Assembly (NCBI GenBank): GCA_029834535.1
Contig: JAQMWT010000051.1
Coordinates: 1-64,000 of the forward strand
DNA length: 64,000 bases
From: Chrysophaeum taylorii
Taxonomy: Eukaryota; Sar; Pelagophyceae; Pelagomonadales; Pelagomonadaceae
Direction: 5' to 3'
Below are positions 1-64,000 of this stretch, piece by piece. The notes below the pieces were generated by a model. It ran no database searches. It was not told where the DNA came from and saw only the letters and a program-made list of their open reading frames with translations. A program made the translations under genes and the position numbers. Position 1 is the stretch's first letter; every line of letters starts with the position of its first letter.

Positions 1-12
1 TACTTCGTTCAG

Positions 13-2960
13 TTACGTATTGCTGTAGGGGATCCTGGTCTTCGTAATCGCGGAAGCAAACCTCCATAAATCATTCATTTCGTCGTTCCAGAATGCATCT
101 GTGAATTCATTCGTCGCCTGCTGATCCTCATCAGCATCGGCGATCGGTTCTGTGTCAGCTGCGGCTTTGAGTCTGCAGCTGCGCGGTTGTTCTGGTGGCT
201 TCTTTAGCAAGAAATTCCGAGCTTTCGTCCACCAATCCTGCAGGTTCCACGTCGGCTCGTCTTCGTCCCACTTGAGAACGCTGCTAATCTTCTTCATAAA
301 TCTATCCTTTTCTTCCGGCGGCGTATCCGTGTCTCGATCCGTAGTAACCGAAACCGTTTCGGGGGGGTCCGCAGGAAAAGATGGCGTCGTCCCCGACGTC
401 AACTCTGTCGTAAAATCGTCGTCTGCAATACTCGCGCTGGTCGTCGTCTCGTCAGTCGAATGCACGCACGAGCTAGCACTGCAGAAATTCATGTCTGGCT
501 CACAGCCAGTTCGGTCGCCAGCGGTCGTCTCTGGAGGGTCCAAAGATAAGGCGATGGCATCGAGGGCTTCCTCATCAAAAATAAACGGTGGGTCGTCCAT
601 GGACGACTCGTCAAATAACGTTATCGCGGACACTGGTTCACAAAGTGTAGCTTCGTCATCTTCCGAATCTGAATCGCCTTCCCAGTATCGTGGATCTCAG
701 CACGTCGTTGGGTGGCTCGTCCATCGGTGGGCGAGCAAGATCTTCGAATGCGGCCGCGGCAAGGGCGTCGGCTGCGTCGTCGGTGCGGGTGTCCGCGTTC
801 GGGTACACCGTCACTCCTAATGGTAACTGTTGACCGCAAGGGGTCGTAAATGCGAACGTTGCAGACGACTGTCCCGAGTCTTCTCGGTAACGACCATCGT
901 CCGAATCTCGATCGCGAGATCTTCGTCGCCGTTGGCGGCGTGAATGTCTGCTGGAGCTTTTGCTATCTTTCCGTCGGCGTTGGCACGAGCTGCTACGGCT
1001 CTTGTCGTGGCGTCGGGGGCTCCGGCTATCTCGACGGCCCGTTCGTGTCGAAGACGATCGGCCGTGTCCATCTGTTAAGTGCTGCACGGTACTCATAACC
1101 GTGGTTAGCTGCGTGCTCATATCATTGAGTCTGCTCTGAATATCGTGAGCAGCGCTCGAACCGAGGGTGGCATTAGAACTGCCGTCGTCACGCGAATGAT
1201 CATCTTTCCTTTGTCGGCTCACCCATCGTCCTCGCGAAATGGGCTTTCTGCCGTCTTTGATGTATTTGCACATCGCTACATAATAGTCGTCTGGGTCACT
1301 AAGAAAAACCCACAGTCCTGGCACGTCCTCTCGAACCACTTTTTCGGATTCTCTTCGAGGCGCAAGGCTTCATATGTCGTCGTTTTATCTTTCATTCCCC
1401 AGACGAGAGCTCGTCCTCCGCGTCCAGGCGGCGGCTTCTGCGGCTTCCCGCTCGAGGGGTTCATCGAGTTTCGGCTGTTCTTCTCCGCCATGGCTGTTGC
1501 GAAGTCGTTTTCGAGCCGCGTAATCAGCGACAACGTAGACGTAAACGTCTTATACGTCGTCGGGTGTCCGCTGCGCATCGTTCGCACGCGGGATTTCAAT
1601 TCGCTGGACTCTAGTCCACGTATCAAGTAAGAGATGATCTCCACGTCGTTGAGATCTCGGTTGGCCACGGAACAGTATGCCATGGCTTCTTGCTGAAATT
1701 TAATGCAATACGTATGCACGTGACGTTCTCCAGAGCGTTTCGGAACGGTCGCTTGGGTCGTGCATTGTAACTTTCGTAATGATTCCTCTGCCGTCACCGG
1801 CAGCGGACAACTCTCTCGGAAATATTTCAAAATCTTGAGGCAATACTTCTCGTTCAATCGTCGTATCCGTCGTACAACGGAACCGTACTCCTCATCGTCG
1901 ATATCCCGACGTAAATAGAAAGACGCTGGGTGATCGAGGTCTTTACACAGGTCTTCATACTTCTTTAAGTGTTCTCGAAAAATCGGTGCGACCGTGTCGC
2001 GCAGGGTCGCGGGAAGCAGATATCGGAGTTTCTCCAAGCTGAAATGGTCTTCGGCTAACGTACTCATCACCGCGCCCGCATCTAAATCGAACTGGTCCTG
2101 ATCGCGTCCGTGTCGCACAGGGTCGCGGGAAGCAGATATCGGAGTTTCTCCAAGAAATGGTCTTCGGCTAACGTACTCATCACCGCGCCCGCATCTAAAT
2201 CGAACTGGTCCTGATCGCGTCCATCGAGAACCAGTTTAAAAGTTTCGGTTTTTAATCCAGAGGTTGATCGCCGCTCCTTGTTGCGATCGTGTTTAGCTAA
2301 CGCGCTCGCGAGTCGATCCGTAAAACCCATCAAGAACTCCTGGGTGTCGATCTTCCCGGCGCCACGCGTCTCCTCCTTTTCTTCTTCATCATCGTCTTCA
2401 TAGCGCGGCTTCCTAGCTTTCGCGCGTGATCGTGTAGTCGGCGGCTCTTCCTCAGCTCGGGACTCCGGGCTGCTCGCTCGCCTTGATCGACTCGGCGTAC
2501 GTAACTCGTCTCTTTCACGGGTCAACGAGCTTACTTGCTCTTGGAAGGCGTCTGCTCGAGCGTTGGCCCGACGCAGTTGCTCTTTTAATTCTTCTTTCTC
2601 CTTCCGTTGTAGCCGTTCTTTTCGTTCGTTCTCTTCCCCTATTTGTTTTAAAAGTCGTTCTTGCGCGCGTTCGTTCTCTTCGCGTAATGCCCGCAAGTGA
2701 GCCTCGTAGAACTCATTCATTTTCGTTGCATCCGGGGGTTCTGCACGCGTTGACGGAGCTGTCGATCGTCCTCCCGTCGGTCTCTCCGTGGGCTTGCCGT
2801 CGTTGTAGTCTAGCTCTTCTTCCTCGTCGTCAGCTTCTGTGTCGTGCTCTTCTTCATCGTCGTCATTATCATCATCGTCATTCCGCTCGTTCGTCTCATC
2901 CTGACGGCGTGGCGGTTCTTCATATCGTAGCTGCTCGACGGCAGCATCATCGTCTTCCAT
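13..2960 (-). pseudogene. Broken gag-like polyprotein of an LTR retroelement
   Basis: Three consecutive reading frames (2960-2082, 2118-1276, 1339-656) and a last one (633-13) read as one protein of about 900 residues broken by frameshifts. In order it has an acidic Asp/Glu-rich N-terminus, a long heptad-type coiled coil (about 2700-2500), a Ser/Arg stretch, a helical core with the gag-like pattern YLIRGLESSELKSRV near 1610, and a strongly basic Arg/Ser tract (about 1000-850) that could bind RNA like a nucleocapsid. It ends in an acidic tail. No protease, RT or integrase follows before the window edge. The first break is a 116-bp tandem duplication. Gag identity is inferred from architecture; a host coiled-coil gene is the alternative. 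Confidence 0.55.
1993..2221. repeat. 116-bp tandem duplication breaking the gag-like frame
   Basis: Copy 1 is 1993-2108 and copy 2 is 2109-2221. They are nearly identical, with copy 2 lacking three bases. The period is not a multiple of three, so it shifts the frame between the two gag fragments. Confidence 0.9.
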
Positions 2961-3753
2961 ATCGGCTCTGGCTCGTTCTAGTCGGCCGAGATCAGAGCGG
3001 GTCCAAAATGGTTGAGTCGTCGTCGTTCTCGTGCTCCTTCGACTCTGGAACTTCTAATCGTCCACGACACGCGTAATATCGTCGTTGCGTGCGTCTTCCA
3101 CCGACAAATCTATCCGCACGGTGGGCGGCAGAACTCGTCTCTGCCCGGCAACAATGCCTTATCCGTGAGTTGCGATCTCACTCCGCTCGCCTGCGGCAGC
3201 GGTACCCGGGTTGCGCGTCGGTTAGCACCAAATCGCGCGTCGTCACTTCCGACGACTAACGTATCCGGCCGGGGAACTTTCCCACGGCAATGGTCCTTCT
3301 GGAATTCCTTGTCGGCGCGCTTGATCAGGGCGCGCACGGCTTGTCCGGACCGTGTAGAGAATGCAAGATGCACTAGTTCGTTGCGACCGATATAGTCGCT
3401 CGAATTTCGTATTCCTCCACCACCTGTGGCGTAAGGAGAATTTTAGGGGCTACCTGGCGTGCCTTCGAATCCTGGCTCGCCGATCGCGTCCGTGCCCTTG
3501 GTGGGATCACTGGACGAGGATGGCCGTTCTCCCGCCACGCGACCACAAACAACTTCCGTGCCTAGTCCTCTCAACTTGAGGATCGGCTGTTGCTTTATGA
3601 TCAAGGATAGAAAATCAGAAATCAGGGTGACATGCGTCACGGAAAAGGGAGATGATGTCATATAGAACACTGACATCATCGGAACGGAGTAGGGTGCCCC
3701 TGATAAGGGGGGGGCCTAGAAGAGGGGTAAGCCTTAGGAGGCGGGAGTTGCCG
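2961..3753. other. No gene recognised
   Basis: Short open stretches exist on both strands (for example 3373-3110 on the minus strand), but none has a recognisable domain. It may be the leader of the gag-like element to the left. A G8 run lies near 3707 and a short palindromic stretch (ATGATGTCA/TGACATCAT) near 3651-3680. Confidence 0.4.
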
Positions 3754-3917
3754 CTACAGCTTTGGCTCGTAGACGTCGTCCAGGAAGTGTTTGCCGAACT
3801 TGCGGTGGGCACCCTTGTAATACACGTAACGGCCTTGGAAATCTTGCGTGTTCTCGGCGGTAGAGTGGTTGTTGGGGCCCTTGTCGTATTCGTCGATACA
3901 GTGGCTTAGGAGAGCGT
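3754..3917 (-). pseudogene. C-terminal part of small ORF split by the gypsy insertion
   Basis: Reading leftward from 3917, the frame is open for 54 codons to a TAG at 3756-3754. It contains DEYDKGPNNHSTAEN and ends near FLDDVYEPKL. It continues exactly in frame from the fragment at 11457-10977 once the gypsy element and one copy of its 5-bp target duplication are removed. No known domain was recognised. Confidence 0.7.
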
Positions 3918-4273
3918 TGTGGCGGTAATAACCATTCCCCCCCCCACTTATGTGCCTGTTACCTGCCTGTTACCTTGAATTTGGCGGTGTCATGCTTGAC
4001 ACCCACACCTGCTTCTCCAAGGATACTCCTGTACCGAGAACATGTGTTGCTCTTGCCGATCTAGCATATCTTGCTGGATCACCCATTGGAATCTATCGAT
4101 TCTTGTTGTTTCCTTGAAATTACCCTCAATTAAATGTTCGACAGCATGGCGTGAGCGGAGTGTGAGCGCTTGGTTGGACGTGTGGTGGAACCACCCGTGG
4201 TTCAGGACCGTTGAGCGGTCACGTTGTGACCGACGGTTAGGCGAAGAGGGGCGGGTGAGCTGAGTTTCCACCA
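3918..4273 (+). repeat. 5' LTR of gypsy element
   Basis: It begins TGTGGCGGTAATAACC and ends TTTCCACCA, matching 10620-10975 over 356 bp with about two substitutions. A run of nine C lies near its start. It should carry the promoter for the element. Confidence 0.93.
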
Positions 4274-4277
4274 CAGG

Positions 4278-4290
4278 TGGTCTCAGAAAC
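4278..4290 (+). promoter_or_regulatory. Candidate tRNA primer binding site
   Basis: TGGTCTCAGAAAC lies four bases after the 5' LTR. It starts with the TGG expected from complementarity to a tRNA CCA end and resembles initiator-Met-type sites. The tRNA was not matched exactly. Confidence 0.5.
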
Positions 4291-4523
4291 GGGAACTGAT
4301 AGTTTCCGGGGTTGTTGTTACGCGAATCCCGGACTGTCAGTCTCCCGCGCCCGGCGGCGAATCGGTGTTCAGGCTTTGGGCGAGTGCAGAGCCGACGTGT
4401 TTGTGAGTGCGGTTCCGGCGAATCGAGGGTGTCACTCCGATACGCAAAGCGGAACAAGCGTTCGGCGTGTTCGAACGTGAGCGGACGTTGTCGTGAGTCT
4501 CGAAAAAAAAAAACAATCGCCTG

Positions 4524-4666
4524 GGGAGCGGGGAGTAAGCCATCGCTCCCAGAACGGCAGACCGGGGAGGACAACCATATCCTCAAGACAACCCCAAAAA
4601 AGAGTTCGCCTGGGGGAGACAGCCATCTCCCAGAACAGGTAGGCCGGGGAGGACGACCATATCCTC
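4524..4666 (+). other. Four alternating stem-loops in gypsy RNA leader
   Basis: Stems are GGGAGCG/CGCTCCC (4524-4530/4544-4550), GAGGA/TCCTC (4567-4571/4580-4584), GGGAGA/TCTCCC (4614-4619/4626-4631) and GAGGA/TCCTC (4649-4653/4662-4666). All four loops contain CCAT. The pair is duplicated with a period of 82-90 nt, just upstream of gag, where packaging or dimerisation signals usually lie. Confidence 0.7.
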
Positions 4667-4749
4667 TAGTCAACCGGCTCAAGCGCGCAGTCAAGCAGTA
4701 GCCGGCAAATTGCTGCTTTGACGACAAAAAAAAAAAAAAACAAAATTAG

Positions 4750-6330
4750 ATGACGGCCCCGTGGTTTCGGGACGCCCAGGAACGTCTGCGGCGAGTCATC
4801 ACCCCAGTGATGGAGTCATCCCTCCGAAGACGGCTAGATGTCGGGACGGGTGGCGAACGAGTGGAGATACCAGTGGAGAGTGCGGCGGATACGGCTGTCC
4901 GGCCAGAAGTGCGCACTCCAGAAAGTGAAGAGGTAGGGGCCATGACAGCCCCAGAACCTATGCCTGCAACGGTAGTCGGGGGCGAGCCAACGCCTATGCC
5001 CGTGCACGTACGAGAAGACGAGACGATCCGTACGGAACGACTACGGTCCGACCCAGGAACTCCAGCTGCAATCCGGGAGCCGGTGACTCGAGCACCGCCG
5101 GCCCCACCTTACTCTGCGATTGCTGGAGAAGAAAAGATAGAGGGAGATCCCACGCTTATGCGCACCCTCCTCGAAAAAGTTGAAGAATATCGCTCAAAGA
5201 TCCACTATCTCGAAGGGACGATGGAATACGAGCGAGAAGAGTCTCAACGCCAATACCGAGACGCTGAGCTTCAGCGTCGAACAGTTCAGCATGAACGAGC
5301 CGAGAATGAACGGCTTCGACGAGAAATCGAAGACACGAGACGAGCTCGAGAAGAATATCCACCATCTCTCAATACTACCCTCGTCGAACAACATCGTCGA
5401 GAGGCCGAGTTTCAGCGGCACGAGGCCGAGAAGCTGCGGCGTGAGCTTAAAGAGGCCACACGAGTCCGAAACAAGCGACCACCATCACCTGACGTTGATC
5501 GCGCCAGACCGGAACTAGCGGACGACGCCGCGGCGACTCGTGCAGACGACCCCCCGCCTCGAAAGCATCCCGAACCAATACGGCGGAGGCCCTCTGCACC
5601 TGACTTCGATCCTTCTGGCGACGATGATGAGTTCGATGATACCATCAGCATCGATAGAGGTCCGACGGGGATGCACAGGTTGAACTTCCCGACACTCCAG
5701 GGCCCTATTGTCAAGACGCGTGACGAAGTACGGACGTGGTGGAACCAACTGATGCGGATCATCGAGCTAAGGCTCGACCGTCCTTCATGCGCCATGAACA
5801 TGATCGGTGGCGAATATCAACTCGCTCCCATGACTGTTTATAACAAGTGGGAAGACGAGCACAAGCCACTATGGAAAGGGTATTTACGCGGACGTGTTTC
5901 GAAGGCGGAAATCCGTAAGCACGACGAGGAGTACTTGGCCAAAATCGAGGAAGCACTCCTATTGCCCTGCCCTCCTCGAGCTACTACAGAGCAACTGGAG
6001 TATGAGTGGTACACGATGACGCAAGGCAACCTTCCGCTCTCCAAGTACGTCAGCAAGTGGGTCCAAAAATTTGGACTATGGCGAGCTGCTTCTAAGAACC
6101 CGGTGGAACCCGAAGCTTTTCGGATGCACTTTCTCCGAGGGTTATCGTCTGAAAAGCTCCGACACGACATTCACCTTGCGCGGATCTCGGCCCCGGACCA
6201 AACGCTAGACCAGACGTTCCAACTTGCCTTGCAATTGGACGCGATGCCAGAGGTGGGGACGTCCAGCGACAAGCATGAAGATCCAAAAAAAGACCGAAGT
6301 CCCAAAAGACAAGCCCCACCGTACGCGTAA
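4750..6330 (+). CDS. gag: Gypsy Gag polyprotein
   Basis: An intact 526-residue ORF from an ATG just after a poly-A tract. The N-terminal 110 residues are Pro/Glu/Thr-rich. Residues about 135-235 form a charged coiled coil (repeated ERxRRE patterns), followed by an acidic linker and a helical capsid-like domain (residues about 320-500) with the Retrotrans_gag-type pattern FRMHFLRGLSSEKLR. No CCHC zinc knuckle is visible near the end, where basic residues (KKDRSPKR) may bind RNA instead. The pol frame overlaps the last 107 bases in the +1 frame, suggesting expression of Pol by +1 frameshifting, though no slip site was identified. Confidence 0.85.
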   Translation: MTAPWFRDAQERLRRVITPVMESSLRRRLDVGTGGERVEIPVESAADTAVRPEVRTPESEEVGAMTAPEPMPATVVGGEPTPMPVHVREDETIRTERLRSDPGTPAAIREPVTRAPPAPPYSAIAGEEKIEGDPTLMRTLLEKVEEYRSKIHYLEGTMEYEREESQRQYRDAELQRRTVQHERAENERLRREIEDTRRAREEYPPSLNTTLVEQHRREAEFQRHEAEKLRRELKEATRVRNKRPPSPDVDRARPELADDAAATRADDPPPRKHPEPIRRRPSAPDFDPSGDDDEFDDTISIDRGPTGMHRLNFPTLQGPIVKTRDEVRTWWNQLMRIIELRLDRPSCAMNMIGGEYQLAPMTVYNKWEDEHKPLWKGYLRGRVSKAEIRKHDEEYLAKIEEALLLPCPPRATTEQLEYEWYTMTQGNLPLSKYVSKWVQKFGLWRAASKNPVEPEAFRMHFLRGLSSEKLRHDIHLARISAPDQTLDQTFQLALQLDAMPEVGTSSDKHEDPKKDRSPKRQAPPYA

Positions 6331-8107
6331 GGAATGCCATCCTTATGTGCTGGAGCTTGTCTGTGACGCGCCACTGATGAGAGGTCAGGCCTACCGCCCT
6401 TATCGCTCGCTCTACCCTGATTTGCGTGTGATACCAAACTCTTTGTCGTCATATTGCTTCCACGAGCCGAACGAAGTTTACGTGGCTGTGGAGCATGTTG
6501 GCACAGGACCTATTGGACTCGACCCTGAGGTACCCATGATCGAGGGAGAGATCATACCACATGAAGGTTGCGTCAAAGTACAGCTGGAAGCCGCTGAAGA
6601 GGATACAAGAGTCTGTTTTGCGACTGCTTCAGCTGACGAAGATGAGACGGAAGTCGAGGAGGTCTTAGCTGTGAGACCCCCTCCTGAACCTCCTCCAGAA
6701 GAAGGAACAAAAAAAATGTCGAAGGAAGAAGCCACGACTCAGGAGCTGATTGCTAGGCATGCTTCTTTGGTTTGGATTCCAATCACCTATATCAGCGTCG
6801 TCGTTTATTTCGCCGGCGCTGGTGGATCGAGTTTGGGGATCCAACGATGCAATACTGTTCCCACCACCACCCCACCACCACCGTTGGTTGTATCGCCTGG
6901 GACGGCTCAATCTTTTTCAGGGGGCACCGTCGCCACTGCTGTGATGCAGAGCAACCAAGTCTCTACGACCGCTGAATAGGAAGGCACATTGAAGGAGCGA
7001 CCAGCGTATTTCAAGACGTACGCAGTTCCGTGGGCGGACGCGCCTAACGACGAACATGGTTATCCTGTACCAGTGGTGCCTCCTCATTTAGCTGATCAAG
7101 AGAGCATGCAAGTCATCCCTCCGACCGTCGCGCAGGTCGAAGAGGTGATGGCTGCGCTGGGCATTACAGACCATCCCACTTTAAATGAGGATGAAAAACG
7201 GATGATGCGACACTTGCTTTCCTACTCGTGGGCATTCTTTGATGACGTGATGAGACCCGTTGATTCGCCTGAGGTCACCCTCCGGTTCAAAGAGGACAAT
7301 CCAAGCCCGATTAAGTTGTCGCCGTATCGGTTGTCAAAGGAGAAGATCGAGTGCTTGAGACTTCAAATCGAGGAATGGAGTCGAGACGGAGTTGTCCGTC
7401 CCGCGCACTCTCCTTGGGGTTTTCCTATCCTGATGCTGCCTAAGAAAGGGGCTGAGCCGGGCACTTCCAACGCTTACAGAGCGGCTGTCGACCTGCGGCG
7501 CCTCAACAAATTGCTCAAGGATGACAGTTGGCCGAGCGTGAGCATGACCGACGCGTTGATGTTTCTCACCGACAAGTTCCGTCGTTCTAGCATGGACATC
7601 CGATGGGGTTACCACAATTTGCGATTGTCAGCGGACGCGCAGGATGTAGTGACCTTCACTAGTCCTTTGGGAGCATTCAGCTATATGCGTTTACCTTTGG
7701 GAGTCAAGCCTGCTGGCAGCCTGTTCTGCAAGCAACTCAACACCGATCTGTCGAAGTGGTTGTACCGTGACCTAGTGGCTTATATCGACGACATTTTGGT
7801 TGGGCATGCAGACACTAAGAGTCATTTGCAATGCCTTGTTCAAGTCATTCCCCACTTGGCGTCGAAAGGGTATAGCGGCAAGGTTAAGAAGATCCACTTC
7901 ATGAAGGAGGTCATTGAATTCTTGGGGCATTTGTCTACCCCGAATGGACTTCTCCCGTCACCAAGATCGACGGAGGCCATCCGGCATATGCCAATCCCTG
8001 GTACTTTGTCAGATGCTGATCCCAAAAGCAAGTCCGCTCCTTCCTTGGGATGGGGAGTTTTTGTCGTCGTTATGTGCGCAATTTCGCGCGAGTCGCGGAG
8101 CCGTTAA
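6224..8107 (+). pseudogene. pol: Gypsy pol, linker plus reverse transcriptase, with in-frame UAG
   Basis: This frame (+1 to gag) runs 6224-6979, meets a UAG at 6977-6979, and continues in the same frame to 8107. The first 250 codons are acidic and Pro-rich with no visible D[ST]G aspartic protease site. After the UAG comes a Ty3-type RT with KLSPYRLS, VDLRRLN, SSMDIRWGYHNL, RLPLGVKPAGSLFC and the catalytic YIDDILVGH near 7780. The frame then fails at an AAAA run near 8023, and the RNase H part resumes in another frame from about 8025. The second segment's listed first codon is TTG, so it is not an independent gene. Confidence 0.85.
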
Positions 8108-10584
8108 GACAGTTGACTTTGCCAGATGTTAAGTTCGAGTGGACGAAAGAGTGTCAAGAGGCCTGGGATGCCATCATCGAAGCTATTGTTACTTCTAAGG
8201 GCATTTACCATCCGGACTACTCATTGCCGTTCTACATTCGGACAGATGCATCTGCGCATGGATTAGGCGCTTACTTGTTTCAGAAAGTGCCAGTCGTTGG
8301 TGACGATGGAAAAGAACGGGTGGAGGAGAGAGTTATTGAGTACTGGAGTCGAACCGTGCCTAAGTCGATGAGGAAGTATGATCCTCGGCGCTTGGAACTC
8401 CTCGCAGTACTCTCTGCTCTCGAAAATTTCCGATTTTATATCGAAGGTCATCAGACAAAGTTAGAGACGGATCATCGTAACTTAACGTTTCTGCGGGATT
8501 CGAATCATACGTCTGGACAGTTAGCACGATGGGCTATGCGGCTTGCTGCGTTCGACCGGGAGCTCGGATACAAACCTGGAAGCTCCCCGGGCATGCGCAT
8601 CCCTGATTGCCTGTCGCGCAATCCAATCGACAAGTTAATCGAGCAGGACGAAGACGGAGAACCGATCAATGAAGCGTATCTGATCTTCCAGGAGATCCCC
8701 ACCGATGTTCCGGGCACAGCGTGCTTCACCTTCTCATCAGTGACGATGTCTCTGTTGGCAGACAGGGAGTATACTGCAGCTCTAGCAGCAGTTAGTACGC
8801 GTCGGAGCGCGCCGCCGCCTCAATTTGCGTACGAAGCCGATCCGGTAGACCCCGTTGAACGGCTCCCTTTTGCTGATCAAGCTGAGGATGAGATCACTCT
8901 CGAGGAGATAGCTAAAGAACAGATTGAAGACAAGACTTGCACGCAGATCCGTCAGAGCCTCGATTCGGAGCAGAAGGATCCACGCGATAAGCCACCCCTG
9001 CCGTACGAGATCGAAGACAACGTCTTGTACAAGGTTGACGAGTCAGAATCTCGACGTCTGATTGTGGTCCCACAGTCGATGCAGGAGCGTGTGATCACCA
9101 TGCACCATCGAGGGCTGTTCGGAGGCCATGTGGGACGAGATTCGACAGCGAGCCAGATTTTGGAGCGATACTGGTGGCCCAACGTCATATCGTCGGTCAC
9201 CGACTTCATCAAGGCCTGCATCATCTGTCAGAAAGTTCGATCCACTGTGCCGAAGCGCTATGGCCTCCTTTGCCAACCGAATCGCATTGGTGATTGCTAT
9301 GTCCTAGGAATGGATCTCTTTGGACCACTGAGAGGAGCCGACTTGCACACGTATATCCTCGCGATGTACGATGCTGCGTCGCATTTTCTCAAGCTGGCGT
9401 TGATAAATACCAAGCATGACTACGCGATCTTGAATGCATTTGTTGACAAGATTGTCCTCGAGGGATGTCTCCCGCGGTGTATAGTTACGGATAATGGTAG
9501 TGAGTTCGCGAACAAGTTGTTCCGGACGTTCGTTCGTCAATTCAACGTTCGATACCGCACGACCATTCTTTATCACCCACAGAGTAATCACACTGAGCGA
9601 GTCAATCGGTTCATCAAGGCCTTCCTCCGGGCCGCGATGGATGAGCAGCGCCAAACGGACTGGTCTATTTTTGTCCAGTACGTGGCTTTCATGTACAACC
9701 GGATGTATATCCCCGGAACGAAGATCTCGCCGTTTATGATGCGTACCGGCAAGCAACCCCTGTTACCGCCTGATTACAACATCTTGGGCGAACAGCGTGG
9801 TCTGCCTCAATCGCGTCAACAGATCCTGACGGACTTTAAGCACAAGTTTGAATTTTACAGTCAACTCGTCGCTCGGGCACATCAAAAGGCCCAGGAGACT
9901 CAGAAGATCAACTACGACGCCCATCAGATCGACATCCAGTTCTCTCCTGGCGATTATGTCTTGCGTTTTGTGCCTAAGACGCGTCACAAGTTGCGGCCTA
10001 TTTGGCGTGGCCCATATATTGTTACCAAGAAGAAGTCTCCAGTCGTTTACGAAATTAAAGACGTGCACGACGACAATGCCGAACCCGTTGTGGTATCCGT
10101 GCAGCAGATTGTGCCTTTGAAAGTGCCGATAATCGACACCTCTTCGGCCCCCCTGCACACGCCTTCAGACCGCGACCGCTTTAAGCACGGCAAATTTGTC
10201 ATTTTTCGGGTCAAAGCACGAGGTAATGCGTGGAAGAAACGTATCTATGTTGCCGAGGTCTATGAAGACTATGATCACGACAATGATACTGTGGCATTAC
10301 ACTATTATACTGATCTAGGTTCACGCGATGACCCCCGTGTTTTCGACCCTACCAAGCCTCTAACTGAGCGACAACTAAGACCAGAATACAAAGATCGTGA
10401 CGGATGCAGTTTCACTCGTTTTCGAGCGAACATGGATGGCTGTGAGCCTTGTGTCAACGATTTCCACCCTGACGAGATCGATACCCTTGTCACTAACTTC
10501 AGCCTCCACAGCAACAAAGTCCCTACGGACATCGCTGAACGCGCTTATCGTCTCATTCGTGAGCGCGACCTTCGTCACCCTTGA
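8025..10584 (+). CDS. pol: Gypsy pol, RNase H and integrase with C-terminal extension
   Basis: About 850 residues in order: the RT connection (SFCRRYVRNF), a Ty3 RNase H domain (RTDASAHGLGAYLF, then ERVIEYWSRT and LELLAVLSAL), the integrase HHCC zinc-binding module (HHRG..GGHVGR...CIICQ near 9105-9230), and the DDE core with D in GMDLFGPL (9313), D in VTDNGSEF (9488) and E in HTERVNR (9596). A GPY/F-type module (PIWRGPYIV, about 10000) follows. About 160 further residues contain KFVIFRVKAR and VALHYYTDLG, which look like a small beta-barrel of the kind that can target integration. Frame-shifted relative to the RT at about 8023. Confidence 0.9.
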
Positions 10585-10605
10585 AGTCGAGGACGACTTC
10601 ACCTT

Positions 10606-10619
10606 AAGTAGGGGGCTCC
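10606..10619 (+). other. Candidate polypurine tract of gypsy element
   Basis: AAGTAGGGGG followed by CTCC lies directly before the 3' LTR start at 10620. This is the expected position of the plus-strand primer. Confidence 0.6.
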
Positions 10620-10975
10620 TGTGGCGGTAATAACCATTCCCCCCCCCACGTATGTGCCTGTTACCTGCCTGTTACCTTGAATTTGGCGGTGTCATGCTTG
10701 ACACCCACACCTGCTTCTCCAAGGATACTCCTGTACCGAGAACCTGTGTTGCTCTTGCCGATCTAGCATATCTTGCTGGATCACCCATTGGAATCTATCG
10801 ATTCTTGTTGTTTCCTTGAAATTACCCTCAATTAAATGTTCGACAGCATGGCGTGAGCGGAGTGTGAGCGCTTGGTTGGACGTGTGGTGGAACCACCCGT
10901 GGTTCAGGACCGTTGAGCGGTCACGTTGTGACCGACGGTTAGGCGAAGAGGGGCGGGTGAGCTGAGTTTCCACCA
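10620..10975 (+). repeat. 3' LTR of gypsy element
   Basis: A 356-bp copy of 3918-4273, starting TGTGGCGG and ending TTCCACCA. It is followed by T and then the AGCGT target duplication. Confidence 0.93.
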
Positions 10976-10976
10976 T

Positions 10977-11457
10977 AGCGTCAGCGAGATCGTTAGATCC
11001 GTGCAGGACGGATTCCCACGTGTAGAAGCCCTGTAGGAAGTACTGAGTTATACCTGTTTCAGGCATCAGATGTTCGACGAACAATTGCATGACGCGAAAC
11101 GAAAGCATTTGGAGTGTGACTTGGGCGTTGTCCATCGACTTGAGGACGGCGCTAGGGGGGGTCACTAAAGGTGTTAACCTTAGACTTGGGATCTTGTTGA
11201 GCCGGAGTGGGAGGCGGAGCCGCAGCAGCCACGGCAGGTGGTGGTGCTTGCGTTGCTTGCACTTGGGTGGACAAAGCGCTTATTTGTGCCATCAAGCGAG
11301 CTTCGTTGTCTAACATCTCTTGTCTATGCCGAGCTTCGTACGCTTGAGCTTGCTGTTGCATGTCTCTTTGGTACTTGGCTTCTATACGAGCTTCTTGCTC
11401 TCTTAAACGAGCTTCTTGCTCTCTTATCTCCTTCTGGAGTTCTTGGTTCGTCGGCAT
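10977..11457 (-). pseudogene. N-terminal part of small coiled-coil ORF split by gypsy
   Basis: It starts at an ATG (11457) and reads about 85 residues of coiled coil (EIREQEARLREQEARIEAKY) followed by Ala/Pro-rich sequence and SKVNTFSDPP. It meets a TAG after a run of seven C (11161-11155, minus strand). With one base fewer in the run the frame continues through LFVEHLMPETGITQYFLQGF to the gypsy junction and on into 3917-3754. The total would be about 215 residues. It may be a small gag of another element or a host gene; no domain was recognised. Confidence 0.65.
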
Positions 11458-11544
11458 TTTGGTTCAGGAACGTCAGTGAACTTGACTTGTCTGGAAATCC
11501 TGGGACTCTGCTGATACCGGAACCTTGCGAACAGCAATCACAAC

Positions 11545-11632
11545 TGTGTTACCCTGCAGCAGAGTGTGAGAACAGTGGTAGTCTGTCCTCGAATCTGTCT
11601 CTTAATCGAGGACAGCCGGTGTGAATAACACA
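11545..11632. repeat. 88-bp element with terminal inverted repeats and internal hairpin
   Basis: Ends are TGTGTTA and TAACACA. An inner stem CTGTCCTCGA/TCGAGGACAG (11583-11592/11606-11615) encloses a 13-nt loop. It sits just upstream of the split ORF on the minus strand and could be a short LTR (TG...CA), a MITE or a transcript hairpin. Confidence 0.6.
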
Positions 11633-11715
11633 GCGTTTTCTTAAATCAAAGGTGGCAAAGTTAAGTCAACTAACCCTATAACAGGGGGTACTAACCCTCG
11701 GTCAGATTTTCTATC

Positions 11716-11777
11716 TCTACTCCTACCCCACAAAACCACCCACGTCCTTCATGCCCCCCCCCCCCCCCTCTTAGCAG
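11716..11777 (-). repeat. Fragment of short repeat R2
   Basis: CCTACCCCAC...CTCTTAGCAG matches 57481-57665 in reverse orientation and copies at 44678 and 51309. It has an expanded run of about 15 C and is cut by the Helitron 5' end at 11778. Confidence 0.75.
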
Positions 11778-11802
11778 TCTTAACTACTAATCGACAGATG
11801 TT
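11778..11802 (+). repeat. Extra Helitron 5' terminus
   Basis: TCTTAACTACTAATCGACAG matches the 5' end of the neighbouring element and is followed at once by a second 5' terminus at 11803. Confidence 0.7.
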
Positions 11803-12829
11803 TCCTAACTACTAATCGACAGATGTTTGTCTGTCTGTCTGTTTGTCTGTTTGTCCCTCGATTTAGGGTAAGGATCAGGTAGGCGCGAGAGTAAGGATCA
11901 GGTACGCGCGAGAGCCAGACAGTGATTCTCCAAGCCGTCTACGGCGACCTCGCAGACTATTTCCACGACCCGCGGCGGCTCTTTCAGCGCGCCATTCTCA
12001 CGCCCCGTCGAAACGATGTTGTCGATGCTGACAACGCGCGCATGACCGCGGCCTTTTTTTCCCGGAGACGAGGCGTCGGAGTTCTTTTCGGCTGACTAGG
12101 CTGGGTCGGAAGACGACGCCTCGCTCTTTACAGTCGAGTTTTCAACTCCCTGACAACCAACGGGATGCTGACTTTGATCGCGAGCTTAAAGTCTTCGCAA
12201 CCTCGACCCGTCGCACGGCCACTGCAACGGTACCAGATACATGATCGATCGTGTCGTTGTCACCGAGGCTCCTCCAACCTGTATCGCTTAAGGCCCGCCT
12301 ACGCCAAACGATCAACAAGAGCCAGGGCCAGACGCCCCGCGAGGTCGGCGTCCTCTTTCCCAAGCCCGTCTTCTGCCACGTCCAGCTCTACGTGGCTCTC
12401 TGTCGATCGGCATCCCCGAGGATATACTCTTCTGGGTCGACGACTCCACCCTACCCCACACGTGCTGCGCAATACCGATAAGCCCCCTCCCGGCGTCTAC
12501 ACGCGCACTATAGGTGAACTTACTGGGACCAGGTGAACTTACTGGGGTTTGAGATTGGGACTAGGTGAACTGAGTGACCAGGTGAAACTGGGACCAGGTG
12601 AACATACTGGGGTCTTTAGAGTAAAGGGTTTTAGAGTAAATTCAAAGGTTGGCGGCGCGTGCGGATCAAAGCAGCTGAGATTGGCGGAGGCGAGAGCGAC
12701 GAGCTCAAAGGAGTTGGTGTGAGCTAGGTGAACTTACTGACCAGGTGAACTTATATGAAACTTACTGGGACCAGGTGAACTTACTGGGGTTAGAGATTGG
12801 GACTAGGTGAACTTACTGGCCTGCACTTG
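11803..12829 (+). mobile_element. Helitron fragment A with Pif1-helicase C-terminus
   Basis: It starts TCCTAACTACTAATCGACAG and ends ...GCACTTG. Broken frames between 11930 and 12520 read VYGDLADYFHDPRR, RAILTPRR-like, VEFSTP and INKSQGQTPREVGVLFPKPV then HVQLYVALCR. These are the last motifs of the Pif1-type helicase of Helitrons (the VYLP.PVF.HGQLYVALSR region). The upstream Rep/helicase is missing. The 3' noncoding part (12510-12829) is an array of TGGGACCAGGTGAACTTAC-like units. Confidence 0.8.
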
Positions 12830-13484
12830 TCGACCTTTAAAAACTTTCAACCAAAGCCCTGTGCCGCGCCGCCCAATGATAAGGAGGTCATCCAAGCCGT
12901 CTACGGCGACCTCGCAGACTATTTCCACGACCCGCGGCGGCCCTTTCAGCGCGCCATTCTCACGCCCCGTCGAAACAATGTTGTCGATGCTGGCAACGCG
13001 CGCATGGCCGCGGCCTTTCCAGGAGACGAGGCGTCGGAGTTCTTTTCGGCCGACTAGGATGGGTCGGAAGACGACGTCTCGCTCTTTACAGTCGAGTTTT
13101 CAACTCCCTGACAACCAACGGCATGCTGACTTTGAGCGCGAGCTTAAGGAGCTTAAGGTCTTCGCGACCTCGACCCGTCGTGCGGCCACTGCATCGGTAC
13201 CAGATACAAGATCAATCGTGTCAGCTCTCTGTCGAGTCGGCAACCCCGAGGATGTCCTCTTCTGGGTCGACGACTCCACCCTACCCCACACGTGCTGCGC
13301 AATACCGATAAGCCCCCTCCCGGCGTCTACACGCGCACTGTCGTCTGCGCCGAGGTCCTCCTCGGGTAGCCGCCCTTACTAGGACCAGGTGAGCTTACTG
13401 GGACCAGGTAAACTTACTAGGACCAGGTGGATTTACTAGGACCAGGTGAACTTACTGGGACGTCAACTTACTGGCCTGCACTTG
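12830..13484 (+). mobile_element. Helitron fragment B, joined head-to-tail to A
   Basis: It begins TCGACCTTTAAA directly after the CTTG end of copy A. It reads KEVIQAVYGDLADYFHDP, FQRAILTPRRN and AAAFPGDEASEFFSAD before a stop, the helicase region just upstream of motif VI, with an internal deletion relative to A. It ends with the same GTGAACTTACTGG repeats and GCACTTG. Confidence 0.75.
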
Positions 13485-13944
13485 TCCTTACTACTAATTG
13501 GCAGATCAAAGGAGCTGGAGGTGACCAAGCCGACCAGAAAGAGTGACGTGGTTTACTTACCTGCGTTCGGATCACCGACGGCCAAGCTGTCGGACCCTCT
13601 GGGCAAGCAAAAAGCCCTGAAGGCAAAAACAAACCGCGGCGTCGCAACGGTCGAGGACTAGAATCGTTTGGGGGGATTCGACGCGAGCCGGCGAGGATGC
13701 ACTCCCTCCCCAAGGACACAGCATGTCGATGATGCGCAAGAAACGAAGCGGGAGGCGACAAGCGTACACGCTTCGCGTTGCTCCATCAGCGCCTCTGTAG
13801 ACCCCAAATTTTACGCAACCGCAGGTCGAGATGCAGCATGCTCGATTGCGGGAGAATGACCCCGCTCAACCCTATTAGGTGCTCTACTATAATAATTAGG
13901 GTTGTATCAGGGATACCACATGAGAACGGGGGACAGGACTCATC
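13485..13944 (+). other. Third Helitron 5' end followed by unassigned DNA
   Basis: TCCTTACTACTAATTGGCAG abuts the CTTG end of copy B, a second tandem junction. The sequence then diverges from the family and no gene is recognised. Its 3' end was not found. Confidence 0.5.
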
Positions 13945-15660
13945 TCATTCGGACGGACCACTGCGCAAGAAGTGGTGAAGGCCGTACTTCTCCGCGACGA
14001 CACCGACTTTTTCCGTCACCGATTCGAGCACGTCAACAACACACCAGTATTCGAAATCGAAATGTCGATTGATGAGGTCCTCATACCCGCCTTTAATATT
14101 GAATTGTGGCTTAGGTTCTGCATTCAAGTGAAGGAAGACGAAGGTAGCCTTGAAGTTCTCCTTTCCGGGAACAGTCCGATACTTGCCATCGAATTTATCC
14201 ACCACACCGAGACCTTCGAGGAAGAACATCGCCGCGCTTGATTTGAGTTCAAACTTATTTGACTTTGAGCTTCTTGCATTGATCAATAGCTTTGGGCTGT
14301 ACGCGAAGTCAAAGCCCGGGAAATTAAAGGGCACCATGCACATTAAAACGTTGGACTCCTCTTTCAACTTCTTTAGTGCGTCCATGGACCGGGACCAAGC
14401 ACCCGACTTCGGGCTCTCGTCTGATTTTATCACCGTGCGACGAAGTTCGAGAGCGTCCAGCGCTGATCCCGGCTTCCAGTTGGCCGGCAGCACCGAGAGC
14501 ACGAAAGTGCACACGTCGCGCTCGAACATGTGTCCAAACTCGGAACTATGATAAACCTGTTGGGCACACTTGAGTTTTTTGACGACGAGGGTGTGGAGGG
14601 CGAGCCGAGCAAGCTCGTGAACTGACGCGACGGCCTGCACCCTGTCTTGCCACGTCGGCACGGGTAAACCATGGGCTGGAGCGATGGTGAAGAACTTCCC
14701 GGAAACCGACGAGGAAGCTTGGACGTCACTGGACGCATCGAAAGCCAGGTTGTTGACGAGAGTATCAAGCGTGCCCGATCCCTTAACGGCATCTTTCGCG
14801 TGTCTGCCGATAATGCGGGCGCGTGCAAGAAATTTCGCTTTATTGAAAACGTACCGCGGCGCGCAGCCCACCAGCATTGCCCGCCGCAAGATTTCGTCTT
14901 CCTTACTTTTCAGCGTGTCGAACGTCTCTCCGGGGGCAGTTTTTGCAGTCCAGAGTGTCGGTACCATGGCGCACAACTCGTCTTTGGTGGGCGGCGCCGT
15001 GACGAGAACTATCTTGTCCTTGTCGGCATTCGGGTAATGTTCGTTAGCGTTGTTCGACGCGAATTTGATCGTGCGGCACTTAGACGTATCCTGGTAGGGT
15101 CTCTTTTCGGGCGGGTCTATGAGCACGAAGGCCTCGGGGTCTCTCGCAGCAAGTGCACCATGCCATATATCCGCACGACCGCGCGTCCACACTTCGTATT
15201 TGCCCTGGGCACTAGGTTGGAAGAGGATGATCTCTTCGTCCTTGAACCCAACGCGCATCACGGTCTTATTTTGCGCTAGCAGCTCCTGCATGGCAAAAAA
15301 CATTGAACCGCGCGTCTTTCCGATGCCAGGATCGCCCACAACGATGACATCACTGCTGGATTCCGTCGCATCGATCGCGTGTCGCGCCGCGGAGCGCTGC
15401 TCGATCCGAGTGATCACGGCATTATTTTCGGATTTCTTCGAGTCCTTGTCGATCGCGATCGACGGTTTCTGCACCAGCACACCGTACCCCGCGTGTTGCA
15501 CTTTGCCGCCGATCTCCGCATCGAAATTTTCCTCCAGCGCGCAGCACGTCCCGTGCAGCTCGATAATCTCGGCGGCGAACCGGTCGAGGTCCTCGCGCCG
15601 CGTCCACCCCTCCGACTGATGTGGCCTGCGTGCGGTGGTGGTGAGCGCAGTTCTGCCATC
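13945..15660 (-). CDS. P-loop NTPase protein, RHS/Crinkler-like
   Basis: A long ORF, about 570 residues after the likely Met at MNYSFEG (the open frame extends to 15819 but runs into a repeat). It has a Walker A loop VVGDPGIGKTRG (near 15345-15310) and a Walker B-like AFVLIDPPEK about 85 residues later, then a long helical C-terminal region ending near 13945. This layout, with WxR near a GDPGIGKS/T loop, resembles retrotransposon-hot-spot (RHS) and Crinkler-type NTPases, often linked to C-terminal nuclease domains. No nuclease motif was identified with certainty. The 5' exon structure is unresolved because a tandem duplication lies at 15752-15921. Function is inferred at family level only. 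Confidence 0.6.
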   Translation of the reverse strand, partial: DGRTALTTTARRPHQSEGWTRREDLDRFAAEIIELHGTCCALEENFDAEIGGKVQHAGYGVLVQKPSIAIDKDSKKSENNAVITRIEQRSAARHAIDATESSSDVIVVGDPGIGKTRGSMFFAMQELLAQNKTVMRVGFKDEEIILFQPSAQGKYEVWTRGRADIWHGALAARDPEAFVLIDPPEKRPYQDTSKCRTIKFASNNANEHYPNADKDKIVLVTAPPTKDELCAMVPTLWTAKTAPGETFDTLKSKEDEILRRAMLVGCAPRYVFNKAKFLARARIIGRHAKDAVKGSGTLDTLVNNLAFDASSDVQASSSVSGKFFTIAPAHGLPVPTWQDRVQAVASVHELARLALHTLVVKKLKCAQQVYHSSEFGHMFERDVCTFVLSVLPANWKPGSALDALELRRTVIKSDESPKSGAWSRSMDALKKLKEESNVLMCMVPFNFPGFDFAYSPKLLINARSSKSNKFELKSSAAMFFLEGLGVVDKFDGKYRTVPGKENFKATFVFLHLNAEPKPQFNIKGGYEDLINRHFDFEYWCVVDVLESVTEKVGVVAEKYGLHHFLRSGPSE

Positions 15661-15751
15661 CTCCGATGTTCCCTCGAATGAATAATTCATCCGGGAGAAG
15701 TAATTCGAACACACTTTGTTCGCAACAACAACAGGAAGACGTACGACAACA

Positions 15752-15921
15752 ACCAATACCACAACAAAACACACGGGACAACTGCGTGGTTCTGATGGAG
15801 AGCGAGACAGTGTCGGCAATATTTTGACGACGTATCACCAATACCACAACAAAACATACGGGACAACTGCGTGGTTCTGATGGAGAGCGAGACAGTGTCG
15901 GCGATATTTTGACCACGTATC
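15752..15921. repeat. 85-bp tandem duplication upstream of the P-loop gene
   Basis: Copies 15752-15836 and 15837-15921 are nearly identical, and 85 is not a multiple of three. It interrupts the 5' part of any longer open frame there (16294-15422). Confidence 0.9.
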
Positions 15922-16372
15922 GCGGCGTGGTCTCGCTCTCCAACGATGTGATTTCGACAACCGTGCTGCTCGCGGCGCTCGAGCTTAAGGGCTTCGCTCT
16001 CGCCACGAGCCCCGTGGCTACCACTTGGAACCACGCCGTGACGCGCCACTGCTCCGCACCGTGCTCATCGAACGCGGCCTTCAAGTGTTCAACAGAGCAA
16101 GCGCCAGCGCGTCGAGATTGTAGAGTCGGCCCATTGCGACAAAAGCTCCAGCTTGAAAGTAACGCCCAATAGAGCGGAAACTCGATAGGCTCGACGAGTC
16201 GAGAGTTACTCAGGCGGCGCAATGCGCCGAGCAACCCACAACATCGCGCACACCGATGCGCGAGTACGAGACCCTCGGCGGAACGAGGATTCAAAAAAAC
16301 GGTGAGCTACAACAACGACAACACAGTGCGCGCACGACACGAGGGGTTCGTCCACACGGAGACGCCGGACAC

Positions 16373-16675
16373 TCACGGCGCGAGGCGGAGCCCCTTCAAC
16401 GTGTCCTGGAGCACAGCGAGATTGGATTCCAGCTTGTCGATGCGCTCGGCGAAGAACTGCTCCTGTTTGGAATTCTTCGCCGCCTTGAACTCGGCTATCA
16501 ACTCGTCGATCTTCTTCTCCTTCGCATCGATCTCCTCCCGCACTTGCAACTCCTTGCGCTCCTGCTCCTTCGCAAAGATCTCCTCCCGAACTTTTTCGCG
16601 ATCTAAGTCTTTGCCGCCGCTCGTCGAAACAAAGGCCAACTGCCCCCCGCGAAACCCAGCCCCCGACGGGAACAC
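16373..16675 (-). CDS. Short coiled-coil ORF, possible 5' exon of the P-loop gene
   Basis: 100 codons with a Gly-rich start and then a charged coiled coil (KVREEIFAKEQERKEL, EKKIDELIAEFKAAK, ERIDKLESNLAVLQ). A strong donor-like GTGAGT lies at 16376-16371 on this strand near its end, so it could be an upstream exon of the gene at 15660-13945. No acceptor giving an open frame was found, so the link is unproven. Confidence 0.4.
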   Translation of the reverse strand: MFPSGAGFRGGQLAFVSTSGGKDLDREKVREEIFAKEQERKELQVREEIDAKEKKIDELIAEFKAAKNSKQEQFFAERIDKLESNLAVLQDTLKGLRLAP

Positions 16676-16917
16676 GCGAGTCGTCGCTCTGCAAATCGAG
16701 GCGAGTCTGCGCAGGGCAAAGGGAAGTCAGCACCGCCACGAATCAACGCGCGCCCTACGAGGACGCAACACAGCGGCGGCAACAACGCACCGCGCAGGTG
16801 CCCTCGATGAGGACGATAGTGTGCGATGGACGGAGGCGAAGACAGAGCGATACATCCCGTGCTTCCGAAATGGGCAGGTTTATTGAGCCTTACCCGCACC
16901 CCTACCACGTCACACAA
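16676..16917. other. No feature recognised
   Basis: GC-rich sequence between the coiled-coil ORF and the copia fragment. Short open frames only. Confidence 0.4.
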
Positions 16918-17012
16918 TGTCTAGATACATACTATTATTTTGGCGCTTCATAAACGTGCATGTATATTGAGCCTTACCCTCACTAGTCCCACGTCACACA
17001 ATGTCTTAGATC

Positions 17013-17484
17013 TGCAGAGAAATCTGATGCCTCTTACCCTTATCCGTCCGTCGAGAGCGTGATCTCTTCCTTACCCTTCTTCTTCCTTTCCAGAGAGCTA
17101 CACTATTATGTGTGCGACACTGGAACATTTCACACCTATCTCTACACGAGGGTTTTCTCTCCGTAATACGGCTTTCCCTCTCTCCTTCTTTCCTTACCCT
17201 TCCGCCCTTTTATCTCAGATTATGAAGAACCCAATCTGAAGCTCTTTTCCAACGTGGAGTAGGCCTCCAGGTGCGTACCGTCGGGTACGGGGTTTTCTGT
17301 TTAATTGACAGAAACTTCGTTCCTCGTTGTCCGTGTAAACGCTTCTATGGGACCTAATGTCCTTAAGGAGTTAGGGCTTAAATCCCTATCTTGTGTAGTA
17401 GCATGTGACAAGCGGAATGGTCTGTACGCGCCTAAGACTGCACGCAGTCTCTACCATGTACCCGGAGAGGGTCAAATCTCTCCA
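17013..17484 (+). repeat. Copia-family LTR (472 bp)
   Basis: It starts TGCAGAGAAATCTG and ends CAAATCTCTCCA, the same length as 22741-23212. An open frame inside it (17305-17802) has no coding signature. Confidence 0.85.
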
Positions 17485-17498
17485 GGTTATGGGCCCAG
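17485..17498 (+). promoter_or_regulatory. Half-tRNA (initiator Met) primer binding site
   Basis: GGTTATGGGCCCAG directly after the LTR. It is complementary to the anticodon arm (CUGGGCCCAUAACC) of eukaryotic initiator tRNA-Met. Confidence 0.8.
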
Positions 17499-18365
17499 AT
17501 GCGTAGGTGTGTCAGCCCAACTGTGTTGTACGTCTAAATGGAGTGATCAATTTGCGCCTGATCACGAGTACAATGCGACAATGTGTTTGGCGGTGGTCTA
17601 CGTACATATTTGTTGTGTGACGGTATGTGCCCACCAGTTAATTTGGTTTGGGACGAGTTGGGTCGGTCACTGGTCATACCGCATAACCAATAAAATTAAA
17701 GATACAAGGCGGAAACTTGTACGGGTTTTCCCTTCCATTCCCCAACAAAAGACTGACTGCTCGAGAACTTCCATTCTCCAGTCTCAAGTCGCCTGTAAAT
17801 AGCATGTTGATTTGTTTGGTCTTGTCAATAAGCCCACGTTTAAAATAGCGTACTGTACATAGAACCCGCACTTGAGAAACCCTCATTCTTATGTGTCGAA
17901 TATGTCTATCCCTATAACCTATTTCTTAATAGGTCACAGTCATGTCAACAAAAAACAATATCCACCACGGATATCTACAAACAAGAACAAATCCTCGTTG
18001 ATAAGATTGGCGCAGGATTGCGTTTCCCGACGTTCACCAAGGTGAGCTTGCAAATTGAGGTGCTTCGCAGGCATAGACAAGTCCATATGTGGCTGCGTCG
18101 ATTCATATGAAGCTTAACCCGGAAAGCCCGAAAATCAACTTCTTGAACAAGAAGTTGATATCATCTTCGCTCAATGGAAAGCCGAACAAGTAAACGATTT
18201 AAACTTACCTGATGAAGATGCCCTGCCTGATCATCTTAAAACTTGGCACGTCAACTCATCGCATCAACTATCAGTTGATGTCCGTAATCGAGAACGACTC
18301 TACCAAGAGGACGCCGTTCGTCCCGAATTAAATGAGGATGTCAAACGTGCCGCACTTTATTGGAT

Positions 18366-18759
18366 ACCCGATGAACGGCTGGGAGAACGCTGGAGTTGGG
18401 CGATGCACCCTTGTCGAGATGCTTCGGGACGGAATGGCCGGCTTCGTGGGGAGGACCGTCGACGTGCCGAGCTTCTCGCGCTCGGAGAAAAGAGCACGTG
18501 GGAAGGGAGCACGGGTGCGAGACGAAGTGGTCCCACGAGGACGCCCGCCCCAGGCGGCAACCCGTCGACGAGATGAACGTTCGGGCAACTCGTTAGCCTG
18601 CCGTGGGAACGCCAGCGTGGTCCGGAGCCAGGGAAGTCCGTAGGGCCAGTCTGAGTGCCCCCACGGATGCGATGCGGGCCTCTGCCAACCTGTGCCTCTG
18701 TTAGCTTTCGGAGAATGTGGTCCCCCTTGAGCGAACACCGCTGTCCCCATGCCAGGTTA
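18366..18759. other. Unassigned GC-rich spacer
   Basis: Unlike the AT-richer copia sequence to its left. No gene recognised. It may contain decayed sequence of the copia remnant that follows. Confidence 0.35.
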
Positions 18760-19725
18760 GACCTGCCTGAAGAAATCTCCAGTATCGACGAAACCTGACT
18801 GTGGGAAGCTTTAGCGACCAATGAGCGTTGGCTGGGTGAAGCCATCGAGCGAATGCAGCTTCGGTCAGCTTGTTGCTGGGATGTATGCGCCTTCCTCGAC
18901 GTACGGCAACAACCTGAAGTGGATCTCCGCAAAGTGCTTGGCCGACGAAGCTGAAGGCTCGCCTCGGCCGCGGCACACGCAGGTCACGGCATTGATTATC
19001 GACACCGTCACCGGTTGCCAACATGGTACCGGTGCAGTACGCCGTCCAACCGTCGTGCAGTGGGAACAAGTTGGATGTCAGTCCGATCAAGCTCCCACCC
19101 CACCGATGGTCCAATCGTTTGCAAGGTCGCTCTTGGTATGGTTGCAAAGCTTGCGTAATTAGTGGATTTGGCACGCCTCGTCAATGAGTGGCCGTCCGCG
19201 GATCTCGTGGACTTGCCATTACGCTCGTGCTCGTTCACCGTCCCAACGTCCGTTCTGGTCGTTGATGATCTCTTGTGGCGCAGCCCGTCATGCATTGCCA
19301 TTACCAAGCCTACGCCGTTGCGTTACTGACGTCAGCCTTGATGTCACCTCTTACGTGGTCGCACACGCGTGCCGTCGGAGAACGCCTCACTCTTGCCAAT
19401 CCTGCTAGCCGTGATCCTTACCGAAATCGCTTCTCACAGTAAACCCGAATCACTCCCGCTCCCAAACATCGCGGCTGATTGTCCGGCTCCTGGTTAGACA
19501 GTCGCATGGCACGCTCCCTTTCGCCGTTTGTTGGCTGTGTCCCTTCTTCCATCATGCCGTCCTGACCTTGGTCCGCAATCAGGTGCGCGACACAAGGAAA
19601 GGCACGGCAGCTTGGCGCTTTATCCCCACGACGTTTCGGGCTCTCACGGCTTGCCTTGTTCAGGTCGCGATTGGACCCTTGTCGGGGTTACCGCTCCAGC
19701 TGGGCCGACGCCAAAGACGCCACGC
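18760..19725 (+). pseudogene. Decayed copia RT-RNase H remnant
   Basis: Interspersed similarity at the DNA level to unit III (49380-50560). Examples are GGTCAGCTTGTTGCTGGGATGT at 18861 (shortened in unit III), the run around TCTTGGTATGGTTGCAAAGC, CCCGCTCCCAAA near 19457, and CTCCAGCTGGGCCGACG at 19692, which encodes the RNase H DSSWAD motif. Reading frames are destroyed throughout. Confidence 0.7.
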
Positions 19726-21650
19726 GAGGGCCGCCCTTGACCCCGACGGCAACGTTGATCGGGTACAGTGCCTCAGAGAGCTCGGAGTGGAGGCTGCGAA
19801 CGAGGCACCGTCCAGTGGCACGGCGGCGGATGGTGCCAATGCCGATAGGTCGAACGTCAGGTGCTTGGTGCGGCGCGTCGTTTTTAAAGTATTACCGTGG
19901 TGGTTGAAGTAATACCAGTCAGGAAGAGCTCCACGAACGAACAAGGTCTCAAGGTTGTCGATTTTGTCCATCGCCGAGCGTGCCTTGACGTTGCTCGGGA
20001 AGGGCTGGGCGAAAACGGAGAGGAATTCATTGCGGCACTGGTCGGGGCCCACACCAGCCTTCGGCCGGAGCGTGCGGTAAGTTTCACGCAGGGCGACCGA
20101 GAGTGTGGCGAGCCCTTGCGGGTGGTTGGGGAATGTGTGAAGGTCCTCCTTGCGAGCAGGATGTTTGGACACGAGTTGGCGCATGACGTCTGGGTGGCAT
20201 GGGTCGGCGATGCCCAGGCTGGTGAGAATACGGCACGCCCGAGAGAGGTCGCCAGATTCAGCGAGTCGCAATGCACGAAGTGCGTCCGCGTCATCGTCGG
20301 GGGCCGCCCGTGAGCGTACATGGGAGCGCACGCGAGTCACGTCGTGGAGGTAGCCGTCAATGAGGAGGTCGTAACGCCCTGCGGCGAAGGCTGTAAAGCG
20401 GTCAGTGAGCACGTCGGGCCGACGGGCGCCGCCTCGTGGTGCTCGCCGAAGAAGTAGGCTGTGAAGGCTCATGTACCAAAGGAGGGCACGGTCACGAGCG
20501 TTATCGGAAGTGGCGTCTTCAAACCATGAACACACCTCGGCCATTGCGCTCGCCCATGCCTCGCGGAATTGGGCGGGAATGGTGCGAATGCAAGAGCACG
20601 GCGATATAATGAGGTCTTTGATGGAGACCTCGTCGATCGCAGAGCGCAAATCGCTCAGGTCACGTGGACGGCGTGTCGGGAGGGAGGGGGCTGGCCCGGA
20701 TGACGTAGGGTGGGCGGGGGCAACAGACGGTGGCGCCGAATGTGACCGAGGCCCAATGGGAGAAATGCCAGGAGACGCGCTCGTGGGGGCTGCAGCCATG
20801 ACAGGGGTGTTGCGGTGGCTGTTGGCAGGGGCAGGGGCGCGGCGGTTGCCGGCGGCAGCGGCGGGGGTGGAGGAGGTGCTAGTAGTGGGGGTGGTCCGGG
20901 TGCCAGCGGCAGGGGTGTGGCGGCTGGCTGTTGCATTCGCAGTGCGGTTGCCAGACGCAGTGGTGCGGCGGTTGCCAGCGGGAGGGGTGGTAGGGGTGTT
21001 GCGGGTGCCAGTGGATCGCGTGCGGGAGCCAATGTGGGAGAGGCGGGCGGCACGGGCAGCTTGAGCAGCGTGGGCGGCAGCGCGATGGGCGAGGTAAGCG
21101 TCGGCGCTGGCAGCAGCGGCGGCGGCCCGTCCCGTGTCGAGTTGGAGTGCCGCAGCAGCGGCAGCAGCAGCGTGCATAGCGGCGAGATGGCGTTCCGCAG
21201 CAGCAGCGGCTCGAGCGGCAAGGGCGGCGTCGCGCATACGCGCTCGAATGCGATATCGGGCGGTAGTGGCGGCAAGGGCTGCAGCAAGTGGGAAAATGCG
21301 GTGGGGTGCGGCAGCGCGGACCTGCGGGAGAGAGTGCACAGACACCCAGCGTTGATGAGGGCGGACCATGCGTATAGGACTGCGGCAGTTGGGGCACGGC
21401 GGAAGGCGCGCGCAGTTGGTGACGCCACGTCAGGGTCGCCTTGGTCGCCGGCGAGGTTGCTTAGCGCCCACTGACCAACGCAGGCGTGGTGCAGGACCAC
21501 GCGACAGCAGCGGACTTGGCAACGGGTAAAGCAAGGGCTGGAGCATATAGGACAAGCGCGGTCCCGGAGGTAGCTGACATAGCGGCCGGCCGTGTGGCGC
21601 AGGAAGCGGCGGATTATTGCCAGGGATCGACGAGCATGTAATCGTTTCCA
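19726..21650 (-). pseudogene. LINE-like (non-LTR) retroelement ORF, truncated
   Basis: Reading leftward from about 21650: a RING-like Cys cluster (CPICSSPCFTRCQVRCC ... HHACVGQW), a long Ala/Arg/Pro/Thr-rich low-complexity region (21370-20700), then a conserved domain with RALRLAESGDLSRACRILTS, VSKHPARKEDL and VGPDQCRNEFL typical of the region just before the RT of algal and fungal non-LTR elements. After a frameshift near 19880, RPIGIGTIRRR marks the start of the RT fingers. The rest of the RT is missing where it abuts the copia remnant. The frame 21369-19660 covers most of it. Confidence 0.6.
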
Positions 21651-21660
21651 GGCTCGAACT

Positions 21661-22637
21661 GTCCCTCGATTTAGGGTAAGGATCAGGTAGGCACGAGAGT
21701 AAGGATCAGGTAGGCGCGAGAGCCAGACAGTGATCCTCCAAGCCGTCTACGGCGACCTCGCAGACTATTTCCACGACCCGCGGCGGCTCTTTCAGCGCGC
21801 CATTCTCACGCCCCGTCGAAACGATGTTGTCGATGCTGACAACGCGCGCATGACCGCGGCCTTTTTTTCCCGGAGACGAGGCGTCGGAGTTCTTTTCGGC
21901 TGACTAGGCTGGGTCGGAAGACGACGCCTCGCTCTTTACAGTCGAGTTTTCGACTCCCTGACAACCAACGGCATGCTGACTTTGATCGCGAGCTTAAAGT
22001 CTTCGCAACCTCGACCCGTCGCACGGCCACTGCAACGGTACCAGATACATGATCGATCGTGTCGTGTCACCGAGGCTCCTCCAACCTGTACCCTTTAAGG
22101 CCCGCCTACGCCAAACGATCAACAAGAGCCAGGACCAGACGCCCCGCGAGGTCGGCGTCCTCTTGCCCAAGCCCGTCTTCTGCCACGTCCAGCTCTACGT
22201 GGCTCTCTGTCGATCGGCATCCCCGAGGATATACTCATCTGGGTCGACGACTCCACCCTACCCCACACGTGCTGCGCAATACCGATAAGCCCCCTCCCGG
22301 CGTCTACACGCGCACTATAGGTGAACTTACTGGGACCACGTGAACTTACTGGGGTTTGAGATTGGGACTAGGTGGACTGAGTGACCAGGTGAAACTGGGA
22401 CCAGGTGAACATACTGGGGTTTTCAGAGTAAAGGGTTTTTAGAGTAAACTCAAAGGTTGGCGGCGCGTGCGGACCAAAGCAGCTTAGATTGGCGGAGGCG
22501 AGAGCGACGAGCTCAAAGGAGTCGGTTAGAGCTAGGTGAACTTACGGACCAGGTGAACTTATATGAAACTTACTGGGATTAGGTGAACTTACTGGGGTTA
22601 GAGATTGGGACTAGGTGAACTTACTGGCCTGCACTTG
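21661..22637 (+). mobile_element. Helitron fragment C
   Basis: About 95% like copy A from GTCCCTCGATTTAGGG to GCACTTG. It encodes the same broken helicase C-terminus (INKSQDQTPREVGVLLPKPV). The 5' (GTCT)n end is missing. The 3' end lies at TACATACTATA, a site that is uninterrupted at 16924, so insertion was between A and T. Confidence 0.8.
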
Positions 22638-22740
22638 TACATACTATACTTTTGGCTCTTCAGAAACGTGCATGTAAAAAAACGTGCATGTATATTGAGC
22701 CTTACCTTCACTAGTCCCACGTCACACAATGTCTTAGATC

Positions 22741-23212
22741 TGCAGAGAAATCTGATGCCTCTTACCCTTATCCGTCCGTCGAGAGCGTGATCTCTTCCTT
22801 GCCCTTCTTCTTCCTTTCCAGAGAGCTACACTATTATGTGTGCGACACTGGAACATTTCACACCTATCTCTACACGAGGGTTTTCTCTCCGTAATACGGC
22901 TTTCCCTCTCTCCTTCTTTCCTTACCCTTCCGCCCTTTTATCTCAGATTATGAAGAACCCAATCTGAAGCTCTTTTCCAACATGGAGTAGGCCTCCAGGT
23001 GCGTACCGTCGGGTACGGGGTTTTCTGTTTAATTAACAGAGACTTCGTTCCTCGTTGTCCGTGTAAACGCTTCTATGGGACCTAATGTCCTTAAGGAGTT
23101 AGGGCTTAAATCCCTATCTTGTGTAGTAGCATGTGACAAGCGGAATGGTCTGTACGCGCCTAAGACTGCACGCAGTCTCTACCATGTACCCGGAGAGGGT
23201 CAAATCTCTCCA
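22741..23212 (+). repeat. 5' LTR of copia unit I
   Basis: 472 bp, TGCAGAGAAATC...CAAATCTCTCCA. The two 3' LTRs (34532, 46644) start at T and jump to CCAGAGAGC, lacking about 75 bp of the 5' part present here. Confidence 0.88.
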
Positions 23213-23226
23213 GGTTATGGGCCCAG
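23213..23226 (+). promoter_or_regulatory. Half-tRNA (initiator Met) primer binding site, unit I
   Basis: GGTTATGGGCCCAG starts at the base after the LTR CA. It pairs with the initiator tRNA-Met anticodon stem-loop rather than the CCA end, as known for Drosophila copia and yeast Ty5. Confidence 0.82.
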
Positions 23227-23696
23227 ATGCGTAGGTGTGTCAGCCCAACTGTGTCGTACGTCTAAATGGAGTGATCAATTTGCGCCTGATCACGAGTACA
23301 ATGCGACAATGTGTTTGGCGGTGGTCTACTGTACATATTTGTTGTGTGACGGTATGTGCCCACCAGTTAATTTGGTTTGTGACCGAGTTGGGTCGGTCAC
23401 TGGTCATATGCACTCGCATAACCAATAAAATTAAAATTTTTCCTATACAAGCCGCGGAAACTTGTGCGGGTTTTTCCTTCCATTCCCCAACAAAAGACTG
23501 ACTGCTCGAGAACTAATCCATTCTCCAGTCTCAAGTCACCCTGTTTAAAATAGCATGTTGATTTGTTTGGTCTTGTCGATAAGCCCACGTTTAAAATAGC
23601 GTACTGTACATAGAACCCGCACTTGAGAAACCCCTCATTCTTATGTGTCGAATATGTCTATCAATCCTATAACCTATTTCTTAATAGGTCACAGTC

Positions 23697-25036
23697 ATGT
23701 CAAAACAAAAAAACAATATCCACCACGGATATCTACAAACAAGAACGAATCCTCGTTGATAAGATTAGCGCAGGATTGCGTTTCCAAGACAATTCAACCA
23801 AGGTGAGCTTGCAAATTGAGGTGCTTCGCAGGCATATGACAAGTCCATATGTGGACGCGTTATTCTGCTTCGATTCATATGAAGCTTAAACCCGGAATGC
23901 TCCGGAATATAATCAACTTCTTGAACAAGAAGTTGATATCATCTTCGCTCAATGGAAAGCCGAACAAGTAAGCGATTTAAACTTACCTGATGAAGATGCC
24001 CTGCCTGATCATCTTAAAACTTGGCACGTCAACTCATCGCATCAACTATCAGTTGATGTCCGTATTAATCTAGAACGACTTTACTACCGAGAGTCGTACA
24101 GTCTCGTTCGTCCCGAATTAAATGAGGATGTCAAACGTGTCCTCACTTTATTAAATACCCGATTCCCTAAATCAATTGTGTATGATTCATCTCTAACTAA
24201 CATGTCCTTTACAGGTCTCTCTAATGCCGACTGGGTCAAACACTGCGAAACTTATGCTGGTTTCTTGTACACATTCTTTAACTTGGAATCGCAAGAAAAA
24301 CCAGCACTCGCTGTGTGGCCTCAATTAAAGAAGATTTATGCAATTACTGCACATCCAAATAAACTACGTGCAGTAATGCTTTTAGCTTAACATTACTATG
24401 AGACAGTGTCATGTACAGATGTTACTGAGCTTAAATTTCAGTTTAATCGAATGTCTTTAAATGTAGATTGGTATGCCCATGTATTTGCCGAACAACTCCT
24501 TGCCTTCCAATCTCAGGCAAAGCAATTAAATAATGATGAAGCATCAATCCAATTTAATAACTCCATAATCTTTATTGGAATGGTGTAAACTCTACGAGAC
24601 ATGCTCTGGTAACAACTCGAGTCACGATCCCGAATTGTTAAAGCTAGTTGATCCTAACGACGTTCGTCCACTATTGGAATTCTTGTTAAAGATATACAAT
24701 GAAACAAAGTTTTCCTCTAACCGACGCTTGGATAAACCCGCTTCCTGGATCCCTTACATCCCTGGTACTACCGCTACCAAGCCACCTAAAGTATTATTGA
24801 TGGATACTATTCATCAATCCCACGACCCTCTAAACAATGTTTACTCGTTGTTAGCTACTGAACCTTTATAGTCTGGCTTCAACGCTCGTAAGCTTCGTAA
24901 TGCAAAAGACAAAGCATCGACAATTTTACCTCGTGACACATCGTACTATCGTCCACCCTCAAATTATAACACCAAAGGTACCAGCTTCGATCGTCCTGTC
25001 TACTCATCTTCCTCTAACCGCAATGCACGCTCTAAT
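23697..25036 (+). pseudogene. gag: Copia unit I gag, frameshifted
   Basis: An ATG at 23697 is followed within 65 nt by a frame change. The continuing frames read KQERILVDKISAGLRF, LLEQEVDIIFAQWKAEQV, RPELNEDVKRVLTLLNTRF, SNADWVKHCETYAGFLYTFF and LQFQFNRMSLN-like segments up to about 24870. Internal stops and shifts occur near 23760, 23889, 24390 and 24588. It is mostly helical and Leu-rich, as copia Gag usually is. No CCHC knuckle was seen. The same region is partly present at 17950-18365. Confidence 0.7.
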
Positions 25037-26254
25037 ATGTCTCTTATGGACCGGGCTACTTATCAAGTTGATTGTCTTCGCCACCTGTTTGGTAAATTAC
25101 AGGAAGCGAATCCCAACCCTCATACCGACTCTAAAATGGTACAGGTGGAAATGAAAAGCTTGTTGAGTACCCTCTGGACACCCGCTTCTCAAGCTTCGAC
25201 ACAGTCCTTAGATCCTGACGAAGCCACCCAAGTTCATCTCTACTTATCTCGAGTTGATACCATGTCCAATACCATATCGAACCTCTTAGGAGCCGACAAG
25301 GAATCTCTTGTTTCAGAAGAAAAGTATCAGACTGAAACATCTGCGCCTGAAGCGTCCCCCAGTGATGCGGAGCAGAGGGGGACTGCTGATAAAGAGAAAA
25401 TGTTCCACACTTCTCTGTCCATTAAAGATGATGATATCGATAACATCCCTCAGCCGCTATTGCACAACATAAACGCTAAAGCTCAGAATGCTACCATTCG
25501 TCGTCAAGCTCGGGAAACTTCTTCGCACTCCGAGCTTCCCAGTAATCAACCTAACGAAGATACTGAAGATGGCACAGATCCCCCTGTGTTGTTACCAAAA
25601 TTAAACACTGGTTTTACACTCGTCGTCGTGCCTTCCGAACAAACGCAAAGTTTCATGACGCAGTACGTGTTTGGTCAAAGCTCAACGCATGCCTGTTATG
25701 CAACAATGCTTAAACTGTACAACGAGTACAATTTGCCGCTAATGACTACGCCAGGATATGCTGACACATGTGCTTCTCAACATGTAATTAACTTTAAACG
25801 TTATGCTGATCCTATCCACATCGCAAAGCTACCCGAGTCCTTATCACCTGCTATCCAGACTGCTACGGATACGCAGAGAATCACACGTGCTATGATTATA
25901 AGGACCGTCATTCCCGCTCTCCCAAAGCATCCAAATGTGGGATATGTAAAGCTAGACGTTGCGCTTTTTCTACCCAAGCAAAACGACCATATCGATCCCG
26001 ATCTGCACATCATCAGTATGACTCAATGGGGAGAAGATAAACTTGGTATACATCTTTGTGGAATTGAATTTAAAGGACAATCATCTATCCAGAGTAAAAT
26101 TGACGATAATGTTAAGATTACTTTGTTTAGACTCAGTAACCTGTTACCGATTCTACCAATTTGCTCGCTACAACAAGCAAAAGCGCGTAAAATGGAACTT
26201 CGCTCACTACAGTTCAGGTTATGTGCCTTTAACGAACAACGCGAAATGCTTTAA
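25037..26254 (+). pseudogene. Copia unit I Gag C-terminus and aspartic-protease-like domain
   Basis: 405 codons. The first 200 residues are hydrophilic linker. Near 25755 a retropepsin-like site reads YADTCASQHVINF, with Cys in place of the Gly of the usual DTGAS, followed by hydrophobic strands (AMIIRTVIPALP, VKLDVALFLP, ISMTQWGEDKLGIHLCGIEF). It ends at a stop at 26254, after which several short frames lead into the methyltransferase. The Cys substitution may inactivate the protease or be tolerated. Similarity is by pattern and position only. Confidence 0.6.
25355..25382 (+). other. Internal polypurine/hairpin motif, copy 1
   Basis: TCCCCC and GGGGGA arms enclose AGTGATGCGGAGCAGA. The same motif recurs at 29548-29575 and 38012-38039, and the GAGGGGG core resembles the PPT at 34525. 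Confidence 0.65.
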
Positions 26255-26386
26255 CTATATTCCACCCTCATGGAACGCGTAATTTACGTCCCATGGCTTA
26301 AAACCATCCTGGAGTCAATGCATTCGCAACTGCCTTACATACGCAAGCATTTCCCACCTCCCGTATGACACAAGGTTACCACACGT

Positions 26387-28336
26387 TTGCTCCATACAGC
26401 AACTTCATCTCCTAGCCCACGAATACCTACAGTAACTCTACTTTGCTCTGGGATGTGCACTCCTGCATTCTTGGCTTGCGCTTTTAATGACTTGCAAATC
26501 AACATCGACGTTAAAGTTCTTGTTGAGAGCGACGACAATATCACGCACGTGCTACGAAGACGTTTTGGTAATTCCATCGAAGTTTTCCCATCCCTACCTA
26601 AGTTTTTGACGTATCTCCTTCGAGCATCGGACGTTGAACGTGCACGATATTACACTGACATAGTGGAATTGACATCACCATGCACAAATCGCAACATAAT
26701 CAATGGGAGATCCATTTCCACCTTCGAGCGCGATATGGATGATTCCTTGTTTCCAAGTGCTCTAAGTGTACTTGAGCTTTTAAAGCCGCTTGTTCTTTTC
26801 ATGGAAATGACACCACCACACTCCGCATCGTATGAAGATCATATACGAGTTGCTAATCTCATCTTCTCAACGATGTACTATACGGTGGATATATGTGACC
26901 GATTTCCATACTATCTATGTGGAGATTATCAAGCCAGAGAAAGATGGATCCTCGTCGCACGCAAATATAACACCGGCCCTCTTGATCTGTTTTCATGGCC
27001 TAATAAACGAGTCACTTCCTTTCTGGATATTGCAGAGCACGCTAATTCCATCAGTCGCAAGTTAATAGTCGACGAACCTTGGACGCAGGTCCTTCCTGAC
27101 ATACCACTCGTGTCCACACCTAAAAGCTACAGTACTTTCAGTCGTAGAGGATCCGTGCGCTTAACTGTGACTGAGCTTGAAACCTTAACTATGCTGTTCC
27201 TTCGTCTGCACTCTAACAAAACAGTCGAACATCCCATTCAATATGAAATGGAGGGCATTTCTAACTTTCGCCTGGGATTCTTGACTAATTCAAGAAAACC
27301 ACGTGCTTGCATGAGATCCCCTATTGAACTCAAAGCTTTTGTGCTCCTCTACAATATTATGGGACGATTGTTCCCTAAATCCATCACATTGCCTGTGTCC
27401 TTTCGTATTACAACTATCGAATCTAACCAACCATCTCACAGGTTATTCTTGAATAAACCCTCTACTTCATCCATCATTTACATCACCGGTGGAAGACATA
27501 CAGGCGGCGACATAACAGTTTCTAACTCTTCTTGTAAATACCAGGCACATATAAATGCTTTTGGCGAAACCTACACCCTCCTAACGCATGATGCCGGAAT
27601 CGATAAGACTGCTTCTCTCGAACCAGTTACCGGTTTTCTTTGGCTTTGTCAAGCATACCATAATAATAATGAAAATCAAGACACGCGTCGTCTAGTACAA
27701 GCATTGGTTCCCTATACTTCTCCTGTATTTCACAATTCTTTCGTCTTCTACCCTCAGGAAAATCGTCTCGAATTTATCGACAAAATGTTTGCTTTAAGTG
27801 ACATGCATTTGTCCCAAAGCAGATATTTGGGCTTTATAACATCAAGCGATAGGAAGATGGGTGCCAAAGTTCATTCTATATACACTCCCACTCCTACCAT
27901 TCGTGGATTTGTTAACATGCTGGTGTACGATCCACGACTCGACCGCATTCGACACTACTCAACTCGCGAATTGGCACGCGCCAATAACTTCACAGCGTAC
28001 CAAATCAAATTTCTTTTGTCTTTGTCCCCTGACCTATGCTGTGATATCATCGCAAATGCTATTCCAGCTGGAACATATCATACAATTTATAAACATTTGT
28101 GTCACCTTGTCTATGACTTGCGTATATTAATGCTATCACCATCGTTTGACCCTGATCATGCTTCTCTAACCAAAAACTATAGGTCAACCTTCTTCACAAA
28201 TATATTCCCAACAGATACATCCTTAACATTACACCAGAGTTCCATTACAATGTTCTACATCTCCAATAAAAAACTCTATGTTGTGATACTATCGCTTCTA
28301 ACCACGAACTTCCTTCTTTTCATATTGATTCAGTAG
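26387..28336 (+). CDS. Retrotransposon-encoded cytosine-C5 DNA methyltransferase domain
   Basis: A 649-codon open frame between protease and integrase. It shows the C5-methyltransferase motifs in order: I (LCSGMCTPAFLA, residues 19-30), II acidic (VLVESDD, 44-50), IV with the catalytic PC (ELTSPCTNRN, Cys99), VI (LFMEMT, Glu140), VIII (QARERW, 182-187), a long variable target-recognition stretch (about 200-515), IX (STRELARANNF, 525-535) and X (IIANAIPAGTY, 554-564). The last 70 residues belong to the approach to integrase. The predicted first codon is TTG and the first ATG lies inside motif I, so it is probably translated as part of the polyprotein. It would transfer methyl groups from S-adenosylmethionine to cytosine, perhaps on the element's own DNA. 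Confidence 0.85.
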   Translation: MLHTATSSPSPRIPTVTLLCSGMCTPAFLACAFNDLQINIDVKVLVESDDNITHVLRRRFGNSIEVFPSLPKFLTYLLRASDVERARYYTDIVELTSPCTNRNIINGRSISTFERDMDDSLFPSALSVLELLKPLVLFMEMTPPHSASYEDHIRVANLIFSTMYYTVDICDRFPYYLCGDYQARERWILVARKYNTGPLDLFSWPNKRVTSFLDIAEHANSISRKLIVDEPWTQVLPDIPLVSTPKSYSTFSRRGSVRLTVTELETLTMLFLRLHSNKTVEHPIQYEMEGISNFRLGFLTNSRKPRACMRSPIELKAFVLLYNIMGRLFPKSITLPVSFRITTIESNQPSHRLFLNKPSTSSIIYITGGRHTGGDITVSNSSCKYQAHINAFGETYTLLTHDAGIDKTASLEPVTGFLWLCQAYHNNNENQDTRRLVQALVPYTSPVFHNSFVFYPQENRLEFIDKMFALSDMHLSQSRYLGFITSSDRKMGAKVHSIYTPTPTIRGFVNMLVYDPRLDRIRHYSTRELARANNFTAYQIKFLLSLSPDLCCDIIANAIPAGTYHTIYKHLCHLVYDLRILMLSPSFDPDHASLTKNYRSTFFTNIFPTDTSLTLHQSSITMFYISNKKLYVVILSLLTTNFLLFILIQ

Positions 28337-29706
28337 CTCATGCCTTCCTCTCTAAAACCTCATCCGCAGATATATCATCTCCGACTAAAGAAAAACAAAT
28401 ACCCCTTATAACGCCAAGACAGCTCCATGAGAAGCATGCGCCCTTCGATAAGAAAGTCCATGCCAGGGGCACCCTCGCATTCGAGATGCGCAACAACGAG
28501 CTACCAATTTTCACAACATCCACCATTATAGTGATTCTCAAGCTACAAAAGCTGTCCAGGTTATTGCCAGCCCTGGACACCACCCATCTGACGTACCCTA
28601 CCGTAAGTTCTGTGTGGATTGTACGATTCATAAAAAAACGCTTTCCTCATCCACACCACCTTATCAAGCAACCATCATTCGAAAAAAATTTTCAACCTGG
28701 TGAAGCCTGGGCATGTGACGGTGGTTACGTATATGTTCTCTCGGAATGGGGATCCTTTCGACATATCATTGTTTTTAAGTGTCTCATTTCTAAATTTTTG
28801 TAAGTGTACTTTTGTCGTAGTACTAACTCTAGCGAAGTTTGTAACGCCCTTGAGTTTGTCCGCAACTTTTGCTCTACTTATGTTCGTGTACAACTAAAAC
28901 AAGTCTATTTTGATTCCTTTAAACCCTATTTATCTCAGCATGCTACAACCCCCTTCCGTGTGGAGCATGGTATTAATATGTCCGTGTCCCTCCCTTACTT
29001 ACATGTCTTTTATCATGAAGTCGAAGCCGCTGTTGGTCACATAGCCACTGCCGCGTCTACACGACTCCGGCATATGCTTAATGTATCATATAAAGGGCAC
29101 CCCCCAACAGATCCGGCACCGCACTACCCGTGGGCTGTTATACATGCCATCCAATCGTATAATCTCCTCCCTAACGTTTCCCTCGAACGTATTTACAATA
29201 AAGTCCTAAGCCCCCAACAAGTTTTGTTAGACCAATGTAATGTTCCCCAACAAGACTACCTCAAACCTTTTGGTTCTGTTTGTTATCTGCATTTGGAACC
29301 TAACGAATTTCATAAATATGAACCTCGATGTCGTCCCTACATCTACTTCTGTGATGCTAACGTTATAAGCCCTTTAATAACACCCCATGTTAATCATTTA
29401 GCCGATGTTGTCCTTAATCCTGAAAACGGTCAAGTCCGTGTTTCCTCTAAACTGACTTTTCCTCATCTTATTTCTAAATCTCCTCCTGATTATGAACAGC
29501 ATCCACCTCCCGCACCTTCACCCGACATTCCCTTCTCTGTTCACAGCACCCCCAATGATGCGGCGCAGAGGGGGAATGCTATGCCCACCAACACTGACCA
29601 CGAGAGGGGGACTCCTTCTTCTCATCTCCATGCTCCCTCTCCCGCTCCCGCATGTGCTCCAGCTGCTTCTGGACCCGCTACTTCCGCCACCACACCTACA
29701 TCTTAA
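28337..29706 (+). pseudogene. Copia unit I integrase, frameshifted
   Basis: Zinc-binding remnants KHAPFDKKVH and HHPSDVPYRKFCVDC (near 28430 and 28567-28615) are followed by the DDE core. The residues are D in AWACDGGYV (28714), D in VYFDSF (28909) and E in YHEVEAAVG (29010-29035). The C-terminal part has PWAVIHAIQSYNLLPN, KPFGSVCYLHLEP and YEPRCRPYIYF, the copia integrase signature. Frame changes occur near 28270, 28480 and 28800. It ends in a Pro/Ser-rich linker. Confidence 0.8.
29548..29575 (+). other. Internal polypurine/hairpin motif, copy 2
   Basis: ACCCCCAATGATGCGGCGCA followed by GAGGGGGA, nearly the same as at 25355. A second purine tract GAGAGGGGGA follows at about 29612. Confidence 0.65.
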
Positions 29707-30430
29707 GTGTCTTCCGACACTCTGCCACTTTTACCATCTTGTCGGTCTCTCTATTCCCAGGATGTCCGCCGTCTCACCCGTGGTCCTCATCACCCTCAGC
29801 CTCGTCGCAAAACCAATCTCAAGGATGTTCTTACTCGTATTGCTTCGCCTACAGTCGCCGCTTATAAACAAGCCGGTGGTGCGCTTGCCGACTTCGAGTA
29901 TGACCTCTCCAAGCAGTACATAACGTTCTGCGACCCCACCCTCCACTCCCTTCATCTTGCTCATGGCATCCACTGGACGGCTATACCTCCAGAGGGGAAT
30001 TTACACCATCCCTTCATCACCATGTGCACCAAGCGATCTCACAGTCCTCTTCAGTTATGTGTCATAGGAGCCATAGCCACCCATCGCCTGATACTCCTCA
30101 TGTTCACTTCTGCGACGACGTCAACCTTGCAGACTTTCACCTTCCTCAAGCTCTCGTTCATTTAATTTCTGAACATGCGCACGCCTTTCAAGTTCCTCCC
30201 GCTCAATATGTTTATGCTTTGTTCACGCCCCACTCCATTTTGGATCATAATGACGCTTCTTATGGTGCCTCCGAGCCTCATCTCTCCGCCATCGAAGACT
30301 ATATCACCGTGCAATCGCATTACATTGAGGCCCACCTTGGTGATGCTCCTCTACTAGTTGTTCAACTCGTCGAAGATCCGATCACGCTCATCCTCACGAT
30401 AATGTCGCTTCTTGCGCAATTACTCATCTG
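29707..30430 (+). pseudogene. Integrase-RT linker, unit I
   Basis: Matches the continuous linker of unit II (about 38170-38910): LYSQDV, RRKTNLKDVLTRIASPTV, AYKQAGG and ADFEYDLSKQYITFCDP. Split by a TAA at about 29704 and a shift near 30000. No known domain. Confidence 0.6.
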
Positions 30431-30460
30431 ACGACGACTCATGACCCCAGCACGGTTGGT

Positions 30461-32267
30461 TTGGACGAGTACAAGACTCAAGCCAAAGATATCAAAATTG
30501 ATGAATATGAGTTGAGCTGCCTCAAAGGTCTCTCAGACGCTGATCGCAAAGCTTATGTTGCTGCCATCTCCAAGGAGATTTTTGATATTGTTAAGTTTGG
30601 CTGCTTTAAACTAGCGCTGCCAATGGTCAACTCAAAGCCTATTGACACCCGCCTCGTCCTACGTATAAAAACCAACGCTGCTGGTCAGTACATTAAACAT
30701 AAAGCACGCCTGGTCCTACGAGGATTCTTAGCCTCTGGGCACCGATTTCTTCAACACATTCAGCCCTATGGCACAGCTTACCGGCATCCGTTGTGTTTTG
30801 GCGCTAGCAGCTCATCTGCGACTTCCCGTCTACCATGTCGACGTCCCTAACGCTTTTGTTCAAGCTCCCATCGATTCTCATGTCTATGTCAAACTGCCAC
30901 AAGGCATTTACCTTCTCGATCCCGAAGATACTAAATACCAAGGCCGTCGTCTCCCAAAGCTACTTAAATCTCTCTATGGATTACGTCAGAGCCCTGCCCT
31001 TTGGAATCAAACCATAAACGGCTTCTTTGATTCATTAGGCTATACACGATTTCGAACAGACACATGCATTTACGCTAAAGTCCAAGCTGACGCTACATTT
31101 CTAATTTGCACGCTCTCAGTAGACGACGTCGTCATTACTTGTACTTCGGAAACTCTACGTCGTGAGTTCCAGCAAGCCCCTAAAAAGGAATACTCAGTCG
31201 ACACCTTCGAAGAAGTCCATACTCTCCTAGGCATGCGCATAACGCGTACAACTGATGGCTCTATATCACTGGACTGTCAGGCTAAACTTGATGCATTGTT
31301 CGAAGAGTACCCCATTTTAATGCAGTTACGTCCCACTTCCACACCGATGTCACCATCAACCACGTATAAAACTGGAGAGCCATCTTCTGATATGGACAAG
31401 TTCATCCTTCATACCTTCTCTACTCTACTCGGCAAGCTCACGTTTGTCCAATTGGCCTGTCGCCCCGATCTATCACAAAGTCTTAGTCGTTGCTCTCGAG
31501 GAATGCATAATCCAGCATTTCTACATGTTCAAGTACTAACAGGAACGCTCCGCTACTTGCGCAAGCCCGAAAATCGCAATCTTCGCCTCTGGTACTACTC
31601 TGGTTCTTCCGCTCTAATGGACCATCTTCGACTTCTTATCGGTAATCGTACTGACATGGCCACCATGTTGGACTACACTAAAGAACAAGTTAATTCAGGT
31701 AATTTTGATCCACTGGTCGCATTCGTTGATGCCGATAATGCACCCTCTTATGAACAAGACCGCAAATCTACAACCGGCTACGCTATCTTTTTGTTTGGTT
31801 CTCTCATCACTTGGAAGTCTAAGCTGCAACCTATTACAGCTACTTCTACGCATGAGAGTGAACTTATCGCCCTCAATATGTGTGCCGATGATGTGGTCTG
31901 GTTACACAAATTGCTAACGGAAATGGCTTTCGTTATAAATCCTCAATTCTATCTCCGCCAACTTCCAGGGAAAGACCTGCTACTAGATTATGATGCTCAC
32001 GACAATCCCCTCCCATCGGACATGTCGTTCATACGCAACAGTCCTATACTTGGAGATTCGGCCTCTGCTATTCATCTATCAAATAACCCCGACAGCGCGA
32101 CTAAGGCTAAAGCTATCAGCACACGCTGGTTCCGTATACGCGACTACGTACAGTTAATACGCATACGTCTACATCATGTTTCCGGTACCCATAATATCGC
32201 CGATGGAATTACCAAACCCGTTGGAGCTCCACTCTTCAGCAGATTTCGCGCGTTACTCGGCTTATAA
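30461..32267 (+). pseudogene. Copia unit I reverse transcriptase and RNase H
   Basis: Two frames, 30461-30850 and 30768-32267, joined by a shift near 30740-30780. RT landmarks are FDIVKFGCFKLAL, KHKARLVLRGF, YHVDVPNAFVQAPI, LKSLYGLRQSPALWNQ and the catalytic LSVDDVVI (VDD, near 31118). RNase H landmarks are FVDADNAPSYEQDRKSTTGY, ITWKSKLQPITATSTHESEL, LGDSASAIHLSNNP and HHVSGTHNIADGITKP. The RT-RNase H frame of 499 codons is uninterrupted, so only one mutation separates this region from an open state. Confidence 0.88.
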
Positions 32268-32410
32268 CAACCCATAGCTCAACAAGATGGTTAATCATTA
32301 CCCTTCTTTATGTCCGAAATGACTTTATACTAACCCTGCTATGTAAAGGAATACTGGCTCGCTAAAATGTGAAATGCTACATAAAATGTGATGTGGAGAT
32401 TCCTCTCATG

Positions 32411-34414
32411 ATGAATCCCACTAAAAACAAAGATGCTGCGAGCCGACGCCACTCTACCATGAACCGTGGTCGCGGTGGTGGTATACTGTCACTGTCCCCA
32501 CCTTTTAATGCTCTAACGCCAAGCGTTGCACCGACTAGTTCCCCTAATCGGGAACATCAAACCTATTTGTCGGTGGCGCAAGGACATCAATCTACGCCCG
32601 TGACGCCCAAGGCGCCCAAGACAGCTGCCCAACAACAGTGTAAATCACAAGCAGCAAAGTCTGAGTATTTCCTGCTCAAACACGCTAAGTTTGACGTATT
32701 AGCGATGATGTCCGGGAACGTTACTACTTTTGGTTCATCGCCACCCAACTTTCTTATTCCGCAACACAAGGACCCCCAGTGCTGGCTTAAGTCTTTGCAG
32801 CAGCTGCTTACGGAAGCACAACAGACAGAGTTTGTAGACAACGTACAATATCTCAGTTCATTGTTGTGTGTTAAAAATAAGCGTATTCGAAACGCCCCTG
32901 CTATATCTCCCAACGAGGGAATACGTCTTCATCGCTTCCCACCCTTTAAAGGGGTTGTCAAAGTACATGTGACGTGTACAAAGTGCCACAACAAAACTGA
33001 TATGCCAGGCACACCAGTCGTCCTCATCATTTGTAATGAAGATGAACTTAAAACTGACAGGATTCGCCAAATCATCGAGGATCATCTCGCGTCTGAGCAA
33101 CACGCATCCACTGCTTTGACGTACCGCGCCCTTTCTTCTTGTTGATTTGTGCGCTGTGCGATCGGTCACACCATGGGATAGCCTTAATTCGCAACAGTCA
33201 GCAGCCATTCCAACTGTCTTGTTTTAATGATCCGGCTGCTCACACTAGAGCTATAATCCTCCGCCTTGGAAAATCAATTGCTATTAATAAGCAGCTCAAA
33301 GAGGCAATCATGCAGACTGCGACATCCCTTAAAGTTGATGCCTCTAAAGTCATTGTTAACCCTGACGATAGCACCATGCCTTTACTTCAGCTGCCCTTTA
33401 TCTCGAGTGCAAATCTCGAGATTCTTGTAGCAGCTTGGTCTCTGTTACATTCTGTTGAAGATAAAGTACGTGTAGTAACCAACCCGAATGAGCTGCTTAA
33501 CGTGCCTGTCGAACGCTTCGTTGATGATGTTTCCCACCAATTTAACGCAATCTCCTTTGAGACGTTACCGCCAATGCTTAATTATTTTCGCCAACTATCA
33601 CCTGTACAGCAAGCTGCCTTTGAAAATGTGCTAATCCAAGTTGGCTACCCTCATAATTGATGTCTTTTCAGATGACACTTCTTCTGAGGATGTTTCACCA
33701 GCGCCGATCGACAATCCACCCGCTGAACCCACGCTAAATAAAGCTAACGATAATATGGCTGAATCTTTACATCAATTAAAAGAAGAGATTCGGTCTTTAT
33801 CCTTGCGTCTCACTAATACCGAACAGCAATTGATGGCGCGAGATCAACAACTATCGCTTGCATTAACATCTCTCACACAGATGCAAGAGACTTACGAAAA
33901 TTTAAACACCCAAGTGATTGAGAACATCAAGCATGTGTCTCTATTAGACAACATCTTGTCAAGTCTTCAGATGCATCAGGACATCATAATCCCGTCCTCT
34001 GCTGTATTTGTCCATATCATTTCTCGGTCACTTATCTCATCTATTGGACAGCTCCCTCCAGATACGTATAATGAGGCTCAGCAAGTTCAAATCGACGCAG
34101 CAGCTCATCATCTCCACACAGCTATGTCTGATGCAAATGATCGTGTTATTCCTGCATTGGGTCTACACGCTCCTACACCCGATGCTGCTATGTCTTTCCT
34201 TTCGTCTGTCATATCACCCTTGGTCACCTTGAGTGATGCAATGACTACGCACAATATCAACACTACTAACGACCTCACCTCTGATGTTCATAATTCGTCT
34301 TCTCCAGAGTTAAATGAACTGGACGATAATAGCGAAGATGAATTGGACCATACATCGGATGTGGGTACTGATACAGCTTCTGTGCGTAACATTACAACAC
34401 GCTCGACATCATAA
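32411..34414 (+). pseudogene. ORF3 of copia family, unit I copy
   Basis: An extra gene between RNase H and the 3' LTR. The start MNPTKNKDAASRR matches unit II. Frames 32369-33145, 33139-33660 and 33641-34414 together give about 670 residues with two shifts. Features are a basic N-terminus, Cys pairs CTKC (near 32980) and CALC (33146), SCFNDPAAHTRAIILR, a helical middle (LLQLPFISSANLEILVAAW), a coiled coil (LHQLKEEIRSLSLRLTNTEQ) and an acidic C-terminus. The Cys/His pattern suggests zinc binding. There is no signal peptide or membrane span, so it is not an obvious env. Function unknown. Confidence 0.75.
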
Positions 34415-34524
34415 TTAATTTGTCCTGTTCTGTTGTTGTTTGTTCCATTGTCCACTGTTTTCATGTATATTGCACAAGTTCCGCCTCAAGAGCTTCTAAA
34501 ATGCATAAACCGCTTCCACACGTT

Positions 34525-34531
34525 GAGGGGG
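34525..34531 (+). other. Polypurine tract before 3' LTR, unit I
   Basis: GAGGGGG immediately precedes the LTR start T at 34532. The same context occurs at 46636-46643 and, on the minus strand, at 62250-62243. Confidence 0.7.
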
Positions 34532-34930
34532 TCCAGAGAGCTACACTATTATGTGTGCGACACTTGCACATTTTCACACCTATCTCTACACGAGGGTTTT
34601 CTCTCCGTAATACGGCTTTCCCTCTTTCCTTCCTTCCTTACCCTTCCGGCCTTTTATTTTCATGACTATGAACAACCCAGTCTGAAGCTATTTTCCAACA
34701 TGGAGTCGGCCTCCAGGTGCGTACCGTCGGGTACGGGGTTTTCTGTTTAATTAACAGAGACTTCGTTCCCCGTTGTCAGTGTAAACGCTTCTATGGGACT
34801 TAATGTCCTTAAGGAGTTAGGGCCTAAATCCCTACCTTGTGTAGTAGCATGTGACAAGCGGAATGGTCGGTACACGCCTAAGACTGCACGCAGTCTCTAC
34901 CATGTACCCGGTGAGGGTCAAATCTCTCCA
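34532..34930 (+). repeat. Shared LTR between copia units I and II
   Basis: 399 bp, TCCAGAGAGC...CAAATCTCTCCA, lacking the first part of the 472-bp LTR. Unit II coding sequence begins at the next base. Confidence 0.85.
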
Positions 34931-35141
34931 CAAGCTAAAGCTCGGAAATGGAACTTCGCTCCTTACAGTTCATACTAAGTGCTTTTAATAAAAAACGCGA
35001 AATACTTAAGCTATACTCCAACCTTCTGGAACGTGTAATTTACGTCCCATGGCTCAAACCATCTTGGAGTCAATGCATTCGCAGTTGCCTTACATACGCA
35101 AGCATTTATCACCTCCTTTATGACGCAAGGTCACTACACGC

Positions 35142-36730
35142 TTGCTCCATACGGTAACTACGTCTCCAAGTTCGCGAACACCTACTGTAACTCCACTTTG
35201 CTCCGGGATGTCCACTCCTGCCTTCTTGGCTTGCGCTTCCAATGACTTGCAAATCAACATCAACGTTAAAATTCTTGTTGAGAGCGACGAAAATCGTACG
35301 CATATGCTACGAAGACGTTTTGGTACTTCCATCGAAGTTTTCCCGTCACTACCCGAGTTCCTTACATATCTACATCGAGCATCGGACACTGAACGTGCAA
35401 GATATTATACTGATATAGTGGAATTGACATCCCCATGCACCAATCGCAACATAATCAACGGGAGATCCTTTTCGACTTTCGAGCGCGATATGGGCGACTC
35501 CTTGTTTCCAAGTGCTCTAAGTGTACTTGAGCTCTTAAAGCCCCTCATTCTTTTTATGGAGATGACGCCACCACTCTCTGCATCGTATGAAGATCATATA
35601 CGAGTTGCCAATCTCATCTTCTCTACGATGAACTATACGGTTGATATATGTGATCGATTTCCATGTTATTTGTGTGGAGATTATCAAGCCAGAGAAATAT
35701 GGATCCTTGTTGCTCGCAAATATAATACCGGCCATCTAGATTTGCTTTCCTGGCCTAATAAACGAGTCACTTCCTTCCTGGACATTGCCGATCACGCTAG
35801 CTCCATCAGTCGCAAGTTAATTGTCGACGAACCTTGGACGCAGGTTTTCTCTGACATGCCATTTGTGTCCATACCCAAAACTTACAGCAACTTCAGTCGC
35901 ACAGGATCCGTTCGCTTAACAGTTACTGAGCTCGAAACTTTAACCATGTTGTTTCTTCGTCTTCACTCGAACAAAACAGTCGAACATCCAAGTCAAGATG
36001 AAATGGAGGGTATTTCAAACTTTCGCTTAGGATTCTTAGCGAATTCGAGAAGGCCCCTCTCTTGAATGAGCTCGCCTATTGAACTCAAGGCTTTTGTGCT
36101 CCTCTATAATATTATGGGACGCTTGTTCCCAAAATCTACCACATTACCTGTGTCCTTTCGTATTACAACTATCGAATCTAACCAACCATCTCACAGGTTA
36201 TTCTTAAATAAATCTTCTACTTCCCCCATCATTTACATCACTGGTGGAAGACACACAGGTGGAGACATCATAGTTTCCAACTCTTCTTCTAAATACCAGG
36301 CACACATAAATGTATTTGGCGAAACCTACATCTTCCAAACACATGATACAGGAATCGATAAGACTACTTCTCTTACTCCTGTTACCGGCTTTCTTTGGTT
36401 ATGTCGATCGCATTCGACATTACTCAACTCGCGAATTGGCACGCGCCAATAATTTCACAGCGTACCAAATTAATTTCCTTCTGTCTTTGTCCCCGGACCT
36501 ATGCTGTGACATAATCGCTAATGCTATTCCGGCTGGAGCCTATCATGTAATCTATAAACATTTGTGTCAGATTGTCTATGACTTGCGTAAATTAACGTTA
36601 TCACAATCCTTTGACCATGATCACGCTTCTCTAACCAAAAACTACAGGTCAACCTTTTTCACGAAATTCTTTCCTACTGACACATCCTTAATATTACACC
36701 AGAGTTCCATTACAATGTTATACATCTCTA
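35142..36730 (+). pseudogene. Cytosine-C5 DNA methyltransferase, unit II copy
   Basis: Same motifs as unit I: I (LCSGMSTPAFLA), IV (ELTSPCTNRN), VI (LFMEMT), VIII (QAREIW, with the second Arg lost), IX (STRELARANNF) and X (IIANAIPAGAY). There is an in-frame TGA at 36063. About 300 bp of the target-recognition region, corresponding to unit I 27646-27945, is deleted near 36408. Motifs IX-X are read in the frame 36310-37170, which continues without a stop into the integrase zinc-binding region. This shows that the methyltransferase and integrase were one polyprotein. Confidence 0.82.
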
Positions 36731-38911
36731 ATAAAATCTTTCCATGTTGTGATGATCTCGTTTCTAACTACGAACTTCCACTATTTCATCTCGATTCAGT
36801 GGCTCACGTCTCCCTCTCTAACACTTCATCCGCAGACATACCATCTCCTACAAAAACGATACATATTCCTCTCACAACTCCAAGACAGTTACATGAGAAA
36901 CATGCACCCTTTAACAGAAAAGTTCATCCCAGAGGCACCCTCGCGTTTCGAGATGCTCCGCGACGTGCTACCAGTTTTCACAATATACATCATTCCAGTG
37001 ATTCCCAAGCTATAAAAGCTGTTCAGGTTATTCCCAGTCCGGGATATCATCCTTCTGATGTACCCTACCGTAAGTTCGGTGTGGATTGTACTTCACTTTT
37101 AAAAAAAGCTTTCCTCATCCACATCATCTTACCAAGCAACCATCATTCGAAAAGTTTTTCAACCTGGTGAGGCCTGGGCATGTGATGGTGGTTACGTATC
37201 TGTCCTCTCGGAATGGGGATCTTTTCGCCATATCATTGTCTTTAAGTGTCTCATTTCTAAATTTTTGTTAGTGTACTTTTGTCGTACCACCAATTCTAGC
37301 GAATTTTGCAATGCCCTCGAGTTTGTTCGCAACTTTTGCTCTACTTATGTTCATGTACAATTAAAACAAATTTATTGTGATTCTTTTTAAACCTTGCTTA
37401 TCTCAACATGTTACTACTCTCTTTCGTGTTGAGCACGGTATTAATATGTCTGCTTCCCCCCCTTACATGTTTTTAATCATGAAGTAGAAGCCGCTGTTGG
37501 TCATATAGCAACTGCCGCGTCTACACGACTCCGGCATATGCTTAATGTATCCTATAAAGGTCACCCCCTAACAGATCCGGCACCACACTGCCCGTGGGCT
37601 GTTATACATGCTGTCCAATCGTATAATCTCCTTCCTAACGTTTCCCTCGAACGTATTTATAATAAAGTCCTAAGCCCCCAACAAGTTTTGTTGGATCAAT
37701 GTAATGTTCCCCAACAAGATACCGTCAAACCTTTTGGTTCTGTTTGTTATCTACATTTGGAATCCAATGAATTTCATGAATATGAACCTCGATGTCGTCC
37801 TTACATCTACTTATGTGGTGCTAATGTTATCAACCCATTAATCACACCCCATGTCAGCCATTTAGCTGATGTTGTCCTTAATCCTGAGAACGGCCAAGTC
37901 CGTGTTTCTTCTAAACTTACCTTTCCTCATCTTATTTCTAAATCACCTCCTGATTATGAACAACATCCCCCACCTGCACCTTCACCCGACATCCCCTTCT
38001 CTGTTCACATCACCCCCAATGATGCGGCGCAGAGGGGGAATGCTATGTCCACCGACATTGAACACGAGAGGGGGGCTCCTTCTTCTCTTGCCCATGCTCC
38101 TTCTCCCGTTCCCGCATGTGCTCCAGCCGCCTCTACACCCGCTGCTTCTGTCACCACACCTCCTACATCTGAAGTGTCCTCCAACACTTTGCCCCATTTA
38201 CCGTCTTATCTGTCACTCTATTCCCAGGATGTCCTTAGTCTCAACCGTGGTCCTCATCACCCTCAACCTCGTCGCAAGACTAATCTCAAGGATGTTCTTA
38301 CTCGTATTGCTTCGCCAACTGTTGCCGCTTATAAACAAGCTGGTGGTACGCTTGCTGACTTCAAGTATGACCTCTCCAAGCAGTATATCACTTTCTGCGA
38401 TCCCACCCTCCACTCCCTTCATCTTGCTCATGGCGTCCACTGGACGGCTATACCTCCAGGGGGGAAATTTACACCATCCCTTCATCATCATGTTCACCAA
38501 GCGCTTTCCCAATCTTCTTCCGCTATGTGTCATATGAGCCTTAGCCACCCATCGACGGATGCCACTCCTGTTCATCTCTTCGACGACTTCAGCCTTGCAG
38601 ACTGTCACCTTCCTCGTGCTCTCGTTCATCTTATTTCTGAACACTCTCAAGCTTTTCAAGTTCCTCCCGCTCAATATGCTTATGCTTTGCTCACACCCCA
38701 TTCCGTTTTGGATCATAATGATGCTTCTTATGGTGCCTCCGAGCCTCACCTCTCCGCCATCGAAGACTACATCACCGTGCAATCTCATTACATTGAGGCC
38801 CACTTTGGAGATGATCCTCTACTAGTTGTTCAACTTGTCGAAGAGCCCGATCACGCTCACATTAACGATAAGGTCGCTTCTTGCGCAATCACCCATCTTA
38901 CCAATGCCTAA
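36731..38911 (+). pseudogene. Copia unit II integrase and integrase-RT linker
   Basis: The N-terminal zinc-binding part (KHAPFNRKVH, HPSDVPYRKFGVDC, with one Cys changed to Gly) is in the frame ending at 37170. The core around 37170-37540 is broken by shifts. From 37538 to 38911 a single open frame reads PWAVIHAVQSYNLLPN, KPFGSVCYLHLES, YEPRCRPYIYL and then the long linker with RRKTNLKDVLTRIASPTV. It shows the linker was continuous, unlike in unit I. Confidence 0.78.
38012..38039 (+). other. Internal polypurine/hairpin motif, unit II copy
   Basis: ACCCCCAATGATGCGGCGCA followed by GAGGGGGA, identical in form to 29548-29575. Confidence 0.65.
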
Positions 38912-38932
38912 GACCCCAGCACTGTTGGTCCG

Positions 38933-39140
38933 GACGAATATAAAATTCAAGCCAAAGATATCAAGATTGATGAATATGAGTTGACCTGCCTCAAAGGTCT
39001 CTCAGACGCTGATCGTGAAGCTTATATATCCGCTATCTCCAAAGAGATTTTTGATATTGTTAAGTTTGGTTGCTTTAAACTCGCGTTGCCCATGGTCAAC
39101 TCAAAGCCTATTGATACCCGCCTCGTATTACGTATAAACA
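38933..39140 (+). pseudogene. Copia unit II RT, N-terminal piece cut by Helitron D
   Basis: Reads IKIDEYELTCLKGLSDADRE, FDIVKFGCFKLALPMVNSKP and RLVLRI, then runs into the Helitron at 39141. It resumes at 40166. Confidence 0.85.
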
Positions 39141-40165
39141 AGTGCAGGCCAGTAAGTTCACCTACTCCCAATCTCTAACCCCTGTAAGTTCACCTAATCC
39201 CAGTAAGTTTCATATAAGTTCACCTGGTCAGCAAGTTCACCTAGCTCACACCAACTCCTTTGAGCTCGTCGCTCTCGCCTCCGCCAATCTCAGCTGCTTT
39301 GATCCGCACGCGCCGCCAACCTTTGAGTTTACTCTAAAACCCTTTACTCTAAAGACCCCAGTATGCTCACCTGGTCCCAGTTTCACCTGGTCACTCAGTT
39401 CACCTAGTCCCAATCTCCAACCCCAGTAAGTTCACGTGGTCCCAGTAAGTTCACTTATAGTGCGCGTGTAGACGCCGGGAGGGGGCTTATCGGTATTGCG
39501 CAGCACGTGTGGGGTAGGGTGGAGTCGTCGACCCAGATGAGTATATCCTCGGGGATGCCGATCGACAGAGAGCCACGTAGAGCTGGACGTGGCAGAAGAC
39601 GGGCTTGGGAAAGAGGACGCCGACCTCGCGGGGCGTCTGGCCCTGGCTCTTGTTGATCGTTTGGCGTAGGTGGGCCTTAAGCGATACAGGTTGGAGGAGC
39701 CTCGGTGACAACGACACGATCGATCATGTATCTGGTACCGTTGCAGTGGCCGTGCGACGGGTCGAGGTCGCGAAGACTTTAAGCTCGCGATCAAAGTCAG
39801 TATCCCGTTGGTTGTCAGGGAGCTGAAAACTCTACTGTAAAGAGCGAGGCGTCGTCTTCCGACCCAGCCTAGTCAGCCGAAAAGAACTCCGACGCCTCGT
39901 CTCCGGGAAAAAAAGGCCGCGGTCATGCGCGCGTTGTCAGCATCGACAACATCGTTTCGACGGGGCGTGAGAATGGCGCGCTGAAAGAGCCGCCGCGGGT
40001 CGTGGAAATAGTCTGCGAGGTCGCCGTAGACGGCTTGGAGGATCACTGTCTGGCTCGCGCGCCTACCTGATCCTTACTCTCGCGCCTACCTGATCCTTAC
40101 CCTAAATCGAGGGACAGACAGACAGACAAACAGACAGACAAACATCTGTCGATTAGTAGTAAGGA
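39141..40165 (-). mobile_element. Helitron fragment D inserted in copia II RT
   Basis: 1025 bp, the reverse complement of copy A. Its 5' end TCCTTACTACTAATCG is at 40165 and its CTTG end at 39141. The uninterrupted site in unit I (30662-30680, CGTATAAAAACCAA) shows insertion within an A/T run with no clear target duplication. It carries the same broken Pif1 C-terminus and GTGAACTTACTGG array. Confidence 0.88.
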
Positions 40166-41794
40166 AAACCAATGCTGCCGGTGAATACATCAAACATAAA
40201 GCGCGCCTTGTCCTACGAGGATTCTTAGCTTCTCTGGGCACTGACTTTTTTAATACATTTAGTCCTATTGCACAGCTTACTGGCATCCGTTGTGTTCTGG
40301 GTTCTGGCGCTAGCAGCTCATCTACGACTTCCAGTCTACCACGTCGATGTACCTAACGCTTTTGTTCAAGCTCCCATATATTCTCATGTCCATGTTAAAT
40401 TGCCACAAGGTATTTACCTACTCGATCCTGAAGATACAAAATATCAAGGACGTCGTCTCCCAAAGCTACTTAAATCTCTTTGTGGATTACGACAGAGTCC
40501 TGCCCTTTGGAATCAAAGCATAAACGGCTTCTTTGACTCATTAGGCTATACACGCTTTCGAACAGATACATGCATCTATGCTAAAGTCCAAGCTGCCGCT
40601 ACGTTTTTACTTTGCACGCCCTCGGTGGATGATGTTGTTATTACTTGCACCTCGGAAACTCTACGTCGTGAATTCCAGCAAGCCATGAAAAAGGAGTACT
40701 CAGTCGAAACCTTTGAAGAAGTTCATACTCTCTTTGGCATGCGCATAACGCGCACTACTGATGGTTCCATCTCACTTGACTGTCAAGCTAAACTTGATGC
40801 ATTGTTTGAAGAGTACCCCATTCTAATGCAGTTGCGTCCTACCTCTACACCGATGTCACCATCAACCACTTATAAAACTGGAGAGCCATCTTCTGATATG
40901 GACAAGTTTATTCTACACACCTTCTCCACCTTTGGCAAGCTCACTTTTGTACAGTTGGCCTGTCGCCCTGATTTATCACAAAGCCTTAGTCGTTGTTCCC
41001 GAGGAATGCATAATCCAGCATTTCTGCATGTTCAAGTATTAACAGGAACTCTCCGCTATTTGCGCAAGCCCGAAAATCGCAATCTTCGACTATGGTACTA
41101 CTCTGGCTCTTCCGCTCCAACGGACCACCTTAGACTTCTCATCGGCAATCGCACTGATATGGCAACCATGTTGGATTACAGTAAAGAACAGGGAAATTCA
41201 GGTGACTTTGATCCACTGGTCGCGTTCGTCGATGCTGATAACGCACCCTCTTATGAACAAGACCGCAAATCTACAACTGGATATGCCATCTTTTTGTTCG
41301 GTTCTCTCATCACCTGGAAGTCCAAACTACAGCCTATCACAGCTACCTCTACGCATGAGAGTGAACTCATCGCCCTTAATATGTGCGCCGATGATGTGGT
41401 CTGATTACACAAATTGTTAACGGAAATGGCATTCGCTGTATACGCATATTACTATCTTCGCCAACCCCTAGGGAAAGATTTGTTATTAGACTATGATGCT
41501 CATTACCCTCTCCCATCGGACATGTCGTTCATACGTAACAGTCCTATACTTGGGGATTCCGCTTCTACAATCCATCTATCAAATAATCCTGACAGTGTGA
41601 CTAAGGCCAAAGCTATCAGCACACGCTGGTTTCGTATTCGCGATTACGTACATCTAAAACGTATTCGCTTACATCACGGTTCCAGTACTCAGAACATCGC
41701 TGACGGATTCACTAAGCCCTTCGGTGCTCCGCTCTTCACCAGATTCCGCGCGTTACTTGGCTTACAACAACCCATAGCTCAGCGAGATGCTTAA
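40166..41794 (+). pseudogene. Copia unit II RT-RNase H after Helitron D
   Basis: The frame 40268-41404 reads VLALAAHLRLPVYHVDVPNA, LKSLCGLRQSPALWNQ, PSVDDVVI and the RNase H motif FVDADNAPSYEQDRKSTTGY. A TGA at 41402-41404 stops it, and 41414-41794 continues with LGDSASTIHLSNNP and IADGFTKPFGAP. Confidence 0.85.
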
Positions 41795-41900
41795 ACCTTG
41801 CCCTTTACAATGTCCGAAAAGACGTTAAACTAACCCTCACACACTACGGCATCGTGGCTCGCCAAAAATGTGAAATACGCAATGCGAGGACCTCTATAAA

Positions 41901-42676
41901 ATGAACCCTGCCAAGAACAAGGATGCTGCGAGCCGACGTTACTCTGTACTGAACCGTGGACGTGGTAGCATTTTATCATTGTCTTCTCCGTTCAATGCAC
42001 TAAATCCAGGCGTTGCTCCAACTAGTTCTCCTAATCGGAAGCATCAAACTTACCTTTCGGTTGCTCAAGGAAATCAGTCCTCGCCAGTGACTCCTAAATC
42101 GCAAACAGTCCAACGTCAAACTAAATCGCATGGAGCAAACACAGAGTACTTCCTGCTCAAGCATTGTAAATTCGATGCTATGGCGATGATGTCAGGGAAC
42201 GTTCTTTCGCTTGGCACCCAGCCACCGAATTTTTTGCTACCACCACCTAAGGATCCTCAATGTTGGCATCAATCCATCCAACAACTGCTTACGGAGGCAC
42301 AACAAACTAACTGTGTTGACAACCTCCAATTCCTGAGCTCACTGTTGTGTCTAAAGGCGAAGTGCGTCCATATCGCGCCTAACATACCGACGAACGAGGG
42401 TGTTCGATTTCATCGAGACCCACCCATTAAAGGCGTTGTCAAAGTACACGTGGCGTGTGCGAAATGTATTAACAAAACCAACGCGCCGGGTACGCCCCTT
42501 GTACTCGCCATTTGCACAGAAGATGAGCGTAAAACGGACAAAATCAACAAAATCATCGAGGGCCACCTTGCGTCAGATCAACATGCTTTGCATTGTTTTG
42601 ACGTACCGCCTCCATTCTTTATTTTGATGTGTGTCATGCGTCATTTGTCGCAGCACGGGACAGCGTTAATTCGAAA
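41901..42676 (+). pseudogene. ORF3 of copia unit II, N-terminal part
   Basis: Starts MNPAKNKDAASRRYS and is open to the Helitron junction. It shares ILSLS.PFNAL, EYFLLKH.KFD.MAMMSGNV, CWHQSIQQLLTEAQQ and the Cys pair CAKC with unit I. The last codons before the stop at 42716 come from Helitron E. Confidence 0.75.
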
Positions 42677-43695
42677 CAAGTGCAGGCCAGTAAGTTCGCC
42701 TAGTCCCAATCTCTAACCCTAGTAAGTTCACCTAGTCCCAATCTCTAACCCCAGTAAGTTCGGCGTAAGCCCACTCGTGCTCACATCCACTCACCCCTCT
42801 CCATGAACTCGTCCCTCTCACCCTCGCCAATCTAAGCTGCTTTGATCCGCACACGCCGCTAACCTTTGAGTTTACTCTAAAAACCCCAGTAAGTTCACTT
42901 GGTCTCAGTAAGTTCGCCTGGTCATTAATTTCACCTAGTCCCAATCTCTAACCTTCGTAAGTTCACCTGGTTCCAGTAAGTTCACCTGGTCCCAGTAAGT
43001 TCACTTACAGTGCGCGTGTAGACGCCGGGAGGGGGCTTATCGGTATTGCGCATCACGTGTGGGGTAGGGTGGAGTCGTCGACTCAGAAGAGCATATCCTC
43101 GGGGTGGCCGATCGACAGAGAGCCACGTAGAGCTGGACGTGACAGAAGACGGGCTTGGGCAAGAGGACGCCGACCTCGCGGGGCGTCTGGCCCTGGCTCT
43201 TGTTGATCGTTTGGCGTCGGCGGGCCTTAAGGGATACAGGTTGGAGGAGCCTCGGTGACAACGACACGATCGATCATGTATCTGGTACCGTTGCAGTGGC
43301 CGTGCGACGGGTCGAGGTTGCGAAGACTTTAAGCTCGCGATCAAAGTCAGCATGCCGTTGGTTGTCAGGGAGTCGAAAACTCGACTGTAAAGAGCGAGGC
43401 GTCGTCTTCCGACCCAACCTAGTCGGCCGAAAAGAACTCCGACGCCTCGTCTCCGGGAAAAAAAGGCCGCGGTCATGCGCGCGTTGTCAGCATCGACAAC
43501 ATCGTTTCGACGGGGCGTGAGAATGGCGCGCTGAAAGAGCCGCCGCGGGTCGTGGAAACAGTCTGCGAGGTCGCCGTAGACGGCTTGGAGGTCACTGTTT
43601 GGCTCGCGGGCCTACCTGCTCCTTACCCTAAATCGAGGGACAAACAGACAGACAGACAAACAAACAAACAAACATCTGTCGATTAGTAGTTAAGA
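42677..43695 (-). mobile_element. Helitron fragment E inserted in ORF3 of copia II
   Basis: CTTG end at 42677, 5' end TCTTAACTACTAATCG at 43695. Same helicase C-terminal remnants and 3' repeat array as the other copies. Its 5' end joins the CTTG end of copy F with no base between them. Confidence 0.85.
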
Positions 43696-44916
43696 CAAGT
43701 GCAGGCCAGTAAGTTCACCTAGTCCCCGTTAAGTTCACCTAGTCCCAATCTCTAACCCCAGTAAATTCGGCGTAAACCCACTCGTGCTCACATCCACTCT
43801 CCTTTGAACTCGTCGCCGTCACCCCCGCCAATCTAAGCTGCTTTGATCCGCACACGCCGCTAACCTTTGAGTTTACTCTAAAAACCCCAGTAAGTTCACT
43901 TGGTCTCAGTAAGTTCGCCTGGTCATTAATTTCACCTAGTCCCAATCTCTAACCTTCGTAAGTTCACCTGGTTCCAGTAAGTTCACCTGGTCCCAGTAAG
44001 TTCACTTACAGTGCGCGTGTAGACGCCGGGAGGGGGCTTATCGGTATTGCGCATCACGTGTGGGGTAGGGTGGAGTCGTCGACTCAGAAGAGCATATCCT
44101 CGGGGTGGCCGATCGACAGAGAGCCACGTAGAGCTGGACGTGACAGAAGACGGGCTTGGGCAAGAGGACGCCGACCTCGCGGGGCGTCTGGCCCTGGCTC
44201 TTGTTGATCGTTTGGCATCGGCGGGCCTTAAGGGATACAGGTTGGAGGAGCCTCGGTGACAACGACACGATCGATCATGTATCTGGTACCGTTGCAGTGG
44301 CCGTGCGACGGGTCGAGGTTGCGAAGACTTTAAGCTCGCGCTCAAAGTCAGCATGCCGTTGTTTGTCAGGGAGTCGAAAACTCGACTGTAAAGAGCGAGG
44401 CGTCGTCTTCCGACCCAACCTAGTCGGCCGAAAAGAACTCCGACGCCTCGTCTCCGGGAAAAAAAGGCCGTGGTCATGGGCGCGTTATCAGCATCGACAA
44501 CATCGTTTCGACGGGGCGTGAGAATGGCGCGCTGAAAGAGCCGCCGCGGGTCGTGGAAATAGTCTGCGAGGTCGCCGTAGACGGCTTGGAGGATCACTGT
44601 CTGGCTCTCGCGCCTACCTGATCCTTACTCTCGCGCCTACCTGATCCTTACCCTAAATCGAGGGACAGACAGACAGAGGCATGCGTACGACCTACGGGCG
44701 GGGCCCGTCCTCTCTTCGCCTGCCCCACGCCTCGGCGATGACCCCGACTAGGTCCCGCGTACTTATCTCCGCCCGTCAGGCACATCCCTCATACCCCACA
44801 AACCCACCCACATCCTTCATGCTCCCCACACACACCCCCCCCTCTTAGCAGTCGACATTTAAAGACAGACAAACAAACAGACAGACAAACAAACATGTGT
44901 CGATTAGTAGTTAGGA
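43696..44916 (-). mobile_element. Helitron fragment F, head-to-tail with E
   Basis: CTTG end at 43696, 5' end TCCTAACTACTAATCG at 44916. It is almost identical to E over about 980 bp. Its (CAGA)n 5' region is interrupted by a 188-bp R2 copy at 44678-44865. Confidence 0.85.
44678..44865 (-). repeat. Short repeat R2 inside Helitron F
   Basis: Reverse complement of 57481-57665. The 5' end is TCTTTAAATGTCGACTGCTA and the other end is near CGTACGCATGC. It splits a CAGACAGA tract. The TC start recalls Helitron ends, but the 3' end does not fit. Confidence 0.8.
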
Positions 44917-44981
44917 TAGTCGACAGTCCTTTCACCCTTACCCTCATCGCCGACTGCGGTTGCGATGGAGGACGGTGTCTC

Positions 44982-45291
44982 ATGAATCCTGAGCCTTGCG
45001 AGGGCATCCGCCCTCCCGGCGTAGGTTGGCACCTATTCGCCTCCCGGGCGGGCCGGTTGGCAGCCGGAACGTTCGCAGTGGGACGGGGTGTGGCCGGGGG
45101 GCGCTGACGGAAGGTTATCGACGAGTTGGTTGTCAGTCACATCGCGGTCTCCTCGTCGCACGGCGACAAGCTTGATGGTCACTCTCCGCCGACCGACCTT
45201 TCGGCGCTCCTCGTCTACAGGCCCGTGATTCCGGACTGGCTCCTGTCGGTCCGGCCTGGCTCCCATGCTCGGGAGAGGTCTGAAGTTAGTT
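44982..45291 (+). repeat. Short repeat R3, copy a
   Basis: About 310 bp, nearly identical to 51419-51730. GC-rich with several palindromes (CTCCCATGCTCGGGAG near its end). No coding signature; the antisense ORF of 77 codons is judged non-coding. Confidence 0.8.
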
Positions 45292-46403
45292 TAGCTTAGT
45301 TCTTTCATCTTTCGTGCTATAATGATCCAGCTGCACACATGAGAGCTATCATTCTCCGCTTTGGGAAGTCCATCGCAATCAACAAGCTGCTTAAAGAAGC
45401 GCTCATGAAATGTATGACTATCAATAATTTGGATGCTTCTAAGATCATCGTAAACCCTGACGCCAACGCTCCCCTCTTACTACAGCTGCCTTATATCTCG
45501 AACGTAAATCTTGAGATTCTTGTAGCGGCTTTGTCATTACTACAGTCTGTTGAAGATAAAATCTGTGTCGTGACCAATCCTGGCGAGCTGCTTAATGTGC
45601 TCATTGAAAGCTTCGTTAATGATGTCTTTCACCAGCTTAAAGATACTTCCCCCGAGATGGTACCGCCAATGTTATATGACTTTCGTCAACTTTCACCCGA
45701 GCATCAGTCTGCTTTCAAAAGCGTGCTAGTCCAGGTTGGCTATCCCTCTGCTATAATTGACACATTTTCAGATAATAAATCGTCTGAAGGTGAAACACCG
45801 GCACCAGTCGAAACTTCATCTGCTAAACCCACGCCAGACGAACCTAACGACAATGCGGTTGAATCTTTACGCCAGTTAAAAGGAGAAATTCAATCCCTAT
45901 CCTCACGTCTCACTAACAGTGAGCAGCAATTGATGGCACGAGATCAACGGCTATCGACTGCTCTAAAGAACTTAACTCAGCTACAAGAAGCATATGACAC
46001 CTTTAACACTAAAGTAACCGAAAATCTTAAACGTGTCGCGCTCTTGGATTATATACAATCAAGCTACCAAATGCACCACGATACAATGATACATACCCTT
46101 GCTGTCTTTGTTCACATAATCTCACGATCGCCCATTTCGTCTATTGGACAGTTTCCTCCAAATACTTATGACGAGGCACAGCAAACTACAATCGACGATA
46201 CAGCTCATAACTTACATACCGCTATGTCTGATGCACAGGATCGAGTTATCCCAGCAGCAGACTTGCATACTTTAACACCGGACGCAGCTATGTCCTTCCT
46301 ATCTTCTGTCATGGCACCCCTGGTCGCCCTCAGTGATGCTATTTCTACAAACAATACTGCTAACGACCAACCTGAAGATCATGATTCTTCCTCTCCAGAG
46401 TAA
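45292..46403 (+). pseudogene. ORF3 of copia unit II, C-terminal part
   Basis: From about 45300 the ORF3 sequence resumes (AHMRAIILRFGKSIAINK) and stays open to 46403, covering what is split into two frames in unit I. It contains LLQLPYISNVNLEILVAA, the coiled coil RQLKGEIQSLSSRLTNSEQQ and FVHIISRSPISSIGQFPP. About 20 bp of ORF3 are missing at the insertion point. Confidence 0.78.
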
Positions 46404-46635
46404 AAGGAACTGGAAGATAATAGTGATGGTGAGTTGGACCACACATCTGATGTTGTGGACGCCGCTTCTTTACGCAATGTCACGACTCGCCCAACCTCAT
46501 CTTCCTAAATTAATTTGTTGTGTTATCTTCCCCTGTTTTATTGCTGTTTGTTTAATTTGTTCGCTGCTCTCATGTACATTACACAAGTTCAGCCCTCGAG
46601 AACGTCTGAAATGCACAAACAATTATTTCACACGC

Positions 46636-46643
46636 GGAGGGGG
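46636..46643 (+). other. Polypurine tract before 3' LTR, unit II
   Basis: GGAGGGGG directly before the LTR start at 46644. Confidence 0.7.
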
Positions 46644-47048
46644 TCCAGAGAGCTACACTATTATGTGTACGACACTGGAACATTTCACGCCTTTCACACC
46701 TATCTCTACTAGAGGGTTTTCTCTCCGCAATACGGCATTCCCTCTTTCCTTCCTTACCCCTTCCGCCATTATTACTCTCATATTATGAAGAATTAGATCT
46801 GCAGTTCACTTCCAACAAGGAGTAGACCTCCAGGTGCGTACCGTCAGGTATGGGGTTGTCTGTTTAATTAATGGAGGCTTCATTCCTTATTGTCAGTGTG
46901 AACGCTTCTATGGGACCTAATGTCCTTAAGTAGTTAGGGCCTAAATCCCTACCTCGTGTAGTAGCATGTGACAAGCGGAATGGTCTGTACACGCCTAAGA
47001 CTGCACGCAGTCTCTTACCATGTACCCGGAGAGGGTCAAATCTCCCCA
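46644..47048 (+). repeat. 3' LTR of copia unit II
   Basis: About 405 bp, TCCAGAGAGC...GTCAAATCTCCCCA, the short form as at 34532. Unit III sequence starts right after it. Confidence 0.82.
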
Positions 47049-47559
47049 GCCACCCTCCACCACACCCTCTGTCCCGCCTCCCACCGCCATATCTTCCCCT
47101 CCTGACCCATCTTTTTCTGCACCCACCCATCCGTCTTGCAATTTTCATCTTTTTTCCATATCCCCCTCCATTCACCTAGTCCTTTCATCCACCAATGCCC
47201 TAACCGCTCTGCTCACCGCCCGTGAGCGCGATTATCTTCACTTCAACAATCTTCGCCTCGTTGTCTCCGATACAGGTGCCAACGTCGATCTCTTCAATTC
47301 CCCTGCTGGCTTTACTGACCTTGACAACACTCAACAGCACTCAATCAGTTCGGCTATCGGCACTGGCTCTGTTTCTGGTTCTGGCCCTGCTCCCTTAACG
47401 TTCCCTTCCATTGGCCCTCTTGACAATCGTGGTCTTCCTTCTCCTGCACCCACTCTTTCCGCCCCTCATGGCATCCATGTCGCGTTCCCGCATACCCTCA
47501 TCTCGCCTGGCCTTGGTGACAAACGGCTTCTTTCTGATCATGCCCTTGAACAAGTTTGA
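47049..47559 (+). pseudogene. Copia unit III protease region
   Basis: Part of the open frame 47020-47559, whose ATG lies in the preceding LTR and is therefore not native. After a Pro/Ser-rich stretch it has the retropepsin site LVVSDTGANVDLF near 47248-47290. It shifts frame near 47550 into the integrase. Confidence 0.75.
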
Positions 47560-48891
47560 TACGATTGTCATACGATCCAGGATGTTGGCCCTACTCATCC
47601 TCAACGAATCTTACGTCACCGCCAGGCGCATCATGTCATTCCTCTGCTTCGTCGCTGTGGTCTTCTCTTGATCGTCTGTTGGATTGGCAATACGGCCGCT
47701 GCGCCCTACGCGGACTTTGTTTTCCCATTTGTGGCATTTTTTCTTGCCCTCGCGTACATGACCCTTGTGCGTTTCCCGTTGTGTCTCAGCGCACTCAACT
47801 CGCCTATGACATTTGGCATGCTCGTCTTGGTCATTATAGTCCTCCCTATATTCGGCGTTTGTCTTCTCTCGCTGTTGGTGCACCGCTCTTCCCAAGTTCC
47901 GCGTCTCGTTCTTTTTGTCCTGCTTGTGCTTTAGGCAAAATGCATGCTGCGCATGTTGGCCAACGTAAAACACGTGAAACCACTCCCAGCTCTCTTCCTG
48001 CAAACGAAATTCTGTCCCGCCCACGTGCCGTTGCGCCCTATCTTATTATCCACGCAGATCTCATGTTTACCGGTGTTCCTTCTTTCATTTACCATGACCG
48101 TGCCATCTTTACGTTTGTCGATGATCATACGCGCCGCCGCACACGTTACTTTGCCCCACGACACGATGCACTTACGAACGCTCGTAAACTCGAACTTTTT
48201 CTGTCTACAGTGGCTCGACCCTGTGGCTATAGTATTGCCCTCATCTACACAGATCGTGACAAATCTCTCGTGGGCCAATTCGAAACCTTCTATCTGGGCA
48301 ACAACATCGCCATCAAACGGGCTCCTGCTGATCAGTCTAAAACTTCACAGGCACACGCTTTTTCTGGTGTTGTGGAACGCTCTCATCGCGCAGCTGCTGA
48401 TATTACTCGCACTCTTCTGGTGCATGCGCACCGTCCACCTGATTTTTGGCGTTGGGCCATGGAAACGGCGGACTTCATCTCCGAGCGAATTCCAAACGCC
48501 TCCAACCCTGGTTACATGACGCCATATGAAATGCTTCACGAAACCTTGCCCCGCGTCGATTTTCTTCGTGTTTGGGGCTGCCCTGCTGCTATTCTTACTG
48601 GCGACAAATGGCCTACCAAAGCTATTACTGGCATCTTCATTGGGTATCCCTCTGCTGGCCCTGGTTACCGCATTCTTCTTCGACGCTCCTCCGGTCCCGT
48701 CATACATACTTCCATTGATGTCGTTTTCGACGAGAATTTTGCTATGCGTAAGTCCCTGTCCTCCCTACCCCTTCCTCCTCCTCTTGTGGATTCTCGTTTC
48801 CCCGACTTATTCTATTATGATCCTCGTTTGTCTTCCGCTGTTGCTCCCTTGTCTCCTGTTTTTGATGCTCAGGAGCCGGCCTTATCGGGAC
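47560..48891 (+). CDS. Copia unit III integrase
   Basis: One open frame (47556-48905). HHCC zinc-binding module: WHARLGHYSP with two His and CPACALGK with two Cys. DDE core: D in IIHADLMF, D in YTDRDKSLVGQF, E in GVVERSHRAAADI. The copia C-terminal signature follows (RVWGCPAA, GIFIGYPSAGPGYRIL). Open until the R3 insertion at 48892-49023. Removing that insertion joins it in frame to the RT region. Confidence 0.9.
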
Positions 48892-48897
48892 TGATCA

Positions 48898-49016
48898 CTA
48901 ACTAACTAACTCCAGACCTCTCCCGAGCATGGGAGCCAGGCCGGACCGACAGGAGCCAGTCCGGAATCACGGGCCTGTAGACGAGGAGCGCCGAAAGGTC
49001 GGTCGGCGGAGAGTGA
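48898..49016 (-). repeat. Short R3 derivative inserted in copia III
   Basis: About 118 bp matching the terminal third of R3 (51615-51730) in reverse. TGATCA(C) flanks it at 48892-48898 and 49017-49023, a target duplication of 6-7 bp. Confidence 0.85.
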
Positions 49017-50958
49017 TGATCACCCCAGAAACAATACCACAACCATCAGCGAACAATACGAAAAGTGCACCATTACGTCGAGTCAAACGGAGTCGACCGC
49101 GCAAAGTCGACCAACGCGCCTATCACGCTGAAACAGAACCTACTCACAAACCTTCGAACTCACATTCTAGCGTTTGTCCACAACGCAATGTCGATTCTGT
49201 TTCCTCCTGTCACTCTCGGTATGTCCCTTATTCTAGCTTTCGTTTGTTGGTTCATTATGCCTTTCTTCCCCTTTGTCTAGCTCATACCTCTGTTGATCCC
49301 CAATCTGTTCACGTTCATTACTCTGCTTCCGAAGAAACCTCTCAATATTCTTATATTGATGACGGCGCTGTCACTTCCACACATTTACGCGAAGCTTTAG
49401 CTCATACAAATCCTGAACGTCCTGGCTGGTTACAAGCCATCGCCAAAGAATATCATTCCCTCGGTCAGCTCGGTTGCTGGGATGTTGTTCGCGTTCCTTC
49501 TACTTTTTCTGGCAACATCTGCACTTTAAAGTGGGTCCTCCGCAAGAAGTATGAATCTGGCCGCTTCAAATCGTACAAGGCTCGCCTCGTTGTCCGCGGT
49601 TACACCCAGGTTCACGGCATTGATTATCACGATACGTATTCTCCAGTTGCCAACATTGTCACCATACGGTTCTTTCTCACCTTTGTTGCCGTTCACGACT
49701 GGGATATGCATAAGTTGGATGTCAGCTCCGCTTTTATCCAAGCTCCCATTGCCGAAGACATCTATGCCTGGCCACCCGAAGGCTATGCTCCTCGCGAACC
49801 CACAGATGGTTCCATAATCGATTACAAGCTCCGTCGCTCTTGGTATGGTTGCAAACAAGCTTGTCGTAATTGGTGGCTTTATTTGGAACGCCTCCTTGTC
49901 AATGTTTGTGGCTTCGTCCGCTTATCTGGTGGCACTTGCAGTTACAAGCTCGTGCTTAATTCTGCTGTTGTTCTACGTCTCGTTCTTGTCGTTGATGATC
50001 TTCTTGTGGCGCACCCTCGTCATTGCCTTGGCCATCACCAAGCCTTCTTCCTCCGTTTCAAAGCCTTCACTGATGTCAACGAGCTCGATCTTCACACTTA
50101 CGTTGGTCTCCGCATTACGCGTGATCGCGCACGTCGCACGCTCGCTATCGACCAATCCCACGCTATCCGTGAAATCCTCACCGAACATCGCTTCATCAAC
50201 AGTAAACCAGAATTGACTCCCGCTCCCAAAGGTCTTCATCTTGCTGCGGCTGATTGTCCTGCACCTGACTCCCCCCCGATCACGTCTTCATGGCTCGCAT
50301 CCCTTTTCGTCGTATTGTCGGTTGTGTCTTGTTTATTTCTGTTATGACTCGCCCCGACATCACTTGGTCCGTCAATCAGTGTGCGCGTTTTACACACAAT
50401 CCTGGTACACCCCACTGGCACGCTTTATCTCATACCCTCGGTTATCTCAATGGTTCTCAAGATCTCGCCCTTGTTCTTGGTCGCGATTCTACCCTTCGTC
50501 TGTGTGGTTATTCCGACTCCAGCTGGGCCGACGACCCTGATGACCGCCACTCCACCGCTGGCTTTTGTTTTCTCCTTGCTGGCTCTATGATCGCCTACTG
50601 CTCACGCTCGCAGTACCTCCTCGCCCGCTCCTCTTTTGAAGCTGAATTGCTCGCTCTTTACGCCGCTACTGCTGAGCTCTCTTGGCTTCTCAAACTTTTT
50701 GATGACCTTGATCTCCCTCGTCACACGGTACCAATGTATGTCGATAACAGCACCACCGTCACCCAAGTCCGTCTCCAATGTCTCACGAGGCGCACCCGCC
50801 ATATTGACATTCGCTTTTACAGCACCGCCGAATATCATCCCAATCACATCATTGATCTCCAGCACATTCCCCGCCTTGACAACCTTAGCGATATCTTCAC
50901 CCGTAGTACGGAAGCTACTCCCTTCCTCCGGCTTCGTGCTCGTTACCTCACCTCGTGA
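49017..50958 (+). pseudogene. Copia unit III reverse transcriptase and RNase H
   Basis: The frame 48929-50347 gives RT with KWVLRKKYESGRFKSYKARL, DYHDTYSPVANIVTIRF, HKLDVSSAFIQAPI, RSWYGCKQACRNWW and catalytic LVVDDLLVAH (near 49990). A seven-C run at 50271-50277 shifts the frame. 50290-50958 continues with RPDITWSVNQCARF, DSSWADDPDDRHSTAGFCF, SFEAELLALYAATAEL and RTRHIDIRFY. RNase H is complete to a stop at 50958. Confidence 0.88.
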
Positions 50959-51308
50959 CTTCGCCCGACATCTCCTGTCTCTTTCTGCCACAATGCCACT
51001 CATGACGTCTTTTTCCACCTTCAAGCTTCTCCTCTGTGGGTGTCTCACTTACCCCTTTTTCCTTTCTTTCTTTTCCCGCACCTGTGTGACGGCCTCACTT
51101 ACCCCTTTTCCTTTTCTTTCTTTTCCAGCACCTGTGTGAGGAAGCTGTGACACTTACCCCTGCACCTCGTATCCAGCATCCCTACGTCATTCCCTTATCG
51201 CTAGTGTAACGCCCCATTCCTGTTGTCACAGGTCCTCGTAATTTCTCGGGTCACATGACTCCTTACCCACATCATTTGCCATAATAATAAATAGGACACA
51301 TCACTCGT
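50959..51308 (+). other. 3' flank of copia III, pyrimidine-rich tandem repeat
   Basis: Two imperfect copies of a roughly 48-bp unit (TCACTTACCCCTTTT...CACCTGTGTGA) at about 51046-51140. A third partial CACTTACCCC follows. No LTR end could be fixed. GGTCACATGACTCC near 51250 already resembles the MULE terminal repeat. Confidence 0.5.
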
Positions 51309-51395
51309 CAGGCACATCCCTCCTACCCCACAAAACCACCCACATCCTTCATGCACCACACACACACACCCCTCTTAGCAGTCGACCTTTAAAGA
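51309..51395 (-). repeat. R2 fragment near MULE end
   Basis: CAGGCACATCC...CAGTCGACCTTTAAAGA. The sequence GACACATCACTCGTC flanks it on both sides, either a target duplication or two MULE repeats. Confidence 0.75.
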
Positions 51396-51418
51396 CACAT
51401 CACTCGTCCTCGTGCCTT

Positions 51419-51730
51419 ATGAATCCTGAGCCTTGCGAGGGCATCCGCCCTCCCGGCGTAGGTTGGCACCTATTCGCCTCCCGGGCGGGCCGGTTGGCAG
51501 CCGGAACGTTCGCAGTGGGGCGGGGTATGGCCGGGGGGCGAAGACGGAAGGTTATCGACGAGTTGGTTGTCAGTCACATCGCGGTCTCCTCGTCGCATGG
51601 CGACAAGCTTGATGGTCACTCTCCGCCGACCGACCTTTCGGCGCTCCTCGTCTACAGGCCCGTGATTCCGGACTGGCACCTGTCGGTCCGGCCTGGCTCC
51701 CATGCTCGGGAGAGGTCTGAAGTTAGTTAG
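51419..51730 (+). repeat. Short repeat R3, copy b
   Basis: Nearly identical to 44982-45291. TCACTCGTCCTC occurs just before and just after it (about 51400 and 51737), consistent with insertion into the MULE terminal region. Confidence 0.8.
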
Positions 51731-51919
51731 TTAAGTTCACTCGTCCTCTCGGGTCACATCACTCGTTCCAGGACGGAGCTCCGGAGCGACACGAAAAAAC
51801 GGTCAAATCACTGGCTCTTAGAAACGAGTAATGTGACCCTGCTCGCCGAAGGCGGAACCAGTGATGTGACCCGAAGGTTGACCAGGATTTTTCATGGGTA
51901 TAGGTCACGTCACGGGAAT

Positions 51920-52399
51920 TTTAAATACTTCTTGTATCTTGATGCCCGCCGACGGGCCACGGCGGTGCGCGCCTGTGTTACCAACGCAATGGATGTTGCG
52001 AACGGCCGCCGGGCCTGGTGAGTTGCTCGTGCCAGCAGATGTGTACTTCATTTTGTGGCACGTGGCGAGGCTCGACTGCTCTTCGGGGCAATTGCGCCGC
52101 GCCGTGACAATAGACGCGGAGCCTCGGCCTGCCCCGGTGCCCCGCGGCCCTCGCCGGGACTCTGCTCGGTCCATTCGCCTTAACCAGAAAAGTAGGTTCC
52201 TACCCCATCTTCCATATACTCTAAGTTAGGGCTGGGGCAGTGCTGCGGGGCACTGCTGGTCACTCCCGGCGCTTTTCGTCGGTGAACTTCCGCGTGAAGG
52301 CCCTTATTCGGCCGAATGGCTAATTGGGGCCTCGCCGGACGTAAGCAAAGGGAATCATGCGTGCGAGTGAATGGGAGCATACAAGTGCACTGAGGCAGG
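51920..52399. other. No gene recognised, inside MULE left arm
   Basis: GC-rich sequence with a short GGGGCAGTGCTGCGGGGCAC repeat near 52229. Small open frames only. Confidence 0.35.
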
Positions 52400-52650
52400 T
52401 GATGGCAGACATGCGAGGTTTTAGGATTGCCACATGCTCCAGAGGATTCCGAAATGCAGTGGGAAGAGAACTGAGGAACTATCCCGCCTCAGCGTGTGAA
52501 TCTGGTAGGTTAGAATTCAGGGAACTGGTTAGTTCCCCTAGCATAGGCTCACGACAGACGACACGTAGAACTGCACCTGGCTTTAACATGTAAAACTACG
52601 TGCCTACGGGGCGCGCTAATCTATGAAGATGAGCGTAAGCACGATCCATA
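52400..52650 (-). repeat. Decayed LTR related to that at 61920-62242
   Basis: Shares in order ATCCCGCCTCA, GGGAA...TTCCC, CGACAC.TAGAACT.CAC, CGGG.CGCGCTA and GATGAGCGTAAGCAC with the right-edge LTR. Followed by GTCGACTGCTAAGAGG, an R2 end. Confidence 0.5.
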
Positions 52651-52789
52651 GGTCGACTGCTAAGAGGTGCACTCGAGGGGTTTTTAGAGATCGACGGCAA
52701 AGAGGCGGGGGGTGCTTGTGGGTGATTGGAGGTCAATCCAGGGGTTATTGACAAGGGAAGAAGAAGGGCTGTAGGGGAGAGATGTCTTC

Positions 52790-52915
52790 TCAGCGGACAG
52801 CGATGGGGTGGACATGCGCAAGAAAGTCGCATGCGCAAGAATAAGAAGGATCGTCGCATGTCGCATGACCAAGAAAGAGGGCTGCATGCGCAAGAATAGC
52901 ACGTCGCAGCTTGTC
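52790..52915. repeat. Short imperfect tandem repeat
   Basis: Several copies of GCGCAAGAA next to GTCGCATG-like units. Confidence 0.6.
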
Positions 52916-52987
52916 TGAGTGGAAACTACCATGAACAGCGCCTTGCCCTCGGCGGGACACGGGCGGGTGCAGCATGGTTCTGAAGAG

Positions 52988-53835
52988 CTATTTGCCACGG
53001 CGGCGTTTCACCTCGTGCTGTGGCTTGCGAATTGGCTTGCACTTCGGTTCCCAGCAGTTGTTTTGCTGGTCGCCTTCATCAACTCCCTGAGCGCATGCAG
53101 CGCACTGTAGGTGAATAAACCGCTGGCAGCGTGAACACGTGTGCTGCGATGGCAGTCCCACGAAGCACCCAGCAATGGGCACTTCTGGCCTGGTTCTAAG
53201 CGCGACTGGGTGGTTTCCTGCACACGAGCGAATGGAAGAGCCTGAAAGTCCCGAGCAATCGCCATGGCAGTCGCACCTCGAGTGCCTTTCGAGGTCGGCT
53301 AACAGACACCCGCGGCGGGTTGCTGTGACGCGCGGGGTTGCTGCAAATTCGGCGCTGCTTCCTCATCAGACATCTCTTCGTCTCGGAAGCTTCGCATGCG
53401 TCCCTTCAAAATGGTGGCTTGTGCTTGCGCAGCCTTCTCCTCGGCCACGAGCACCTCGTCCTCGACAGGTGGCCACGGTTGGTCTCCAGCAGCGGGTGGG
53501 GCAGCCAGCCACGGTTCGTCTCCAGCAGTGGCCGGGGTGTCAGAAGGCGGGCCATCTCGAGGAGCGTCGCGATCGCCTTCTTCGTCGTCAGTGAACACGT
53601 CGACGTTGTCATATTCGTCACCGTCGTCATCTTCGTTGCCGTCGTGCTCGTCAGCCAAAGGCCAGAAAAAGAGATTGTGGTGCTCTTTTCGCAGGATGAA
53701 CACGACGTCTGTACGCTTGACCGCATTGTTCGGGTGGGGGGGGGGTTGAAGGCCATGTCACTGATCGCGGCGCTACTGATCACTGGAGGCCTGTTTGCAC
53801 CATGATAGCTCGTGGCAAAGCGTGAAAGTTCGATG
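52988..53835 (-). pseudogene. MULE polyprotein C-terminus: OTU His region, acidic tail, zinc finger
   Basis: After a ten-G run at 53736-53745 shifts the frame, VVFILRKEHHNLFFWPLADE supplies the candidate catalytic His of the OTU-like domain (near 53680). A long Asp/Glu-rich stretch follows, then in another frame (53182-52988) a Cys/His cluster GCF...HTCSRCQRFIHLQCAACAQ...CWEPKC like a PHD or related zinc finger. The N-terminal half of the OTU-like domain lies just upstream. Confidence 0.5.
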
Positions 53836-53836
53836 T

Positions 53837-55175
53837 TCACCACCCAGACATTACGACCCGTGTGGCATGCGAAGAGTGATATGGCCCTCGCATCGAGCCA
53901 AAAGTGGCGCTCCGTGCCACTATCTCGAGGGTGTGCTTTCTTGAGAAGATCGGCAAGCCTGTTGATTTCATTGACGTGCTCGCGCCGCTGTTTCTGACTG
54001 GTGTGGCCAGCGAAGTCCGTTTCGAGCGCGAGAAGCTGCTTTTGATGCCGACTGGCGCTTGCACCCAGCTCCGCCCGTAGATCCTCGCGGTCGCATTGTT
54101 GGCCTGTCCAAAGCGAATGCGACTTGGCGAGGCAGGCCCAGCCGCAGCCTCCGTTAGACATGGCGACGAATTGCGCGGCCTCGAGGCGTCGCCGCATATC
54201 ATGTACGTGATCAGAAAGAATACGACATCGAGTTGTGTCGCTGTATGGGAGCCGAGCGACTCGAAGACAGGCGCGTCTGACTGACCAGTATTCGTGGATT
54301 CTGGAATCACGCATTGAGACGGGGGACGACCGTCCATTCTCGACCTGGCCCCCCGTTCGACCCGAGATTGCTTGTACAGGATTTGGGCCTTCTCGCGAGA
54401 GCTCAAAAACCGCATATCACCCTTAGGGCGGCCAGGTTTCGGCTTGATAAACGGAATCGCCCGAAGCTGATTACACGGGTGGAACTGGGCACTCTCGAAA
54501 GTGCCAGCGAAGTCAGGCTGCTCGGCAGGCTTTCGTCCAGCATAGACGCCACGCCAGCGTTTGCCAGAATCATCATCACCGTAATCCCTCTGTATCTGGA
54601 GTCCGCACCTTTGGGCGGCTAGCACCAAGTGCCAGCACGGATTATTCCAGCAGTGTCCGCACTGGCGTTCAGAGACGTCCACACTAAACGACCTCATCGA
54701 TCCGCCGCATATCGAAACGCGCCCGTGTGATTCTTGTATGATCGTCACAACGACAGAGCTGCCTTTCGCGCGGCTCGGCTGAGAGGCATTCCAGGTCTTT
54801 TTGTGCCCACGGCGACAGCTCGCCAACATGCTTCTGAGCCTCCACTACGGTCTTGTTGTGCGCATCGACGTAGTCGGTAACAAGCTTGACTGCCTACGTT
54901 GTCACGTTCATGCCTCGGCAAAACCCAACGGCGGTCCACTGGGCATCGATCGGATTCGTCGTGTGCTGCTCCATCACGCGAGGATTCGCAGCCGGGAATT
55001 GTTCGGCGTCGGGGACTTTGGAAACCAATGCGCGCAGCTTTGGCGACATGTTCTGCTTGGCTATTTCGAGCTGTTCCGGAGTTCGCGCGCTGGTGGCGGC
55101 GTTGAACTGGTCCGCGATCCCATGGGGGGCACTATTCAACACCGTGATACAGCGATGCCTCGAGCATCTAAAGGG
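53837..55175 (-). pseudogene. MULE transposase C-terminal part with SWIM finger and OTU-like protease start
   Basis: The frames 55208-54894, 54829-53837 and 54314-53406 follow the DDE region. A SWIM-type zinc finger reads RQCGHCWNNPCWHL (near 54650), as expected downstream of a MULE catalytic core. An AT-hook-like KPGRPKG lies near 54430. Then SNGGCGWACLAKSHSLW (about 54165-54115) resembles the Cys box of OTU cysteine proteases (usually DGNC followed by an aromatic), and RHFWLDARAISLFACHTGRN resembles the later WGG..EL.ALA..... element. Function by pattern only. Confidence 0.55.
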
Positions 55176-55213
55176 AACACCGTGATACAGCGATGCCTCG
55201 AGCATCAAAAGGG
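55138..55213. repeat. 38-bp tandem duplication breaking MULE transposase
   Basis: AACACCGTGATACAGCGATG... is repeated with period 38 (55138-55175, 55176-55213). This is not a multiple of three and lies exactly where the transposase frame is lost. Confidence 0.9.
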
Positions 55214-56617
55214 ATTCGTTTGGTCCAGATTCGCCTGAATCGATGCGAGAGCGGAGGGAGATTCGTCCACAACCAGTGTCCCGGCGTCGTTGTTGTTGTA
55301 CGCTTCGCTATGATGCTTCCTCGCCGTTTTGGTAAGGGCATTCCATGTTTCCATGCTTTCGTTCATCCCAGCAAAGCCCACGAAGGCTACAGGCACGACC
55401 CGGTGGCTCGGATCCAGCTTGACAGTCCCGCCCAAGCAACCCGCCTTGGTGTGGGTGAAATCACCGAAGCTCACGTTCGAGCAATCCGGAAGGAACTCGT
55501 ATGCGAATTGGAAGCATGCCGAGTAGACGATGACGAATCGTACGTCCTCGCCCAGATCGTCATGCATTTGGAGAGGAACAGTCGTAGGATCAAACTTGGC
55601 CTTCTCCTTTATCAGCTTCCCTTTCATCAGGCGCTCCTGTTCCCGCCCGAATTTGAGCTTCTCGGCCTCGAGATGCATGGACTTCGCCTTCGCTGCGTTG
55701 ACGCAGATAAATTTGAGATGGATGCCAGCAGCAGCACATGCTTGCTCGATATGAGTTGTGGCCTTAACATCATCCTCTGGCTTCCCGTATATCACAGCCC
55801 GCGTGTGTTTCAGCAGCCGGTGCGCGAATTCGATGTCTACTTTCCGAGGAACAAACTCTTGTAAAATGGAAACCAATCCGCTCGGCGTTGCTTTGCGTTC
55901 TTGCTTCTTCGTCTTCTTCTCGAGGTCGTGAAGCAAAGCGGATAGAATAACAGGAAGCAACTGCTGCGCGGTGTAGGCGCGCTGCTTTCGATGGTCGTTC
56001 GAAGGCCCGCCGTTCCGCGGCTTGCGTGACGAGACAGTCATCGACCGTTGATTTGAGCAACTGATATCATGATCCTGGGCATACTCGAGAACCCAACTCT
56101 CGCAGTCCGTGCGCGTCATGATAACGAAAAAACTATCGCATCCACCACAGCGCAGCGCAAGCCTACTTCCGCTCTTCGTCGGCTTCATGTTAATGCCCGA
56201 GGCGAGCCTTTGAACCGGTGGGCCATTCGCGAGCAGGACCTTGCTGTCCCTCGCAGCCAACTCAGTCGCTTGAAGTTCTGCGTGGGCCCGACTCGGGTAC
56301 ACTTTGCCGACTTCGAGTTTCTCGTCGTGCGGGATTTGCGCCAGCTTCCGCGGCGTCGGCTGGTTCATGCCCTCGTAGCGGGCGTTCTCGGCTTTGGTGG
56401 CCTCGGTCCTGGCCTTTCGACGCACCGCCTTGCGCTCCGTCGCCGAGACTCCTTCAGCACCCCCGCCCCGCAGCGCACCCTCGGGCCCTCCATCCTCCTC
56501 GTCGTCGTCGGAAGCTGGGCTTTCAATTCGAGTCGCGGAAATTTTTGCGCATTCTCTGAATGTGTCCGAGATGTTCATTAGGCTATCGACGCTCTCCCGA
56601 GACGCCGACACCCTCAC
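55205..56617 (-). pseudogene. MULE transposase N-terminal part
   Basis: 470 codons. The acidic N-terminus is followed by a MuDR-type zinc domain (LRCGGCDSFF...SWVLEYAQDHDISC, near 56150-56050), a helical linker (QQLLPVILSALLHDL), and the start of the transposase core with D in VSFGDFTHTKAGCLG (near 55460), VVPVAFVGFAGMNESMETW, and a second D in VVDESPSALASI (near 55250). This is the DDE arrangement of Mutator/MULE transposases. It is cut by the 38-bp duplication. Confidence 0.75.
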
Positions 56618-56777
56618 GAGAGTCTACCGACCGTCCAAGATCCGGCGGGACCGGCACCTGCAGAAAGCGCGCGTCTCTCACTCACCTCCGTCTGCAGGAC
56701 CGCTGGCAACGGTGCACTGATACGAAACTGCCGGCGTAAGTCTGATTTGAACTACGTTCCATCAACTGTTGCTTCTT

Positions 56778-57023
56778 GGTCACATCACTTGTACCGTTCT
56801 TCTAATATGGGCCATATCACTGGTTCCTATACACCAGTTCGGGACACATCACTGGTACCTGTGAGCCCGCGAGACGGGGAACGAGTGATGTGTCCATAGT
56901 GTACGGGTGATGTGGCCTAAGAATAAATGGGGTACCAGTGATTATTTTGCCTAGGGTGCGAGTGATGTGACCTCACTTTTTTTGGTACCAGTGATGTGAC
57001 CTCAAGAACCAGTGATGTGACAT
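56778..57023. repeat. Right terminal repeat array of the MULE
   Basis: At least eight units of GGTCACATCACTGGTACC and its reverse complement, spaced 20-45 bp. The first three are in one orientation and the rest mostly inverted. Confidence 0.85.
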
Positions 57024-57480
57024 TTACCCGAAAAAATAAAATCACGAAAGCGATTAGAGCCAGGGTCGGATAAGAAAGTTCGTACGAGCCGTTAACTATG
57101 TTTCAGTTTGTACTAAGACATACTCAACGGATCGCTGAGCTATGTTCATTTGTACTCAAGCAGTATGTGCCGCCACGCCGCGAGATCGTCGCGATGGAAC
57201 TAGTCCCCATAGTGAAGTCGGCATCCTTTCGCCCCCTCACGCAAAAAAAGGGAAAAGCCCACGCGTTGTAGGACCCGTCGTTGCGGCGCGGGCTAGTCTC
57301 GTTTTCTTATCCGACCCTATTAGAGCGCCAAACGTACCGAAAATTTGTATAATTCGTACTAACAATACATAGCGAAATTTAGTATTTGTACTAACAATAA
57401 TGTCCGTCCGTTTCGGCGTCCGTGTTGAGTACTTTTCAGTACATGAGTTCGAAGTGAGGGCACTGGAAGAGGAGCTTGGG
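57024..57480. other. Intergenic, AT-rich, no gene recognised
   Basis: Contains repeated TTTGTACTAA-type motifs (57108, 57148, 57386) and GTATAATTCGTACTAACAAT. It may be the terminal region of another small transposon. Confidence 0.35.
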
Positions 57481-57665
57481 TCTTTAAATGTCGACTGCTA
57501 AGAGGGGGGCGTGTGTGGGAGGCATGAAGGATGTGGGCGGGGTTGTGGGGCAGGAGGGATGTGCCTGACGGGCGGAGATAAGTACGCGGGACCTAGTCGG
57601 GGTCATCGCCGAGTCGTGGGGCAGGCGAAGAGAGGACGGGCCCCGCCCGTAGGTCGTACGCATGC
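57481..57665 (+). repeat. Short repeat R2, plus-strand copy
   Basis: TCTTTAAATGTCGACTGCTA...GTCGTACGCATGC. It is the best-preserved copy together with 44678-44865. Confidence 0.8.
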
Positions 57666-58322
57666 TGCCGCCGGACGTATGTGCGACGAAGGGTGACGTC
57701 CTGCTGGGATCGGGCGGCCTGGGTGGGGTTCCCCGAGGCGGCGACATGGGTGAGGGCGGCGAGGGCACAGCGAGCCCGGCCTAATGCGTTGGCGATCCCC
57801 CACTCACGGTAGATGCGGCGAGTTTTTTTTGGGCCGCCTTTGCCTCTGTGAAGTTGGCGCAGCCGCCGGGGTCGGGCAGGCAGGCAGTCAGTCAGCCAGC
57901 AACAACATCTTCGAAAGGGCTATTATTAGTTTTTGTGCAACCAAAGGATTGATTGAGGGTGCATTGTAGAATGTAGTGGGAACAGGGATTTCCAGCGTGA
58001 TACTGATTTTTTGAGGAGGAAAGAAAAGAAAAAAACGATCGAAAAAAATTTTTAATTCAATAAGGTCGCCGCCGCCCGCCGGGCCGCGTGCCGTGCCGTG
58101 CCACAAAACCAAGGAAAAAAGACTACCACCGCCACGACCATGCGCGGCGGCGGCGGCGACGACTGACTTCACCCCCGTCAATATACCGCTAGCTCACATA
58201 TCTATCAGATCACATCACATCCCGGAGACGAGATAAGAAAAGAAAAGAAAAGAAAAAAAAAGAAACACGCTTCGTCGCCCTCCGTTGTGTCGAGTTCGAG
58301 TTGGAGTGTAAAAAAAAGAAAA
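57666..58322. other. 3' flank of the lipid enzyme gene
   Basis: GC-rich then A-rich. The sequence just past the stop codon on the minus strand has CTTTTCTTTTCTTTTCTT-like tracts (58240-58260 region) that may include a 3' UTR. No gene recognised. Confidence 0.35.
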
Positions 58323-59531
58323 TCAAACGATGTGCGAGACGGGCTTTTGTTCCAAGATGGGGTCGTCGGGGCGGGGGAAGTCGGGGCCAGCGATTTTGTG
58401 GACAGGGTGGTCGAGGGGGAAATAGCGAACGACCGCGTCCATCCGGTCGAGGGTGACGGGGTCGCGGGTCCAGGAGTCTCGGAAGCGAAAGTAGGTGAGG
58501 CTGCCGATGAGGGCGCCGAGGGCGAGGTCGACGGTGTAGTGTTTGCGGGAAGCGACGGCGAAGAGACACGTGGTAGCGATATAGGCGCAGCCGATAAGTT
58601 TAGCGATCTGCTCGGTCTTGCGGCCGTGGCGGCGCTGCTGTCGAACGAGAAGGAGGGTAGTAACGGTGGTCATGGCGGCGTGGCCCGAGAACAAGAGATC
58701 GCCGCAGGATCCGCCCGAGACGGCGGTGAAGAGACTAGTGGCGATGTCGTGCCACGTCGACGGAGCGAGATAGGCTCCCCTCTGCGAGCAATGGGGAGCG
58801 GGACCGGGGAGGCTGGTCATGGTGGAGGTAATGCACCGGAAGCAATATATGACCGTCATCATCCGGAACCAGTCGGTCACCGACCGGCACCGCTTCCTGC
58901 GATCGAGGAAAACGCAAACGTACGCGAGCGCGGCGACGGGTATGATGCCCGTCAGGACGTCCGAGACGGAGCCCCGCATTTCGGGAACGAGCCAGAAGCC
59001 GATGTCGAAGAGCGGTTTGCCCGGCTGGTGCACGTAGGTGGCGAAGTTGTTGCACACCGTCATCGCCAAACCCGCCAACGAAAAAAGCTCGGCGTGGTAG
59101 CAGACCACAAACAGCTGAGGCGAGATGCATCTTTTCAACAAAGGTCGCTCGACGAGCGCGGATCCTGCGAGCCAGCTGCACCAGCCCGCGAAAGCCGCCG
59201 CTCTCTTCGCTCTCGCGGAAGCGATTCGTCGTTTGGCCGCGTGAGCCGCGAGCGCGCCTGCCAAAGCCGAGCCGCCTTTCGCCGCCGCCTGCGCTGCCTT
59301 GGCCCCCGTCGCCGCCGCGAGCCCAACGGTCGAAGTCCCGCGCATTCTGTCTTCGTTCGCCACATACTGCCAGAAGAAGAACCACAGGCCCCAGGATTGA
59401 AGCGCGTGCGCGCAAATCACGACCAGCCACGCCATGAACCCGACGAGCTCGAACCACCCCTCGCGCCGACACAGCCGCCGTCGCGCGGATTCGATCAGCG
59501 TCTCCTCCTCCAAGACCTCCTCGGCCTGCAT
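58323..59531 (-). CDS. Sphingomyelin synthase-related PAP2-type transferase
   Basis: 402 residues from the ATG at 59531; the open frame starts at a TTG 63 nt further upstream. It has six or seven hydrophobic spans. Motifs of the sphingomyelin synthase/PAP2_C family are all present: RCITSTMTSLPGPAPHC, CGDLLFSGH (catalytic His284) and RKHYTVDLALG (His331 and Asp335), giving the His-His-Asp triad. Such enzymes move a phospho-head group onto ceramide at the Golgi or plasma membrane; which head group (choline, ethanolamine or inositol) cannot be told. An Ala-rich loop near residues 65-110 is unusual. Intronless and intact, it is the only clear host gene here. Its 5' flank is occupied within about 75 bp by a transposon end. 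Confidence 0.9.
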   Translation of the reverse strand: MQAEEVLEEETLIESARRRLCRREGWFELVGFMAWLVVICAHALQSWGLWFFFWQYVANEDRMRGTSTVGLAAATGAKAAQAAAKGGSALAGALAAHAAKRRIASARAKRAAAFAGWCSWLAGSALVERPLLKRCISPQLFVVCYHAELFSLAGLAMTVCNNFATYVHQPGKPLFDIGFWLVPEMRGSVSDVLTGIIPVAALAYVCVFLDRRKRCRSVTDWFRMMTVIYCFRCITSTMTSLPGPAPHCSQRGAYLAPSTWHDIATSLFTAVSGGSCGDLLFSGHAAMTTVTTLLLVRQQRRHGRKTEQIAKLIGCAYIATTCLFAVASRKHYTVDLALGALIGSLTYFRFRDSWTRDPVTLDRMDAVVRYFPLDHPVHKIAGPDFPRPDDPILEQKPVSHIV

Positions 59532-59763
59532 GCTACCACGCTGCCAAGAAATGCATCGTTCCCCAGCAGGGTTTCTTTCTCCTACGTAGGCCAATATTAA
59601 AATTTAGGGAAAAGTCAAGTTTTCAACCACCATATATGTTTGGTCACCGTAAACCCTCAACAACTTTGGTGCTCACTACTTAAGTTTAGTCAATCCGTTG
59701 TATCTTTTGGTTGACTAAACTTGTACTCTTATTAAGAGAGCACACAACATACGGTTCGTCGTC

Positions 59764-60003
59764 GTGACAAAAAAACAAAGGCCCGCCGCCGTGATCAAGC
59801 TTTCAGCGGCTCTGTTCATGTCGTCGCGCTGTGGTGACTCCGGAGCGTCCTTCGACTTGGAAACGAACGACGAGGAGGACGCTATCAATGCGGGTTTCGT
59901 CGCTCAGGTCGAGCGGGAGCGTGGTGGTAACACGCCGACGTCGGTTGACCACGACGCCGAGAAAGAAAACGAGAGGTCGCGTGTTCTGAGACGAAGGTGG
60001 TAA
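59764..60003 (+). CDS. Small hypothetical ORF inside the repeat-bounded element
   Basis: 79 codons, acidic middle (DLETNDEEDAINAGFVAQVE) and basic end (SRVLRRRW). It could be the 5' part of a lost transposase or host-like regulator. No family recognised. Confidence 0.25.
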   Translation: MTKKQRPAAVIKLSAALFMSSRCGDSGASFDLETNDEEDAINAGFVAQVERERGGNTPTSVDHDAEKENERSRVLRRRW

Positions 60004-60582
60004 ACGATTATGAGAGATCGCCGCGTACGCTGTCGCAGCTCAGAGCGTGCAAACAAACACGAGGGTAGTCCACTTTACTCAACCTAGCCGAACAATGCCA
60101 AGTTCAGCACGCGTGTTCTCGAGGCCGACTCGCAGCAGCATCTGATGTTCGACACGGGCGGCAAGTTTTTAGACGGCGCGTACAACAACATGGTCTACGG
60201 CGCGACAGCGCTGTCGTTGAAGTGCTATATGCAAGATGCAGCTTTTGTGTGCGTGCTGCTCGTTGTGATGTGCGAGTAGACAATACCGTCGTCACGTGTG
60301 TTGTAAAAGGCACACCTGCTCCGAGCCTTCTTGCCGACAAAGATCCAGCTATCGGGCGAAGCACTTCTGCGAGGCCGTGTCGGTCCTCATCTAGGGCTTT
60401 ATGGAGGGCAAGTCAGGCGGCTCTTCTCGGCATGTGCGCTTGATAGACATCTGCAACGATGTCATCCGCTAAAGGCACGAGATGACGAACCGGGATCTTT
60501 CGCTGTAGTCTGTCATAAACATCGAACTAATAAGGCGCATCCGAATAATCTTGGGCGACGAAAAAGCGTGGTATCAGCGTTG

Positions 60583-60630
60583 TCTTTAAATGTCGACTGC
60601 TAAGAGGGGGGGGTGTGTGTGGGGTTGTCT
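60583..60630 (+). repeat. R2 5'-end fragment
   Basis: TCTTTAAATGTCGACTGCTA followed by AAGAGGGGGG and GT repeats, then the match ends. Confidence 0.7.
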
Positions 60631-61919
60631 AACGCAGGCTTTGTTTGTGGATGTTGTTCTGCGAGTATTCGCATGTTGATGCGTGAGTATGGTCAACGTT
60701 GGGGGCATTCAATTTGGTGTGATCGAATTTCGAACAATCACATCAAACTTGTCATATTTTAGACTCGTACAGAAGACTGGGTTTGAATTACAGGGGTGGT
60801 GTCAGCGATCTTCCGGAGCGAGGCTGTCGACGTCTTGACATCCCTTCGCGCCGCAGCTTGTATTTGCCGACTTTCTCGTACAGTTCTCGACGGTGCAGCA
60901 GCAGCGGGAGATCTTGCGGCAGGGAGGGGTTGTCGAGATGCGCGAGGAGGAGGATAAGGAGGTGTTCACTCACGGTCGTGCGAGTTGTTTATGCTGGCGT
61001 AACGCCACGTGCTCGCGTTGCCGTCCCATGATCAAGCTGGACAGCTAACTCCGGATTGGGTACGCGACGGTGAGGAACTCCTGAACGTGGTCCTGTACGG
61101 TCCCGCACAAGTGTGGGAATACAATCTTTGGGTGCTTGAGGGGCGTTGCTCGCGCAGTTTCTTGAGGTCGTCGAGTTTCGCGTTCTCGACCCCGAGTCGA
61201 TTATCAAAGACGCGCTCCCTCTCGGATTTTGGGATGCAGAATGGGGTGATCCGTCTCACGCAGACCATGTAAGTCTGGTGTCCGATGTTCGCTTGTTGCT
61301 GAAGAATGACGTACGACCACGGCAACACCACCGTGGTGAGTCGCGGTTTGGGTGGCTTCTACGAACGATGGAAGGTACGAGAATGGGCCCAGCTTAAATA
61401 CGCCAAGCCGTGGGAATCTGCTCTCGAGGCCGCGCGTCGCTGCCCGCTCTCCTTGCGTATCGCTGCGCTGTCTTAGGATGGATCTCCTTCTAAGGCGGTC
61501 ATGGGGGGGGTACCCATGCCGCGCGTGTAACGCCACGGTAGATTCTGCGTGGCTGCAGCACCTAGCTTTCGTTTTTACAGCATTTTCGCACCAAAAACGC
61601 TCACGCGCCCCCTTGAAAAGCCGTCTTAAGCTTGATTTTAACAACCAAAGTTTGGTCAATACTGTGGAAGTTTGAGGAGTAGTGATCAAACTTGTTGACC
61701 AAACTTACAGGGCTATTAATCAAACTTGAAGGGCTGATTGATCAAACTTATTGTAACTTCGGAGTGACCAAACTTAACTGATCAAACTTCTATAGAAAGT
61801 AACCAATCTTGTGAAATTTTCCTTAAATATACATCAAAATCGAGCAAACTTGAAAGAAATTGACCAAACTTATTGACCTAACTTGACCGACCCCTTATTT
61901 TAATATTATATCGTTTTGT

Positions 61920-62242
61920 TTGTATGTGCAAAGCATGTAGCAAGCAGTGGTAAGTCACCTGGGAAACCATCCCGCCTCATCATGAGCGTCTGGAAGTATT
62001 TAATTCGGGGAATGAAAAGGTATGTTCCCTATATCCTCAAAACACGACAGGCGACATCTAGAACTACACGAGAAAGGCAAAGGTGTGCAGTGCTACATAC
62101 CTCGGGACGCGCTATACCATGATGATGAGCGTAAGCACAAATCAGAGGACTATTTGATTGTGTAGAAAGGGAGAATAAGGGTGAGGAAGAGATCACGTTC
62201 TCAACGGACGGATAAGGGTAAGAGGCAGCAGATTTCTCTGCA
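61920..62242 (-). repeat. LTR of a copia I/II-related element (right edge)
   Basis: On the minus strand it starts TGCAGAGAAATCTG at 62242 and shares about 60 bp (CCTCTTACCCTTATCCGTCCG) with the copia LTRs, then diverges. Its far end is not fixed. Confidence 0.65.
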
Positions 62243-62250
62243 CCCCCTCG
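62243..62250 (-). other. Polypurine tract of the right-edge element
   Basis: CGAGGGGG immediately upstream (minus strand) of the LTR, as at 34525 and 46636. Confidence 0.65.
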
Positions 62251-62302
62251 AGATGTATTAAGCGCAAGGTGCGACTATCGAGCATCTATTGAGAAAGATG
62301 AT

Positions 62303-62326
62303 GAAAAAAAAAAAAAAAAAAAAAAG
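62303..62326. repeat. Poly-A tract
   Basis: About 22 consecutive A (T on the coding strand) between the ORF3-like gene and its PPT. A homopolymer, not evidence of retroposition by itself. Confidence 0.9.
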
Positions 62327-62405
62327 GGAAGAAAGGAGCATACAGTCTTGATGGTCGCAGAGGTCACATAAGAAGCATCAAGAGTATAGCAGGGTGTCTT
62401 AAGGC

Positions 62406-63995
62406 TTAGGACTTGGACTTGGTGGAGCTGAGAGTCGACTTGACGCTTTTGAACAGAGCATTACGAAACACAGGTACGACAGACAGTGTGTTAAGGCTAT
62501 CTGAGGTGGTGGACATCGTTACTGGTTCGAGAGTATCGGTATCGTCTTCGTCCGCTTCTGCTGTCCGGTGGTGAACACCAATAGCAGAATGGTGTGGTAC
62601 CATACGAAACGTGAGTGCAAGTAAAGCATTCAGTAGGGATGGCACTAGTGAGTCAAGTTTTAGGGTGTCCAGTTGGTTTTCCAAAAAGTTGGACTCAGCG
62701 AACGGATCCGAGAGGATAGAAGGGTCTTCCGATTCACATGCGAAGGGAATGCTTTGAATACACGAGAGCAAACTATCACGCAGACGACGGAGGTGATCGT
62801 CCGGGGAGAAATGGTTGGCGGCATATTGGTCATGAGCTGTTGGCGTTAAGCGAGACAGTAGCTCTGTGATCTTGAACAGTGTTACAAGCAACACGTGTGC
62901 ATTGGCTGTAGGAGGAAAGAGCCGGTTTTCCAGGGAGGTAATAGAAGCAATGGCAGCCTGCAGATCTGTGCGCAGAGATAGATTCTCAGCGCTGAGGGTG
63001 TTGACCTTGCGAGTATTTAGGCGAAGAGTTTCCTGGAGTTGCTCGACTTGTTGACGCAAGGCATCGACATCATCAGGCGAGGCAGAAGGAGCAGGGTGTG
63101 TCGATGGCGAAGATATTTCCAGAGTAGGTTCTGATGTGGAGAGTGAGTAGTTTAACGACGTTTCGGTCAACACATGTTGTGCAAGTAGGGGGTATTTCGC
63201 GTTTAGAAAGTGCAGAAAGTCTTGATGTTCTGCCGGAGTATAAATGTGGCCGAACATTACATCCAGGAGTGATGGCGGCTTTGGATCATCTGAGGATGAT
63301 ACGTAGTCGTCAAGATGTTGTGCCCACGATTGGGCAACAGTATTAATCACGTGGTGGTATTTGGAGGGCTTAAACATAGCCTGGGCTTGACGAGCCTGTG
63401 TTCGAACAAGAGTTACAAGAAAGTTAAGATGCTCAAGGTGCATCTGAGTAATAAGCCGAAGATCCAGTGCGAATGGCAGTTGAGTGGTGGAGTCTGTGGC
63501 TGCATCGGGTACCGATAGGACTAAATGAGCAAGTGACGGATGTTGCGTTAGAGTGCTAGTCAAAAGAGTATGTAGCTCCTTTGGCAAATGATAGGTGCGT
63601 ATGATGGTTGCGCGTATATGACCAGCTGAGCACCCATCACAGGAGGATTGGAAGGAAGTAGCATTGCGGGCACATACGATAGGTTGTATAGGCACCTGAT
63701 CGGTGTTGTGACAAGCGCAGCAAATGTTCATAGTGATAGTTGAGATGGGGATGTGACCATTCTTCTTATGGTCATCCTTGTTGAGGTGACTCAGCACTTC
63801 AGTGGGGAGTTCACGAGGTGCTTGTGACTTCGAATTATATGTGGTAGAGGCAAGGAAGGTAGGTTGTCCCAAATTGTTGAGGCATTGCGTACAGTAGGAT
63901 GACAGAATGAAACGTTCACGTTTGGGGCCTCTGTAGCAGCCAATAGAAGCAATAGCAGGAGCAGCTTCCCAAAGTATAGTAATGGGTAAGCGCAT
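62406..63995 (-). CDS. Divergent intact ORF3-family protein, possibly partial
   Basis: 529 open codons reaching nearly to the window edge, so the true start may lie outside. It aligns with ORF3 of copia I/II by landmarks: CTQC for CTKC, CCACHN for CALCDR, SCDGCSAGHIRATIIR for SCFNDPAAHTRAIILR, TQLPF for LLQLPF, then a helical middle, a coiled coil (LRQQVEQLQETLRLNTRKVN) and an acidic C-terminus. About five Cys/His pairs (SYCTQC, ICCACH, SSCDGC) suggest a zinc module. It is followed by a PPT and LTR in the same strand, so it is the last gene of a copia-type element. Unlike units I/II it is uninterrupted. Function unknown. Confidence 0.75.
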   Translation of the reverse strand: MRLPITILWEAAPAIASIGCYRGPKRERFILSSYCTQCLNNLGQPTFLASTTYNSKSQAPRELPTEVLSHLNKDDHKKNGHIPISTITMNICCACHNTDQVPIQPIVCARNATSFQSSCDGCSAGHIRATIIRTYHLPKELHTLLTSTLTQHPSLAHLVLSVPDAATDSTTQLPFALDLRLITQMHLEHLNFLVTLVRTQARQAQAMFKPSKYHHVINTVAQSWAQHLDDYVSSSDDPKPPSLLDVMFGHIYTPAEHQDFLHFLNAKYPLLAQHVLTETSLNYSLSTSEPTLEISSPSTHPAPSASPDDVDALRQQVEQLQETLRLNTRKVNTLSAENLSLRTDLQAAIASITSLENRLFPPTANAHVLLVTLFKITELLSRLTPTAHDQYAANHFSPDDHLRRLRDSLLSCIQSIPFACESEDPSILSDPFAESNFLENQLDTLKLDSLVPSLLNALLALTFRMVPHHSAIGVHHRTAEADEDDTDTLEPVTMSTTSDSLNTLSVVPVFRNALFKSVKSTLSSTKSKS

Positions 63996-64000
63996 GGATA

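Follow-up and report, generated by a model that had tools for sequence, protein, structure and literature searches.

Ordinary Ty1/copia retrotransposons encode protease (PR), integrase (IN) and reverse transcriptase (RT) in that order, possess an RVT_2 reverse transcriptase, long terminal repeats (LTRs) and a tRNA primer site, and usually carry no DNA methyltransferase (DNMT) domain. It is in LINE, DIRS and Gypsy elements that DNMTs have been described (de Mendoza 2018, PMC5890265), and for these retrotransposon enzymes de novo CG methylation was reported and self-methylation of retrotranscribed DNA proposed (PMC5890265). According to the same paper, the Copia elements of Symbiodinium are without any DNMT domain. 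A survey (PMC12344493) names 'LTR Copia and DIRS' elements as the location of some DNMT3s and refers for this to PMC5890265; set against the Gypsy assignment in the cited paper, the wording 'LTR Copia' may be a slip or may be based on supplements. No such element was found in the accessible portions of PMC9998398, and a literature search by titles and abstract openings, with most subscription papers and preprints outside its coverage, found no Copia-DNMT element in an ochrophyte.

The window analysed here, 64,000 nucleotides of Chrysophaeum taylorii DNA (contig JAQMWT010000051.1, positions 1 to 64,000), contains a Copia element, unit I, with a C5-cytosine methyltransferase-like domain between a putative PR and IN. 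With ordinary Ty1/copia elements it shares the order of putative PR, IN and RT, RVT_2, LTRs and a tRNA primer site, and it differs from them in the DNMT domain, in extra 3' frames and in a UGA that sets PR apart from what follows. Like KnitGypsy-Dnmt3 of Klebsormidium nitens, it is an LTR element with a C5-methyltransferase domain in Pol, intronless copies and a Ka/Ks below 0.2 (PMC5890265), but KnitGypsy-Dnmt3 is a Gypsy element with an enzyme of the Dnmt3 class (PMC5890265), whereas the present element is Copia by its RVT_2 and has its domain between PR and IN. The likeness to SymbioDIRS-Dnmt3 and SymbioLINE-Dnmt of Symbiodinium lies in a many-copy, element-borne C5-methyltransferase under purifying selection; SymbioDIRS-Dnmt3 is reported to methylate CG, and the Symbiodinium hosts are DIRS and LINE elements rather than Copia (PMC5890265). 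DIRS elements with Dam-like methyltransferases also represent retrotransposon-borne DNA methyltransferases, although those enzymes are of the adenine type, structurally unrelated and found in another element class (PMC5890265). The feature is real; DNMTs in LINE, DIRS and Gypsy elements are already published (PMC5890265), and Copia carriers in an alga of ochrophyte type add a variation to these. The genome has 84 matches to light-harvesting proteins; one of them, L062, lies nearest to fucoxanthin chlorophyll a/c proteins (228.6 bits) and another, L059, nearest to other light-harvesting proteins, which makes an ochrophyte likely, while a pattern search for 18S gave 0 matches.

Architecture of the element

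Unit I spans 22817-34930 and comprises the following features.

22817..23212, forward strand: 5' LTR, 396 nt, 94.5% identical to 34532-34930
23213..23231, forward strand: primer-binding site (PBS) GGTTATGGGCCCAGATGCG, directly 3' of the 5' LTR and complementary to the anticodon arm of what we take to be the initiator tRNA-Met sequence
23890..24390, forward strand: gag-region frame fragment, an open frame with no Pfam match, named by position alone
24872..26254, forward strand: C-terminal part of gag and putative aspartic protease, motif ADTCAS
26366..26368, forward strand: in-frame UGA, then C, between gag-PR and DNMT-IN-RT, from the TGA position across copies
26387..28336, forward strand: C5-cytosine methyltransferase-like domain (P0001), from motifs, relatives, selection and fold comparison
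28270..29706, forward strand: integrase region, here two broken open reading frames, with an SH3_retrovirus match in 28804-29706
30732..32267, forward strand: RVT_2 reverse transcriptase (PF07727, E 1.7e-31) and, by position, RNase H
32366..34414, forward strand: extra 3' frames from the list of open reading frames (32366-33145, 33097-33660, 33635-34414)
34525..34531, forward strand: purine run GAGGGGG (polypurine tract), preceding the 3' LTR
34532..34930, forward strand: 3' LTR, 399 nt

RVT_2 lies downstream of integrase, as in Copia elements, and paired LTRs, a PBS and a polypurine tract are all present. The SH3_retrovirus match is marginally below the Pfam cut-off (E 1.8e-5), and a weak rve match, also below cut-off, occurs in copy L053 (E 0.0092). 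The protease named in the sequence-only reading is putative: the DTCAS motif is in place, and 25 of 30 copies have it ahead of the DNMT, but Pfam returned no protease match in 24872-26254. No target-site duplication was seen at unit I, where the 5 bp flanks are TCCTT and CAAGC, and an Rfam search of the window gave no match. With 40 of 708 candidates scored, the genome (70.8 Mb, 697 contigs) has at least 40 long matches to LTR plus PBS, and the window accounts for two of these. Among the matches listed, 15 of 73 DNMT rows have LTR plus PBS 3.0-4.6 kb upstream, and 18 of 73 (17 loci) have RT downstream.

Several neighbouring features were also recorded. The first extra 3' frame has a stretch 68% identical to 42110-42409 of unit II, and one of the extra frames has a weak FAM76 match, below the Pfam cut-off (E 8.4e-4). 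A duplicated pair, 16952-18372 and 22680-24163 (94% identical), carries the LTR, PBS and flank of unit I; a second pair consists of 11852-12830 and 21660-22638 (97% identical). On the reverse strand, 19660-21429 holds a 589-aa frame in a GC-rich stretch.

A diverged methyltransferase-like domain and its relatives

The domain lies in a stop-to-stop frame of 655 aa (26369-28336, forward strand), and P0001, its 649-aa translation from 26387, begins at a TTG within that frame. Its motifs, which fit the C5-cytosine methyltransferase motifs I, IV, VI, VIII, IX and X, are as follows.

About 26435-26476, forward strand: motif I, TVTLLCSG..FLA, with E47
26678-26683, forward strand: PC of motif IV, TSPC, with C99
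26804-26806, forward strand: Glu140 of motif VI, FMEMTPP
26930-26944, forward strand: motif VIII, QARER within GDYQARERW, residues 182-186
27953-28021, forward strand: IX-like motif, YSTRELARANNF
28052-28096, forward strand: X-like motif, IANAIPAGTY

A long variable part separates motif VIII from the IX-like motif, motif VI has EMT where ENV is usual, and the register of roughly the last 20 residues differs from that of most other copies of the family to which unit I belongs (family A). That these motifs occur in the right order, as the sequence-only reading claimed, is borne out, the last two as IX-like and X-like; the motifs go beyond chance, with I to VIII kept in two relatives of 38-39% identity (P0002 and P0003) and the key residues in all 22 stop-free copies. 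The same reading held that the copy in unit II keeps these motifs, which is only partly right.

35142..36735, forward strand: broken DNMT copy of unit II, residues 1-424 at 35142-36413 and 518-628 at 36403-36735

Its frame is terminated by an internal stop at 36065, it holds only the two listed segments and so lacks about 93 residues, and in motif VIII it has QAREI in place of QARER. Further repeats, up to 97.6% identical, lie in and after unit II at 39136-44500.

Searches with P0001 returned no match at E<=10 in Pfam (PF00145 included), in the PDB sequences or in NCBIfam. The sequence-only reading had proposed the PF00145 comparison and had counted the lack of a significant match, as the first of two conditions, against itself; with nothing but the window sequence to go on, that first condition would therefore apply. 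Nine of ten other family A copies likewise have no Pfam match, the tenth (L026) matching PF00145 weakly (E 0.21, 11.4 bits, cut-off 22). The connection to known enzymes runs instead through relatives. Among 5.8 billion proteins searched, one came up, P0002 (MMETSP, 392 aa, 39% identical to P0001 across 55% of the latter), which is slightly below the PF00145 cut-off of 22 bits (20.2 bits, E 4.4e-4), and an alignment query found a second, P0003 (ENA, 269 aa, 38% identity to P0001), which exceeds it (23.0 bits, E 6.1e-5).

The genome itself contains a second group of elements with the domain. A PF00145 search of the genome gave at least 57 rows (123 of 474 candidates scored), of which 20 were fetched: two are host-like (L031 and L032), and 18 (L033-L050) form one family by tblastn, family B. 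L031 is a DNMT2, its best PDB match being human DNMT2 (E 5e-39), and L032 best matches a 7r76 chain (E 3e-143), whose sister entries 7r77 and 7r78 bear titles that name DNMT5 complexes. Of the other 37 rows, 23 coincide with a listed family B place or lie no more than 600 nt from one; no host DNMT beyond L031 and L032 was recognised among the 57 rows listed, the remaining 14 being unassigned. Family B accounts for at least 84 rows, which fall into at least 74 loci (of 786 candidates, 74 were scored), and is GC-richer than family A. Its copy L052 (C96; positions 1460-9955 of L052) has a single 1952-aa frame with matches to PF00145 (E 1.1e-7), then rve (E 0.006, 17.2 bits, below cut-off), then RVT_2 (E 1.6e-38), and its terminal repeats, each about 200 nt long, are 89% identical and about 9.6 kb apart; the copy is not whole, as a stop follows RT and the RNase H part lies beyond it. 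Gag and Pol of family B overlap in different frames, unlike family A, and a DGGAS protease-type motif is present with no Pfam protease match. Motif VI of family B reads VENV, and the exact QxRxR is absent (SKTRY).

Identity between the A and B domains is about 20%. Profile comparison aligns them: when family A is combined with P0002 and P0003, the resulting profile follows family B in order through 491 columns (E 4.8e-6, probability 86%). Without P0003 the same profile gives E 0.0013 and probability 19%; a light-harvesting protein used as control for the A profile gives E 0.49, and the host DNMT5-like protein E 0.047 and probability 1%. The two domains probably derive from a common capture. 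Against the PDB, a profile of family A, P0002 and family B finds 11 sequences at E<=1, all C5-methyltransferases (8yf3 at 6.7e-5, ten HhaI forms at 0.021-0.71). Family B alone finds two of the 11 (0.052 and 0.16) and the profiles lacking it (A1, A5) find no methyltransferase; thus the PDB profile matches are carried by family B. Searches for further relatives in viral contigs with A and B gave 24 and 27 pattern matches and zero relatives, and a protein search with family B gave none at E<=0.001 among 7997 scored.

Structure prediction, also proposed in the sequence-only reading, supports it to a degree: the predicted P0001 model resembles C5-methyltransferases, which make up 46 of 50 Foldseek rows, and contains the Rossmann methyltransferase core, but it is a weak model of low confidence, as is that of family B. 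The fold matches are a mixture of DNMT1, DNMT3, DNMT2, DNMT5 and bacterial enzymes. The most fitting reading of region 26387-28336 is accordingly a C5-cytosine methyltransferase (DNMT) domain that has diverged strongly, an assignment to an enzyme family that is well supported through the relatives and does not imply activity.

Copy number, selection and the in-frame UGA

Listed genome matches number at least 73 for P0001 (68 of 1577 candidates scored), at least 105 for P0002 and at least 143 places for P0003 (143 of 923 candidates scored), of which 95 do not overlap a listed P0001 match. Among these 95 places, 52 are 39-41% identical to P0003, as compared with 36-38% for 47 of the 48 places that overlap the P0001 list. 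The 39-41% places (for example C42:52304, C589:40383 and C127:111809), with frames of up to 1691 aa, perhaps constitute a third family.

Selection was assessed on 30 fetched family A loci, 22 of them stop-free in the matched region; the eight with stops were excluded from residue and Ka/Ks counts. A comparison of substitution rates, a kind of check suggested in the sequence-only reading, yields a Ka/Ks of 0.12 over all 231 pairs of the 22 stop-free copies, as against 1.18 and 1.99 for the same copies in the wrong frames. The roughly 300 residues that separate motif VIII from motif IX are as constrained as the core (0.112 versus 0.109), and in the seven copies open through integrase (21 pairs) Ka/Ks is 0.09 for the DNMT and 0.056 for IN. 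Residues G22, E47, C99, E140, Q182, R184, R186, E528, N557 and P560, which include the PC cysteine, the motif VI glutamate and the QxRxR looked for in a C5-methyltransferase, occur in every one of the 22 stop-free copies, and P98, the proline preceding C99, in 21 of 22. Judged by these substitution patterns, the DNMT domain of family A is under purifying selection. The central proposal of the sequence-only reading, a Copia element with a DNMT-type domain between PR and IN, holds, through P0003 passing the cut-off rather than a direct PF00145 match of the window's own frame, the collinear match to family B, which itself passes PF00145, the fold comparison, purifying selection and the at least 143 places. 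There is little CpG decay in the elements, a weak sign as far as methylation is concerned; marks may be absent, lie in another context or be slow to mutate.

How the domain might be expressed is suggested by the UGA that precedes it. A TGA, always with C next, lies 18 nt upstream of the DNMT match in 28 of 30 copies (position 1480-1482 in L001-L030) and is offset by 1-3 nt in the remaining two. In 17 of 30 copies the protease-motif frame runs without a stop as far as this UGA, in phase with the DNMT; the window copy has an additional stop before it. P0001 has no methionine codon from the UGA to motif I, its first methionine being residue 23, and UGA readthrough is therefore the simplest route to expression of DNMT-IN-RT. 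The placement of UGA-C suggests stop-codon readthrough in a Copia element; a search for a hairpin after the UGA found none supporting readthrough (z 0.28).

Possible functions and wider meaning

Four other explanations bear on the locus. That a host DNMT gene or contaminant sits amid broken repeats, or that the assembly is chimeric, might be entertained from the broken state of units I and II and the complexity of the neighbouring repeats, but this explanation, the least probable of all, is ruled out by copy number and continuity: there are at least 143 dispersed places, the frames continue into integrase, and relatives occur in MMETSP and ENA. It is also very improbable that the frame is no methyltransferase and the motifs arose by chance in an unrelated domain; P0001 lacks Pfam and PDB matches, profiles free of family B find no PDB methyltransferase and model confidence is low, yet against this stand the passage of P0003 over the PF00145 cut-off, the collinear B match, the Foldseek ranks and the invariant motif residues.

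The two remaining alternatives accept the domain and dispute its use, and both are unlikely to about the same extent. The DNMT fold could have been kept to bind nucleic acid or SAM without methylation, in which case it would serve the polyprotein structurally or for targeting, as extreme divergence, the missing direct PF00145 match of P0001 and EMT in place of ENV would allow; the PC cysteine, glutamate and QxRxR are nonetheless invariant in the 22 stop-free copies, P0002 and P0003, and family B has VENV, though SKTRY replaces its exact QxRxR. Alternatively, an active C5-methyltransferase could act on RNA, for example the tRNA primer or the element's genomic RNA. The tRNA target of DNMT2 is methylated in its anticodon loop, the fold comparison includes DNMT2 chains, and the PBS resembles the complement of the anticodon arm of what is presumably the initiator tRNA. 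Moreover, a LINE DNMT tested in yeast did not methylate DNA, and RNA was suggested (PMC5890265). Weighing the other way, the constraint on the region between motifs VIII and IX, equal to that on the core, fits a target-recognition domain.

The explanation we prefer, and hold as a whole with moderate confidence, is that the enzyme serves to methylate the element's own cDNA. A chlorophyll a/c alga would thus host two Copia families, A and B, that diverged anciently and both carry a DNMT inside the Pol polyprotein. In family A, ribosomes would mostly produce gag-PR, a minority passing the leaky in-frame UGA and adding DNMT-IN-RT-RH, such that the methyltransferase would be made in small amount and packaged with integrase and reverse transcriptase. 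In the particle or pre-integration complex, the enzyme would most likely methylate cytosines of the new cDNA, which would reach the nucleus already marked, and the host DNMT5-like enzyme could maintain the marks. The sequence basis of this explanation is the domain family, as traced through the chain of relatives, its position, the catalytic residues, purifying selection, the UGA and copy number; from these we infer readthrough, co-packaging, a DNA substrate, the cDNA target and a benefit of the mark. A bolder extension would make the Copia-borne enzymes, expressed by UGA readthrough, the genome's main writer of new cytosine methylation, with the DNMT5-like L032, whose class is maintenance-only in Cryptococcus, merely copying marks. 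We regard this extension as doubtful, somewhat more so than either an RNA substrate or a non-methylating module.

With these families, the short list of retrotransposons with a cytosine methyltransferase extends to the Copia superfamily and, in all likelihood, to ochrophyte algae. The recurrence of the enzyme in LTR elements suggests that it benefits them, though methylation usually silences such elements. Two anciently diverged families, together with a UGA just before the enzyme, provide material for testing the pre-methylation of retrotransposon cDNA.
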